In this document: one piece after another, positions 1-41,749 of the stretch | How positions within the stretch are numbered: the stretch's first letter is position 1 | How the letters are laid out: each line of letters opens with the position of its first letter | Assembly (NCBI GenBank): GCA_947459825.1 | Contig: CANHFH010000010.1 | Location: forward strand, 1-41,749 | From: Pseudomonadota bacterium | Lineage (GTDB): Bacteria > Pseudomonadota > Gammaproteobacteria > Steroidobacterales > Steroidobacteraceae | Direction: 5' to 3' | DNA: 41,749 bases | The notes under the pieces: generated by a model | What the model was told of the DNA's origin: nothing | Databases searched by the model: none | Seen by the model: the letters and a program-made list of their open reading frames with translations, nothing else | Translations under genes and position numbers: made by a program

Positions 1-875
1 AGGAAGTTGATCGAGGAGATCGACTGCGGATCCGTGCCCGTGAAGTCGAAGATGCACTTATCGCCGTCGCGCCACATGCTGCACTTGATGCGATACGGAC
101 CCATGTTCAGGCCGTCGTCGCAGATGTAGTCCTCGAAGAACTGCTTGGTCTCCGGGACGTTCTGGCGGATGAGCGCCCGCATCGCACGCTTGTTGCGGTC
201 GAGCATGGCGTCCATGGCCGAGTAGAACACGTCGTCGCCGAAGCGCTCGGCGATCTCGACGCAGCGCGCCGCCGCGGTGCGCAGCGCCGCCGTGATGGCG
301 TTGAAGTCCGAGAGGTTCCAGTGCGGCAGACGGCAGTTGTGCAGCACGACGCGCAGCACATCCTCGTTGAGCTTGCCGGCCTTGTAGATCTTGGTGGGAG
401 GCACGACGATGCCGTCCTCGTAGATCGTGGTGCCGTCGGTCGGCAGCGACCCCGGCACCTTGCCGCCGACATCGGTCATGTGACCGAACATCGCCGACCA
501 GGCGATGATGCGGCCCGCACGGTAGATGGGCATCAGCATCAGCCAGTCGTTGGCGTGGCTGATGGCGCCGTTGACGGAGTACGGGTCGGAGGTGAGGAAG
601 ATGTCGCCTTCCTCGACGGTGCCGTCGTACCCCTGCATGAAGCCCCAGATGAAGGAGCCGAACTGGCCGACGACCATCTTGCCGTCGGTGTTGGCGATCA
701 TGGGGAACTCGTCATGCTGCTCGCGGATGCCTGGCGACATCGCGGTGCGGAACAGCACGGTATCCATCTCGTAGCGCGCGTTGCGCAGCGCGCTCTCGAT
801 GATGTCGATGGTGACGGTGTCGACCTTCGTCTTCTTGAAGGCCTTCTTGTTGCGCTGGATGATCGTTGCGGGCAT
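1..875 (-). CDS. hyuB: Hydantoinase/oxoprolinase family subunit B (partial, 3' end outside window)
   Basis: The visible 291 residues are the N-terminal half of the HyuB/acetone-carboxylase-alpha family. They begin MPATIIQRNKKAF and include the family stretches ESALRNARYEMDTVLFRTAMSPG and SDPYSVNGAISHANDW (about residues 28 to 110). HyuB proteins work with HyuA in ATP-dependent opening of hydantoins or 5-oxoproline, or in ATP-dependent carboxylation of ketones. The start is the ATG at 873-875, four bases after the HyuA stop, so the two subunits are co-translated. The stop lies beyond position 1. The exact substrate cannot be told from sequence. The family call is firm; the neighbouring carbamoylsarcosine-amidase-like gene favours a hydantoin-type substrate. 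Confidence 0.9.
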   Translation of the reverse strand, partial: MPATIIQRNKKAFKKTKVDTVTIDIIESALRNARYEMDTVLFRTAMSPGIREQHDEFPMIANTDGKMVVGQFGSFIWGFMQGYDGTVEEGDIFLTSDPYSVNGAISHANDWLMLMPIYRAGRIIAWSAMFGHMTDVGGKVPGSLPTDGTTIYEDGIVVPPTKIYKAGKLNEDVLRVVLHNCRLPHWNLSDFNAITAALRTAAARCVEIAERFGDDVFYSAMDAMLDRNKRAMRALIRQNVPETKQFFEDYICDDGLNMGPYRIKCSMWRDGDKCIFDFTGTDPQSISSINF

Positions 876-879
876 GGAC

Positions 880-2970
880 TTACTTCCTCTTGCCGGCGGC
901 CTTCTTGGGCGCCTTGTAGTTGTCCGGGTAGATCAGGATGCAGCTCGACTTGTCCACATGGCCGGTGTGCTTCGGCAGGATGACGGTGGTCGAGTCCATC
1001 TCCATGACGATGGCGGGGCCGCGGACCTTGTTGCCGGCCTTGAGCTTCGCGCGGTCGTAGACGACGGCGGTGACGTCCTTGCCGTCCATGAACGCCTTCT
1101 GCTTGCCGACCACGGCGGCCTTCGGATCGGAGCCGCCGGCCGCGAGCGGCTGACGCTTGATCTTGATGCCCTGCCCTTGCACCGAGGCGCGCAGCGTGAC
1201 GAGCTCGTGCTCGAGCGGCAGCGCGAAGGTGAACAGGCGCTTGTGCTCGGCATCGAACTTGTCGGCGACGGCCTTGAGGCCCTTCTTCTGGAGCTCCGCG
1301 AGGTCGACCTCGACCGACAAGCGCAGACCCTGGCCGTGATAGCGCAGGTCGACCTGGTAGGCCGTGGTGATCTCGGACTTCTTGACGCCCTCCGCCTCGA
1401 GACCCTTCGACGCATCTGCGGCGAGCGCCTTGAGGATCTTCTCGATCTCCTTGGCGCTCGTCTCGCTGAACTTGCGCACATAGGTGCGGGCGCGCTCGTC
1501 GCGCACCGCGGTCGTGGCATCACCCAGCGCGCAGAGGACGCCCGGTCCCGGCGGGATGATCGACGGCCAGGATCCGAGGAGGCGCGACAACGCATTGGCG
1601 TGCAGGGGGCCCGCGCCGCCGAACGCTATCAAGGCGTAGTCGCGCGGGTCGTAGCCCTGCTCGACCGACACCAGGCGCAGCGCACCGACCATGTTCTCGT
1701 TGACGATGTTGTAGATGCCTTGCGCGGCCTGCTTGGTGTTGAGGCCGAGCGCATCGCCGACCTTCTTGACGGCGGTCTGCGCGAGCTCGCGGTTGAGCAC
1801 CATATCGCCGCCGAGCTTCTGCATCTCGGGGAGATAACCCAGCACGATGTTCGCATCGGCGACCGTGGGCTCGGTTCCGCCGCGGTTGTAGGCCGCAGGA
1901 CCGGGATCGGCGCCCGCCGACTGCGGACCGACGCGCAGCGCCTTGGTGAGCTCCGGCACGTGGGCGATCGAGCCGCCGCCCGCACCGACCGTGCGGATGT
2001 CGACCGACGAGGCGCGCACGGTGACATCGCCGACCGTGGTCTCACGACGCAGGCGCGGCTGACCGCCCTGGATCAGCGCGACGTCCGTCGAGGTGCCGCC
2101 GACATCGACGGTCAGCAGGTTCGGGAAGCCCGCCTGCACCGCGACCCACAGCGCGCCCGTGACGCCGCCTGCGGGGCCGGACATCAGCAGGTTGACCGGG
2201 TACTCGGCGGCCGACGCGGCCGAAGCGAGACCGCCGTCGGAGCGCAGGATGTGCAGCTTGACGTCCTTCGCGACCTTGTCGAGCTTCGCCTTGAGGTTGC
2301 GGACATACCTGTCGACGCGCGGACGGACATAGGAGTTGGCGACCGTGGTGACGGTGCGCTCGTACTCCTGCATCTCCGGGACGACATCGGACGAGAGCGA
2401 CACCGGCGTATCCGGCAGCTCCTCGCGAGCGATCTCGCGCACGCGCTGCTCGTGGGCGGGGTTCGCGAAGGAGTTGATGAGCGAGACGGTGAGGGCCTCG
2501 ATCTTCTGCGCCTTCAGCGAGCGCAGGCTCTTGCGCAGCGCCTCCTCGTCGAGGCCGCGCACCACCTCGCCTTTTGCGCTCACGCGCTCATCGGCCTCGA
2601 TGGTGCACGCGAGCGGCGCCATCGGGAGCGACTTGTTGTAGATGATCCAGCCGCCCAGGCCGCCCGGCACGTAAGAACGCGCGATCTGCAGCACCTGTCG
2701 GTAGCCCTTGGTGGTGACGAGACCGCAGCGTGCACCGGTGCCGGTGAGCACGGTGTTGGTCGCGACCGTGGTGCCGTGCATCACATGGTCGATCTGCTTC
2801 GGATCGATGCCGGCGCGTTCGCAGACGCGCTGGATGCCGTTGAGCACGCCGACGGACTGGTCGGCAGGCGTGGAAGGGACTTTGGCGGACCAGGTCTGGC
2901 CCGACTTCTCATGGACCAGCAGCAGGTCGGTGAACGTGCCGCCGACATCTACACCGAGACGATATGACAT
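880..2970 (-). CDS. hyuA: Hydantoinase/oxoprolinase family subunit A
   Basis: This 696-residue protein is a HyuA/5-oxoprolinase N-terminal half homologue, of the usual length for the stand-alone A subunit. The N-terminal actin-like ATPase fold shows GVDVGGTFTDLLLV near residue 5 and a second phosphate motif DVGGTSTDVAL near residue 280; the family stretch HGTTVATNTVLTGTGA is near residue 75. It should bind ATP and phosphorylate the ring amide while subunit B completes hydrolysis. The ATG at 2968-2970 was chosen because an A/G-rich ribosome-binding site (AAGGGGGG) sits just before it and the family start motif follows at once; the open frame runs further upstream to 3057 without support. A sigma70-like promoter lies at 3010-3038. 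Acetone/acetophenone carboxylase subunits are close relatives and cannot be excluded. Confidence 0.93.
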   Translation of the reverse strand: MSYRLGVDVGGTFTDLLLVHEKSGQTWSAKVPSTPADQSVGVLNGIQRVCERAGIDPKQIDHVMHGTTVATNTVLTGTGARCGLVTTKGYRQVLQIARSYVPGGLGGWIIYNKSLPMAPLACTIEADERVSAKGEVVRGLDEEALRKSLRSLKAQKIEALTVSLINSFANPAHEQRVREIAREELPDTPVSLSSDVVPEMQEYERTVTTVANSYVRPRVDRYVRNLKAKLDKVAKDVKLHILRSDGGLASAASAAEYPVNLLMSGPAGGVTGALWVAVQAGFPNLLTVDVGGTSTDVALIQGGQPRLRRETTVGDVTVRASSVDIRTVGAGGGSIAHVPELTKALRVGPQSAGADPGPAAYNRGGTEPTVADANIVLGYLPEMQKLGGDMVLNRELAQTAVKKVGDALGLNTKQAAQGIYNIVNENMVGALRLVSVEQGYDPRDYALIAFGGAGPLHANALSRLLGSWPSIIPPGPGVLCALGDATTAVRDERARTYVRKFSETSAKEIEKILKALAADASKGLEAEGVKKSEITTAYQVDLRYHGQGLRLSVEVDLAELQKKGLKAVADKFDAEHKRLFTFALPLEHELVTLRASVQGQGIKIKRQPLAAGGSDPKAAVVGKQKAFMDGKDVTAVVYDRAKLKAGNKVRGPAIVMEMDSTTVILPKHTGHVDKSSCILIYPDNYKAPKKAAGKRK

Positions 2971-3009
2971 GCGCCCCCCTTGGGCTAAAGTCTGAGCGTG
3001 GAAAAACGG

Positions 3010-3038
3010 AGTATCCGACCTCGCCGCTTCTCGCGCAA
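3010..3038 (-). promoter_or_regulatory. Putative sigma70 promoter of hyuAB
   Basis: On the minus strand TTGCGC (3033-3038) is followed after exactly 17 bases by GATACT (3010-3015). The predicted start near 3003 leaves a short leader of about 30 bases before the hyuA ribosome-binding site. Matches to consensus are moderate, so this is an inference from spacing and position. Confidence 0.45.
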
Positions 3039-3044
3039 TGCGTC

Positions 3045-3066
3045 GATGTCCATCCACTTGGACATC
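3045..3066. promoter_or_regulatory. Perfect 8-bp inverted repeat upstream of the hyuA promoter
   Basis: GATGTCCA (3045-3052), six bases, TGGACATC (3059-3066). The dyad is centred about 52 bp upstream of the predicted hyuA start, the position of many activator sites. It also lies just past the end of the HMG-CoA-lyase-like gene and could be a stem-loop there, but no T-run follows on the minus strand. Confidence 0.4.
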
Positions 3067-3119
3067 CGGGCCGATGCGTCACGCAGCGGTCGGTATGGGC
3101 GAGGCGTTCGGCGCCGCGA

Positions 3120-4034
3120 TCAGGCCGCTTGCGACGAGGGCTTCGGGAAACTGCCGGCCTTCACCAGCATGCCGGGCACCGGGCGACCCAAAGCCTGTTG
3201 CAGCCACTCCCCGGTCGCGATCAGGCGCTCGAGGTCGACGCCCGTGGCGACACCCGAACGCGACAACAGGTAGACCAGATCCTCGGTGGGGATGTTGCCG
3301 GTCGCGGCCGGCGCGAACGGGCAGCCGCCGATGCCGCCACAGCTCGAATCCAGCGTCGCCACCCCGGCTTCCACCGCCGCATAGGCGTTGGCCAGACCCG
3401 TGTTGCGGGTGTTGTGGAAGTGGGCGCGCAGCCGGACTCCGGGCAGGGCCTCACGGACGCGACCGAAGATCTCGGCGACCTGGGCGGGGACGCCGACGCC
3501 GATGGTGTCCGCGAAAGCGATCTCGTAGGGACTGCCCTCCGCCACCCGACGCGCGACCTCGATGACCCGACCGACGGGCATCTCGCCCTCGAATGGGCAA
3601 CCGAACGAGGCGCCGATCGTGATGGTCGCGCGGATGCCGGCCGCCTTCGCCTCACGAGCGATCTCTAGCCAGGCGGCGACCGATTCGTCGGTGCCCACGC
3701 CCTGGTTGCGGCGGTTGAAGGTGTCACTGGCGACCACCGCCATGCCGATCTCGTTGCAGCCCGCCGCGACGGCGCGGTCGTAGCCTTTGCGGTTGAGCAC
3801 GAGCCCGATATAGCTCACGCCCTCGCGGCGGCGCAGGCCGGCGAGCACCTGCTCGGCGTCGGCCATCTGCGGGACTTTCTTGGGGTTGACGAAGCTCGTG
3901 ACCTCGACCCTCTTCAACCCCGAGTCGATCAGCCGCTCGATGAACTCGACCTTGGCTGCGGTCGGGACGACTCCCGGCTCGCTCTGCAGGCCATCGCGGG
4001 GACCGACTTCGACGATCTCGATGCTGCGGGACAT
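3120..4034 (-). CDS. HMG-CoA lyase-like enzyme (DRE-TIM metallolyase)
   Basis: A 304-residue TIM-barrel lyase that cleaves a 3-hydroxy-3-methyl-acyl-CoA type substrate. All key residues of human HMG-CoA lyase are present at a constant offset of 28: Arg13 and Asp14 (GPRDGLQ), Glu44, His205 and His207 (HFHNT), catalytic Cys238 in GIGGCPF, and Asn247. However the human-type sequence after the histidines (DTYGQALAN) is replaced by NTRNTGLAN, which suggests a subfamily that may use another acyl-CoA. The start is backed by AAGGAG five bases upstream. Its neighbours are a CoA-transferase (divergent) and hydantoinase subunits (downstream, same strand), so a role in breaking a CoA thioester made by that transferase is likely. 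Leucine catabolism genes are absent nearby, so I do not assign mvaB. Confidence 0.88.
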   Translation of the reverse strand: MSRSIEIVEVGPRDGLQSEPGVVPTAAKVEFIERLIDSGLKRVEVTSFVNPKKVPQMADAEQVLAGLRRREGVSYIGLVLNRKGYDRAVAAGCNEIGMAVVASDTFNRRNQGVGTDESVAAWLEIAREAKAAGIRATITIGASFGCPFEGEMPVGRVIEVARRVAEGSPYEIAFADTIGVGVPAQVAEIFGRVREALPGVRLRAHFHNTRNTGLANAYAAVEAGVATLDSSCGGIGGCPFAPAATGNIPTEDLVYLLSRSGVATGVDLERLIATGEWLQQALGRPVPGMLVKAGSFPKPSSQAA

Positions 4035-4079
4035 GCTCGCTCCTTGTCACCCGACGCCCGGGACGGCGCGCCAAGGCCG

Positions 4080-4088
4080 ATTCTAGCA
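4080..4088 (-). promoter_or_regulatory. Putative extended -10 promoter of the lyase gene
   Basis: The minus strand reads TGCTAGAAT here, an extended -10 (TGn then a 5/6 match to TATAAT). No good -35 is present 17 bases upstream, as is common with extended -10 promoters. The predicted start is about 38 bases before the lyase ATG. Confidence 0.4.
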
Positions 4089-4112
4089 ACCCTCCCTCCC
4101 GGTCGGCGGCGA

Positions 4113-4148
4113 CCTTGACCGCGCACGCGCCAGCCTTGACCGCGCACG
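4113..4148. repeat. Two 15-bp direct repeats, 21 bp apart, in a divergent promoter region
   Basis: CCTTGACCGCGCACG occurs at 4113-4127 and again, identical, at 4134-4148. The period of 21 bp equals two helical turns, so both copies face the same side of DNA. The second copy contains the -35 of the CoA-transferase promoter. The pair sits between two divergent genes of the same cluster, which suits a shared regulator site. Confidence 0.55.
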
Positions 4149-4164
4149 AGTGGGTGGGTACAAG
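4136..4164 (+). promoter_or_regulatory. Putative sigma70 promoter of the CoA-transferase operon
   Basis: TTGACC (4136-4141), 17-base spacer, TACAAG (4159-4164). The predicted start near 4171 is about 36 bases before the ATG at 4207. The -35 lies inside the second copy of the 15-bp direct repeat. Confidence 0.5.
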
Positions 4165-4206
4165 TTCGCCCGGTCCCATCCTCCTCATCCTGCCGAGGTA
4201 AGCAGA

Positions 4207-5421
4207 ATGTCCGTCGACCCGAACTTCAAACGCGGCCCGCTCTCCGACCTGCGCGTCATCGAGATGGGCACCCTGCTGGCGGGCCCCTTCTGTGGGCAGT
4301 TGCTGGGGGACATGGGAGCCGAGGTCATCAAGGTTGAGCCGCCGGGTCAGGGCGACCCGATGCGCAACTGGGGACGCCAGAAAGCCGGTGAACCCTCGCT
4401 GTGGTGGCCGGTGGTGGCCCGCAACAAAAAGGCCATCACGCTGGACATGCGCCAAGAGGAAGGTCAGAGCATTCTCAAGGACTTAGTCAGGAATGCTGAT
4501 TTTTTACTTGAGAATTTCCGACCCGGTACGCTCGAGAAGTGGAACTGCGGTTACGAGGAGCTCGCCAAGATCAACCCGCGACTGATCATGATCCGGGTGT
4601 CGGGGTACGGTCAGACGGGCCCCTACTCGCACCGCGCCGGGTTCGGCGCCATCGGCGAGGCGATGGGTGGCATGCGCTATGTGGTCGGCGACCCCTCCAC
4701 TCCGCCCTCGCGCATGGGCATCAGCATCGGCGATGAATTGGCCGCCACCTTCGCCTGCCTCGGGGCCCTCTCCGCCCTGCACTACCGCGAGAAGACGGGC
4801 CACGGTCAGGTCGTCGACTCGGCGCTCTACGAGGCCGTGCTCGCGATGATGGAGTCGCTCATCACCGAGTACGACAAGATGGGCTATATCCGCGAGCGCA
4901 CCGGCGCCATCCTGCCGAACGTCGCGCCGTCGAACGTCTACAAGACCAGCGACGGCCTGGTGCTCATCGCCGCCAACCAGGACACGGTGTTCGGCCGGCT
5001 CTGCGACGCGATGGGTCAGAAGGAGTGGCCGAAGGACCCTCGCTTCGTGAACCACCAGGCCCGCGGCACGAACCAGAAACTGCTCGACGGTCTCGTCGAG
5101 GCATGGACGCAGACGCTGACCACGCGCGAGGTGCTCGAGGCGATGGACAAGCACGGCGTCCCCGCCGGGCTCATCTACCGCGCGCCCGACATGCTCGAAG
5201 ACCCGCACTTCAAGGCCCGCAACGCCATCGTCCAGACCAAGCACCCGTACTTCGGCGACCTCAAGATGCAGAACGTCGCGCCGAAGCTTTCGGCGACGCC
5301 GGGTGGTATCCACTCGGCCGCGCCCACCGATCTCGGTCAGCACAACGACGAGGTGTACGGCAAGCTGCTCGGGTTCTCGGCGGAGCGTCTGGCGGCGCTG
5401 CGCGCGTCCAAGGTCATCTGA
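4207..5421 (+). CDS. Family III CoA-transferase (CaiB/BaiF type)
   Basis: A 404-residue cytosolic enzyme that moves CoA between carboxylic acids. The N-terminal motif RVIEMGTLLAGPFCGQLLGDMGAEVIKVEPP and the middle motif IRVSGYGQTGP are typical of the family. The catalytic aspartate that forms the acyl anhydride is Asp176 in ISIGDELAAT, matching Asp169 of CaiB. The ATG at 4207 was preferred to the upstream ATG at 4150 because GAGGT (4195-4199) is seven bases before it and the homologous region starts here. It heads a plus-strand run with the hydrolase, VOC and methyltransferase genes. The acyl substrate is not known; the lyase next door suggests a hydroxy-dicarboxylate. Confidence 0.92.
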   Translation: MSVDPNFKRGPLSDLRVIEMGTLLAGPFCGQLLGDMGAEVIKVEPPGQGDPMRNWGRQKAGEPSLWWPVVARNKKAITLDMRQEEGQSILKDLVRNADFLLENFRPGTLEKWNCGYEELAKINPRLIMIRVSGYGQTGPYSHRAGFGAIGEAMGGMRYVVGDPSTPPSRMGISIGDELAATFACLGALSALHYREKTGHGQVVDSALYEAVLAMMESLITEYDKMGYIRERTGAILPNVAPSNVYKTSDGLVLIAANQDTVFGRLCDAMGQKEWPKDPRFVNHQARGTNQKLLDGLVEAWTQTLTTREVLEAMDKHGVPAGLIYRAPDMLEDPHFKARNAIVQTKHPYFGDLKMQNVAPKLSATPGGIHSAAPTDLGQHNDEVYGKLLGFSAERLAALRASKVI

Positions 5422-5434
5422 CGGTGCGTGCAGC

Positions 5435-6067
5435 GTGAGCGAGTCTCTGCAGGACAACTACGCCCGCGGCGGTTTCGGCCAGTCGATGCCCTGGGGGCGT
5501 CGCCCGGCGCTGCTCGTCATCGACTTCGTCCGCGCGTATCTCGTCCCCGGTTCGCCGCTGTATGCGGGCGTGGAGCAGGCTCGCGTCGATTGCGAGACCT
5601 TGCTGCGGGCCGCGCGCAAGGCCGGCATCCCGGTGCTCCACACCCGCGTCGAGTTCCAGCCCGGCGGTCGCGATGGCGGTGTGTTCTTCCGCAAGTTGCC
5701 GGCGCTCGCCTGCTTCGAAGCCGGGCGTCATCCGGAGCTCGCGGCGTTCGCCGAGGGCCTCGAGCCCGTCGTCGGTGAGACCGTCATCACCAAGCAGTAC
5801 GCGAGCGCGTTCTTCGGCACCTCGCTCGCCTCGACGCTGACCGCGCTCGGCGTCGATACGCTGCTCATCGCGGGACTCTCTACCAGCGGCTGCGTGCGCG
5901 CCAGCGCCGTCGACGCCTGCCAGCACGGCTTCGTGCCGGTGGTGGTGCGCGAGGCGGTCGGTGACCGTGCGCCGGGCCCGCATGAGGCCAACCTCTTCGA
6001 CCTGCAGGCGAAGTACGCCGAAGTCGCTCCGCTCGCCACCGTTCTCCAATATCTCGGAGCCCCATGA
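5435..6067 (+). CDS. N-carbamoylsarcosine amidase-like cysteine hydrolase (isochorismatase family)
   Basis: A 210-residue alpha/beta hydrolase with the cysteine-hydrolase triad Asp30 (LLVIDF), Lys120 (ITKQYASAFFGT) and Cys153 (STSGCVRASAVDA). The N-terminal pattern (GFGQSMPWGRRPALLVIDF), KQYASAFFGT and the DRAPGPHEANLFD stretch near the end are characteristic of the N-carbamoylsarcosine amidase/maleamate amidase branch rather than of nicotinamidase. That enzyme releases ammonia and CO2 from a carbamoyl-amino acid, the product of ATP-dependent N-methylhydantoinase, so its presence beside hyuAB is coherent. No ATG fits; GTG at 5435 is the likely start, with only a weak ribosome-binding site. 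Its stop overlaps the next ATG (ATGA). Confidence 0.88.
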   Translation: MSESLQDNYARGGFGQSMPWGRRPALLVIDFVRAYLVPGSPLYAGVEQARVDCETLLRAARKAGIPVLHTRVEFQPGGRDGGVFFRKLPALACFEAGRHPELAAFAEGLEPVVGETVITKQYASAFFGTSLASTLTALGVDTLLIAGLSTSGCVRASAVDACQHGFVPVVVREAVGDRAPGPHEANLFDLQAKYAEVAPLATVLQYLGAP

Positions 6068-6957
6068 GCACGCTAGGCCCCATCAGCTGCGTCACGATCG
6101 CCACGCTCGACGTGCAGCGCATGATCGACACCTACCATCTGCACCTCGGCTACGAGCTGGTCGATCACGGCAGGATCAGCCCCGCACAGGCGCGGCTATG
6201 GGGGCGGTCGGGGCTCGCGGGGCGACGCTATGCCTCGATGCTGCCGGGTGGTGACGGACCGACCTTCATCCGATTCGTGGAGAGCCGTGTGCCGGCCGAC
6301 TATGTGCCTTTCCGACACATGGGTTGGAATGCGGCCGAACTCATGGTGCAGGACACCGACGGCATCGCGGCCCGGTTGGAGGGCTCACCGTTCCGCATCA
6401 TCGGTCCGCCGGCCGACCTGTCCTTCTCCGACAAGATCCGCGCCATGCAGGCGCTGGGACCCGCGCAGGAATCGATCTACCTGACCTCGTTCAAGGAGAA
6501 GATGGCGGAGTTCGATACGCCGGAGGCGCGGCATTATGTGGATCGCGTGTTCATCGTCATCCTCGGTGGACCGTCGGTGAAGGTGGTCAACGACTTCTAC
6601 CATCGACATTTCGGCGTCGCGATCTCGCCCGTGATGCCGGCGGTGATCTCCGTGCTGTCCAACGCCCAAGGCTTGCCGGCCGACACGCCGCACGACCTCG
6701 CGGCGCTCGCGCTTCAGGGTCAGTCCTTCATCGAGGCCGACACCATGCCGTCAGCGACGCTGCCGCGCGGCGGACTCGAGGGCGAACTTCCGCCCGCCAT
6801 CGCGATGGTCAGCTTCGGCGTCGATCGGCTCCCCGAGGGACTCGACTACCTGGCATCGCCCGTGGCGTTGCCGGAAGCGCCCTACCACGGTCGCCGCGTC
6901 GCGGTGGCGGTCGGCGCTGCCGGGGAGTGGATCGAGCTCATCGAAAAGGGCGGCTGA
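6064..6957 (+). CDS. VOC-superfamily protein with two glyoxalase/dioxygenase-like domains
   Basis: 297 residues with two betaalphabetabetabeta units: the first at about 5-135 (begins GPISCVTIATLDVQRMIDTYHLHLGYE), the second at about 155-295 (begins RVFIVILGGPSVKVVNDFYHRHFG and ends GEWIELIEKGG). VOC proteins include glyoxalase I, extradiol dioxygenases, epimerases and binding proteins. Candidate metal ligands are not complete in an obvious way, so catalytic function is uncertain. It overlaps the hydrolase gene by four bases (ATGA), so it is translationally coupled to it and is probably part of the same pathway, or serves as a ligand-binding accessory. I do not recognise a characterised orthologue. 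Confidence 0.75.
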   Translation: MSTLGPISCVTIATLDVQRMIDTYHLHLGYELVDHGRISPAQARLWGRSGLAGRRYASMLPGGDGPTFIRFVESRVPADYVPFRHMGWNAAELMVQDTDGIAARLEGSPFRIIGPPADLSFSDKIRAMQALGPAQESIYLTSFKEKMAEFDTPEARHYVDRVFIVILGGPSVKVVNDFYHRHFGVAISPVMPAVISVLSNAQGLPADTPHDLAALALQGQSFIEADTMPSATLPRGGLEGELPPAIAMVSFGVDRLPEGLDYLASPVALPEAPYHGRRVAVAVGAAGEWIELIEKGG

Positions 6958-6964
6958 CCGTCGG

Positions 6965-6989
6965 GCCCGTGCGCTGTGCGGCCACGGGC
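6965..6989 (+). other. Possible stem-loop between VOC and methyltransferase genes
   Basis: GCCCGTG (6965-6971) and CACGGGC (6983-6989) form a perfect 7-bp stem with an 11-base loop, just after the VOC stop. No T-run follows, so a Rho-independent terminator is unlikely; it may be an mRNA end-processing or pausing structure. Confidence 0.3.
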
Positions 6990-7034
6990 ATCGAGCCGGC
7001 TGACGGCGTGGCAGACGGTGGGTAGGATGCCCTC

Positions 7035-8228
7035 ATGAGCGCATTCAAGCACCATGACATGCTCCCTACCCCGGACCACGACGAGCAGGCGCGCCAGGAC
7101 TTCGTGGCATCGCTGCGCGGGCATCTGTCGGGGCGGTTGATGCCCGGTGCCTACCAGATCTACGAGCGGCGTGTGGCCCCGGCGCTGCGCGCCGAACTCG
7201 GCCGTGAACCCGACGAGACCGAAGTGCGCCGCGCGATGACCCGCGAGCCCTACTACCAGTTCTGGAGCGCGATGCAGCGGCGCAGCCAGGAGATGCTCTG
7301 GGAGTCGGTGATCGATCCGACGGAGCGCGAACTGCCGGCGCTCATCGATCGCGCGAAGTCACGCGCCAAGCCGGCCGTGAAGGCGCCGGGGGCGCCGAAG
7401 GCGTTGAAGACATCGAAGGAGCCGAGGGCGGCGCGGGGTCGGCGGCGTGGCAGCCTGCGCCTCGACCCGTCGTTGCCCCTGCCCCGCTACCACGCGGCGG
7501 TCGACATCCATCTGCAACCGGGCGCTTACCACACCGACTCCACCGCCGACGATGTCGCGGCCGGCGTTATCTACGACAAGGGCCTCGACCTCTACATGGG
7601 CGGTGCGCTCGGCGCCGAGAACGGGCTGATGGGCGAGACGCTGGTCGCGTATGTGAAGGAGCGGCACCCCGCCCTTCGGCCGCGCCGGGTCCTCGACATG
7701 GGTTGTGCGATCGGCAACAGCACCGTCGTCTGGGCGCGCGCCTTCCCGGAGGCCGAAGTCCACGGCATCGATGTCGGTGCGCCGGTGCTGCGCTACGCGC
7801 ATGCGCGGGCGGAAGGCTTCGGTGCCCCGGTCCACTTCAGCCAGCAGAACGCCGAGGGCACGGACTTCGGGTCCGGCAGCTTCGATCTCGTCGTCTCGCA
7901 CATCATGCTGCATGAGACCTCCAAGCCCGCGCTGCAGCGCATCTTCGCCGAGTGCCGACGCCTGCTGCGTCCGGGCGGGCTGATGCTGCATCTCGAGATC
8001 CCGCGCGGTCACACGGTGTTCGAGCAGTTCATGCACAACTGGGAAAGCTACAACAACAACGAGACCTTCAGCCGCTACATGACGCACATCGACCTCGCCG
8101 CCGAGGCCGTCAAGGGCGGCTTCGCGCGCTCCGAGGTCCGGGTCGATGAGTTCGCGATGCAGATGTCCGTGGCACAGATGAACTACGCCGAGAACTTCAT
8201 CTGGAAGATCCTGGCGGCTGAACGCTGA
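7035..8228 (+). CDS. Class I SAM-dependent methyltransferase with an extra helical N-terminal domain
   Basis: 397 residues. Residues 1-110 form an alpha-helical domain rich in Arg and Glu, followed by a Lys/Ala/Pro-rich basic linker (111-140). The Rossmann methyltransferase core starts near 200: motif I RVLDMGCAIGNST (218-230), acidic motif II GIDVG with Asp246, motif IV about 292-300 (FDLVVSHIMLHE) and the post-motif LRPGGLMLHLE. A Tyr/Asn-rich stretch (YNNNETFSRYM) lies near 340. TAGGA seven bases before the ATG supports the start. The TGA stop overlaps the next gene's ATG by one base, so the two are coupled. The substrate is unknown; a small molecule made by the neighbouring genes is plausible, but the basic linker also allows a protein or nucleic-acid partner. 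Confidence 0.82.
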   Translation: MSAFKHHDMLPTPDHDEQARQDFVASLRGHLSGRLMPGAYQIYERRVAPALRAELGREPDETEVRRAMTREPYYQFWSAMQRRSQEMLWESVIDPTERELPALIDRAKSRAKPAVKAPGAPKALKTSKEPRAARGRRRGSLRLDPSLPLPRYHAAVDIHLQPGAYHTDSTADDVAAGVIYDKGLDLYMGGALGAENGLMGETLVAYVKERHPALRPRRVLDMGCAIGNSTVVWARAFPEAEVHGIDVGAPVLRYAHARAEGFGAPVHFSQQNAEGTDFGSGSFDLVVSHIMLHETSKPALQRIFAECRRLLRPGGLMLHLEIPRGHTVFEQFMHNWESYNNNETFSRYMTHIDLAAEAVKGGFARSEVRVDEFAMQMSVAQMNYAENFIWKILAAER

Positions 8229-8632
8229 TGGCGCGCCGCAGGACCCCGGCGCGGAGCAAGGCCGCCCGCAAAGGCTCGACGAAGGCCGCCCCGACACCGG
8301 TCCGTCTGCCGCGGATCGCCAAAGGCAAGAAGCCGCAGTACTTCAGCGATCCGGCCATCGACAAGCTGTTGTGGATGACCATGACGCTGATGGAGGAGCT
8401 GTCGGTGGCGCGCGATCGGATCGACACCCTCGAGCGGGTGCTGGACGAGCGCGGAGTGCTACGACAGAAGGACGTCGAGGGGTACACGCCCGACCCCAAG
8501 GCCCGATCGGCGCGAGCGACACGCCGCGCGGACTTCGTCGACCGGATGATGAGAGCCGCGCAGGCCGAACTCAGCGCCTCGTCCTCCGCAGCGGACCCCC
8601 ACGAGGAGGCTCGCCGCGCGGTCGAGGGCTGA
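8228..8632 (+). CDS. Small basic protein of unknown function, coupled to the methyltransferase
   Basis: 134 residues. The first 35 are strongly basic (Lys/Arg/Ala/Pro), without a signal peptide. Residues about 45-80 (DPAIDKLLWMTMTLMEELSVARDRIDTLERVL) form an amphipathic helix with heptad spacing, probably a coiled coil. The tail is rich in Arg, then Ala/Ser/Glu. I do not recognise a family. Its start codon overlaps the methyltransferase stop (TGATG), so stoichiometric expression and physical partnership are likely, for example as a scaffold or specificity subunit. The intact codon pattern and start coupling make it a real gene. Confidence 0.75.
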   Translation: MARRRTPARSKAARKGSTKAAPTPVRLPRIAKGKKPQYFSDPAIDKLLWMTMTLMEELSVARDRIDTLERVLDERGVLRQKDVEGYTPDPKARSARATRRADFVDRMMRAAQAELSASSSAADPHEEARRAVEG

Positions 8633-8662
8633 GCCCGCGCTGGAAATCTGCGGCGGCCGCCG

Positions 8663-9913
8663 TCAGCGCGCGCGCAGCTTCCAGTAACCGGCCAACCGTG
8701 CGAGGAACGGGTCCTTGACCGCGTCGAACGCGGTCACGGCGCCGGTCTTGTCCCCGGTCTTGAGGCGCGCGACGCCGAGCGACAGGTTGGCCTCGTCGAC
8801 GGCCTTCACACCGCCCTTGGCGAGCCCACGCTCGATCGAGGCGACGGCTTCAGCAGGCTGCCCGTAGCTCAGAAAGGCCTGACCGACCCGCACTTCGGCG
8901 ACGCCGGTCTTCTGGGCAGCGGCCTCCTTGGACTGCCTCGCGAGCGAAGCACGGTCCGGGGCGGCGGCGGCCTTCGACTGCTGCAGCAGGTTGGCGGCGC
9001 CCGGCGTCGTCTTGCCCGGGCCGCCGAACTTTCCGGCAGCGATGGCGGCCTCGATGACGGCTTGGGCCTCGCCCGGATAGCCCTTCTCCATGGCGAGCGA
9101 CGCGTACTCGGCGACATCGTCGCCGCCCTTCAGGGCGCCGACCTCGTAGGCGAAACGCAGCACATTGAGGTTCTGATCGGTCGGGGCGTCGCGCATGGTC
9201 AGCAGGAACAGGTTGCCCCACGCCTCGTCGCTGGGCGCGTACGCCACCTGCTTCTCTACGGCGCGTCGGGTGCACTTGTCGTCCTTCATGCGGACACAGG
9301 CGCTCGCCCAGAGATTGAGCGGCAGATCGGGAGGCGTCTCGTTTCGCTGCTCCATCTCCGTCACCCACGGTTCGACGAAGGCCGCCACCGCGGCGTTGTC
9401 GGGGATGAGGTAGAGCGCCTGCGCGGTGAGTTGCCGCACATCACGGTTGCCGGGATCCGCCTGCGACGCACGACGCCCGAAGTCCGCCGCGCGACGGTAA
9501 TCCTTGAGCTGGTAGTTCACCTGGGTCAGCTGCCGGAGACGCAGCTTGCGCCCCTCCTCGTCGATGAAGCCGTTCGCCTCACCGACCTCGAGACCCTTGG
9601 CCAAGGCCGGTTCCGCGGCGGCGAAATTGCCGCTGCGTGCCGCGCACACGGTGCGCAGTTCGCTCACCGCATAGTCGTCGTACGGCGTCTTGTCGGGCAC
9701 GGCGTCGGTGCCCGACAGCACCGCCAGGCAGTCGGCCCACTTCTCGGCCTTGATCGCGGCCTGCGCCGCTTGAGCCTGCTTGATGATCGACTTGCTGACG
9801 GTCGGCGGCTTCGGCTTTCCACCGGACTGCGCCGCAGCGACGCCGCCTACAAAGGCCGCCGAGAGCACGATCAGGGACGACAGCGCGACAGGGTTGACGT
9901 GACGCAGGGTCAT
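8663..9913 (-). CDS. Secreted TPR-like helical-repeat protein (second of a pair)
   Basis: 416 residues. A signal peptide is clear (positive MTLRH, hydrophobic SSLIVLSAAFVGGVAA, cleavage near AAA-Q29). The mature part is a series of alpha-helical pairs with TPR-like character: YQLKDYRRAADFGRRASQADPGN near 135-155, and the C-terminal pattern YGQPAEAVASIERGL ... LGVARLKTGDKTGAVTAFDAV. Cysteines are few and scattered. It is a paralogue of the gene just upstream: both have the KSxxWxxCL stretch near 55, a late (S/A)QxFxSYGQ motif, and end ALRAQ/KLRAR. GGAGAG precedes the ATG. It is likely periplasmic; placement after tonB-exbBD suggests a role with TonB-dependent transport, as TPR proteins have in some Vibrio TonB clusters, but this is inference. 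Confidence 0.8.
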   Translation of the reverse strand: MTLRHVNPVALSSLIVLSAAFVGGVAAAQSGGKPKPPTVSKSIIKQAQAAQAAIKAEKWADCLAVLSGTDAVPDKTPYDDYAVSELRTVCAARSGNFAAAEPALAKGLEVGEANGFIDEEGRKLRLRQLTQVNYQLKDYRRAADFGRRASQADPGNRDVRQLTAQALYLIPDNAAVAAFVEPWVTEMEQRNETPPDLPLNLWASACVRMKDDKCTRRAVEKQVAYAPSDEAWGNLFLLTMRDAPTDQNLNVLRFAYEVGALKGGDDVAEYASLAMEKGYPGEAQAVIEAAIAAGKFGGPGKTTPGAANLLQQSKAAAAPDRASLARQSKEAAAQKTGVAEVRVGQAFLSYGQPAEAVASIERGLAKGGVKAVDEANLSLGVARLKTGDKTGAVTAFDAVKDPFLARLAGYWKLRAR

Positions 9914-9943
9914 GGCTGGCTCTCCGATGGATTGACGACGGCG

Positions 9944-11155
9944 TTACTGGGCGCGCAGCGCCCAGAGCTTGGCGACACGCTCGAGGCTCGGGTCGCCCTT
10001 GACGGCCTTGAAGGCCTTCGAGGCTGCGGCCTTGTTGCCGGCCTTGAGCTGGGCGAGTCCGAGGACGAGCTGGGCCTCGCCCGGGGTCTTGCCGTTGTTC
10101 TTGCGGACGGCGCGCTCGGCGGCGGCGACCGCCTGGGCGTTCTGACCGTAGCTCATGAAGGACTGCGCCACGCGCAGGTCGTCGTCGGCAGACGCGCCAG
10201 CGGCCGCTGCGCGATCGGCCGCCGCAAGGCCGGCCTTGTCCGCGGCGACGCGGGACTTGGCGGTGTTGAGCAGACGGGTGTTGCGGTCGATGTCACGCTG
10301 CTCGGTGAAGACCTTGCGTGCGAACGCCGTCTCCATGACCGACAGCGCCTCGCCCGGCAGGCCGCGCTCGAGCGCGAGCTGCGCGTGCTCGGTGTAGTCG
10401 CTGCCGCGCGAGAGGGCGCCGACCTCGGAGGCGAGGCGGAACGCGTTCAGCTGGGTCACGTCGGGGCCGCCCTTAAGCATCGACTGCATCAAGCTCGCCC
10501 AACCTTCGGGGTTCGGGTAGTAGGTGACGAGCTTCTCGAAGCCTGCGGTCTCGCAGGCCGTGTCCTTCAGCTTGATGCAGGAATTGAGGTTCAGCTGCAG
10601 GTAGTTCTGGCGCGGCGCCTGGCCGCGACGCTCAGCCTGCGAGATCAGGTCGGCGGTGAAGGCGCGCGTCGCCTTGAAGTCGCCCTGCTGGTAGAACGAC
10701 TGTGCCATCAAGGTGTTGACGTCGCCGTCGGCGAAACCGCCCTTCTGCGCCTGCCGACCGTACTCGATCGCACGCGGGTAGTTGCGGGCGTTGTAGTGCA
10801 ACTGCATCAGCGCCTTGACGCGCGCGCCCTTGTTGGACGCGTACTGGGAACCGAGGTTCGTCTCATAGGCGCGGATCGCCGTGCCGGTGTCGCCCGAGGA
10901 CAGCGCGCAGAAGCCGCGCAGTTCGTTGATCACGAACTGATCGTAGGACGACAATCCGCCCGACCCTTCCGCCTCGCGCAGCTTGCCGAGGCACTCGCCC
11001 CAACGGCGCGACTTGCTCGCGGTCTGCGCCGCAGCGAGGGTCTTCGCGACGCCCTTGCTGACGGACTGCGCATCCGCTGCCGGGGACGCCAGCATCAGGG
11101 CCGCCGCGGCGACCGCCAAACCCAGGGAACGATAGCCGACAACTCGCTTGATCAT
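9944..11155 (-). CDS. Secreted TPR-like helical-repeat protein (first of a pair)
   Basis: 403 residues from the ATG at 11155, chosen because AGAGGAA lies just upstream; the frame is open to 11206 but that extension would include the terminator. A signal peptide is present (MIKRVVGYRSLGLAVAAAALMLASPAADA). The mature protein is helical with TPR-like units, such as YNARNYPRAIEYGRQAQKGG near 140 and QNAQAVAAAERAVRKNNGKTPGEAQLVLGLAQLKAGNKAAASKAF near the end. Residues CxxLN(S)CIK...CETAG supply cysteines that could pair in the periplasm. Only 30 bases separate it from its paralogue downstream, so the two form one transcript. Function is unknown; a periplasmic scaffold linked to the TonB machinery is my inference from position. 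Confidence 0.8.
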   Translation of the reverse strand: MIKRVVGYRSLGLAVAAAALMLASPAADAQSVSKGVAKTLAAAQTASKSRRWGECLGKLREAEGSGGLSSYDQFVINELRGFCALSSGDTGTAIRAYETNLGSQYASNKGARVKALMQLHYNARNYPRAIEYGRQAQKGGFADGDVNTLMAQSFYQQGDFKATRAFTADLISQAERRGQAPRQNYLQLNLNSCIKLKDTACETAGFEKLVTYYPNPEGWASLMQSMLKGGPDVTQLNAFRLASEVGALSRGSDYTEHAQLALERGLPGEALSVMETAFARKVFTEQRDIDRNTRLLNTAKSRVAADKAGLAAADRAAAAGASADDDLRVAQSFMSYGQNAQAVAAAERAVRKNNGKTPGEAQLVLGLAQLKAGNKAAASKAFKAVKGDPSLERVAKLWALRAQ

Positions 11156-11189
11156 GGTGTTCCTCTCGATGCAGCCGTCCGGGCCGCAT

Positions 11190-11223
11190 AAAAAAATTCG
11201 CCGCATCCGGGAGGGATGCGGCG
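11190..11223 (-). terminator. Rho-independent terminator after the second exbD
   Basis: CGCCGCATCC (11199-11208) and GGATGCGGCG (11214-11223) make a perfect 10-bp stem with a 5-base loop. On the minus strand it is followed by AA then seven T (11196-11190). It lies after tonB-exbB-exbD-exbD and only 34 bases before the ATG of the first TPR-like gene, so that gene depends on read-through or on a promoter upstream of the hairpin. Confidence 0.9.
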
Positions 11224-11262
11224 AGGTGTCTGTCAGCGCCTGGCCTCGCCGGCCTGTACGCC

Positions 11263-11688
11263 TCAGTCCGCGAATTCCGCCACGTTGACGAAACCGATCT
11301 TCTTCATGCGGTTCCGCTGGGCAGCCGCCAATACACGGGCGACGACATCGTACTTCGCACGCTTGTCAGGACGCATGTGCAGTTCAGGCTGCGGATCCTT
11401 CTGGGACTCGACCCGGAAGTACTTCTCCAGCGCGTCAACACCGGAGACGGCCGTGCCGTTCCAGAGGATGGTGCCATCGAAATCGATCTCGATGGTGATG
11501 ACCTCGGGCTGCACCGGCGGCGGCGGCGCGTTGGTCGGCCGCGGCATGTCCAGCTTCACCGCGTGTGTCATCACCGGGATGGTGATGATGAACATGATGA
11601 GGAGCACCAGCATGACGTCGATGAGCGGCGTCGTGTTGATCTCGCACATCGCGCCGTCATCGGCGGAATTCCCTACGCTCATTGCCAT
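11263..11688 (-). CDS. exbD2: ExbD/TolR-family biopolymer transport protein (second copy)
   Basis: 141 residues with the standard layout: short cytoplasmic N-terminus (MAMSVGNSADDGA), one membrane helix at about 20-42 containing the essential proton-carrying aspartate in TTPLIDVMLVLLIMF, and a periplasmic domain from about 60. The periplasmic part differs clearly from the other ExbD here (NAPPPPVQPEV linker, IDFDGTILWNG). GGAAGGGGA sits seven bases before the first ATG. The gene follows exbD1 after 18 bases. In Xanthomonas campestris a second exbD follows exbD1 in the same order, so this is an ortholog-like arrangement. Together with ExbB and TonB it should harness the proton motive force for outer-membrane transport. 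Confidence 0.92.
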   Translation of the reverse strand: MAMSVGNSADDGAMCEINTTPLIDVMLVLLIMFIITIPVMTHAVKLDMPRPTNAPPPPVQPEVITIEIDFDGTILWNGTAVSGVDALEKYFRVESQKDPQPELHMRPDKRAKYDVVARVLAAAQRNRMKKIGFVNVAEFAD

Positions 11689-11706
11689 GGTCGTATCCCC
11701 TTCCGC

Positions 11707-12144
11707 TCAGCGGGAGCCGCGCATACCGCGGTCCGGTTCCGTGATGAAGCCTACCTTGACGACGCCACCGCGCTGGATGGAGTACATCACGCGGCCGATG
11801 TCCTCATAACGCGCTTCGCCGTCGCCGCGGATGTGGATCTCGGGCTGAGGATCCTTGACCGCCTCCACCTTCACGAGCTCGATGAGCGCGTTGGTGTCGG
11901 ATACCGGCGTGTTGTTCCAGTAGATCTGCCCTTCCGAGTCCACCGCCACCGTGATGTTCTCGGGCTTGGTCTGGGTCGCGATGTTCGCCGCCTTGGGCAG
12001 CGACACCTTGACCGTCTTCGTGATCACCGGGATGGTGATCAGGAAGATGATCAGCAGCACCAACATGACGTCCACGAGGGGCGTCGTGTTGATCTCGTTG
12101 ATCGGCGCTTCTTCGCCGTCCTTCGATCCCACGCTCATCGCCAT
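11707..12144 (-). CDS. exbD1: ExbD/TolR-family biopolymer transport protein (first copy)
   Basis: 145 residues. One membrane helix at about 20-43 contains the conserved aspartate (TTPLVDVMLVLLIIFLITIP); the periplasmic domain follows (ENITVAVDSEGQIYWNNTPV, then HIRGDGEARYEDIGRVM). GAGGTG precedes the ATG at a normal distance. Position: 87 bases after exbB with a strong hairpin in the gap, and 18 bases before the second exbD. It forms the ExbB-ExbD proton channel that energises TonB. The family call is secure; which of the two ExbD copies serves which transporters cannot be told. Confidence 0.93.
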   Translation of the reverse strand: MAMSVGSKDGEEAPINEINTTPLVDVMLVLLIIFLITIPVITKTVKVSLPKAANIATQTKPENITVAVDSEGQIYWNNTPVSDTNALIELVKVEAVKDPQPEIHIRGDGEARYEDIGRVMYSIQRGGVVKVGFITEPDRGMRGSR

Positions 12145-12168
12145 TTCAGGTCACCTCTGCCCGGAAGA

Positions 12169-12197
12169 GCCGGGATGGGGAGACCCCCCATCCCGGC
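12169..12197 (-). other. Strong intercistronic hairpin between exbB and exbD1
   Basis: GCCGGGATGGGG (12169-12180) and CCCCATCCCGGC (12186-12197) form a perfect 12-bp stem with a 5-base loop. No T-run follows on the minus strand, so it is not a classical terminator. It is placed to stop 3' exonucleases and protect upstream tonB-exbB mRNA, or to cause partial termination, either of which would raise ExbB over ExbD. Confidence 0.7.
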
Positions 12198-12231
12198 GCC
12201 AAGCCGGATGTTGACTGGAGTCCGTCCGATC

Positions 12232-12960
12232 TCACTTCTTCGGGGCGGCGGCGGGAGCCGACTGCGGCACCGCGACGCGCGCGCCCGTCACGATGGAGTC
12301 GTGCAGGTCGGCGGTGAAGCCGTTCAGGTCGGCCTGGATCTGCTTGTTGCGACGGCCGAGCCAGTTGTAGGCCATGACCGCCGGCACTGCGACCGCGAGG
12401 CCGATGGCGGTCATGATGAGCGCCTCACCGACGGGTCCCGCGACCTTGTCGATGCTCGCCTGCCCGGACACGCCGATCGCCACGAGCGCGTGGTAGATGC
12501 CCCACACCGTGCCGAACAGGCCGACGAACGGCGCCGTGGAACCGATGGTGGCGAGCACCGCGAGACCGCCCGACAGGTTGAGGTTGATGCTGTCGAGGGA
12601 GCGCTGCAGCGACATGGTCACCCACTCGTGCAGGCCGACGCGGTCGCCGGCGGCGCGGCTCTCGAGGTGCTGCTGCGCGCGCAGGCCGTCCTCGGCGATC
12701 GAGCGGTAGGTGTCGTCCTTCGGAAGCTTGTCGACGGCCTCACGGACCGAGCCGGCGGACCAGAACTTCTGGCCGACGAGCTTGGCGGAGGTCATGAGCT
12801 TGCGCTGGTCGAGCAGCTTCATGACGAGGATGTACCAGGTGACGAGCGACATGATCACCATGATGATCAGTGTGCCCTTGGCGACCCAGTCTCCCGCGGC
12901 CCACATGGCCTGAAGACCGAACGGATTCTCAACGACGGTGGTGGCGGCTTGGTTTTCCAT
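12232..12960 (-). CDS. exbB: ExbB/TolQ/MotA-family proton channel protein
   Basis: 242 residues. A first membrane helix lies at about 25-50 (KGTLIIMVIMSLVTWYILVMKLL), a large cytoplasmic loop follows, and two further helices at about 130-160 (GLAVLATIGSTAPFVGLFGTVWGIYHAL, the family signature) and 178-198 (GEALIMTAIGLAVAVPAVMAYN). The C-terminus is short and rich in Ala and Pro. It forms the pentameric inner-membrane channel with ExbD and powers TonB. AGAGGAA precedes the ATG. The order tonB-exbB-exbD-exbD is that of the Xanthomonas TonB system. Confidence 0.95.
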   Translation of the reverse strand: MENQAATTVVENPFGLQAMWAAGDWVAKGTLIIMVIMSLVTWYILVMKLLDQRKLMTSAKLVGQKFWSAGSVREAVDKLPKDDTYRSIAEDGLRAQQHLESRAAGDRVGLHEWVTMSLQRSLDSINLNLSGGLAVLATIGSTAPFVGLFGTVWGIYHALVAIGVSGQASIDKVAGPVGEALIMTAIGLAVAVPAVMAYNWLGRRNKQIQADLNGFTADLHDSIVTGARVAVPQSAPAAAPKK

Positions 12961-12979
12961 GATTTCCTCTGGCTTGAAT

Positions 12980-13005
12980 CGGTGCGGGCCATCTGCCCGC
13001 CACCG
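12980..13005 (-). other. Intercistronic hairpin between tonB and exbB
   Basis: CGGTGCGGGC (12980-12989) pairs with GCCCGCCACCG (12995-13005) across a 5-base loop: ten base pairs with one bulged base. No T-run follows. It resembles the stem in the next gap (same loop size, no T-run). Confidence 0.5.
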
Positions 13006-13038
13006 GGAAAGTGTTGCGGTGGGGTAGAACTGCTCGGA

Positions 13039-13674
13039 TCAGTCGGTCAGCTTGAAGCGCACATTGAACTGCGTGCACATCTCTACAGCGGTACCGTCCT
13101 CCGTGCCCGGAGCGAAGCGCGCCCGGCGGGCCCACTTCACGGCGGCCTCGTCAAGCGACGCGGTGCCCGAACCGTTGGTCACGGTGGGATCGCCGGCGAC
13201 GCGACCGTCGGGGCCGACGCAGGCCCGCACCGTCGTGACGCCCTCGATCTCAGCGCGGCGCGCCGAGGCCGGGTAGAACTCGTCGGTGGAAGGCGAACGG
13301 CGCGTGTCGAGCTTGGGCGCCACGCGGACGGCCTTGCGTTCGACCGGCGCCGCGACAGGCGGCGGCGGCGGAACCGGACGATCGGTGACGTTGCTGATCG
13401 CCGTGGTGTTCGTCTCCATCGGGATGTCGATGACGACATCCGGCGGCGGCACCTGCACCGGCGGGCGCTCCATCTGGGGCGGCGGCGGCGGCGGCGGCTT
13501 GTCTTCGGGCTTGATCTCTTCGATGAGATCGGTCTGGAGCGGCGCAGCCACGACCTCCACCACCTTGCGCGCAAGGCCCGAGACCAGGCCATAGAGCAGC
13601 AGGACGTGGAAGGCGATGATGCCTACAAGGACGCCGGTCCGGCGCGAGTTGTTCCGTTGTACGTATACGGCCAT
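13039..13674 (-). CDS. tonB: TonB energy-transducing protein
   Basis: 211 residues. An N-terminal membrane anchor at about 14-36 (GVLVGIIAFHVLLLYGLVSGL, including the His seen in TonB helices) is followed by a proline-rich periplasmic linker at about 55-80 (EDKPPPPPPPQMERPPVQVPPP) and a C-terminal TonB domain at about 130-211, beginning YPASARRAEIEG. Two cysteines (RACVGP and EMCTQF) in the C-terminal domain may form a disulfide. It spans the periplasm and transmits energy from ExbBD to outer-membrane receptors. It is the first gene of the operon; the ribosome-binding site is weak (GAGA). A candidate promoter is at 13955-13983, giving a long leader. Confidence 0.94.
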   Translation of the reverse strand: MAVYVQRNNSRRTGVLVGIIAFHVLLLYGLVSGLARKVVEVVAAPLQTDLIEEIKPEDKPPPPPPPQMERPPVQVPPPDVVIDIPMETNTTAISNVTDRPVPPPPPVAAPVERKAVRVAPKLDTRRSPSTDEFYPASARRAEIEGVTTVRACVGPDGRVAGDPTVTNGSGTASLDEAAVKWARRARFAPGTEDGTAVEMCTQFNVRFKLTD

Positions 13675-14019
13675 GGTCTCTCGTGTTCGCCTCGTGCGGC
13701 GACAGCCCGCCCGATTCCGCGCGACACGTGCGGGAAACTACCCGCCTTCCATGTCACGCGCAACCTCAACTTCGTCGACACCCCGTGACCGGTGCGCCGC
13801 CGAAGACCTGTAACCAATCCGACATCTGCATCCGGGTGGGGTTCCCTCCGCCGCCGATGCATCGGATCTCCGCAGGGGAAGCGTCGCATTCCTGCAAACG
13901 CATTCTGTGTCGTCGCATCTGACGCGCGTACCGTCACACCCCCTTAGCCACTGAACTTTAACCGCCCTCCGACGACCTGACAACCTGTCCTAAGTGGGTA
14001 TCGCGACGGACACCTCGCT
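13675..14019. other. 345-bp gene-free region between ilvD and tonB
   Basis: No convincing gene is seen: the open frames here lack ribosome-binding sites and look unlike protein. The region has lower GC and uneven composition compared with its flanks. It holds a candidate tonB promoter at its ilvD-proximal end, which would leave a leader of about 270 bases. CGTCGCAT is repeated at 13883-13890 and 13912-13919. I see no Fur-box-like AT-rich palindrome and no clear terminator for ilvD. Confidence 0.6.
13955..13983 (-). promoter_or_regulatory. Putative sigma70 promoter of the tonB operon
   Basis: On the minus strand TTGTCA (13978-13983, 5/6 match) is followed by a 17-base spacer and TAAAGT (13955-13960, 4/6). 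It is the best such pair I could find in the gap, but it lies about 280 bases before the tonB start, so a nearer promoter may exist. Confidence 0.35.
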
Positions 14020-15735
14020 TCAGTCGGTCACGGCCCCGGTCGAGGCGCTGCTGACGACCCGCGCAAATTTCGCCAGAACGCCTTCAGTGGCGTAAGGCCG
14101 CGGCGCTTTCCACTTGCGTCGACGGGCTTTGAGCTCGGACGCCGTCAACGCGACATCGATACGTCGCCGCACCGCATCGATCGTCACCCGGTCGCCGTTG
14201 CGCAGCAGCGCGAGCGGGCCGCCGTCGGCGGCCTCCGGCGAGATATGTCCGACGACGAAGCCGTGGCTGCCGCCCGAGAAACGCCCGTCGGTGATGAGCG
14301 CGACCTTGTCACCGAGTCCGCGTCCCATGATCGCGCCGGTGGGGCTCAGCATCTCGCGCATGCCCGGTCCGCCGCGCGGACCCTCGTAGCGGATCACCAC
14401 GACATCGCCCGCCTTGACCTTGCCGGCGAGGATCGCTGCGGTGGCTTTCTCCTCGCCGTCGAAGACCCGTGCGCGGCCCGAGAACGACAGACCTTCCTTG
14501 CCCGTGATCTTCGCCACCGCGCCCTCGGTCGCGACGTTGCCGTAGAGCACGACGAGATGGCTGTCGGGTTTGATGGGCGCTTCGAAGCTGCGCACGATGT
14601 CCTGGCCCGCCGGATACGCGCCGACGCCCGCGAGGTTCTCCCGCAGCGTGCGCCCCGTGACGGTGAGGCAGTCGCCATGCAGCAGACCGCGGTCGAGCAG
14701 CATCTTCATCAGCGGCTGGATGCCGCCGATGGCGATGAGCTCGGACATCGCGTATTTCCCGCTCGGGCGGAGGTCCGCCAACACCGGCACGCGCTTGCCG
14801 ATGCGCGTGAAATCGTCCAGCGAGAGCTTCACATGCGCGGCGCGTGCGATGGCGAGCATGTGCAGCACGGCGTTCGTGGAACCGCCGAGCGCGATGATGA
14901 CCGTGATCGCGTTCTCGAAGGCTTTGCGCGTCAGGATGCGGCGCGGCGTGATGCCGGCCTCGACGAGCCGCACCACGGCCTCGCCCGCGCGGCGGCAGTC
15001 ATCGCGCTTGCTCTGGCCGACCGCCTCCTGGGCCGAGCTGTCCGGCAACGAGAGACCCAATGCCTCGATCGCCGAGGCCATGGTGTTCGCGGTGTACATG
15101 CCGCCGCAGCTACCGGGACCGGGGATGGCGGTGCGCTCGACCTCGGCGAGCTCCTCGTCGCTCACCTTCCCCGCCGCATGTCCGCCGACCGCCTCGAACA
15201 CCGAGACGATGTCGCGGCGCTTCGCGCCGGGACGGATGGTGCCGCCGTAGACGAACACGGACGGCCGGTCGAGCCGCGCCATGGCGATCGCGCAGGCGGG
15301 CATGTTCTTGTCGCAGCCGCCGAGCGCGACGAACCCGTCGAAGCCCTCCGCCCCGACCACGGCCTCGATCGAGTCGGCGATGATCTCGCGCGAGACCAAA
15401 GAATAGCGCATGCCGGGCGACCCCATCGAGATGCCGTCGGAGACGGTGATGGTGTTGAACAGCACGGCCTTGCCGCCCGCCGCGTTGACGCCGCGCTCGG
15501 CCTCGGCGGCGAGTTCGTTGAGGTGCATGTTGCAGGGCGTGAGATTCGCCCAGCTCGAGGCGATGCCCACCTGTGGCCGTCGGAAGTCCGCGTCGGTGAA
15601 CCCCACCGCGCGCAGCATCGCCCGGGACGGCGTCTGCTTCGGTCCGTCGACGACCAAGCGCGACCAGCGCCGCGGATCGACGACTGCGGCGGGTTTCTTC
15701 ACGGACTTGGCACGGGTCGGCTTGGACGGGGGCAT
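14020..15735 (-). CDS. ilvD: Dihydroxy-acid dehydratase
   Basis: 571 residues, the usual size for IlvD. It dehydrates 2,3-dihydroxy-3-methyl acids to 2-oxo acids in isoleucine and valine synthesis. The three iron-sulfur cysteines are visible: Cys68 (LTPCNMH), Cys141 (GGCDKNMPAC) and Cys210 (PGPGSCGGMYTANTMA). The C-terminal swivelling domain carries GEKATAAILAGKVKAGDVVVIRYEGPRGGPGM and TDGRFSGGSHGFVVGHISPEA. The ATG at 15735 has GAGGAA six bases upstream; the first 25 residues form a Lys-rich extension. The frame is open further upstream but without support. It is separated from the ilvC-leu operon and runs the other way. 50 bases separate it from the aminopeptidase stop, so the two may be co-transcribed. 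Confidence 0.97.
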   Translation of the reverse strand: MPPSKPTRAKSVKKPAAVVDPRRWSRLVVDGPKQTPSRAMLRAVGFTDADFRRPQVGIASSWANLTPCNMHLNELAAEAERGVNAAGGKAVLFNTITVSDGISMGSPGMRYSLVSREIIADSIEAVVGAEGFDGFVALGGCDKNMPACAIAMARLDRPSVFVYGGTIRPGAKRRDIVSVFEAVGGHAAGKVSDEELAEVERTAIPGPGSCGGMYTANTMASAIEALGLSLPDSSAQEAVGQSKRDDCRRAGEAVVRLVEAGITPRRILTRKAFENAITVIIALGGSTNAVLHMLAIARAAHVKLSLDDFTRIGKRVPVLADLRPSGKYAMSELIAIGGIQPLMKMLLDRGLLHGDCLTVTGRTLRENLAGVGAYPAGQDIVRSFEAPIKPDSHLVVLYGNVATEGAVAKITGKEGLSFSGRARVFDGEEKATAAILAGKVKAGDVVVIRYEGPRGGPGMREMLSPTGAIMGRGLGDKVALITDGRFSGGSHGFVVGHISPEAADGGPLALLRNGDRVTIDAVRRRIDVALTASELKARRRKWKAPRPYATEGVLAKFARVVSSASTGAVTD

Positions 15736-15785
15736 CGAGGGTTCCTCGTGGTGATGACTTCGGACGGTGTGGTCTTGCGGGTCGG

Positions 15786-17234
15786 TCAGCCGATGCGTTC
15801 GCGTATCAGCCGGTGCGCCATGCGCAGGCAATGCGCCTCGCCGCCCAACGGTCGACCCGGACGCTCGCGCGGATTCCAGGCGTAGAGATCGAAGTGCGCC
15901 CAAGGCGTGCCTGCGGTGACGAAGCGGCGCAGGAAGAGCGCACCGAATATCGCACCGGCGAACGCGGACGGCGCCACGTTGGACAGGTCGGCGTTGCGGC
16001 TCGCAAGTTCATCGTCGTAGCCGTCCCAGAGCGGCATCGGCCATACCGGGTCATGGACCGCGTCACCGCAGCGCTGCGCCGCAGTGAGCAGATCGGCGTC
16101 GTTGCTGAAGGCCGCGGGAAGATCCGGGCCGAGCGCCACCCTCGCCGCACCGGTCAGCGTCGCGAAATCGAGCAGCAGCGCCGGAGACTCGCTGCAAGCC
16201 TCGGTCAGGGCATCGGCGAGCACCAGCCGCCCCTCCGCGTCGGTGTTGTTGACCTCGACGCTGAGGCCGCGCCGCGAGCGCAGCACATCGCCCGGTCGGT
16301 AGGCGTCGCCGCCGATCGCGTTCTCGACCGCGGGGATCAGCAGGCGCAAGCGCACGGGTGCGCGCCGCGCCATCAGCAAGCCGGCGAGTCCGAGCGCGAC
16401 CGCAGCGCCGCCCATGTCCTTCTTCATGAGCGCCATACCAACGGAGGGCTTGATGTCGAGGCCGCCGGAGTCGAAGCAGACGCCCTTGCCGACGAGGGTG
16501 ACCTTAGGGTGGCGCTCGTCGCCCCATCGGAGATCGATCAGCCGCGGCTCGCGCGATGCCGCGCGGCCCACCGCGTGGATCATCGGATAGTTCGCGGCCA
16601 GCAGCTCTTCACCCACGAGCACTCGGCAGTCGGCTCCGTGGGTCGCGGCCACCGCGCGCACCGTGTCGGCAAGCTCGGCGGGGCCGAGCGAATTGGCGGG
16701 ACGGTTGATGAGGTCACGCGCTTCGGCGCAAGCCCTCGCCTCACGCTCCGCCGCGGAGACATCGGCGCCGACCGGCGGCAGCAACCGCGCCCGGACGGGC
16801 GGCGCAGGACGGGATGCGGCGGACGCGGGTCGGGTCGCACCCGACACCCAGCCGAGCACCGCGTGGGTCGCCGACCCGCCCGGCAGGTCCTGCGCGAATC
16901 GATACACGCCAGGAGGCAGCTTGTCGGGCAATCCGGCGATCTGCCAAGGGCTCAGCGCGTCCAGGCCAGGACCCGCACCCAACCCAGCCAACACCCCGGC
17001 GACCGCGCCGGAAGGATCCGGCAACACGAGTACGCGATGCCGCTCGCCGTTGAATTGATGCGCCTCGACCCACGCCGACACCGCCGCCGGCTGCGCCGCG
17101 CGCCAGGCAGCGACCTCGGACTCGCGCAGCAACCAGATCGGCACCGATGGCGCGGCGGCGCGCACAAGAGGGTCGGAGACCGCGTTCGGGTCCCCGCTGG
17201 CGACAGACTCGGATGGGGCTGACATGTGCGCCAT
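15786..17234 (-). CDS. Leucyl aminopeptidase family (M17) metallopeptidase
   Basis: 482 residues from the ATG at 17234 (an ATG three codons later is equally possible; neither has a clear ribosome-binding site). The C-terminal catalytic domain has all M17 ligands: Lys250 and Asp255 (VGKGVCFDSGG), Lys262, Asp273 (KKDMGGAA), and Asp332, Glu334 and Arg336 in the signature NTDAEGRLVLADAL. The N-terminal domain (1-160) is variable, as in the proteobacterial branch distinct from classical PepA. It should remove N-terminal residues from peptides in the cytoplasm, using two metal ions. It stands divergent from the ilvC leader and upstream of ilvD on the same strand. Confidence 0.92.
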   Translation of the reverse strand: MAHMSAPSESVASGDPNAVSDPLVRAAAPSVPIWLLRESEVAAWRAAQPAAVSAWVEAHQFNGERHRVLVLPDPSGAVAGVLAGLGAGPGLDALSPWQIAGLPDKLPPGVYRFAQDLPGGSATHAVLGWVSGATRPASAASRPAPPVRARLLPPVGADVSAAEREARACAEARDLINRPANSLGPAELADTVRAVAATHGADCRVLVGEELLAANYPMIHAVGRAASREPRLIDLRWGDERHPKVTLVGKGVCFDSGGLDIKPSVGMALMKKDMGGAAVALGLAGLLMARRAPVRLRLLIPAVENAIGGDAYRPGDVLRSRRGLSVEVNNTDAEGRLVLADALTEACSESPALLLDFATLTGAARVALGPDLPAAFSNDADLLTAAQRCGDAVHDPVWPMPLWDGYDDELASRNADLSNVAPSAFAGAIFGALFLRRFVTAGTPWAHFDLYAWNPRERPGRPLGGEAHCLRMAHRLIRERIG

Positions 17235-17282
17235 GTTAGCCCGAAAATCCGCGGCCTCGGCAGCGACCGCGGCGCGCGTGCG

Positions 17283-17312
17283 TTGACACCCCTCTGCCCC
17301 CCGTGCTTGAAT
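17283..17312 (+). promoter_or_regulatory. Promoter of the ilvC-leuACDB operon
   Basis: TTGACA (17283-17288, perfect -35), 18-base spacer, TTGAAT (17307-17312). The predicted start falls at or next to the leader-peptide ATG at 17319, so the transcript may be leaderless. Confidence 0.65.
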
Positions 17313-17318
17313 TATCGG

Positions 17319-17438
17319 ATGTTCCGCACCGTCCAATCGCTTGCAAACGCCTCCGGGTCCGCCCCGCTGGCGACGCTAGCCCTTGCGACGCAGCTACCCC
17401 TTGCGGGTGGCGGGTGCGGGTCACGCGCCGGGTCCTGA
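17319..17438 (+). CDS. Leucine-rich leader peptide of the ilvC-leuACDB attenuator
   Basis: 39 codons, starting [20 protein letters not shown] and ending CGSRAGS. Leucine codons are packed in residues 17-28: CTG (17), CTA (20), CTT (22), CTA (26), CTT (28), plus CTT at 8. CTA and CTT are rare in this high-GC window, as expected for a codon-sensing peptide. There is one Val codon and no Ile codon, so leucine is the signal. No ribosome-binding site precedes the ATG, and the -10 hexamer ends six bases before it, which suggests leaderless translation. It lies directly before an antiterminator/terminator pair. The biosynthetic genes downstream make leucine, so this fits classic transcription attenuation. 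Confidence 0.8.
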
Positions 17439-17486
17439 GCCAAAAGCCAGCCCCGGCCGCGCGCCGAGACAAGGGGACCCCGCACC
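17359..17486 (+). promoter_or_regulatory. Attenuator RNA folds: segment 1:2 pause stem and 2:3 antiterminator
   Basis: Segment 1, CCGCCCCGC (17359-17367), can pair with segment 2, GCGGGTGCGG (17410-17419), in nine pairs with one bulge. Segment 2, GGTGCGGG (17413-17420), can instead pair perfectly over eight bases with segment 3, CCCGCACC (17479-17486). Segment 3 is the 5' arm of the terminator. The leucine codons 17-28 lie at the foot of segment 1, so a ribosome stalled there blocks 1:2 and frees 2 to pair with 3. The complementarities were read by eye; no energy was calculated. Confidence 0.7.
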
Positions 17487-17514
17487 GGCCGACCGCCGAT
17501 GCGGGGTTTTTTTT
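17478..17514 (+). terminator. Attenuator terminator upstream of ilvC
   Basis: CCCCGCA (17478-17484) pairs with TGCGGGG (17500-17506), with an inner CGG/CCG stem in the loop, followed directly by eight T (17507-17514). It is a strong Rho-independent terminator 42 bases before the ilvC ATG, and its 5' arm overlaps the antiterminator. Confidence 0.92.
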
Positions 17515-17556
17515 CGGGTCACGGAATCTTCGGATCATGCAAACGGGAGTCGAGAG

Positions 17557-18546
17557 ATGAAGCTTTATTCGCGTAAGGATGTCGACAAGAAGGCGCTGAA
17601 GGGCGCGCGGATCTGCGTGCTGGGTTACGGCAGCCAGGGACGCGCGCACGCGCTCAACCTGCGCGACAGCGGCCATGATGTCGTCATCGGTGTCCGCAAG
17701 GGCGACAGCTGGAAGAAGGCGAAGACGGACAAGTTGCCGGTGATGGAGCCGGCCAAGGCCGTCGTCGGCGCCGATCTCATCGCGATGCTCGCGCCCGACC
17801 TCGCGCAGAAGGACCTCTACAAGTCGGCCCTCGGCGGCGTCAAGAAGGGCGCCACCCTGCTCTTCGCCCACGGCTTCAACGTCCACTTCGGCCAGATCAA
17901 GCCGCGCAAGGACCTCGATGTGGTGCTGATCGCGCCCAAGGGTCCGGGCGATCTCGTACGTCGCCAGTACGAGCAGGGTCGCGGCGTGCCCGCGCTGCTC
18001 GCGGTGCACCAGGATGCCAGCGGCAAGGCCTTCTCCAAGGCCCTCGCCTACGCTGACGGTATCGGTGGTACCCGCGGCGGTGTGTTGCAGACGACCTTCG
18101 CGGAGGAGACCGAGACGGACCTCTTCGGCGAACAGGCCGTGCTCTGCGGCGGCGCGACCGAACTCGTCGTCCGCGGCTTCGAGACCCTGGTCGAGGCCGG
18201 CTATCAGCCCGAGGTCGCCTACTTCGAGTGCATGCACGAGCTCAAGCTCATCGTCGACCTGCTGCACGAAGGCGGCATCTGGAAGATGCACAAGTTCATC
18301 AGCGAGACCGCCAAGTACGGCGATCTGACCCGCGGCCCGCGCGTGGTGACCAAGAAGACCAAGGCCGAGATGCGGAAGATCCTCAAGGAGATCCAGCAGG
18401 GCAAGTTCGCCCGCCAGTGGATCCGCGAGAACAAGACCGGCCGCAAGAAGTACGAAGCGATGCTCAAGGCCGACCTCGATCGTCCCATCGAGAAGGTCGG
18501 CTACGCGCTGCGCGCCCGCATGCCCTGGCTCGACCAGGGCCGTTGA
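17557..18546 (+). CDS. ilvC: Ketol-acid reductoisomerase, class I
   Basis: 329 residues, short class I form. It converts acetolactate or acetohydroxybutyrate to the dihydroxy acid with Mg2+ and NAD(P)H. The Rossmann motif is GYGSQG (23-28). The two-metal acids are in [16 protein letters not shown] and the C-terminal knotted domain has [14 protein letters not shown]. The cofactor-specificity loop after beta-2 reads RKGDSW (47-52): compared with the common RKGSAT-type class I loop it is one residue shorter and carries Asp50 in place of a phosphate-binding Ser. The catalytic-region [10 protein letters not shown] also differs from the usual PGH. GGGAG lies seven bases before the ATG. It is the first gene after the leucine attenuator; sequence style resembles Xanthomonas IlvC. 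Confidence 0.96.
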
Positions 18547-18595
18547 TGCGGCCCGCACGCTGACCGCCGCCAGACCAGCACACGGAGACCCGTCC

Positions 18596-20131
18596 ATGAG
18601 CCCGAATGCCGACCGCGTGATGATCTTCGACACCACGCTGCGCGACGGCGAGCAATCGCCCGGATGCAGCATGACGCAGCCCGAGAAGCTGCGCGTGGCG
18701 AAGGCGCTGGCGGATCTAGGCGTCGACATCATCGAGGCCGGTTTTCCGGCGGCGTCGCCGGGCGATTGGGACTCGGTGAACGCCGTGGCGCGCGAGGTCG
18801 AAGGACCGATCATCTGCGGCCTCGCGCGCTGCAACCGCGGCGACATCGAGAAGGCGGCGAGCGCGCTGCGGCCCGCCGCGCGGCACCGCATCCACGTGTT
18901 CCTCGCGACCAGCGCCATCCACCGCGAGTACAAGCTCAACATGGCGAAGGAGGAGATCCTGCGCAACGCCGTGGCAGGCGTGAAGATGGCGCGCGAGTTC
19001 TGCGACGATGTGGAGTTCTCGCCGGAGGACGCCTCACGGACCGAACTCGACTTCCTCGCGCAGGTCGTCGAGGCCGTCATCGATGCGGGCGCGACCACCG
19101 TGAACATCCCGGACACCGTCGGCTACACCGTGCCGCACGAGTTCGCGGAGCTGTTCCGCTACCTGCGCAAGAACGTCCGCAACATCGACCGTGCGACGCT
19201 CTCGGTGCACTGCCATGACGACCTCGGCATGGCCGTCGCCAACAGCCTGATGGCGGTGGTGAACGGCGCGCGCCAGGTCGAGTGCACCATCAACGGCATC
19301 GGCGAACGGGCGGGCAACTGTTCGCTCGAGGAGATCGTGATGGCGCTGCGCACGCGCGAGACCTTCTTCAACGCGCGGACCGGGATCCACAGCGAGCGGC
19401 TCTACCCGACCTCGCGGCTCGTCTCGAGCATCACCGGCATGCCCATCCCCCGCAACAAGGCGGTCGTCGGCGAGAACGCGTTCGCGCACGAGTCGGGGAT
19501 CCACCAGCACGGCATGCTCAAGCACGCGAGCACCTACGAGATCATGCGACCGCAGGATGTCGGGCTCACCCGCTCCAACCTCGTGCTCGGCAAGCACAGC
19601 GGCCGCCATGCGCTGCGTGAGCGCATCAAGGAGCTCGGCTTCGAGCTCGACGACGCGGAGTTCGCGCGCGTGTTCGAGGAGTTCAAGATCCTCGCCGACA
19701 AGAAGAAAGAGCTGTTCGACGGCGACATCGAGGCGCTGGTGCTCCGCTCCGAGGGCGGCGACCAAGGGCCCTGGACGCTCGCCGGACTGCAGACCGCTTC
19801 CAAGGGCGGCGGCGGCGAGGCCGTGATCACGCTGCAGCACGCCGACGGACGCCGGGTCGAGCGGAGCGCGTCGGGTGCCGGTCCGGTCGATGCAGCGTTC
19901 AAGGCCATCGAGGATGCGACCGGCCTCAACCCGACGCTGCGCAAGTTCGAGCTGCGCAGCCTCTCCGAGGGCGAGGACGCGCAGGGCGAGGCGGTGGTCT
20001 ATGTCGACTTCCGCGACCGCAGCTACCGCGGTGCGAGCGCCACGACGGACATCGTCGAGTCGGCCACGCGGGCCTTCCTCGAGGTGATCAACCGCATCGA
20101 GCAGTCGCAGCGTGCGCAGGCGGTGGCCTGA
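18596..20131 (+). CDS. leuA: 2-Isopropylmalate synthase
   Basis: 511 residues. It joins acetyl-CoA and 2-oxoisovalerate, the first committed step to leucine. The catalytic barrel has [14 protein letters not shown] at residue 9, the metal motif [12 protein letters not shown] near 202, and [13 protein letters not shown] and [10 protein letters not shown] further on. The C-terminal regulatory domain (about 390-500), which binds leucine for feedback inhibition, is present ([37 protein letters not shown]). GGAG precedes the ATG by eight bases. It follows ilvC after 49 bases, and leuC begins two bases after its stop, so it belongs to the attenuated operon. Homocitrate and citramalate synthases are related, but the leuCDB context decides the call. 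Confidence 0.97.
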
Positions 20132-20132
20132 C

Positions 20133-21542
20133 ATGGGAACGCCCCGCACGCTGTTCGAGAAGGTCTGGTCCGCCCACGAGGTCGTCCCCGAGACGCCCGA
20201 GACGCCGGCGGTGCTGTTCATCGACCTGCACCTGACGCACGAGGTCACGACGCCGCAGGCCTTCACCGTGCTGCGCGAGCGCGGCCTGAAGGTGCGCCGC
20301 CCCGACCTGACGATCGCCACCATGGACCACGCGACGCCGACACGCACCGAGCAGGTGTTCGGCGGTGCGCCGATCTCCATCGAGTCGGCCGCGCAGCAGA
20401 TCCGTCAGCTCGAGCGCAACTGCGCCGACTTCGGCATCGAGCTTCTCGGCCTGCAGGACTCGCGACGGGGCATCGTGCACATCATCGGACCGGAGCTCGG
20501 TCTGACGCGTCCCGGCAGCACCATCGTCTGCGGCGACAGCCACACCTCGACCCACGGTGCGTTCGGCGCCCTCGCCTTCGGCATCGGCACCACCGAGGTG
20601 AGCCATGTCCTCGCGACGCAGTGCCTGCTGCAGAAGAAGCCGCGCACCTGCGCGATCGAGGTCGCGGGCCGGCTCGGCGCGGGTGTCACCCCCAAGGATC
20701 TCATCCTCGCCATCATCGGCAAGGTCGGCGTCGCGGGCGGCACGGGCCAGGTGTTCGAGTACCGCGGTGAGGCGATCCGCGCGATGTCCATGGAGCAGCG
20801 GATGACCGTCTGCAACATGTCCATCGAGGGCGGCGCACGCGCCGGCATGATCGCACCCGACGACACCACCTACGCCTATCTCGCGGACCGTCCGCGCTCG
20901 CCCAAGGGCGCAGCCTGGGAGTCCGCCCTCGCCCGTTGGCGTGAGCTGCCTTCCGATGCGGGCGCGCGCTACGACCGTACGGTCGAGATCGATGCCTCGG
21001 CGCTCGAGCCCATGGTCACATGGGGCACCAACCCGGGCATGGTCGCGCCGATCACCGGCAGCGTGCCTGACCAACGCGGCGATCCGGTGATCGACGCCGC
21101 GCTCAAGTACATGGGCCTGCAGGCCGGCGCCGCCATCCAGGACACCCCGGTCAATGTGGTGTTCGTCGGCAGCTGCACGAATGGCCGTTTGAGCGACCTG
21201 CGGGCGGCCGCCGCTGTGCTGCGCGGTCGCAAGGTCGCCCGCGGCGTGCACATGCTGGTGGTGCCCGGGTCGCAGGAGGTCAAGCGCGCCGCCGAGGCCG
21301 AGGGCCTCGACGAGGTCTTCCGCAGTGCGGGCGCCGAATGGCGCGAATCGGGCTGCTCGATGTGCCTCGGCATGAACGGCGATACGGTGCCCAAGGGCGA
21401 ATACGCCGTCAGCACCAGCAACCGCAACTTCGAAGGCCGTCAGGGCATCGGCGCCCGCACCCTGCTCGCGAGTCCGGAGACGGCTGCGGCGTCCGCGGTC
21501 CGCGGTCGGGTCGCCGACCCGCGCGAGTTCCTCAACGGCTGA
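20133..21542 (+). CDS. leuC: 3-Isopropylmalate dehydratase large subunit
   Basis: 469 residues, normal for bacterial LeuC. With LeuD it isomerises 2- to 3-isopropylmalate. The [4Fe-4S] ligands are Cys348 (VGSCTNGR), Cys408 and Cys411 ([10 protein letters not shown]). The N-terminal [11 protein letters not shown], the DHATPT motif near 67 and [30 protein letters not shown] near 130 are typical of LeuC. The ATG at 20133 was chosen (just two bases after the leuA stop); the frame is open seven codons further back inside leuA. leuD follows after 13 bases. Confidence 0.98.
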
Positions 21543-21555
21543 CCGGGACCCGAAC

Positions 21556-22134
21556 ATGCAAGCCATCTCCGCCATCCGCTCGCGCACGGTCGTGATGCCG
21601 TCGACCAACATCGACACCGACCAGATCATCCCCGGGCGCTTCCTCACCACCACCACCCGCGAAGGGCTCGGCAAGCAGTTGTTCGCGGACTGGCGCTACG
21701 ACGCCGCCGGCGCACCGAACCCCGACTTCGTGCTCAACAAGCCCGGGTCGGCGGGGTGCCGCATCCTCGTCGCAGGTCGCAACATCGGTTGCGGCTCGTC
21801 GCGTGAGCATGCGCCCTGGGCCTTGCTCGACTACGGGTTCCAGGCCGTGGTGAGCAGCGGCATCGCCGACATCTTCCGCAACAATTCATTGAAGAACGGT
21901 CTGCTGCCGGTCGTGGTCGACGAGGCCACGCACGCGTGGCTGCTCGCCAACCCCGGCGTCGAGGTCGAGATCGACCTCGCGACCGCGACGCTGCGGCGTC
22001 CGGGCGCCGAGCCGGTCCCCTTCCCCATCGATCCGTTCGCGCGTCACTGCCTGATGCACGGCGTCGATGAGCTCGGGTTCCTGCTCTCCCAGGACGCCGC
22101 CATCAAGACCTACGAGGCGCGTCGCCCCGCATGA
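21556..22134 (+). CDS. leuD: 3-Isopropylmalate dehydratase small subunit
   Basis: 192 residues, the swivelling-domain partner of LeuC. Recognised by [22 protein letters not shown] near 18, [23 protein letters not shown] near 74, and [13 protein letters not shown] near 108. The stop overlaps the leuB start by four bases (ATGA), so LeuD and LeuB are translationally coupled. Normal length and no oddities. Confidence 0.98.
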
Positions 22135-23195
22135 AGGCGCGCATCGCGGTGCTCGGCGGCGACGGCATCGGCCCCGAGGTGGTGGCCGAGGGCTTGCGTG
22201 TATTGCAGGCTGTGGAGCGTCCCGGCGGACACGAGTTCACGCTCGAACACCTTCCCTTCGGTGGAACGGCGATCGACGCGCACGGCGACGGTCTGCCGCC
22301 GCACACGCTCGCGGGCTGCCTCGCCGCGGACGCCGTCCTGCTGGGTGCGATCGGGGGACCCAAGTGGGGGCCGAGCGCCCCGGTCCGGCCCGAGCCCGCG
22401 CTGCTCCGTCTGCGCTCCGAGCTCGGCGTCTACGCCAACCTGCGCCCCATCACCGTGATGCCTGCGCTGCGCGACGCCGCTCCGCTCAAGCCCGAGCTGC
22501 TGGAAGGCATCGACATGCTGTTCGTCCGCGAACTCACGGGCGGCATCTACTTCGGCCGCAAGTGGCGCGAAGGCTCGACCGCCTTCGATGAGTGCCGGTA
22601 TTCGGTGGCGGAGATCGAGCGCGTCACCCGCGTCGCCGGCCGTCTCGCGACGGCGCGTCGCGGCAAGATCACACAGGTCGACAAGTCGAACGTCCTCGAG
22701 ACCTCGCGGCTGTGGCGCGAGGTGAGCAGCCGCGTGCTGCAGGACGAGTTCCCGTCCGTCACGCTCGAACACATGCTGGTCGACTCGGCGGCGATGCATC
22801 TGCTGCGCCGCCCGCGGGACTTCGATGTGGTGCTCACCGAGAACCTGTTCGGTGACATCCTCACCGACGAAGCTTCGATGCTCGCAGGCTCGCTCGGGGT
22901 GCTGCCGTCCGCCGCGCTCGGCGACGGTCGGCGTGGGCTCTACGAACCCATCCACGGCTCGGCGCCCGATATCGCGGGGCGCGGCATCGCCAACCCCTGC
23001 GGCACCATACTGAGCGTCGCCCTGATGCTGCGGCATTCGTTCGGACTCGAGGCCGAAGCGGCGCGCATCGAAGCGGCCGTCGAACACGCGATCGCGGGGG
23101 GTGCACGCACAGCCGATATCGCAGCAGCGGGCACCACGCCGATCTCCACCCGACAGATGGGTGATGCGGTGCTCGCGGAGTTGGCGCGGGGCTGA
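22131..23195 (+). CDS. leuB: 3-Isopropylmalate dehydrogenase
   Basis: 354 residues. It oxidises and decarboxylates 3-isopropylmalate using NAD+. The motifs [11 protein letters not shown] (8-18), [11 protein letters not shown] near 132, and the metal/substrate region near 240 ([22 protein letters not shown]), ending in [15 protein letters not shown], are all present. It closes the ilvC-leuACDB operon and converges on metB after 27 bases. An inverted repeat at the junction may act as a stem in both directions. Confidence 0.98.
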
Positions 23196-23208
23196 CCCGC
23201 GCGCTGAC

Positions 23209-23239
23209 GGCTCGCGTCGCGACTAGAGCGCCGCGAGCC
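23209..23239. other. Inverted repeat at the leuB/metB convergent junction
   Basis: GGCTCGCG (23209-23216) and CGCGAGCC (23232-23239) are perfectly complementary over 8 bp with a 15-base loop that includes the metB stop. No T-run follows on either side. It could slow or end convergent transcription, but support is thin. Confidence 0.3.
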
Positions 23240-24377
23240 CTCTCTCCAGGTCGCGCTTGAGGTCATCGAGCGCCTCGATGCCCACCGACAGCCTGAGCAG
23301 GCCGTCCACCAGACCGGCCGCCGCCCGCGCCTCCGGCGCCATCGCCGCGTGGGTCATGGTCGCCGGGTGCGCCGCCAGGCTCTCCACGCCGCCCAGGGAC
23401 TCCGCCAGCGAAAAGAGTTCGATCGCCTCGACGAAGCGCGCGACCGCGGGCGTGCCGCCCTGGAGCTCGATGGTGACCATCGCGCCGAAGCCACGCTGCT
23501 GCTTGCGGGCGAGCGCGTGGCCGGGATGCGATGCCAGGCCCGGATACAGCACGCGGTGCACGCCCTTGCGTCCTTCGAGCCAGGACGCGAGCGCGTTCGC
23601 GTTCGCCTCGTGCAAGGCCATCCTGGCGTGCAGGGTCCGCAGACCGCGCAGCGTGAGGAAGCTGTCGAAGGCCGCGCCGGTCACGCCGGTCGCGTTGGCC
23701 CACCAAGCCAGTTGCTGGTGGTCCTCGGCCGACGCAGCGACCACCGCGCCGCCGATGACATCGCTGTGGCCGTTGAGGTACTTGGTGGTCGAGTGGACGA
23801 CCATGTCCGCGCCGAGCGCCAGCGGCTGCTGCAGCACGGGCGACAGGAAGGTGTTGTCGACCGCCACCTTCGCCCCGGCCTTGCGCGCCAGCGCGACCGT
23901 GGCCGCCACATCGGTGATGCGCAGCAGCGGGTTGCTCGGCGATTCGATCCAGACCAACGCTGCCGGGCGGCCGAGCGCGGCGGCGAGCGCAGCGGCGTCG
24001 CCGTAGTCGACGAACTCCACCTCGAAGTCGCCGCGCAGACGCCATGCGTTGAACAGCCGGTAGGTGCCGCCGTAGCAGTCGTGCGGTGCGACGATGCGCG
24101 ACCGCTGCGGCAGAAGCTGACCCACCAGCGCGATCGCGGACATGCCGGACGAGGTGACGACCGCACCTGCGCCACCCTCTAGCTTCGCGAGCGCGTCGGC
24201 GAGCAGGTCGCGCGTGGGGTTCCCCGAGCGCGAGTAGTCGTAGCGACCTTTCTCGCCGAACGCCGGGAACGCGTAGGTGGAACTGAGGTGCAGCGGCGGC
24301 ACCACGGCCCCGGTCGAGGGGTCGCTCTCCAGTCCGGCGCGCACGGCGAGCGTTCGCGGATCGAGGGGTTCGGTCAT
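23223..24377 (-). CDS. metB: Cystathionine gamma-synthase / O-acylhomoserine sulfhydrylase family
   Basis: 384 residues of the Cys/Met-metabolism PLP family. The PLP lysine is Lys199 in HSTTKYLNGHSDVIGG. YDYSRSGNPTRDLLADALAKLEGG near 46 closely resembles E. coli MetB. The enzyme should condense an O-acylhomoserine with cysteine (or sulfide). It lies 73 bases after metX on the same strand, so the two make a two-step methionine unit under the same SAM riboswitch. The split between cystathionine synthase and direct sulfhydrylation cannot be settled from motifs alone; the MetB-like motif and length favour the former. Confidence 0.9.
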   Translation of the reverse strand: MTEPLDPRTLAVRAGLESDPSTGAVVPPLHLSSTYAFPAFGEKGRYDYSRSGNPTRDLLADALAKLEGGAGAVVTSSGMSAIALVGQLLPQRSRIVAPHDCYGGTYRLFNAWRLRGDFEVEFVDYGDAAALAAALGRPAALVWIESPSNPLLRITDVAATVALARKAGAKVAVDNTFLSPVLQQPLALGADMVVHSTTKYLNGHSDVIGGAVVAASAEDHQQLAWWANATGVTGAAFDSFLTLRGLRTLHARMALHEANANALASWLEGRKGVHRVLYPGLASHPGHALARKQQRGFGAMVTIELQGGTPAVARFVEAIELFSLAESLGGVESLAAHPATMTHAAMAPEARAAAGLVDGLLRLSVGIEALDDLKRDLERGLAAL

Positions 24378-24450
24378 GTCGGGGTCTCGTGTTCGGTGTG
24401 TCGGGTGGGGAGCGGCGGATAGGGAGCGTCGGATAGGCGACCGGGGTCGA

Positions 24451-25476
24451 CTACCCGGGGAGAAGTCCGGCGAAGAACGGCCGCAGCTTGTCGCTCTCCT
24501 TGAGGAAGGTGTCGTGACCGTAATGGGAGGACATCACATGCAGCCGCCCTCGCGGCAGGCGCTCGACCATCGCGCGCACATCGGCGACCGGTACGAGCTG
24601 GTCCTCCTCCACCGCGACCGCGTCCACCGGCACGGCGATGCTCGCGGCATCGACGCGGTGCAGGTCGATGGACTCGGACAGGACGAGGAAACCGCCGGGG
24701 AAGTAGCGCCGCGCGTAGTCATCGCCGCGCGCCAGCAGATACTCCTCCACCGGGAAGGTGAGCCGCGCGTCGGGGGATGCGCGCCGCGCCTCGCCGTCGA
24801 AGCGCTGCGCGAACTCGCTGCGGCTGCGGTAGGTGGACATGGCCATCGCACGGGCGAGCCGTAGACCGTCTGCGCCGCGGCCGCAGGAGATCGCGAAGCG
24901 CAGCACCTCGCGCTGCATGCTGCGCCACGCCGTGGACATGGGATCGGTGCGGTCTGCGGCGCTCACCACCAACAGGTGACGGACGCGCGCCGCGTGGCGC
25001 TGGGCGAACGCGAGGGCGACCATGCCGCCGTAGGACGCACCGACGATGGCGTCCACCGCGTCGATGCCCAGATGATCGAGCAGCAGCGCAAGCAGCGCCG
25101 CCTGGTCGTGGCTGGACACCGTCGGAAAGGCGCCCGGCACATGGTCGGGACGCGGGCCCGTGGTCGCACCGCTGCCGCCGAGATAATCGAAGGCCAACAG
25201 CCGGACCCGGTCGCTCGGGAACGATCCGCCCTCACCGGCGACCTCCTGCCACCAGCCCCGCTCCTCACCCGGCGGCCCGAAGACGCGTCGGTGGCCGGAG
25301 ATGCCGCCCATCACGACCACGCAGGGCGCGTCGGCAGGCCCGGTCACGCGCCACGCGAGCTGTACATCGCGCAGCACGCCACCGTGATGCAACGCCAAAG
25401 AAGGCAGACGGAGCACGCCCTCGGCGACATCGGTCGCGTCGGCGGGTGCGATAGCGGTCTGTGGTCGGTTCGCCAT
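24451..25476 (-). CDS. metX: Homoserine O-acyltransferase, MetX-type alpha/beta hydrolase fold
   Basis: 341 residues from the ATG at 25476; the frame is open further to 25590, but that part is riboswitch and leader. The catalytic triad is Ser148 (GASYGG), Asp292 (EEDQLVP) and His321 (SHYGHDTF), with GGSGATTGPRP near 100 and RLLAFDYLGG before it. It activates homoserine with acetyl- or succinyl-CoA; which one is used cannot be told here, as MetX enzymes of Xanthomonas relatives are often succinyl-specific. It is first in the metX-metB unit. A GAGGA 11 bases before the ATG is the likely ribosome-binding site and can be sequestered by a hairpin (25484-25515). Confidence 0.9.
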   Translation of the reverse strand: MANRPQTAIAPADATDVAEGVLRLPSLALHHGGVLRDVQLAWRVTGPADAPCVVVMGGISGHRRVFGPPGEERGWWQEVAGEGGSFPSDRVRLLAFDYLGGSGATTGPRPDHVPGAFPTVSSHDQAALLALLLDHLGIDAVDAIVGASYGGMVALAFAQRHAARVRHLLVVSAADRTDPMSTAWRSMQREVLRFAISCGRGADGLRLARAMAMSTYRSRSEFAQRFDGEARRASPDARLTFPVEEYLLARGDDYARRYFPGGFLVLSESIDLHRVDAASIAVPVDAVAVEEDQLVPVADVRAMVERLPRGRLHVMSSHYGHDTFLKESDKLRPFFAGLLPG

Positions 25477-25483
25477 GGTCGGT

Positions 25484-25515
25484 CTCGTCCTCGCCCACCG
25501 GACCCCGGGGACGAG
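25484..25515 (-). promoter_or_regulatory. Shine-Dalgarno-sequestering hairpin before metX
   Basis: On the minus strand CTCGTCC (25515-25509) pairs perfectly with GGACGAG (25490-25484), which overlaps the metX ribosome-binding region GAGGA (25492-25488). No T-run is present after the riboswitch, so translation control is more likely than termination. Further GC-rich stems (for example around 25547-25564) lie between the aptamer and this hairpin. Confidence 0.55.
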
Positions 25516-25583
25516 CGGCCGCTTAAGCGGCAGGGCCGCCCACGCGCCGCCTACGCGGCGCTGCAGCCTGGGCCGTGAGGCCC

Positions 25584-25702
25584 CGCTCATCTCGCGCGCG
25601 GATGGGACCGCGCACCGGAGTTGGCACCTTCCGGGCGGTGGTCGCCCGTGGGTTGCCCCGGCGTCAAAGGGCCTGTCCCTCAGCCGGTCTCGATGAGAGC
25701 GC
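25584..25702 (-). ncRNA. SAM-I riboswitch (S-box) controlling metX-metB
   Basis: The minus strand has the whole S-box layout. P1 is CTCATC (25697-25692) with GATGAG (25591-25586). P2 is CCGGC with GCCGG around the kink-turn and pseudoknot core GAGGGACAGGCCC. Then come GGGGCAACC, P3 (CGGGCG with CGCCCG), the core AAGGTGCCAACTCC and P4 (GCGCGG with CCGCGC). It binds S-adenosylmethionine and lowers metX expression when SAM is plentiful. A promoter just upstream puts the RNA start at the first base of P1. Confidence 0.95.
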
Positions 25703-25704
25703 GA

Positions 25705-25733
25705 ATCCTACGGGCTCGGCCGCCGCCGCGCAA
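25705..25733 (-). promoter_or_regulatory. Putative promoter of the SAM riboswitch and metX-metB
   Basis: On the minus strand TTGCGC (25728-25733), 17-base spacer, TAGGAT (25705-25710). The predicted start near 25698 falls exactly at riboswitch helix P1, which supports the assignment. Confidence 0.55.
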
Positions 25734-25766
25734 GCCCGGGCGCTTGTCGCGGCCGTCCCATTGTTG

Positions 25767-25792
25767 TAATGTGTTAACGCGTTAATACATTA
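25767..25792. promoter_or_regulatory. 26-bp near-perfect palindromic operator of the his operon
   Basis: The left half TAATGTGTTAACG and right half CGTTAATACATTA are mirror images except at one symmetric pair. It is the most AT-rich spot in the neighbourhood and lies 33 bp before the TrpR-family gene that starts the operon. A -10-like TGTAAT (25765-25770) with TTGTCG (25744-25749, 15-base spacing) overlaps its edge, so a bound dimer would block transcription. Histidine-regulating TrpR-family proteins (HisR/YerC type) are known to be encoded next to hisG; binding here is inferred. Confidence 0.75.
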
Positions 25793-25825
25793 AAGCGCGC
25801 CATAACCGCGCCCGCCGGAGCATCC

Positions 25826-26164
25826 ATGAAGCCCCACGACGGACTGACGCCGCGCCAGGAAGCGCGGGCCGAGCGCAACCTCTACGCCGCGATGCTCACC
25901 TTGCGCAGCGTCGATGAGCTCCGCGCGTTCTTCCGCGACCTTTGCACCCCGGCGGAGATCGAGGCGATGTCCGACCGTTGGGCGGTCGTCGAATGCCTCG
26001 AGCGCGGCCTGCCCTACCGCGAGATCCACCGCCTGACGGGTGTCAGCGTCACCACGATCGCGCGGGTGGCGCGTTACCGCTCCGGCGGCAGCGGGGGCTA
26101 CGCGACGGCCGCACGCCGCATCGGCGGCGGAGCGTCCCGCACCGTCGGGACGGCGGCACGATGA
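25826..26164 (+). CDS. TrpR/YerC-family repressor, likely HisR regulator of histidine synthesis
   Basis: 112 residues, helical. Residues about 10-95 match the TrpR-like YerC/YecD fold: LYAAMLTLRSVDELRAFFRDLCTPAEIEAMSDRWAVVECLERGLPYREIHRLTGVSVTTIARVARYR, where the final part (about 72-92) is the helix-turn-helix. A Gly/Ala/Arg-rich tail follows. GGAG lies seven bases before the ATG. The stop overlaps the hisG start (ATGA). Position at the head of the his operon, just after a 26-bp palindrome, suggests it senses histidine and represses its own operon. The family assignment is strong; the ligand is inferred from context. Confidence 0.88.
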   Translation: MKPHDGLTPRQEARAERNLYAAMLTLRSVDELRAFFRDLCTPAEIEAMSDRWAVVECLERGLPYREIHRLTGVSVTTIARVARYRSGGSGGYATAARRIGGGASRTVGTAAR

Positions 26165-27072
26165 GCGCGCCGGATCGCGGCGCGGGACGCCTGAAGCTCG
26201 CGGTGCAGAAGTCGGGACGGCTGACCGAACACTCGACCGATCTGCTGGTCCGCTGCGGCCTGAAGTTCTCCCGCGGCAAGGACCAGTTGGTCGGCTACGG
26301 CGAGAACATGCCGCTCGACCTGCTGTTCGTCCGTGACGACGACATCCCCGACCTCGTCGAGGAGGATGTCTGCGACCTCGGACTGGTCGGTCTCAATGTG
26401 GTCGAGGAGAAACGCCTCGAGCTCGCCGCACGCGGCCACGAAGTGCGCTTCAGCGTGCTGCGCTCCCTCGACTTCGGCCGCTGCCGCCTCGCCATCGCCG
26501 TCCCGGACGACGCGCCTTGGCAGGGAGTGGCCTCGCTCGCCGGCAAACGGATCGCGACCACCTACCCCTACACCTTGGCGCGCTACCTGGAGCAGAACGG
26601 CATCCGCGCCGATATCGTCACGCTCTCGGGCGCCGTGGAGATCGCGCCGCGTCTCGGTCGTGCCGACGCGGTCTGCGATCTCGTCTCGACGGGATCGACC
26701 CTGGTCGCAAACAGGCTGCGTGAGGTGACCACGGTGCTCGAGAGCCACGCGGTGCTGGTGCGGACCCCGGTGGCGCTCGCGCCGGAGAAATCGGAGTGGG
26801 TCGAGCGCCTGCTGATGCGCATCGACGGCGTGCAACAGGTGCGCGAGAGCAAATACATCATGCTGCACGCGCCGCGCTCGGCGCTGCCCGCCATCCGCAA
26901 GCTGCTGCCGGGAAGCGAATCGCCGACCATCATCCCGCTGGAAGGACACCCGGACCGCGTCGCCGTCCACGCCGTCTGCCGCGAGAACGTGTTCTGGGAG
27001 ACGCTCGAGAAGCTGAAGGCGGCGGGCGCGAGTGCGTTGCTGGTGCTGCCCGTCGAGAAGATGCTCGCATGA
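26161..27072 (+). CDS. hisG: ATP phosphoribosyltransferase, long form
   Basis: 303 residues, so the HisG(L) type with a C-terminal ACT-like domain (about 225-303) for histidine feedback, not the short HisG-HisZ type. The core starts RLKLAVQKSGRLTEHSTDLL, has DLGLVGLNVVEE near 72, and the PRPP-binding stretch ADAVCDLVSTGSTL near 167. It carries out the first step of histidine synthesis in the cytoplasm. It overlaps the repressor gene by four bases upstream and hisD by four bases downstream. Confidence 0.97.
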   Translation: MSAPDRGAGRLKLAVQKSGRLTEHSTDLLVRCGLKFSRGKDQLVGYGENMPLDLLFVRDDDIPDLVEEDVCDLGLVGLNVVEEKRLELAARGHEVRFSVLRSLDFGRCRLAIAVPDDAPWQGVASLAGKRIATTYPYTLARYLEQNGIRADIVTLSGAVEIAPRLGRADAVCDLVSTGSTLVANRLREVTTVLESHAVLVRTPVALAPEKSEWVERLLMRIDGVQQVRESKYIMLHAPRSALPAIRKLLPGSESPTIIPLEGHPDRVAVHAVCRENVFWETLEKLKAAGASALLVLPVEKMLA

Positions 27073-28391
27073 CGACCGATGCGCTGCTGCCGATCGTGGC
27101 TGCCGACGCCCTCGACGGCGCGGCGCGGCGCGAGCTGCTCGCGCGTCCGGCGAGCGAGGACCGCGCGGAGATCGTGGCGCTGGTCCGCGAGACTGTGCGC
27201 ACGGTGCGGACAGGCGGCGATGCCGCGGTGATCGACTACGCCCGTCGCTTCGACGGCGGCGCTCCGGATCGTCTCCGCGTGCCACCACAGGAACTCGATG
27301 CCGCCCTCGCCGCCCTGCCGTCGGCGGATCGTGCGGCGCTGGAGCGCGCAATCACCAATGTGCGGGCGTTCCATGCTGCGCAGCTGCCGGCGCCGCTCTC
27401 GCTGGAGACCATGCCCGGGGTGCGCTGCGAGCGGATCACGCGACCGCTGGACTCGGTCGGCCTCTATGTCCCGGGCGGCAGCGCACCGCTGCCCTCGGCG
27501 CTCATCATGTCGGCCATCCCGGCCGCGCTCGCCGGTGTGCGTCGCCGCGTGCTCTGCACGCCCGCGCGCGGCGGTCGTGTCCACCCGGCCATCCTCGCCA
27601 CGGCCCGCCTCTGCGGCGTGGATGAGGTGTTCGCGGTCGGCGGCGCGCAGGCGATCGCGGCCCTCGCCTACGGCACGGAGACCATACCCAAGGTCGACAA
27701 GATCGTCGGCCCCGGCTCGGCGTGGGTCACCGCCGCCAAGCAGGTGGTCGCCGAGGATCCGCAAGGCGCCGCGCTCGACCTTCCCGCCGGACCGTCGGAG
27801 GTCCTGGTCATCGCCGACGACTCCGCCCGCGCCGAGTTCGTCGCCGCCGACCTCCTGGCGCAGGCCGAGCACGACCCCTTGTCACAAGCCCTGCTGCTCA
27901 CGCCCTCGCGCGAACTCGCGCTAGCCGTGCGCAGCGCCGCGCTTCGGCAGCTGCAAGCGCTCTCCCGCGGCGACATCCTCCGTCGATCGCTGGCCCGCAG
28001 CCGATTGATCCTCGTGCCGGACCTCGACACCGCCATCGAACTCTCCAACGAATACGCGCCGGAGCACCTGCTGCTGCAGGTCCGCCAGCCGCGGATGCTG
28101 CTCGAGCGCGTGCAGAACGCCGGCTCCGTGTTCCTCGGTCCATGGAGCCCCGAGCCGATGGGCGATTACTGCTCGGGCACCAACCATGTGCTGCCGACAT
28201 ACGGATACGCACGCGCGTACAGCGGCCTTTCGGTCTTCGACTTCCTGAAACGCATCACCGTGCAAGAGCTCACCGAGGACGGTCTGCGCGGGCTCGGGCC
28301 GACGGCCAGCACGCTCGCCCGGCTCGAGGGTCTCGATGCCCATGCGCTCGCTGTGGACCTGCGCCTGAACGCGCTGGGGACCGCGCCGTGA
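27069..28391 (+). CDS. hisD: Histidinol dehydrogenase
   Basis: 440 residues. It oxidises histidinol to histidine in two NAD+-dependent steps with zinc. Seen are the NAD region PLDSVGLYVPGGSAPLPS near 125, GPGSAWVTAAKQVV near 217, DLPAGPSEVLVIAD near 236, AEHDPLSQALL near 266, and the C-terminal GDYCSGTNHVLPT near 365. The four-base overlaps with hisG (ATGA) and hisC (GTGA) make the group tightly coupled. Confidence 0.98.
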   Translation: MTTDALLPIVAADALDGAARRELLARPASEDRAEIVALVRETVRTVRTGGDAAVIDYARRFDGGAPDRLRVPPQELDAALAALPSADRAALERAITNVRAFHAAQLPAPLSLETMPGVRCERITRPLDSVGLYVPGGSAPLPSALIMSAIPAALAGVRRRVLCTPARGGRVHPAILATARLCGVDEVFAVGGAQAIAALAYGTETIPKVDKIVGPGSAWVTAAKQVVAEDPQGAALDLPAGPSEVLVIADDSARAEFVAADLLAQAEHDPLSQALLLTPSRELALAVRSAALRQLQALSRGDILRRSLARSRLILVPDLDTAIELSNEYAPEHLLLQVRQPRMLLERVQNAGSVFLGPWSPEPMGDYCSGTNHVLPTYGYARAYSGLSVFDFLKRITVQELTEDGLRGLGPTASTLARLEGLDAHALAVDLRLNALGTAP

Positions 28392-29470
28392 CCGCGACCT
28401 CGCCCGGTATCGAGGCCGTGCTTGCGTTGGCGCGCGAGGATATCCGTGCGCTCGAGCCGTACAAGAACGCCAGCTGGGAGCCCGCTTTCACCCGCCTGCA
28501 CGCCAACGAGTCACCGTGGCCGCCCGCATTCGACACTGCGGACGGCGACGGCAGGCTGCATCGCTATCCGCAGCCGCAGCCGCCCGAGCTCCTGAAGGCC
28601 TTGTCCGGCGCATGGGGTGTCGACCCGTCGCAGGTGCTGGTCGGTCGCGGCAGCGACGAAGCAATCGACCTCGTGACCCGGGTGTTCTGCGTCGCCGGGC
28701 AAGACTCGGTCGTCGTCTGCCCGCCCACCTTCGGCATGTACGCGGTCGCGGCACGCATCCAGGGCGCTGCGGTGCGTCGCGTGCCGCTCGACGCCGCAAA
28801 GGGCTTCGCGCTCGATGTCCCCGGCGTCTGCGCCGCGATCGACGCCGGCGCGAAGATCGTCTGGCTCTGCACGCCCAACAACCCCACCGGCACGGTGCTG
28901 GCACGCGAGGACATCCTCGCCGTCCTCGCCGCCGCCGCCGGTCGCGCGCTGGTGATCGTCGACGAGGCGTATGTCGAGTTCACCGACCGACCCTCATGGA
29001 CCTTGGAGGTGTCGCGGCATCCGCATCTCGCCACGCTGCGCACGCTCTCGAAGGCGCACGCCCTCGCGGGTGCCCGCATGGGCGCGATCGTCGCGGCGCC
29101 CCAGATCATCGCGCTGTTGCGCCGCATCGTCCCGCCCTACGCCGTTCCGGAACCCACGCTTCGCGCCTCGCTCGCGGCGATGCGGCCTGACGCGCTCGCC
29201 GTCACCGACCGCCGCATCGCGCGGCTGAACGCCGAACGCGAGCGGCTCGCAGCGGGCCTCGCCACCTGTTCAGGCGTGACGAGGGTCTGCCCCAGCGCGG
29301 CGAATTTCCTGCTGGTCGAGTGGCGCGACGCCGGCGAAGCGCTGGCGCGGCTGCGCGCGGCGGGACTGCTGGTACGCGACTTCCGCGGCTACGACGGGCT
29401 TGGCCAGACGCTGCGGCTCACGGTGGGCAGCCCGGATGAGAACGATCGGATGTTGGAGGTGCTCGCATGA
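28388..29470 (+). CDS. hisC: Histidinol-phosphate aminotransferase
   Basis: 360 residues, PLP-dependent class I/II fold. The PLP lysine is Lys222 in TLSKAHALAGARMG; RLHANESPWPP near 36, CTPNNPTGTVL near 161 and VDEAYVEF near 191 are typical of HisC. It starts with GTG at 28388, overlapping the hisD stop (GTGA); no ATG is near, and the family N-terminus fits. It converts imidazole acetol phosphate to histidinol phosphate. It overlaps hisB by four bases. Confidence 0.97.
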   Translation: MTATSPGIEAVLALAREDIRALEPYKNASWEPAFTRLHANESPWPPAFDTADGDGRLHRYPQPQPPELLKALSGAWGVDPSQVLVGRGSDEAIDLVTRVFCVAGQDSVVVCPPTFGMYAVAARIQGAAVRRVPLDAAKGFALDVPGVCAAIDAGAKIVWLCTPNNPTGTVLAREDILAVLAAAAGRALVIVDEAYVEFTDRPSWTLEVSRHPHLATLRTLSKAHALAGARMGAIVAAPQIIALLRRIVPPYAVPEPTLRASLAAMRPDALAVTDRRIARLNAERERLAAGLATCSGVTRVCPSAANFLLVEWRDAGEALARLRAAGLLVRDFRGYDGLGQTLRLTVGSPDENDRMLEVLA

Positions 29471-30528
29471 AAGTCCTGTTCGTCGACCGCGACGGTACGC
29501 TCGTCGAAGAGCCGCATGACGAACAGGTCGACGCGCTCGACAAGGTCCGGTTCCTGCCGGGCGTGTTCGCGGCGCTCACCCGCCTGCGCGACGCCGGCTA
29601 CGCCATCGCCATGGTCACCAACCAGGACGGGCTCGGCTCGCCCTCCTTCCCACAAGAAAGCTTCGACGCACCCCATCGCTTCATCCTGGAGGCGTTCCGC
29701 TCGCAGGGCATCGAGTTCGTCGAGGTCTTCGTGTGCCCGCATACGCGCCACGACGGCTGCGTCTGCCGCAAGCCCAAGACGGCGCTGGTGGACGACTGGG
29801 TGCGCGACAACCGCGTAGACCTCGCGGCGAGCGCCATGATCGGCGACCGTGACACCGACCTCGAATTCGCCACAAACCTCGGCATCCGCGGACTGCGCGT
29901 CCGCGTCGACGGCGCGCCGTCCGAGACCTGGCCGGCGATCGCGCGGGAGCTCACGGCACGCCGCGCAGAGGTCGTGCGTGAGACGCGCGAGACCCGGATC
30001 CGTGTGCGCGTCGACCTCGATTCGGAGGCGACGCCCCGCGCCCGCACGGGCATCGGCTTCTTCGACCACATGCTCGAGCAGTTGGGCAAGCACGGCGGCT
30101 TCGCGCTCGAGCTCGACTGCGAGGGCGACCTCGCGGTCGACGAACACCACACCGTCGAGGACTGCGCGCTGGCGCTCGGCGAGGCGGTCCGCAAGGCGCT
30201 CGGCGACAAGCGCGGCATCGCGCGCTACGGCTTCCTGCTGCCGATGGATGAGTCGCGCGCGCAGGTCGCGCTCGACCTGTCAGGACGGGCCTATGCCGTG
30301 TTCGAAGGCCGATTCGGCCGCGAGAGCGTCGGCGGCCTGCCCACCGAACTCGTCCCCCACTTCTTCCGCTCGCTCGCGGAGAGCCTCGGCGCCGCCTTGC
30401 ATGTGTCGGTCACCGGCGACAACGCGCACCACATGATCGAAGCCTGCTTCAAGGCGACGGGCCGCGCGCTGCGTCAAGCGATCCGCCGTGAAGGCGAAGA
30501 GCTCCCCAGCACGAAGGGCGTTCTTTGA
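29467..30528 (+). CDS. hisB: Bifunctional histidinol-phosphatase / imidazoleglycerol-phosphate dehydratase
   Basis: 353 residues, the fused HisB of gammaproteobacteria. The N-terminal HAD phosphatase (1-160) has Asp7 and Asp9 in VDRDGTLVEE, the zinc cysteine/histidine cluster CPHTRHDGCVCRKPK near 98, and IGDRDTDLEFA near 130. The C-terminal dehydratase (about 165-353) has the metal-binding motifs GFFDHMLEQLGKHGGF, DEHHTVEDCALALGEA and GDNAHHMIEACFKATGRAL. It carries steps 6 and 8 of the pathway. It overlaps hisC by four bases (ATGA). Confidence 0.98.
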   Translation: MKVLFVDRDGTLVEEPHDEQVDALDKVRFLPGVFAALTRLRDAGYAIAMVTNQDGLGSPSFPQESFDAPHRFILEAFRSQGIEFVEVFVCPHTRHDGCVCRKPKTALVDDWVRDNRVDLAASAMIGDRDTDLEFATNLGIRGLRVRVDGAPSETWPAIARELTARRAEVVRETRETRIRVRVDLDSEATPRARTGIGFFDHMLEQLGKHGGFALELDCEGDLAVDEHHTVEDCALALGEAVRKALGDKRGIARYGFLLPMDESRAQVALDLSGRAYAVFEGRFGRESVGGLPTELVPHFFRSLAESLGAALHVSVTGDNAHHMIEACFKATGRALRQAIRREGEELPSTKGVL

Positions 30529-30530
30529 CG

Positions 30531-31145
30531 ATGTCCCGCGCCGAGGACACCGTCATCATCGACTCCGGGGGCGCCAATCTGGCCTCGCTCCTCTACGCGC
30601 TCGAGCGGCAAGGGGCGAGCGCACGCCTCGCACGCAGCCCGGAAGCACTGGCGGGCGCCTCGCGGGCGATCCTGCCCGGTGTCGGTGCCGCCGGCGACGC
30701 CATGTCCCGTCTGACGACGAGCGGGCTGGACGAGGCCCTGCGCCGCTACGATCGGCCGTTGCTCGGCATCTGTCTCGGCATGCAACTCCTGTTCGAGCGT
30801 TCCGCTGAAGGCGACACCGCCTGTCTCGGCATCCTCCCGGGTCGGGTGACCCCGTTGCTGCCGGCACCCGGCCGGCCTGTGCCCCATATGGGCTGGAACA
30901 CTCTGCAGCCCGTCCGTCCGGACCCCTTGCTCAGCGGGCTCGGTGCCGACGATTGGGTCTACTTCGTCCACGGTTACCATGTCGCCGCGGCCGATGCCGA
31001 TACGGCGCTGCTTGCGACCACCGACTATGGCGTGGCGGTGGCGGCCGCGGTCCGCCGCGGCAACTTCATGGGCGTGCAGTTCCATCCCGAGCGCTCCGGC
31101 GCCGCGGGCGCGCGCCTGCTCAAGAACTTCCTGGCGATGAGCTGA
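30531..31145 (+). CDS. hisH: Imidazole glycerol phosphate synthase, glutamine amidotransferase subunit
   Basis: 204 residues from the ATG at 30531; a TTG two codons earlier, overlapping the hisB stop, is an alternative. The triad is Cys81 (LGICLGMQLLFE), His185 and Glu187 (GVQFHPERSG). The N-terminal DSGGANLASLLYAL is the Xanthomonas-like version of the family's start. It hydrolyses glutamine and passes ammonia to HisF. hisA starts three bases after its stop. Confidence 0.96.
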   Translation: MSRAEDTVIIDSGGANLASLLYALERQGASARLARSPEALAGASRAILPGVGAAGDAMSRLTTSGLDEALRRYDRPLLGICLGMQLLFERSAEGDTACLGILPGRVTPLLPAPGRPVPHMGWNTLQPVRPDPLLSGLGADDWVYFVHGYHVAAADADTALLATTDYGVAVAAAVRRGNFMGVQFHPERSGAAGARLLKNFLAMS

Positions 31146-31148
31146 GCG

Positions 31149-31910
31149 ATGATCGAGATGCGGCTCATCCCCTCCCTCGACCTGCGTGGCGGCCTCTGCG
31201 TCCGGCTGCTGCGCGGCGACTTCGGCGCCGAGACGCGCTACGAGATCGACCCGAAGCATCTGGTGGCGCACTACCGCACGCTCGGCGCGCGGTTGATGCA
31301 CCTGGTCGATCTCGACGGCGCGCGTGACGGCGCACTCGGCAACCGCGCGCTGCTCGGCGAGCTGGTACGCAGCGCCGGCATGGCGCTGCAGGTGGGCGGC
31401 GGTATCCGCTCGCGCGCGACGGTCGAGGATCTCCTCGGCGCGGGCATCGACCGTGTGATCGTCGGCAGCGCAGCCATCGAGTCGCCCGACGAGGTCGCCC
31501 GGTGGATGCGGGACTTCGGCGGTGAGCGGGTCGGCCTCGCGCTCGATGTCCGGCTCGACGATGGGGGTGTGCCGAGGGTGCAGACCCACGGCTGGACGCA
31601 AGCCACCGAGACATCGCTCTGGGACGCGCTGGAGCGCTACGCGGATGCCGGACTGCGCCATGTGCTCTGCACCGACATCGCACGCGACGGGGCCCTCGAA
31701 GGCCCCAATCTCGCGCTCTATGGGGCTTGTGTCCGTCGCCACCCGACGCTCGCTTGGCAGGCCTCGGGCGGTGTGCGCGATGCGGCGGATCTCGAGGCCC
31801 TGGCCGCCACTGGGGTCGCCGGCGCGGTCAGCGGCAAAGCGCTGCTCGAGGGCCGCGTGGACGAGGCCGCGATGCGGCGTTGGCTCGGCGGCGCCGAGCG
31901 ACAGGACTGA
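31149..31910 (+). CDS. hisA: Phosphoribosylformimino-AICAR ribotide isomerase (ProFAR isomerase)
   Basis: 253 residues forming a TIM barrel with twofold phosphate sites. The catalytic aspartates are Asp11 (IPSLDLRGG) and Asp133 (GLALDVR); the phosphate loops are QVGGGIRS near 81 and [11 protein letters not shown] near 175. It sits in the usual place between hisH and hisF. hisF begins five bases after the stop. Confidence 0.97.
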
Positions 31911-31915
31911 CCGGC

Positions 31916-32683
31916 ATGCTGGCGCGACGCATCATCCCCTGCCTCGATGTCCGCGACGGACAGGTCGTCAAGGGCGTGCGCTTCCGCGACCATCGCGTGG
32001 TGGGCGACATCCTCGAACTCGCCACGCGCTACCGCGACGAGGGCGCCGACGAGCTCGTGTTCTACGACATCACCGCGAGCCCCGAGGGACGCAGCGTCGA
32101 TCGCGGCTGGGTCGAACGCGTGGCGCGCGTGCTCGACATCCCGTTCTGCGTCGCAGGCGGCATCCGTTCGGTGGCCGACGCCGAAGCTGTCCTCGCCGCC
32201 GGCGCGGAGAAGGTCTCGGTGAACTCCCCCGCGCTCGAGAACCCATCGCTCATCGACGCTCTCGCACGGCGCTTCGGTTCGCAGTGCGTGGTCGTCGGCA
32301 TCGACAGCCAGACGACGGCTGATGGGTGGCGTGTGCATCGCTATACGGGCGACCCCACCCGCTCGGGTGAAGCAGGCCGCAACACGCTCGATTGGCTGCG
32401 CGAGGCGCAGTCACGCGGCGCCGGTGAGATCGTGCTCAACTGTATGGCGAGCGACGGCGTCCGTCAGGGCTACGACCTCGAACAGTTGCGGTGCGCGCGG
32501 GAAGGCTGCCATGTGCCCTTGGTCGCATCGGGCGGCGCAGGCTCGGCGCAGCATTTCATCGATGTCTTCCGCGATGCCGGCGTCGACGCCGCGCTCGCTG
32601 CGAGCGTGTTCCATTCGGGCGCGCTCGCCATCCCCGACCTCAAGGCGCTGCTCATCGCAGCGGGCGTCGTCGTCCGCCCCTGA
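31916..32683 (+). CDS. hisF: Imidazole glycerol phosphate synthase, cyclase subunit
   Basis: 255 residues, TIM barrel. The catalytic pair is Asp11 ([14 protein letters not shown]) and Asp130 (VVGIDSQ), as in the Thermotoga enzyme. [25 protein letters not shown] near 80 and [21 protein letters not shown] near 175 are family motifs; the NCMASDG form rather than TSMDRDG is the proteobacterial variant. It receives ammonia from HisH and forms imidazole glycerol phosphate and AICAR. The ATG at 31916 was chosen, as the frame is open far upstream within hisA only by chance. Confidence 0.97.
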
Positions 32684-32717
32684 GGCGGCGCGTCCGACAC
32701 CGACACGGAGACCCACC

Positions 32718-33380
32718 ATGCGACCCACACCGGAGACCGAAGATTCCTTGGCGACGCTCGACTTCGCCAAGGGCGGTGGACTGCTGCCTGCGGTAGTGCA
32801 GCACGCCGATGACGGCAGCGTGCTGATGGTCGGCTGGATGGACCTCGACGCCGCCCGCGAGACGCTGCGCCGCGGCCGTGTGGTGTTCTGGAGCCGAAGC
32901 AAGGGGCGGCTTTGGGAGAAAGGCGAGACCAGCGGCAACAGCCTCATGGTGCGGTCCGTCTGCGCCGACTGCGACCGTGACACGCTGCTCGTGCAGGCGA
33001 TGCCGAGCGGGCCGACCTGCCACACCGGCACCGCGACCTGCTTCGGCGACGACGGCGGCACGGCGACGCCCGGCACATTCCTGTCCGAGTTGGAAACGCT
33101 GATCACCACCCGGCTGCGCGAGGCGCCCGAGGGCAGCTACACGGCACGGCTCGCCTCGCAAGGCGTCAAGCGCATCGCGCAGAAGGTGGGCGAGGAAGGC
33201 GTCGAGACCGCGCTGGCGGCGACCGGCGGCGGCCGCGAAGAACTGGTCAGCGAGTCGGCCGACCTGCTCTACCACCTGTTGGTGCTGCTGCGCGTCAAGG
33301 ACATACCGCTCGCCGAGGTCGAACGCGAGCTCGCGCGGCGCCATGCCTCGCGTCAGAGCGCGAACTCCGGCGCGGGCTGA
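32718..33380 (+). CDS. hisIE: Bifunctional phosphoribosyl-AMP cyclohydrolase / phosphoribosyl-ATP pyrophosphatase
   Basis: 220 residues, fused HisI-HisE. The N-terminal cyclohydrolase (1-110) has GWMDLDAARETLRRG near 37, VRSVCADCDRDTLLVQ near 78 and the zinc site GPTCHTGTATCF near 100. The C-terminal pyrophosphatase (about 118-215) has the metal motif QKVGEEGVETALAA near 155 and ESADLLYHLLVLL. GGAG lies eight bases before the ATG. It is the last his gene, 34 bases after hisF. Its last 28 bases overlap the end of lysAC on the other strand. Confidence 0.97.
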   Translation: MRPTPETEDSLATLDFAKGGGLLPAVVQHADDGSVLMVGWMDLDAARETLRRGRVVFWSRSKGRLWEKGETSGNSLMVRSVCADCDRDTLLVQAMPSGPTCHTGTATCFGDDGGTATPGTFLSELETLITTRLREAPEGSYTARLASQGVKRIAQKVGEEGVETALAATGGGREELVSESADLLYHLLVLLRVKDIPLAEVERELARRHASRQSANSGAG

Positions 33381-35986
33381 CGCAGGTTGTAGTGCGAGGC
33401 CATCGCAGCGCCGTAGGCGCCGGCGGTGGCGATGAGCAGCACATCCCCCTCCGCCGTATCGGCGGGCAGCAGTCTCGCGTGACCGAGCACATCCCCGGTC
33501 TCGCAGATCGGCCCCACCACATCGAACTCGCGCAACGGCCCGGCGGCATCGAGCCGCGACAGGTTCACGATGTCGTGGTGCGCGCCGTACAGCGCCGGCC
33601 GGATCAGCGAATTCATGCCGGTCGCGACGCCGACGAAGGCGCTCGCACCCTTGTCCTTGAGCTGGGTGACACGCGCCAACAGCACCCCGGCCTCGGCGAC
33701 GAGGAAACGGCCCGGTTCCAGCCAAAGATCGCGGCCGCCGAGACGGGCGGACAGGGCGAGCAGCGATGCATCGAGCGCCGCCAGGTCGAGCGAAGCGCGC
33801 CCCTCGCGGTCCGGCACACCGAGGCCGCCGCCGAGATCGAACACGCGCGCCTCCGGGAAGTGCGCTGCCGCACCCAGCAGGAACTCCGCCACCCCTGACC
33901 AGTGCGCCGCATCGCCGATGCCGCTGCCCGCGTGCACATGCAGGCCGGTGATGCGCAGCCCCGCGCGCCGCGCGAGTTCTGCCGCTTCGGCGAGATCGCC
34001 GACCGGGATGCCGAACTTGGATGCCGAGCCGCCGGTGCGCACATGAGCGTGGTGACCGCGCCCGACGCCGGGATCGATGCGCAGGAAGACCTCACGACCG
34101 CGGAACAGCGGTCCCCAGTGTCTGAGGGGATGCAGGTTGTCGAGTGTCAGGCGTACGCCCGTTTCGACCGCCCAGCGGTACTCATCGCGCGGTGCGAAGT
34201 TGGGTGTGAACAGGATATCGCTCGGCTGGAGACCCGGCAGCACCGTGAGCGCGTGCTCGACCTCCGCGGGAGACACGCACTCGATCCCGATACCGGCGGC
34301 GTGTACGGCACCGAGAACCGCAGGATGCGGGTTCGCCTTCATGGCGTAATGCAGGGCCGACACCGAGCGCAACGCGCGCAGCTCGCGGCAGCGTTCGCCG
34401 ATGGTCGCCGTGTCGTAGACATAGGCCGCATCACGGCCCGCCATCAGACCGAGCAGCTCGTCGCGTCGCGTACGCCACCACGATCGGGGCATGACGGCCG
34501 AGGACGGACCCGCGCCATCCGCCGCCCCGCGCCGGTCGTCGGCGGCGCGCATCAGCGTCTGCCAACTCGGACCGAGCACCGCGTCGTCGGCGACGGGCTC
34601 GATGAGCATCGCGTGCAGGTCGGAGACCAGCCTCGCGCCCTGCTCCTCGTCGACCACGAAGGTCAGGTTGAGGTCGTTCGCCGCTTGGCTGACGAGATGG
34701 ATCCGCTGCTCTGCGAACAGGCCCAAGGCCTCGCCGAGCCGCGGCAGGATGCCGCGGATGTTGCGGCCGACGAGGCTCACCGACGCGCAAGGACCGATGA
34801 CGCGCGTGCGACAGAGCGGTTCGAGATCACGCTGCAGCGCGCCGAGCACCGCGTCGTTCAAGGCATTGGCCTGCGGGTCGAGCGAGACCGTGACATTGGT
34901 CTCGCTCGTCGAGACGAGGTCGACCGACAGGCCGTGACGCTTGAAGACCGCGAACGCATCGGCGAGGAATCCGACCTGGTGCCACATGCCGGGGCTGTCC
35001 ATCGCGACCAGGGTCACCCCGTTCTTGGCGCAGACGGCCTTCACTTGGGCGTCCTCACCGGCAGGCAGCGCGCTGATGTGCGTGCCCCCCATCTGCGGCG
35101 CCTGTGTGGCATAGACCACCAACGGGATGCCGTGCTGCCGCACCGGCAGCAGGCAGCGCGGGTGCAGCACCTTCGCGCCCGCGGTCGCTATCTCCTGGGC
35201 CTCGTCGTACGAGAGCGAGCGCAACTGACGCGCGGCCGGTGTCGCACGCGGGTTGGCGCTGAACATGCCGGGCACATCGGTCCAGATCTCGAGTTCACGG
35301 GCGGCGAGCAACGCGGCGAAGTAGGCCCCGGAGGTGTCCGAGCCGCCACGGCCGAGCAGCACCGTATCGCCCGTCGCGTCGCTGGCGATGAAACCCTGTG
35401 TGATCACGACCGGGCCGAGCGCCGCGATCCTGGCCTGCACCGCGGCGTCGGGTCTGAACTCGCAGGTGGCCGAGAGGAAGCACGACTCGACGGTGGCGCC
35501 GTCGCGTCGCTCGGCTCGCAGCACCGTGCGAGCGTCCAGCCACGCGGCGGCCACGCCTTGCGATCCCAGATAGGCCGCACCCAATGCGGTCGCGAGCAGT
35601 TCGCCCGAGGCCATCACCGCGGCTCGGTCGCGCGCATCCGCAGCGCCCCGCGCGGCGATCTGCGCGATGCGCGACTCCAACGCCTCGAACTGCGCATCCA
35701 AGCCCGGCGCTCTATCGAGCCCCAGCTCGGCTGCCAGCTTGAGATGCCGCTCGCGCAGGGCCGCGAGCTCCGGTGCATGTGTACCGGCGACGGCCGCTGA
35801 CAAAAGACGCTCGAGGCGGTCGGTGACGCCGCTCAGTGCGGAATGGACGATCAGAACGGCGCTGCCATCGGCTCGACGGTCGCGGACCGTCGCGGCGATG
35901 CTGCGCCAATTGGCTTCAGTGGAGACGCTGGTGCCGCCGAACTTCAGCACCCGCCAGACGCGTCCCGAGGATGCGACTCCGCTCAC
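33353..35986 (-). CDS. lysAC: Bifunctional aspartate kinase / diaminopimelate decarboxylase
   Basis: 877 residues, a natural fusion. The N-terminal aspartokinase (about 12-460) has LKFGGTSV (14-21), GRGGSDTSGAYFAALLAA near 212, and two ACT regions (about 325-460) for lysine feedback. The C-terminal decarboxylase (about 518-877) has the PLP lysine Lys550 (YAMKANPHP), HVHAGSGIGD near 675, LEPGRFLVAEAG near 755, and the dimer-site cysteine in CETGDVLG near 835. It covers the first and last steps of lysine synthesis in one chain. The fusion is known in Xanthomonadales. The start is GTG at 35986, with weak ribosome-binding sequence, eight bases after the small gene upstream, so it may be coupled to it. 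It converges with hisIE with a 28-bp overlap. Confidence 0.95.
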   Translation of the reverse strand: MSGVASSGRVWRVLKFGGTSVSTEANWRSIAATVRDRRADGSAVLIVHSALSGVTDRLERLLSAAVAGTHAPELAALRERHLKLAAELGLDRAPGLDAQFEALESRIAQIAARGAADARDRAAVMASGELLATALGAAYLGSQGVAAAWLDARTVLRAERRDGATVESCFLSATCEFRPDAAVQARIAALGPVVITQGFIASDATGDTVLLGRGGSDTSGAYFAALLAARELEIWTDVPGMFSANPRATPAARQLRSLSYDEAQEIATAGAKVLHPRCLLPVRQHGIPLVVYATQAPQMGGTHISALPAGEDAQVKAVCAKNGVTLVAMDSPGMWHQVGFLADAFAVFKRHGLSVDLVSTSETNVTVSLDPQANALNDAVLGALQRDLEPLCRTRVIGPCASVSLVGRNIRGILPRLGEALGLFAEQRIHLVSQAANDLNLTFVVDEEQGARLVSDLHAMLIEPVADDAVLGPSWQTLMRAADDRRGAADGAGPSSAVMPRSWWRTRRDELLGLMAGRDAAYVYDTATIGERCRELRALRSVSALHYAMKANPHPAVLGAVHAAGIGIECVSPAEVEHALTVLPGLQPSDILFTPNFAPRDEYRWAVETGVRLTLDNLHPLRHWGPLFRGREVFLRIDPGVGRGHHAHVRTGGSASKFGIPVGDLAEAAELARRAGLRITGLHVHAGSGIGDAAHWSGVAEFLLGAAAHFPEARVFDLGGGLGVPDREGRASLDLAALDASLLALSARLGGRDLWLEPGRFLVAEAGVLLARVTQLKDKGASAFVGVATGMNSLIRPALYGAHHDIVNLSRLDAAGPLREFDVVGPICETGDVLGHARLLPADTAEGDVLLIATAGAYGAAMASHYNLRQPAPEFAL

Positions 35987-35994
35987 GGCGCCGC

Positions 35995-36222
35995 TCAGGT
36001 TTCGTCGTCGTAGATTTCCCGCAGATCCTTGGCGAGTTTCTTCTCCGCCAGGACCTCTTCGAGTTTGCTCCAGGCGGCTTTGCCGCGTTTGCCGGGCACC
36101 GGCCGACCGCGCCGCTCGACGCGGTCGAGGAAGCGGTCATAGTCCTGGTTCTCTTCCTGCAGGTTGCTTTCGCCCAGCAGGTCTTCGTCGATCTCGAAGC
36201 TGTCGGAATCCCGTTCGGACAT
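35995..36222 (-). CDS. Small charged cytosolic protein of unknown function
   Basis: 75 residues. The first 30 are strongly acidic (SERDSDSFEIDEDLLGESNLQEENQ in part), the next are basic (VERRGRPVPGKRGKAAWSKLEEVLAEKKLAKDLREIYDDET). The basic part could form a helix. There is no signal peptide or membrane segment. The C-terminal W-x-LEEVLAEKKLxKDLREIYDDE resembles small conserved gammaproteobacterial proteins like the PA3496 family, but I am not sure of this. It ends eight bases before lysAC on the same strand, so it is likely co-transcribed. There is no clear ribosome-binding site before its ATG. Confidence 0.7.
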   Translation of the reverse strand: MSERDSDSFEIDEDLLGESNLQEENQDYDRFLDRVERRGRPVPGKRGKAAWSKLEEVLAEKKLAKDLREIYDDET

Positions 36223-36289
36223 GTGGAGGCTGGATCCTAGTCTTTAAAAATCAATGAGTTACAAGATATCCGGCGGGGCCGGACGCCGA

Positions 36290-36317
36290 ACTATATCGAA
36301 AACGCGTCCGGGCGCAA
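36290..36317 (-). promoter_or_regulatory. Possible promoter of the small gene and lysAC
   Basis: On the minus strand TTGCGC (36312-36317), 16-base spacer, TATAGT (36290-36295, 5/6 match). The gap 36223-36333 also holds a TCCGGC/GCCGGA stem (about 36269-36283) and an AT-rich stretch with a second -10-like TAGGAT (36234-36239), so the true start is not settled. The stem could instead end SAM-hydrolase transcripts. Confidence 0.35.
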
Positions 36318-36333
36318 GGTCACCGCCGTACGA

Positions 36334-37140
36334 TCAGTTCCGGCGCACCCCATCGGTGACCACGACCGGGGCCCCGCGCGACAACCCGAGGAGCTCTGCC
36401 GCCCTGCCCTCGGCGACCGCGATCTCGAGGACGGCGAACGAATTGACGAGCGCCAGGGTGTCACCGGGACGGCAGTCGCCGTAGGTCCTGCGCAGAGGAA
36501 GGACCACGCCGCCCGTGTGCACCAACGGATCACGGAAGGCTTCGAGCATCGAGACATCGATGTCGGTGATCAGGTTGCCGAAATGGTCGATGGTGATGAC
36601 GCGACCTGCGACCCGGCCGTCGATCGTCATGGGCTCCTCCACCCAGGAGGGCACCAGCTGTGGTGACGGCTCACCGAGCGAAGACGCCGTTACGCGGCCC
36701 GCGGCGAGCTCGGCGGCGACCGGTGCGAAGATGTCGCGCCCATGGAAGGTCGCGCTCGCGCGACCGACGCCGCACCGCGCCATGCCGGCGGTCGTGAGCC
36801 GCCAGGCGCGGGCCTCGCGGTCGGCGCGCGTCACGGGCTCCAGCAGACCGTTGTCGGGCGCCAGCAGCCAGTGACCTCGGGACTCGACCACCACGATGTC
36901 GCGCGCCGTGCCGACACCGGGGTCGACGACGGCGACATGCACCGTCCCGGTCGGGAACCAGCCATAAGAGCGGGCCAGCCAGAATCCGGCTTCGGCCGGC
37001 CAGTGAGCGAGCACCTCATGTGTGAGATCGATGATGCGCGCCTCGGGATGCCGGGCGAGGATCCGTCCCTTCATGACGCCGACGAAGGGATCGCGCAGAC
37101 CGAAGTCGGAGGTCAACGTGATGATGCCGCTGTTGTCCAT
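36334..37140 (-). CDS. S-adenosyl-L-methionine hydrolase (adenosine-forming), DUF62 family
   Basis: 268 residues. The N-terminal domain starts GIITLTSDFGLRDPFVGVMKG and has VVDPGVGTARDIVVVE near 70 and APDNGLLEPV near 93; the C-terminal beta-barrel carries TFHGRDIFAPVAAEL near 132, IDHFGNLITDI near 185 and LVNSFAVLEIAVAEGRAAELL near 231. These are all the family landmarks; the Asp-Arg-His triad that activates water is represented. It splits SAM into adenosine and methionine, or acts as a SAM-related enzyme whose physiological role is unclear. It is divergent from the SDR gene; only a weak ribosome-binding site (GCGGG) precedes the ATG. Confidence 0.9.
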   Translation of the reverse strand: MDNSGIITLTSDFGLRDPFVGVMKGRILARHPEARIIDLTHEVLAHWPAEAGFWLARSYGWFPTGTVHVAVVDPGVGTARDIVVVESRGHWLLAPDNGLLEPVTRADREARAWRLTTAGMARCGVGRASATFHGRDIFAPVAAELAAGRVTASSLGEPSPQLVPSWVEEPMTIDGRVAGRVITIDHFGNLITDIDVSMLEAFRDPLVHTGGVVLPLRRTYGDCRPGDTLALVNSFAVLEIAVAEGRAAELLGLSRGAPVVVTDGVRRN

Positions 37141-37200
37141 CCCGCTAGGCTATCATCGGCCGCGGCGCCGAGATGCACGCGCCGCATCGGAGACCTGGCG

Positions 37201-37980
37201 ATGATAATCGACCCGACCCAAGCCTTCCGACTCGACGGTCGCGTCGCGTTCGTGACCGGCGCATCGAGCGGCATCGGCGCGACGCTCGCCCGTGCGTTCG
37301 CGCAGGCCGGCGCCGCCGTCGCGCTGGTGGCGCGTCGGCGTGACCGCCTCGACGCCCTCGCCGATGAGCTGCGTGCGGCGGGTGCGCGTGCCCTGCCCGT
37401 GACGCTCGATGTCACCGACAGCGCGGCGCTGCCGGCGGCGTTCGATGCCGTATCGGCAGGGCTCGGTGTTCCGGACATCCTCGTCAACAACGCCGGGGTG
37501 GCGCGCACCGGGCTCTTCCTCAAGACCGGCGCCGCCGAGCGCGACGCGAACTTCGCCACCAACTTCAATGCGGCGTGGGATCTCAGCGCCGAGTCCGCTC
37601 GGCGGATGGTCGCGGCGGGCAAGCCCGGCTGCATCCTCAACGTCGCTTCGGTTCTGGCCTTGAACGGCGCACCCGGCTATGCCGCCTACGCCACCTCGAA
37701 AGCTGCGCTCACGCATCTCACGCGTTGCCTTGCGCTCGAGTTCGTGCGCCACGGCATCCGCGTCAACGCCTTGGCGCCGGGATGGTTCGTCACCGAGATG
37801 AACGACGGGTTCCTCGAGTCGCCCGCGGGCCGGGAGTATCTGGACCGCATCCCGCCGCGTCGAGCCGGTCGTCTCGAGGAGCTGATCGGACCCGCTTTGC
37901 TGCTGACGAGCGCCGCCGGCAGTTTCGTCAACGGGGTCACGCTCGCTGTCGACGGCGGCCATCACGCAGCGCTCGCCTGA
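37201..37980 (+). CDS. Short-chain dehydrogenase/reductase (SDR family)
   Basis: 259 residues, classical SDR. The cofactor motif is TGASSGIG near 19-26; NNAG near 96 stabilises the sheet; the catalytic residues are Ser (near 146, NVASVLAL), Tyr and Lys in YATSK near 162-166. Arg residues after strand 2 (ALVARRRDRL) point to NADP(H). GGAGA lies seven bases before the ATG. A TATCAT at 37151-37156 may be its -10. The substrate cannot be inferred; gluconate-5-dehydrogenase-like and 3-oxoacyl-ACP-reductase-like members look similar. It converges on the transporter gene. Confidence 0.9.
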   Translation: MIIDPTQAFRLDGRVAFVTGASSGIGATLARAFAQAGAAVALVARRRDRLDALADELRAAGARALPVTLDVTDSAALPAAFDAVSAGLGVPDILVNNAGVARTGLFLKTGAAERDANFATNFNAAWDLSAESARRMVAAGKPGCILNVASVLALNGAPGYAAYATSKAALTHLTRCLALEFVRHGIRVNALAPGWFVTEMNDGFLESPAGREYLDRIPPRRAGRLEELIGPALLLTSAAGSFVNGVTLAVDGGHHAALA

Positions 37981-38003
37981 CACGCGTCCTCGGCTGCCGC
38001 GGG

Positions 38004-39485
38004 CTAAGCCTTCGACAGCCAGCCCGACGCGAGCCAACCGACGAGCGAGATGATCACCGCCGCGGCGAGGTTGACGCCGATGCCGGCGCGCAGCATCTGA
38101 CGCAGCGTGACCCGACCGGTGCCGAAGACCAGAGCGTTCGCAGGCGTACCCACCGGCAGCATGAACCCGGCGGAGGACGCCATCGCGGCCGGTGCGACCA
38201 GCGCCAACACCGAATGGTCCGAGCCGGCGGCCACCGCCGCCATGATCGGCATGAAGGTCGCCGCGGTGGAGACATTGCTGTTGAGCTCGGTCCAGACGAT
38301 GAGCGCCAACACCATCGTCACGATCAGCAGCGGCAGCGGCCAACTGCCGAGCCCCGCCAGCGCGGCCCCCAGCGTGTCGGAGAGCGTGCTCTCCTGGATC
38401 GCGGCGGCGAGCGCGAGGCCGCCGCCGAACAGCAGCATCACGGCCCAAGGCAATCTTTGTATGTCCGCGGCGCGCAGCAGCGCCCCGCCGTCGCGCGCCC
38501 GCACCACGAACGGCGCCACGCCCGCGAGGATCGCGATCACGGTGTCGTCGAGCCGCGCCAGCGGTGACCATTGTGCGAGCCAGGGCCGCAGGATCCACAG
38601 GGCGGCCGCCCCGAGCGCGATCAGGGCGATGCGGCGCTCCTCGACCGTCATCGGACCGAGCCGATGGAGACCCGCGTCGACCGCATCGGCCGCCACCGGT
38701 ACGGCCCGCGGTTCGAACGGCAGGCCGACCCGCGTCACCCAGAGCCATGCGCAGGGCAACAGCAGAGCGACGGTCGGCAGACCGAACGCGAGCCAATCGA
38801 GGAAGCTGATGTCGACGCCGAAGTTGCGCGACATGAACCCCTGCACGAGCGCGTTGGTCGGAGTGCCGATGAGCGTGCCCATGCCGCCGATCGTCGCGCC
38901 GTAGGCCACGGCGAGCACCATGGCGGCCGCGAAGTTCGTCGCGTCGCGCCCCGGTGCGGCACCGGTGGGCACGGCGAGCAGCGCGATCGCGATCGCCACC
39001 GGCAGCATCATCACCGCGGTCGAGGTGTTGGAGACCCACATGCTGACGAACGCGGTGGCCATCATCATGCCGAGCACCAGCCGCCTCGGCTCGGCACCGA
39101 CCTGTCGCATGATGGCGAAGGCCATCCGTTCGTGCAGCCGCCATCGCTCCATGCCGAGCGCGACCAGCATGCCGCCGATGAGCAGCATCACCGACGGGTT
39201 GGCATATTCCGCGAGCACCTGCTTGGGCTGCGGCACGCCGATCAGCGGTACCACCACCAGCGGCAACAACGCCGTGGCCGCGAGCGGCACGGCCTCGGAC
39301 GCCCACCACCATGCCATCCAGAGCGTGAGCCCCAGCACGGGCCAGGCGGTGCCGGCGAAACCTTCGGGAGCCGGCAGCCAGAGCGTCGCGAGGAAGAGCA
39401 TCGGCCCCGGCAGCACCCGCCACGGCGACAAACGCGCGCCCTCGCGGCCTGATGCGTCCTCGGCGTCCGCTGCGCCGTCGGTCAC
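38004..39485 (-). CDS. SLC13/DASS-family sodium- or proton-coupled anion transporter
   Basis: 493 residues with about 11-12 membrane helices. The two substrate/ion motifs of the family are present: MWVSNTSTAVMMLPVA near 145 and WTELNSNVSTAATFMPIM near 390, as in the VcINDY carboxylate transporter. The N-terminal 25 residues are hydrophilic (MTDGAADAEDASG...). It most likely imports di- or tricarboxylates, but sulfate is possible. It starts with GTG, which overlaps the L,D-transpeptidase stop (GTGA), so it is translated with that gene. The link between the two functions is not obvious. Confidence 0.9.
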   Translation of the reverse strand: MTDGAADAEDASGREGARLSPWRVLPGPMLFLATLWLPAPEGFAGTAWPVLGLTLWMAWWWASEAVPLAATALLPLVVVPLIGVPQPKQVLAEYANPSVMLLIGGMLVALGMERWRLHERMAFAIMRQVGAEPRRLVLGMMMATAFVSMWVSNTSTAVMMLPVAIAIALLAVPTGAAPGRDATNFAAAMVLAVAYGATIGGMGTLIGTPTNALVQGFMSRNFGVDISFLDWLAFGLPTVALLLPCAWLWVTRVGLPFEPRAVPVAADAVDAGLHRLGPMTVEERRIALIALGAAALWILRPWLAQWSPLARLDDTVIAILAGVAPFVVRARDGGALLRAADIQRLPWAVMLLFGGGLALAAAIQESTLSDTLGAALAGLGSWPLPLLIVTMVLALIVWTELNSNVSTAATFMPIMAAVAAGSDHSVLALVAPAAMASSAGFMLPVGTPANALVFGTGRVTLRQMLRAGIGVNLAAAVIISLVGWLASGWLSKA

Positions 39486-40510
39486 GGAGACGCGGCCCGG
39501 GCCGGCGCGGACACGGGCGCTTCGGTGCCCGGAACATCGCTGCCCTCGGGCGCGAGCTCGAGGCCGATCAGCGTCGGCATGCCGGTCGCTTCACGCATGA
39601 CGCGCAACGCCGTGTCCCAGTCGATGATGACCTCGGCCTCGCCCAGCAATTCATTGAGCCTCCCCTCGAAGGCCTCGATGTCGACGGGCTTCACCTGACC
39701 GGTCTCGTCCACGGGCGGATGGACCTCGAGCCAGACCTCGCCGCCGAACCGGGCGAGCTTCACCGGCTCGTTGATGAGGGCGACACGGGTGCCGACCGGC
39801 GTGTCATCGAACAGGCGTTCGACATCCTCCGGGTACATGCGCAGACAGCCGTGGGTCACGGCCATGCCGACCGCGTCGGGGTTGTTGGTGCCGTGGATCA
39901 GGTACGAGCCGCCCGGGATGTCGAGGCGCAACGCGCGCGTGCCGAGCGGGTTGTCCGGCCCTGGCGGGACCACGGGCGGCAGCGGCGGATCCCCGCGGGC
40001 GGCGCGGTCCTTGCGCACGGACTCGGGCGGGTACCAGGGCGGATCCTTCTGCTTGCGCACCACTTTGGTCACGCCAAGCGGCGTGCGCCAATCCATCTTG
40101 CCGACCGATACCGGATAGGTGAACACCTTCGGCTGTTCACCCTTGCCCGGCTTCGGGAAGTAGTACATGCGGTGCTCAGGCAGGTTGACGACGATGCCCT
40201 CCCGGTCACCGGGCGGCAACAGGCGCTGTCCCGGGATCAGGATCTCGGTGCCGGCACCGGGCAGCCACGGGTCGACACCCTTGTTGACGCGGACCAACTC
40301 CTCGTAGCCGAGGCTGTGCTTACGGGCGAGCTCGATCAGGGTGTCCTCGAAGCGCGTTCGCACGCGCTTGACCTCGCCGACCAAAGCGGCACCGTCCTCG
40401 CGCAGCGGGAACTCGACCGCGGGGGCCGTTCCCGACGCGAACAGCATCGCGAGGCTCGCCACGAGCGGAGCGGTTGTCCTGGAAGCGGCAGCGCTGGCGG
40501 GACCGGTCAT
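39482..40510 (-). CDS. L,D-transpeptidase with LysM domain (YkuD/ErfK family)
   Basis: 342 residues. A signal peptide ends near APA at 31. A LysM peptidoglycan-binding domain (about 48-95, DTLIELARKHSLGYEELVRVN) is followed by the YkuD domain (about 104-250) with His206, and His220 and Cys222 in the signature HGTN...THGCLRMYPEDVE. A C-terminal extension (about 255-342) is Glu/Pro-rich. It forms 3-3 crosslinks or attaches a lipoprotein to the wall in the periplasm. The ATG has no ribosome-binding site; a -10-like TAGAAT ends six bases before it, so the mRNA may be leaderless. The stop overlaps the transporter start. Confidence 0.93.
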   Translation of the reverse strand: MTGPASAAASRTTAPLVASLAMLFASGTAPAVEFPLREDGAALVGEVKRVRTRFEDTLIELARKHSLGYEELVRVNKGVDPWLPGAGTEILIPGQRLLPPGDREGIVVNLPEHRMYYFPKPGKGEQPKVFTYPVSVGKMDWRTPLGVTKVVRKQKDPPWYPPESVRKDRAARGDPPLPPVVPPGPDNPLGTRALRLDIPGGSYLIHGTNNPDAVGMAVTHGCLRMYPEDVERLFDDTPVGTRVALINEPVKLARFGGEVWLEVHPPVDETGQVKPVDIEAFEGRLNELLGEAEVIIDWDTALRVMREATGMPTLIGLELAPEGSDVPGTEAPVSAPARAASP

Positions 40511-40531
40511 TGGCCCATTCTAGCGCGGGTC

Positions 40532-41383
40532 TCAGTCGCAGAGCGCCTCGCGGACCGCCCTGACCTCGTCGGCCGAATGCCCGAAGACGAGGCTTCGCTC
40601 CTTGCCACGCATGCCGAGCCGCGCGGCGGACGGCGAGACCGACAGACGCTCGGCGAGTTCGAGGGGCGCCTCGCGGAACGCCCCGAAGAGCTGGCAGACG
40701 AACAGCAGGTCCGTGAGACGGCCGACCCTTCCGTCCGAGGTGTCGGCCGACCCATGGTCGGCTACGGCCTCGACCAAGGCGGGGTCGAGTTGCCACACCG
40801 TCAGCAGCCGACGTGCCGCCGGCGCCTGCCATGTCTGGACCGTGGTCTCGAAGCGCACGGTATCGTGCAGCACCGCGGGATGTGCAGACGCGCATGCAGT
40901 CACCCAGATGCGACCCACGGCGTGCAGGAGACCGGCCGTGGTCGCCATCTCACGCGTCACCCCGCCGACCTGCGGGGCCAGCACGCGGGCCAACGAAGCC
41001 GTCATGACGCTGCGCTGCCAGATCTGCGCGAGCCGGCCATGGACCCCGCGGTACCGCGGCGCATCGCGGACCTGCTGCAGCGCATACGCCAGCGTCATCC
41101 GGCGTACCGTCTCGAAGCCGAGGCGATCCACGGCGACGGGTATGTCGCTGGTGACGATGCCCGTGGGATTGTGGGCGACCGAGTTCGCGCTGCGCAGCAG
41201 GTTCGCCGACAGCGTCGGGTCGGCGGCGATGAGACGCGCGACCTGCGCGCAGGGCGTGCCGATGTCGGCGAGGCGGCGGACCACGCGCAGCGCCACCTCC
41301 GGCAGCCCGGGGATCGCAGGCTCGGGCCGATCGAGCTCGGCACGGAGGGTCGACTGGAAGTCGAGCGTTTCGCCTGAGCTCAC
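40532..41383 (-). CDS. HDOD-domain protein
   Basis: 283 residues. The HDOD fold covers about 20-225: PAIPGLPEVALRVVRRLADIGTPCAQVARLIAADPTLSANLLRSANSV near 21 is the family start, and IPVAVDRLGFETVRRMTLAYALQQV near 80 follows. The HD residues needed for phosphodiesterase action are replaced, as in HDOD proteins generally, so a signalling or scaffold role is expected rather than catalysis. A short C-terminal tail (KERSLVFGHSADEVRAVREALCD) follows. It starts with GTG, with GAGGA five bases before. It lies seven bases after the DUF2802-like gene, so they form one operon. Confidence 0.87.
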   Translation of the reverse strand: MSSGETLDFQSTLRAELDRPEPAIPGLPEVALRVVRRLADIGTPCAQVARLIAADPTLSANLLRSANSVAHNPTGIVTSDIPVAVDRLGFETVRRMTLAYALQQVRDAPRYRGVHGRLAQIWQRSVMTASLARVLAPQVGGVTREMATTAGLLHAVGRIWVTACASAHPAVLHDTVRFETTVQTWQAPAARRLLTVWQLDPALVEAVADHGSADTSDGRVGRLTDLLFVCQLFGAFREAPLELAERLSVSPSAARLGMRGKERSLVFGHSADEVRAVREALCD

Positions 41384-41390
41384 GGGGTCC

Positions 41391-41749
41391 TCACGCGGCG
41401 CTGCGCGCCCGCTTGCCGTGCAACCGCAGCACCAGCGCCGCCTCGTCGCGGCTCATGCCGCAGGCGGCGACGAGCTCGGCATCGGTCGCGCCGGATGCAG
41501 CCATGCGGATCGCCATCTCGTAGCCGGTGGATTGCGTCCGCGGCGATAGGGCGCCGTAGCGCGTGTCGCTCACCAAGCGGTCCTCCAGCTGGCGCACCAA
41601 CGCGTCGAGACGGCGGATCTCCGACTCGCCCGTGCTCGCGAGAGCCTGCTGGCGCTGCAGTTCGCTGCGCATGCGGGCGAGCGCGGTCGAGGTGGCCCGC
41701 CAGAACACCATCAGCGCTCCGATGCCGAAGACGGCGACGAGCGCCAAGC
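41391..41749 (-). CDS. DUF2802-type membrane-anchored protein (partial, 5' end outside window)
   Basis: At least 118 residues are visible. The N-terminal part (ALVAVFGIGALMVFW) is a membrane helix; a coiled-coil follows (ARMRSELQRQQALASTGESEIRRLDALVRQLEDRL), and the C-terminus is the DUF2802 helix-turn-helix-like motif YEMAIRMAASGATDAELVAACGMSRDEAALVLRLHG. A TTG at 41747 could start it, but the true start is probably beyond the window. Such proteins are found beside chemotaxis and motility genes in gammaproteobacteria; here the HDOD gene follows, which fits that signalling context. Confidence 0.75.
   Translation of the reverse strand, partial: LALVAVFGIGALMVFWRATSTALARMRSELQRQQALASTGESEIRRLDALVRQLEDRLVSDTRYGALSPRTQSTGYEMAIRMAASGATDAELVAACGMSRDEAALVLRLHGKRARSAA

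Follow-up and report, generated by a model that had tools for sequence, protein, structure and literature searches.

The left end of the window, by which we mean the whole 41,749-nucleotide stretch of Steroidobacteraceae DNA analysed here, carries a gene island that on balance probably encodes one catabolic pathway, in which a cyclic amide would be opened, its nitrogen released and the CoA ester of a branched dicarboxylate cleaved. Its five-enzyme set consists of a two-subunit hydantoinase-type ring opener (HyuA and HyuB), an isochorismatase-family hydrolase (ISOC), a family III CoA-transferase (CoAT) and an HMG-CoA-lyase-like lyase (HMGL). The first-pass annotation had supposed that a described pathway using this set was lacking, and our literature search likewise found no description of it; the literature on imides and related compounds served as background only.

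Gene Content of the Island

The two transcription units of the island diverge from an intergenic region (4035..4206), which contains neither of the two promoter-like matches found. On the reverse strand lie HMGL (3120..4034; HMGL-like in Pfam, 144.3 bits; NF004283, 323.6 bits with a cut-off of 246), the ATP-binding hydantoinase A/oxoprolinase subunit HyuA (880..2970; PF05378, PF01968, PF19278) and, 4 bases after HyuA, the hydantoinase B/oxoprolinase family subunit HyuB (3..875; PF02538 Hydantoinase_B, 245.8 bits). HyuA matches Hydantoinase_A with 296.2 bits, and its N- and C-terminal domains are also matched. The contig ends within HyuB, so that only its first 291 residues are present, and the remainder was not found elsewhere in the assembly; these residues (1–291) share 96% identity with the complete HyuB of a relative locus, L044. 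The left-hand genes missing from the contig were looked for in relatives, as had been proposed earlier. The next gene left of HyuB there encodes a second isochorismatase-family hydrolase, ISOC2 (2199–2828 in L044), followed by the large subunit of a Mo hydroxylase (7 of 16 loci); the left-hand genes of L136 also include one for a DASS/citrate-type carrier.

The forward strand carries CoAT (4207..5421; CoA_transf_3, PF02515, 419.7 bits), ISOC, a cysteine amidohydrolase with a GTG start and a D-K-C triad (5435..6067; Isochorismatase, PF00857, 118.5 bits), a VOC-like protein that overlaps ISOC by 4 bases (6064..6957), a class I SAM-dependent methyltransferase (MT; 7035..8228; Methyltransf_25, PF13649, 77.7 bits over residues 219–315) with an additional N-terminal stretch, and a small protein that overlaps MT by one base (8228..8632) and has no Pfam or NCBIfam match. 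The last two are regarded as accessory. The enzymes of the island look soluble. Pfam matches for HyuB, HyuA, HMGL, CoAT, ISOC and MT bear out the genes that the first-pass annotation had named in this region. The VOC protein that it listed is there as a gene and itself matches no Pfam family; it is called VOC-like because a paralogue in the source genome (C34, 37–39% identity) matches Glyoxalase PF00903 weakly (24.7 bits, cut-off 20.6).

Conservation of the Gene Set

HMGL and CoAT both lie within 10 kb of HyuA in 65 of 90 genome loci of the HyuA clade, versus 0 of 20 loci outside it (Fisher p = 7e-10, which takes loci as independent and so overstates the significance). The 90 clade loci are our own selection and are loci, not genomes, five genomes giving two loci each; they comprise 20 of 38 listed places, 56 of the window's order (16 + 40) and 14 further clade places (all of the non-own ones). 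The 20 controls are HyuA places at ≤41% identity, mostly the best-scoring ones, and related genomes cannot be taken as independent. The counts leave out L148 and L151, which were too short, and proteins covering less than half of their reference, hence the cut isocitrate-lyase-family (ICL) gene of L187; proteins covering <80% of the reference were also omitted from the ISOC, HMGL and HyuA comparisons.

A search with the VOC-like protein gave 49 loci, 26 in close relatives (61–90% identity) and 23 distant (32–45%). The close relatives have ISOC in 26, CoAT in 24, HMGL in 22, MT in 19 and HyuA in 16 loci, and the absences of HMGL, CoAT and HyuA are explained by loci cut at a contig end. No HyuA, HyuB, HMGL or close ISOC was found in the stretch covered around the 23 distant proteins, where CoAT relatives occur in 3 loci and MT relatives in 3. 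On the clade and control loci, together with the close and distant VOC loci, a chance neighbourhood was rejected. Thus the earlier proviso that the genes might not be conserved together in relatives is answered by a set that travels jointly far beyond the source genome, in close relatives, on plasmids and across the clade.

ISOC is found within 10 kb in 61 of the 90 clade loci. Seventeen of the 29 loci lacking it belong to families f13 and f15, and VOC is present in all 17; the four f13 loci have no CoAT nearby. Within the same distance of HyuA, VOC occurs in 32/90 loci and LeuC in only 14/90, and a TonB receptor is near HyuA in 27/90. None of HMGL, CoAT and ICL is within 10 kb in 10 of the 90 genome loci, one of which (L187) carries the cut ICL fragment, and in 3 of 16 plasmid loci. 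The plasmid loci contain HMGL in 7 (one being a LeuA-family protein, L119), CoAT in 8, ISOC in 9 and ICL in 7 cases. Of 196 genomes sampled from the window's order, 100 have a HyuA of the clade, and some of these are only ~1.4 Mb in size; in the class of G380 the clade was detected in 29 of 385 sampled genomes (E 1e-200). It is further represented on plasmids from other classes and phyla as well as in haloarchaea. The retention of a ring opener with CoA-dependent C–C cleavage in many lineages implies a common nitrogenous compound, for which no described breakdown route was found.

The methyltransferase, counted earlier as an island member, keeps that place in 19 of the 26 close relatives and is otherwise a lineage-dependent accessory: it lies within 10 kb in 7/90 clade loci, an undercount because many stretches ended before its position. 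Its homologues are near HyuAB in Sphingomonas JE1, L126, L195, L196 and L215–L217, and a homologue of the small protein follows MT in L126, L195, L196, L215, L217 and many relatives.

The five-enzyme set is also carried by plasmids of Acidiphilium, Novosphingobium and Geobacillus. It is compact in Novosphingobium, with TonB-receptor and GntR-regulator genes next to it, and stands together with LeuCD in the other two. Three haloarchaea have HyuAB-ISOC with an ICL gene in the place of the lyase. ICL genes occur in 13 of 106 loci, eight of them without HMGL or CoAT, and Novosphingobium THN1 carries a LeuCD-HMGL-CoAT set and HyuAB-ICL within a 30-kb stretch. The source genome itself has a LeuC-LeuD-HMGL-CoAT-ACAD operon on another contig (C4), separate from its leucine operon. 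A DASS/citrate-type carrier is encoded nearby in L136, and some clusters contain PuuE-like genes. In seven genomes of the genus, a second module 31–38 kb away encodes a VOC paralogue, an SDR, HapK and two families of FAD oxidoreductases, and the Novosphingobium clusters additionally carry a FAD_binding_3 gene and an Amdase-family gene. No hint to the substrate follows from the second module or the Novosphingobium additions.

Properties of the Enzymes

HyuA belongs to a clade of 107 rows that is sister to N-methylhydantoinase (FastTree support 1.0, stem 0.43). Among solved relatives it scores best with N-methylhydantoinase (463 bits), followed by caprolactamase (401.5), the gamma subunit of acetophenone carboxylase (331.3) and acetone carboxylase (242.3), and in distance, too, it lies farther from the ketone carboxylases than from N-methylhydantoinase.

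The catalytic residues of HMG-CoA lyase (R41, D42, E72, H233, H235, C266 and N275, with roles and numbering that we take to be those of the human enzyme) are kept in 79 of 79 cluster HMGLs. Relative to the human and Bacillus subtilis enzymes, which were the two compared, the cluster HMGLs are altered beside the metal-binding HxH (D to N in 68/79, G to N in 59/79) and after the catalytic Cys (Y to F in 77/79). These changes beside the active site suggest that the cluster HMGL may act on a substrate other than HMG-CoA. CoAT covers the full PF02515 model (positions 1–366 of 366) and falls below the cut-off of all seven NCBIfam models listed, the best of which is succinate-glutarate (271.2 versus 750 bits).

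The Asp-Lys-Cys triad of ISOC is kept in 102 of 102 rows, four solved enzymes included. ISOC aligns to N-carbamoylsarcosine amidohydrolase with 150.7 bits and to 3ot4, which we take to be maleamate amidohydrolase, with 150.6 bits. The carboxylate-binding position is Arg in 74 and Ala in 20 of the 102 rows; the Arg is kept in the window ISOC and replaced by Ala in ISOC2 of L044. In the tree the window ISOC falls into a cluster clade of 54 rows (97/89), with 1nba elsewhere and three solved enzymes on long unresolved branches. Neither similarity, nor this Arg, nor the tree separates deamidation from decarbamoylation. Deamidation of a half-amide agrees better with the partner genes (LeuCD, PrpD and the isocitrate-lyase family). 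The earlier proposal of ring opening coupled to a CoA pathway holds in its joint conservation and its hydrolase-like HyuA; its decarbamoylation step is one possible reading of ISOC, which is equally near both amidohydrolases.

Proposed Pathway

From the enzyme types and their partners we infer the following order of reactions. HyuAB would spend ATP to open a small ring amide, either an imide or a lactam, and ISOC would hydrolyse the exposed amide to release ammonia. The resulting carboxylate would be a branched dicarboxylic acid, probably a 3-hydroxy acid of the malate/citramalate type, arising either directly or after a LeuCD-type enzyme, whose genes lie at another place in the genome, has added water. 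CoAT may then convert the acid to its CoA ester, which the HMGL-type lyase would cleave, yielding acyl-CoA plus a 2-oxo acid. In some lineages an isocitrate-lyase-family enzyme acting on the free acid may stand in for, or add to, CoA transfer and cleavage. VOC, MT and the small protein might deal with side groups, lactones or isomers that differ between lineages. Against an imide substrate, the closest characterised relative of HyuA works on a hydantoin.

A more specific, speculative version, to which we give only a small chance, is that bacteria and archaea use this pathway to break down alkylated five-membered imides or lactams from oxidative tetrapyrrole breakdown, such as methylvinylmaleimide, hematinic acid and their kin. 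ATP would drive the opening of a ring that would otherwise close again, the nitrogen would be recovered, and after hydration the CoA ester of the branched maleate skeleton would be cleaved. In lakes, the sea, soil and hot springs, such a pathway would take up the nitrogen of chlorophyll and heme as a sink.

Alternative Explanations

A substituted hydantoin could instead be the substrate of HyuAB, which would convert it to an N-carbamoyl acid; ISOC would decarbamoylate this acid as in creatinine breakdown before CoAT and HMGL activate and cleave the product. We consider this possible and rather unlikely. N-methylhydantoinase is indeed in the sister group and is the best solved-structure match of HyuA, the best match of ISOC is by a hair N-carbamoylsarcosine amidohydrolase, and ISOC is also present in 2 of 3 control loci of the sister group; however, with an amino acid as product it would be hard to see a role for CoA transfer, for LeuCD and PrpD or for an enzyme of the isocitrate-lyase family, and the cluster ISOCs form a clade of their own with the solved amidohydrolases outside, though the places of the latter are unresolved. 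The creatinine pathway itself was rejected, as HyuA falls outside the N-methylhydantoinase clade. The first-pass annotation had also allowed that the hydantoinase homologue might prove to be a ketone carboxylase. An acetone/acetophenone-type carboxylase feeding CoAT and HMGL, with ISOC incidental, would share the superfamily and the alignment to the acetophenone carboxylase gamma subunit, but both HyuA and HyuB score higher with hydrolases, Pfam finds no carboxylase-type small third subunit among the window's eight proteins, ISOC2 comes next after HyuB in relatives, and ISOC accompanies HyuAB in most clade loci. Ketone carboxylation was rejected on these scores and absent subunits, and we hold it to be very improbable.

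Equally improbable is that HMGL and CoAT are ordinary genes of HMG or leucine catabolism that stand by chance beside a hydantoinase. HMGL does exceed the cut-off of the NCBIfam HMG-CoA-lyase subfamily, and succinate-hydroxymethylglutarate CoA-transferase is a relative of CoAT (207.5 bits), but the control loci and the common active-site changes of the cluster HMGLs led us to reject this origin. Detoxification or tailoring of an antimicrobial N-heterocycle, as opposed to growth on it, appears improbable: it would suit the methyltransferase of some versions and the fact that Geobacillus and several alphaproteobacteria carry the genes on plasmids, whereas C–C cleavage towards central metabolites, the TonB receptors, the dicarboxylate-type carrier and the presence in 1.4-Mb genomes would fit nutrient use.

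Comparison with Known Systems

The creatinine route (N-methylhydantoinase and N-carbamoylsarcosine amidohydrolase) resembles the island in that ATP-dependent ring opening by HyuA/HyuB-type subunits is paired with a Cys hydrolase of the isochorismatase fold. It differs in that the island HyuA belongs to a separate, fully supported clade whose partners (HMGL, CoAT, LeuCD or ICL) are all absent from the 20 control loci. The end steps of anaerobic nicotinate degradation employ an aconitase-type dimethylmaleate hydratase and an isocitrate-lyase-family dimethylmalate lyase on a branched C4 dicarboxylate, the hydratase and lyase types suggested by the LeuCD and ICL partners; unlike the island, they are not known to involve HyuAB or a CoA ester. 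The lyase and hydratase of the itaconate/methylsuccinate cluster come from other families than those of the island. The available part of the report on that cluster (ict, ich, ccl, mcd, mmgE) describes CoA transferase, hydratase and lyase genes with glyoxalase-family, acyl-CoA dehydrogenase and PrpD genes (PMC12290011), by which a branched C5 dicarboxylate is CoA-activated, hydrated and cleaved as proposed here, without the nitrogen-ring entry of the island. Caprolactamase CapAB of P. jessenii is, in the available part of its description, a two-subunit ATP-dependent cyclic amide hydrolase (PMC6061476). Its B subunit gives an alignment of 102.3 bits to the window HyuB; in contrast, HyuA falls far short of the NCBIfam CapA equivalog cut-off (550.9 versus 1000 bits), and no aminotransferase is among the window's eight proteins. 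Cyclic imide pathways use a PuuE-related ring opener instead of HyuAB, with no CoA step in the available part of the source. Still, the imidase and amide hydrolase there, as in HxnM/HxnN of Aspergillus, open the imide, remove the amide and yield a hydroxydicarboxylate (PMC9304392), as we propose for the island.

Gene Order Around the Putative Ring Opener

A draft genome of 2.6 Mb, 97% complete, contains the window as its contig C10. The closest relatives among named records are MAGs of Gammaproteobacteria; several bear the title Steroidobacteraceae, and isolate names place some of them in lakes. On the minus strand lie the genes for the hydantoinase-type subunits HyuB (3-875, truncated at the contig end) and HyuA (880-2970) and for an HMG-CoA-lyase-like enzyme (HMGL, 3120-4034). 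Divergent from these, the plus strand encodes a family III CoA-transferase (CoAT, 4207-5421), an isochorismatase-family hydrolase (ISOC, 5435-6067), a VOC-like protein (6064-6957), a methyltransferase (MT, 7035-8228) and a small protein (P0008, 8228-8632). The first-pass annotation had named the first seven genes, HyuB through MT, correctly. Many relatives (loci L033, L034, L037, L044, and others) also have a P0008 homologue placed between VOC and MT, a position that holds none in the window. The cluster is followed at 8663-13674 by ExbD, ExbB, and TonB genes (Pfam); visual inspection adds a further ExbD-like gene and a pair of related proteins rich in repeats. By eye, L246 and L249 also have a comparable TonB-ExbB pair. 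Leucine biosynthesis genes occupy 18596-23195 (leuA-like, leuC, and leuD by homology; the next gene is maybe leuB, from position only). Contigs of the genus often stop within or just before the highly conserved hyuAB (window 1-875; L032-L036, L040, L041, L043, L049, L052), probably an assembly effect.

Conservation of the Gene Set

The VOC protein as query retrieved 49 named loci. Among the 26 at 61-90% identity, ISOC is found in 26, CoAT in 24, HMGL in 22, MT in 19, and HyuA in 16, and the absent HMGL, CoAT, and HyuA cases fall past a contig end. HyuA sequences of the genus match that of the window at 87-93% identity; the corresponding range for VOC is lower, 67-90% (genome G012 aside). HyuA defines a distinct clade: a search of 398 genomes of the phylum found 14 copies, in 13 genomes besides the window's, at 56-64% identity, with the next at 41% or below.

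We compared 90 genome loci of this HyuA clade with 20 control HyuA loci outside it, counting partner genes within 10 kb. HMGL is found in 72 of the 90 clade loci, CoAT in 70, both in 65, ISOC in 61, and all three in 51; VOC is present in 32 and an isocitrate-lyase-family (ICL) gene in 6, and 10 carry none of HMGL, CoAT, and ICL. In contrast, HMGL, CoAT, VOC, LeuC, and ICL are each absent from all 20 control loci, and ISOC occurs in two. For the order to which the window belongs, 56 loci were counted, with HMGL in 53, CoAT in 50, ISOC in 35, and VOC in 32. MAG records titled Klebsiella pneumoniae (L044, L045, L079; CAMCBU01, CAMAQZ01) carry the cluster with high identity to the genus MAGs, and the titles of CAMCBU01 and CAMAQZ01 look wrong.

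A second module of VOC paralogue, SDR, HapK, FAD_binding_4, and FAD_binding_2 genes was observed in the window's genome (L245, contig C34, 1-10234) and in genome G007 (L247, L248, also with GST, cupin, OppC-type permease, and ETF genes). In seven genomes it lies 31-38 kb from the window-type cluster, VOC to VOC.

Of 196 genomes sampled from the order, 100 have a HyuA of the clade, some of these being ~1.4 Mb in size; for the class of genome G380 the count is 29 of 385. The set of HyuA, HyuB, HMGL, CoAT, and ISOC is complete on plasmids of Acidiphilium multivorum, Novosphingobium capsulatum, and Geobacillus. Rubrobacter has it without HMGL, and in Haladaptatus a LeuA-family protein occupies the lyase position. 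An isocitrate-lyase-family gene instead comes after HyuA-HyuB-ISOC in Natronomonas, Halorientalis, and Natronorubrum; the one in Natronomonas is closest to methylisocitrate lyase models, with scores below their cut-offs. In Sphingomonas JE1, genes for a methyltransferase, a small protein, a semialdehyde dehydrogenase, and FAD oxidoreductases accompany HyuAB; no ISOC, CoAT, or HMGL was found within the stretch covered around HyuAB. In genomes of ~1.1-1.5 Mb (L170-L173; G060, G073, G861, G855), HyuAB, HMGL, and VOC are kept and CoAT and ISOC are not nearby, which would represent a minimal or different version of the set.

Predicted Functions of the Enzymes

N-methylhydantoinase is the best match of HyuA at 463 bits; caprolactamase follows with 401.5, and the carboxylases score lower still (331.3 for acetophenone, 242.3 for acetone). 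The HyuB scores are 102.3 for caprolactamase, 99.8 for N-methylhydantoinase, and 83.2 for acetophenone carboxylase. A FastTree phylogeny covering 131 HyuA sequences, with the root set at acetophenone carboxylase, gives the window-type clade (107 rows) a support of 1.0; the sister group of this clade comprises N-methylhydantoinase, L192_15861, and three control loci. Because two of these three also carry ISOC, the partnership of HyuAB with an isochorismatase-fold enzyme probably came first; CoA transfer and C-C cleavage were probably added by the window-type clade. In HyuAB-type enzymes, the lactim form is expected to be phosphorylated and then hydrolyzed (PMC6061476).

The Asp-Lys-Cys triad is intact in the window ISOC and in all 102 aligned rows, and the carboxylate-binding Arg is present in the window and in 74 of 102. 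ISOC is one of 54 cluster hydrolases that form a supported clade (97/89), with Geobacillus basal. Two of its solved relatives, N-carbamoylsarcosine amidohydrolase and 3ot4, are tied, and therefore the sequence fits amide or carbamoyl removal alike. ISOC2, a second such hydrolase adjoining HyuB in relatives, forms a clade apart, and that of L044 has Ala in place of the Arg. At L136 (G007, 8138-11913), a molybdenum hydroxylase large subunit gene (MoCoBD domains) directly follows ISOC2 and adjoins a DASS/citrate-type carrier gene; both may belong to the pathway. In 7 of 16 loci, HyuA has a homologue of this hydroxylase no more than 10 kb away.

The top models for CoAT are succinate-glutarate, oxalate, formyl, and mesaconate CoA-transferases, all scoring well under cut-offs. 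Every catalytic residue of HMGL is kept in 79 of 79 cluster enzymes, but neighboring positions differ from the human and Bacillus subtilis enzymes: after HxH, D is changed to N (68/79) and G to N (59/79), and the Y following the catalytic Cys has become F (77/79). HMGL is thus read as a putative enzyme of HMG-CoA-lyase chemistry acting on a substrate other than HMG-CoA.

Candidate Substrate and Known Systems

In several lineages, LeuCD-type hydratases are encoded alongside HyuAB, with LeuC within 10 kb in only 14 of the 90 clade loci. The window's genome has a second operon, LeuC-LeuD-HMGL-CoAT-ACAD (L243, contig C4, 12496-17924), separate from the leucine operon, and in Novosphingobium THN1 a single stretch holds both the LeuCD-HMGL-CoAT and the HyuAB set, together with MT, HapK, an ICL-family gene, and FAD oxidoreductases. 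PrpD-family genes, found in 5 of 90 clade loci, and the L136 carrier point in the same direction as LeuCD, so that a branched dicarboxylate would be the intermediate. In Novosphingobium clusters and one gammaproteobacterium (L115, L153-L155, L126), varied combinations of FAD_binding_3, Amdase-family, and PuuE-like genes are also present, which we take to be reminiscent of aerobic nicotinate breakdown.

As a hypothesis only, drawn from the spread and the chemistry, the substrate would be a tetrapyrrole-derived imide. Dialkylmaleamates are prone to reclose, and ATP would therefore help ring opening. Methylvinylmaleimide and hematinic acid are names met in the literature on heme and bilirubin breakdown.

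The first-pass annotation proposed a new degradation pathway in which ring opening, decarbamoylation, CoA transfer, and C-C cleavage are encoded together. The enzyme families are known and the putative pathway is widely conserved; a literature search for this gene combination, with most subscription papers outside its coverage, found no relevant description. A bacterial itaconate/methylsuccinate cluster likewise combines CoA transfer, hydration, and a lyase with a glyoxalase-family gene (PMC12290011). In Aspergillus, a cyclic imide is opened and the amide removed to give a hydroxydicarboxylate (PMC9304392).
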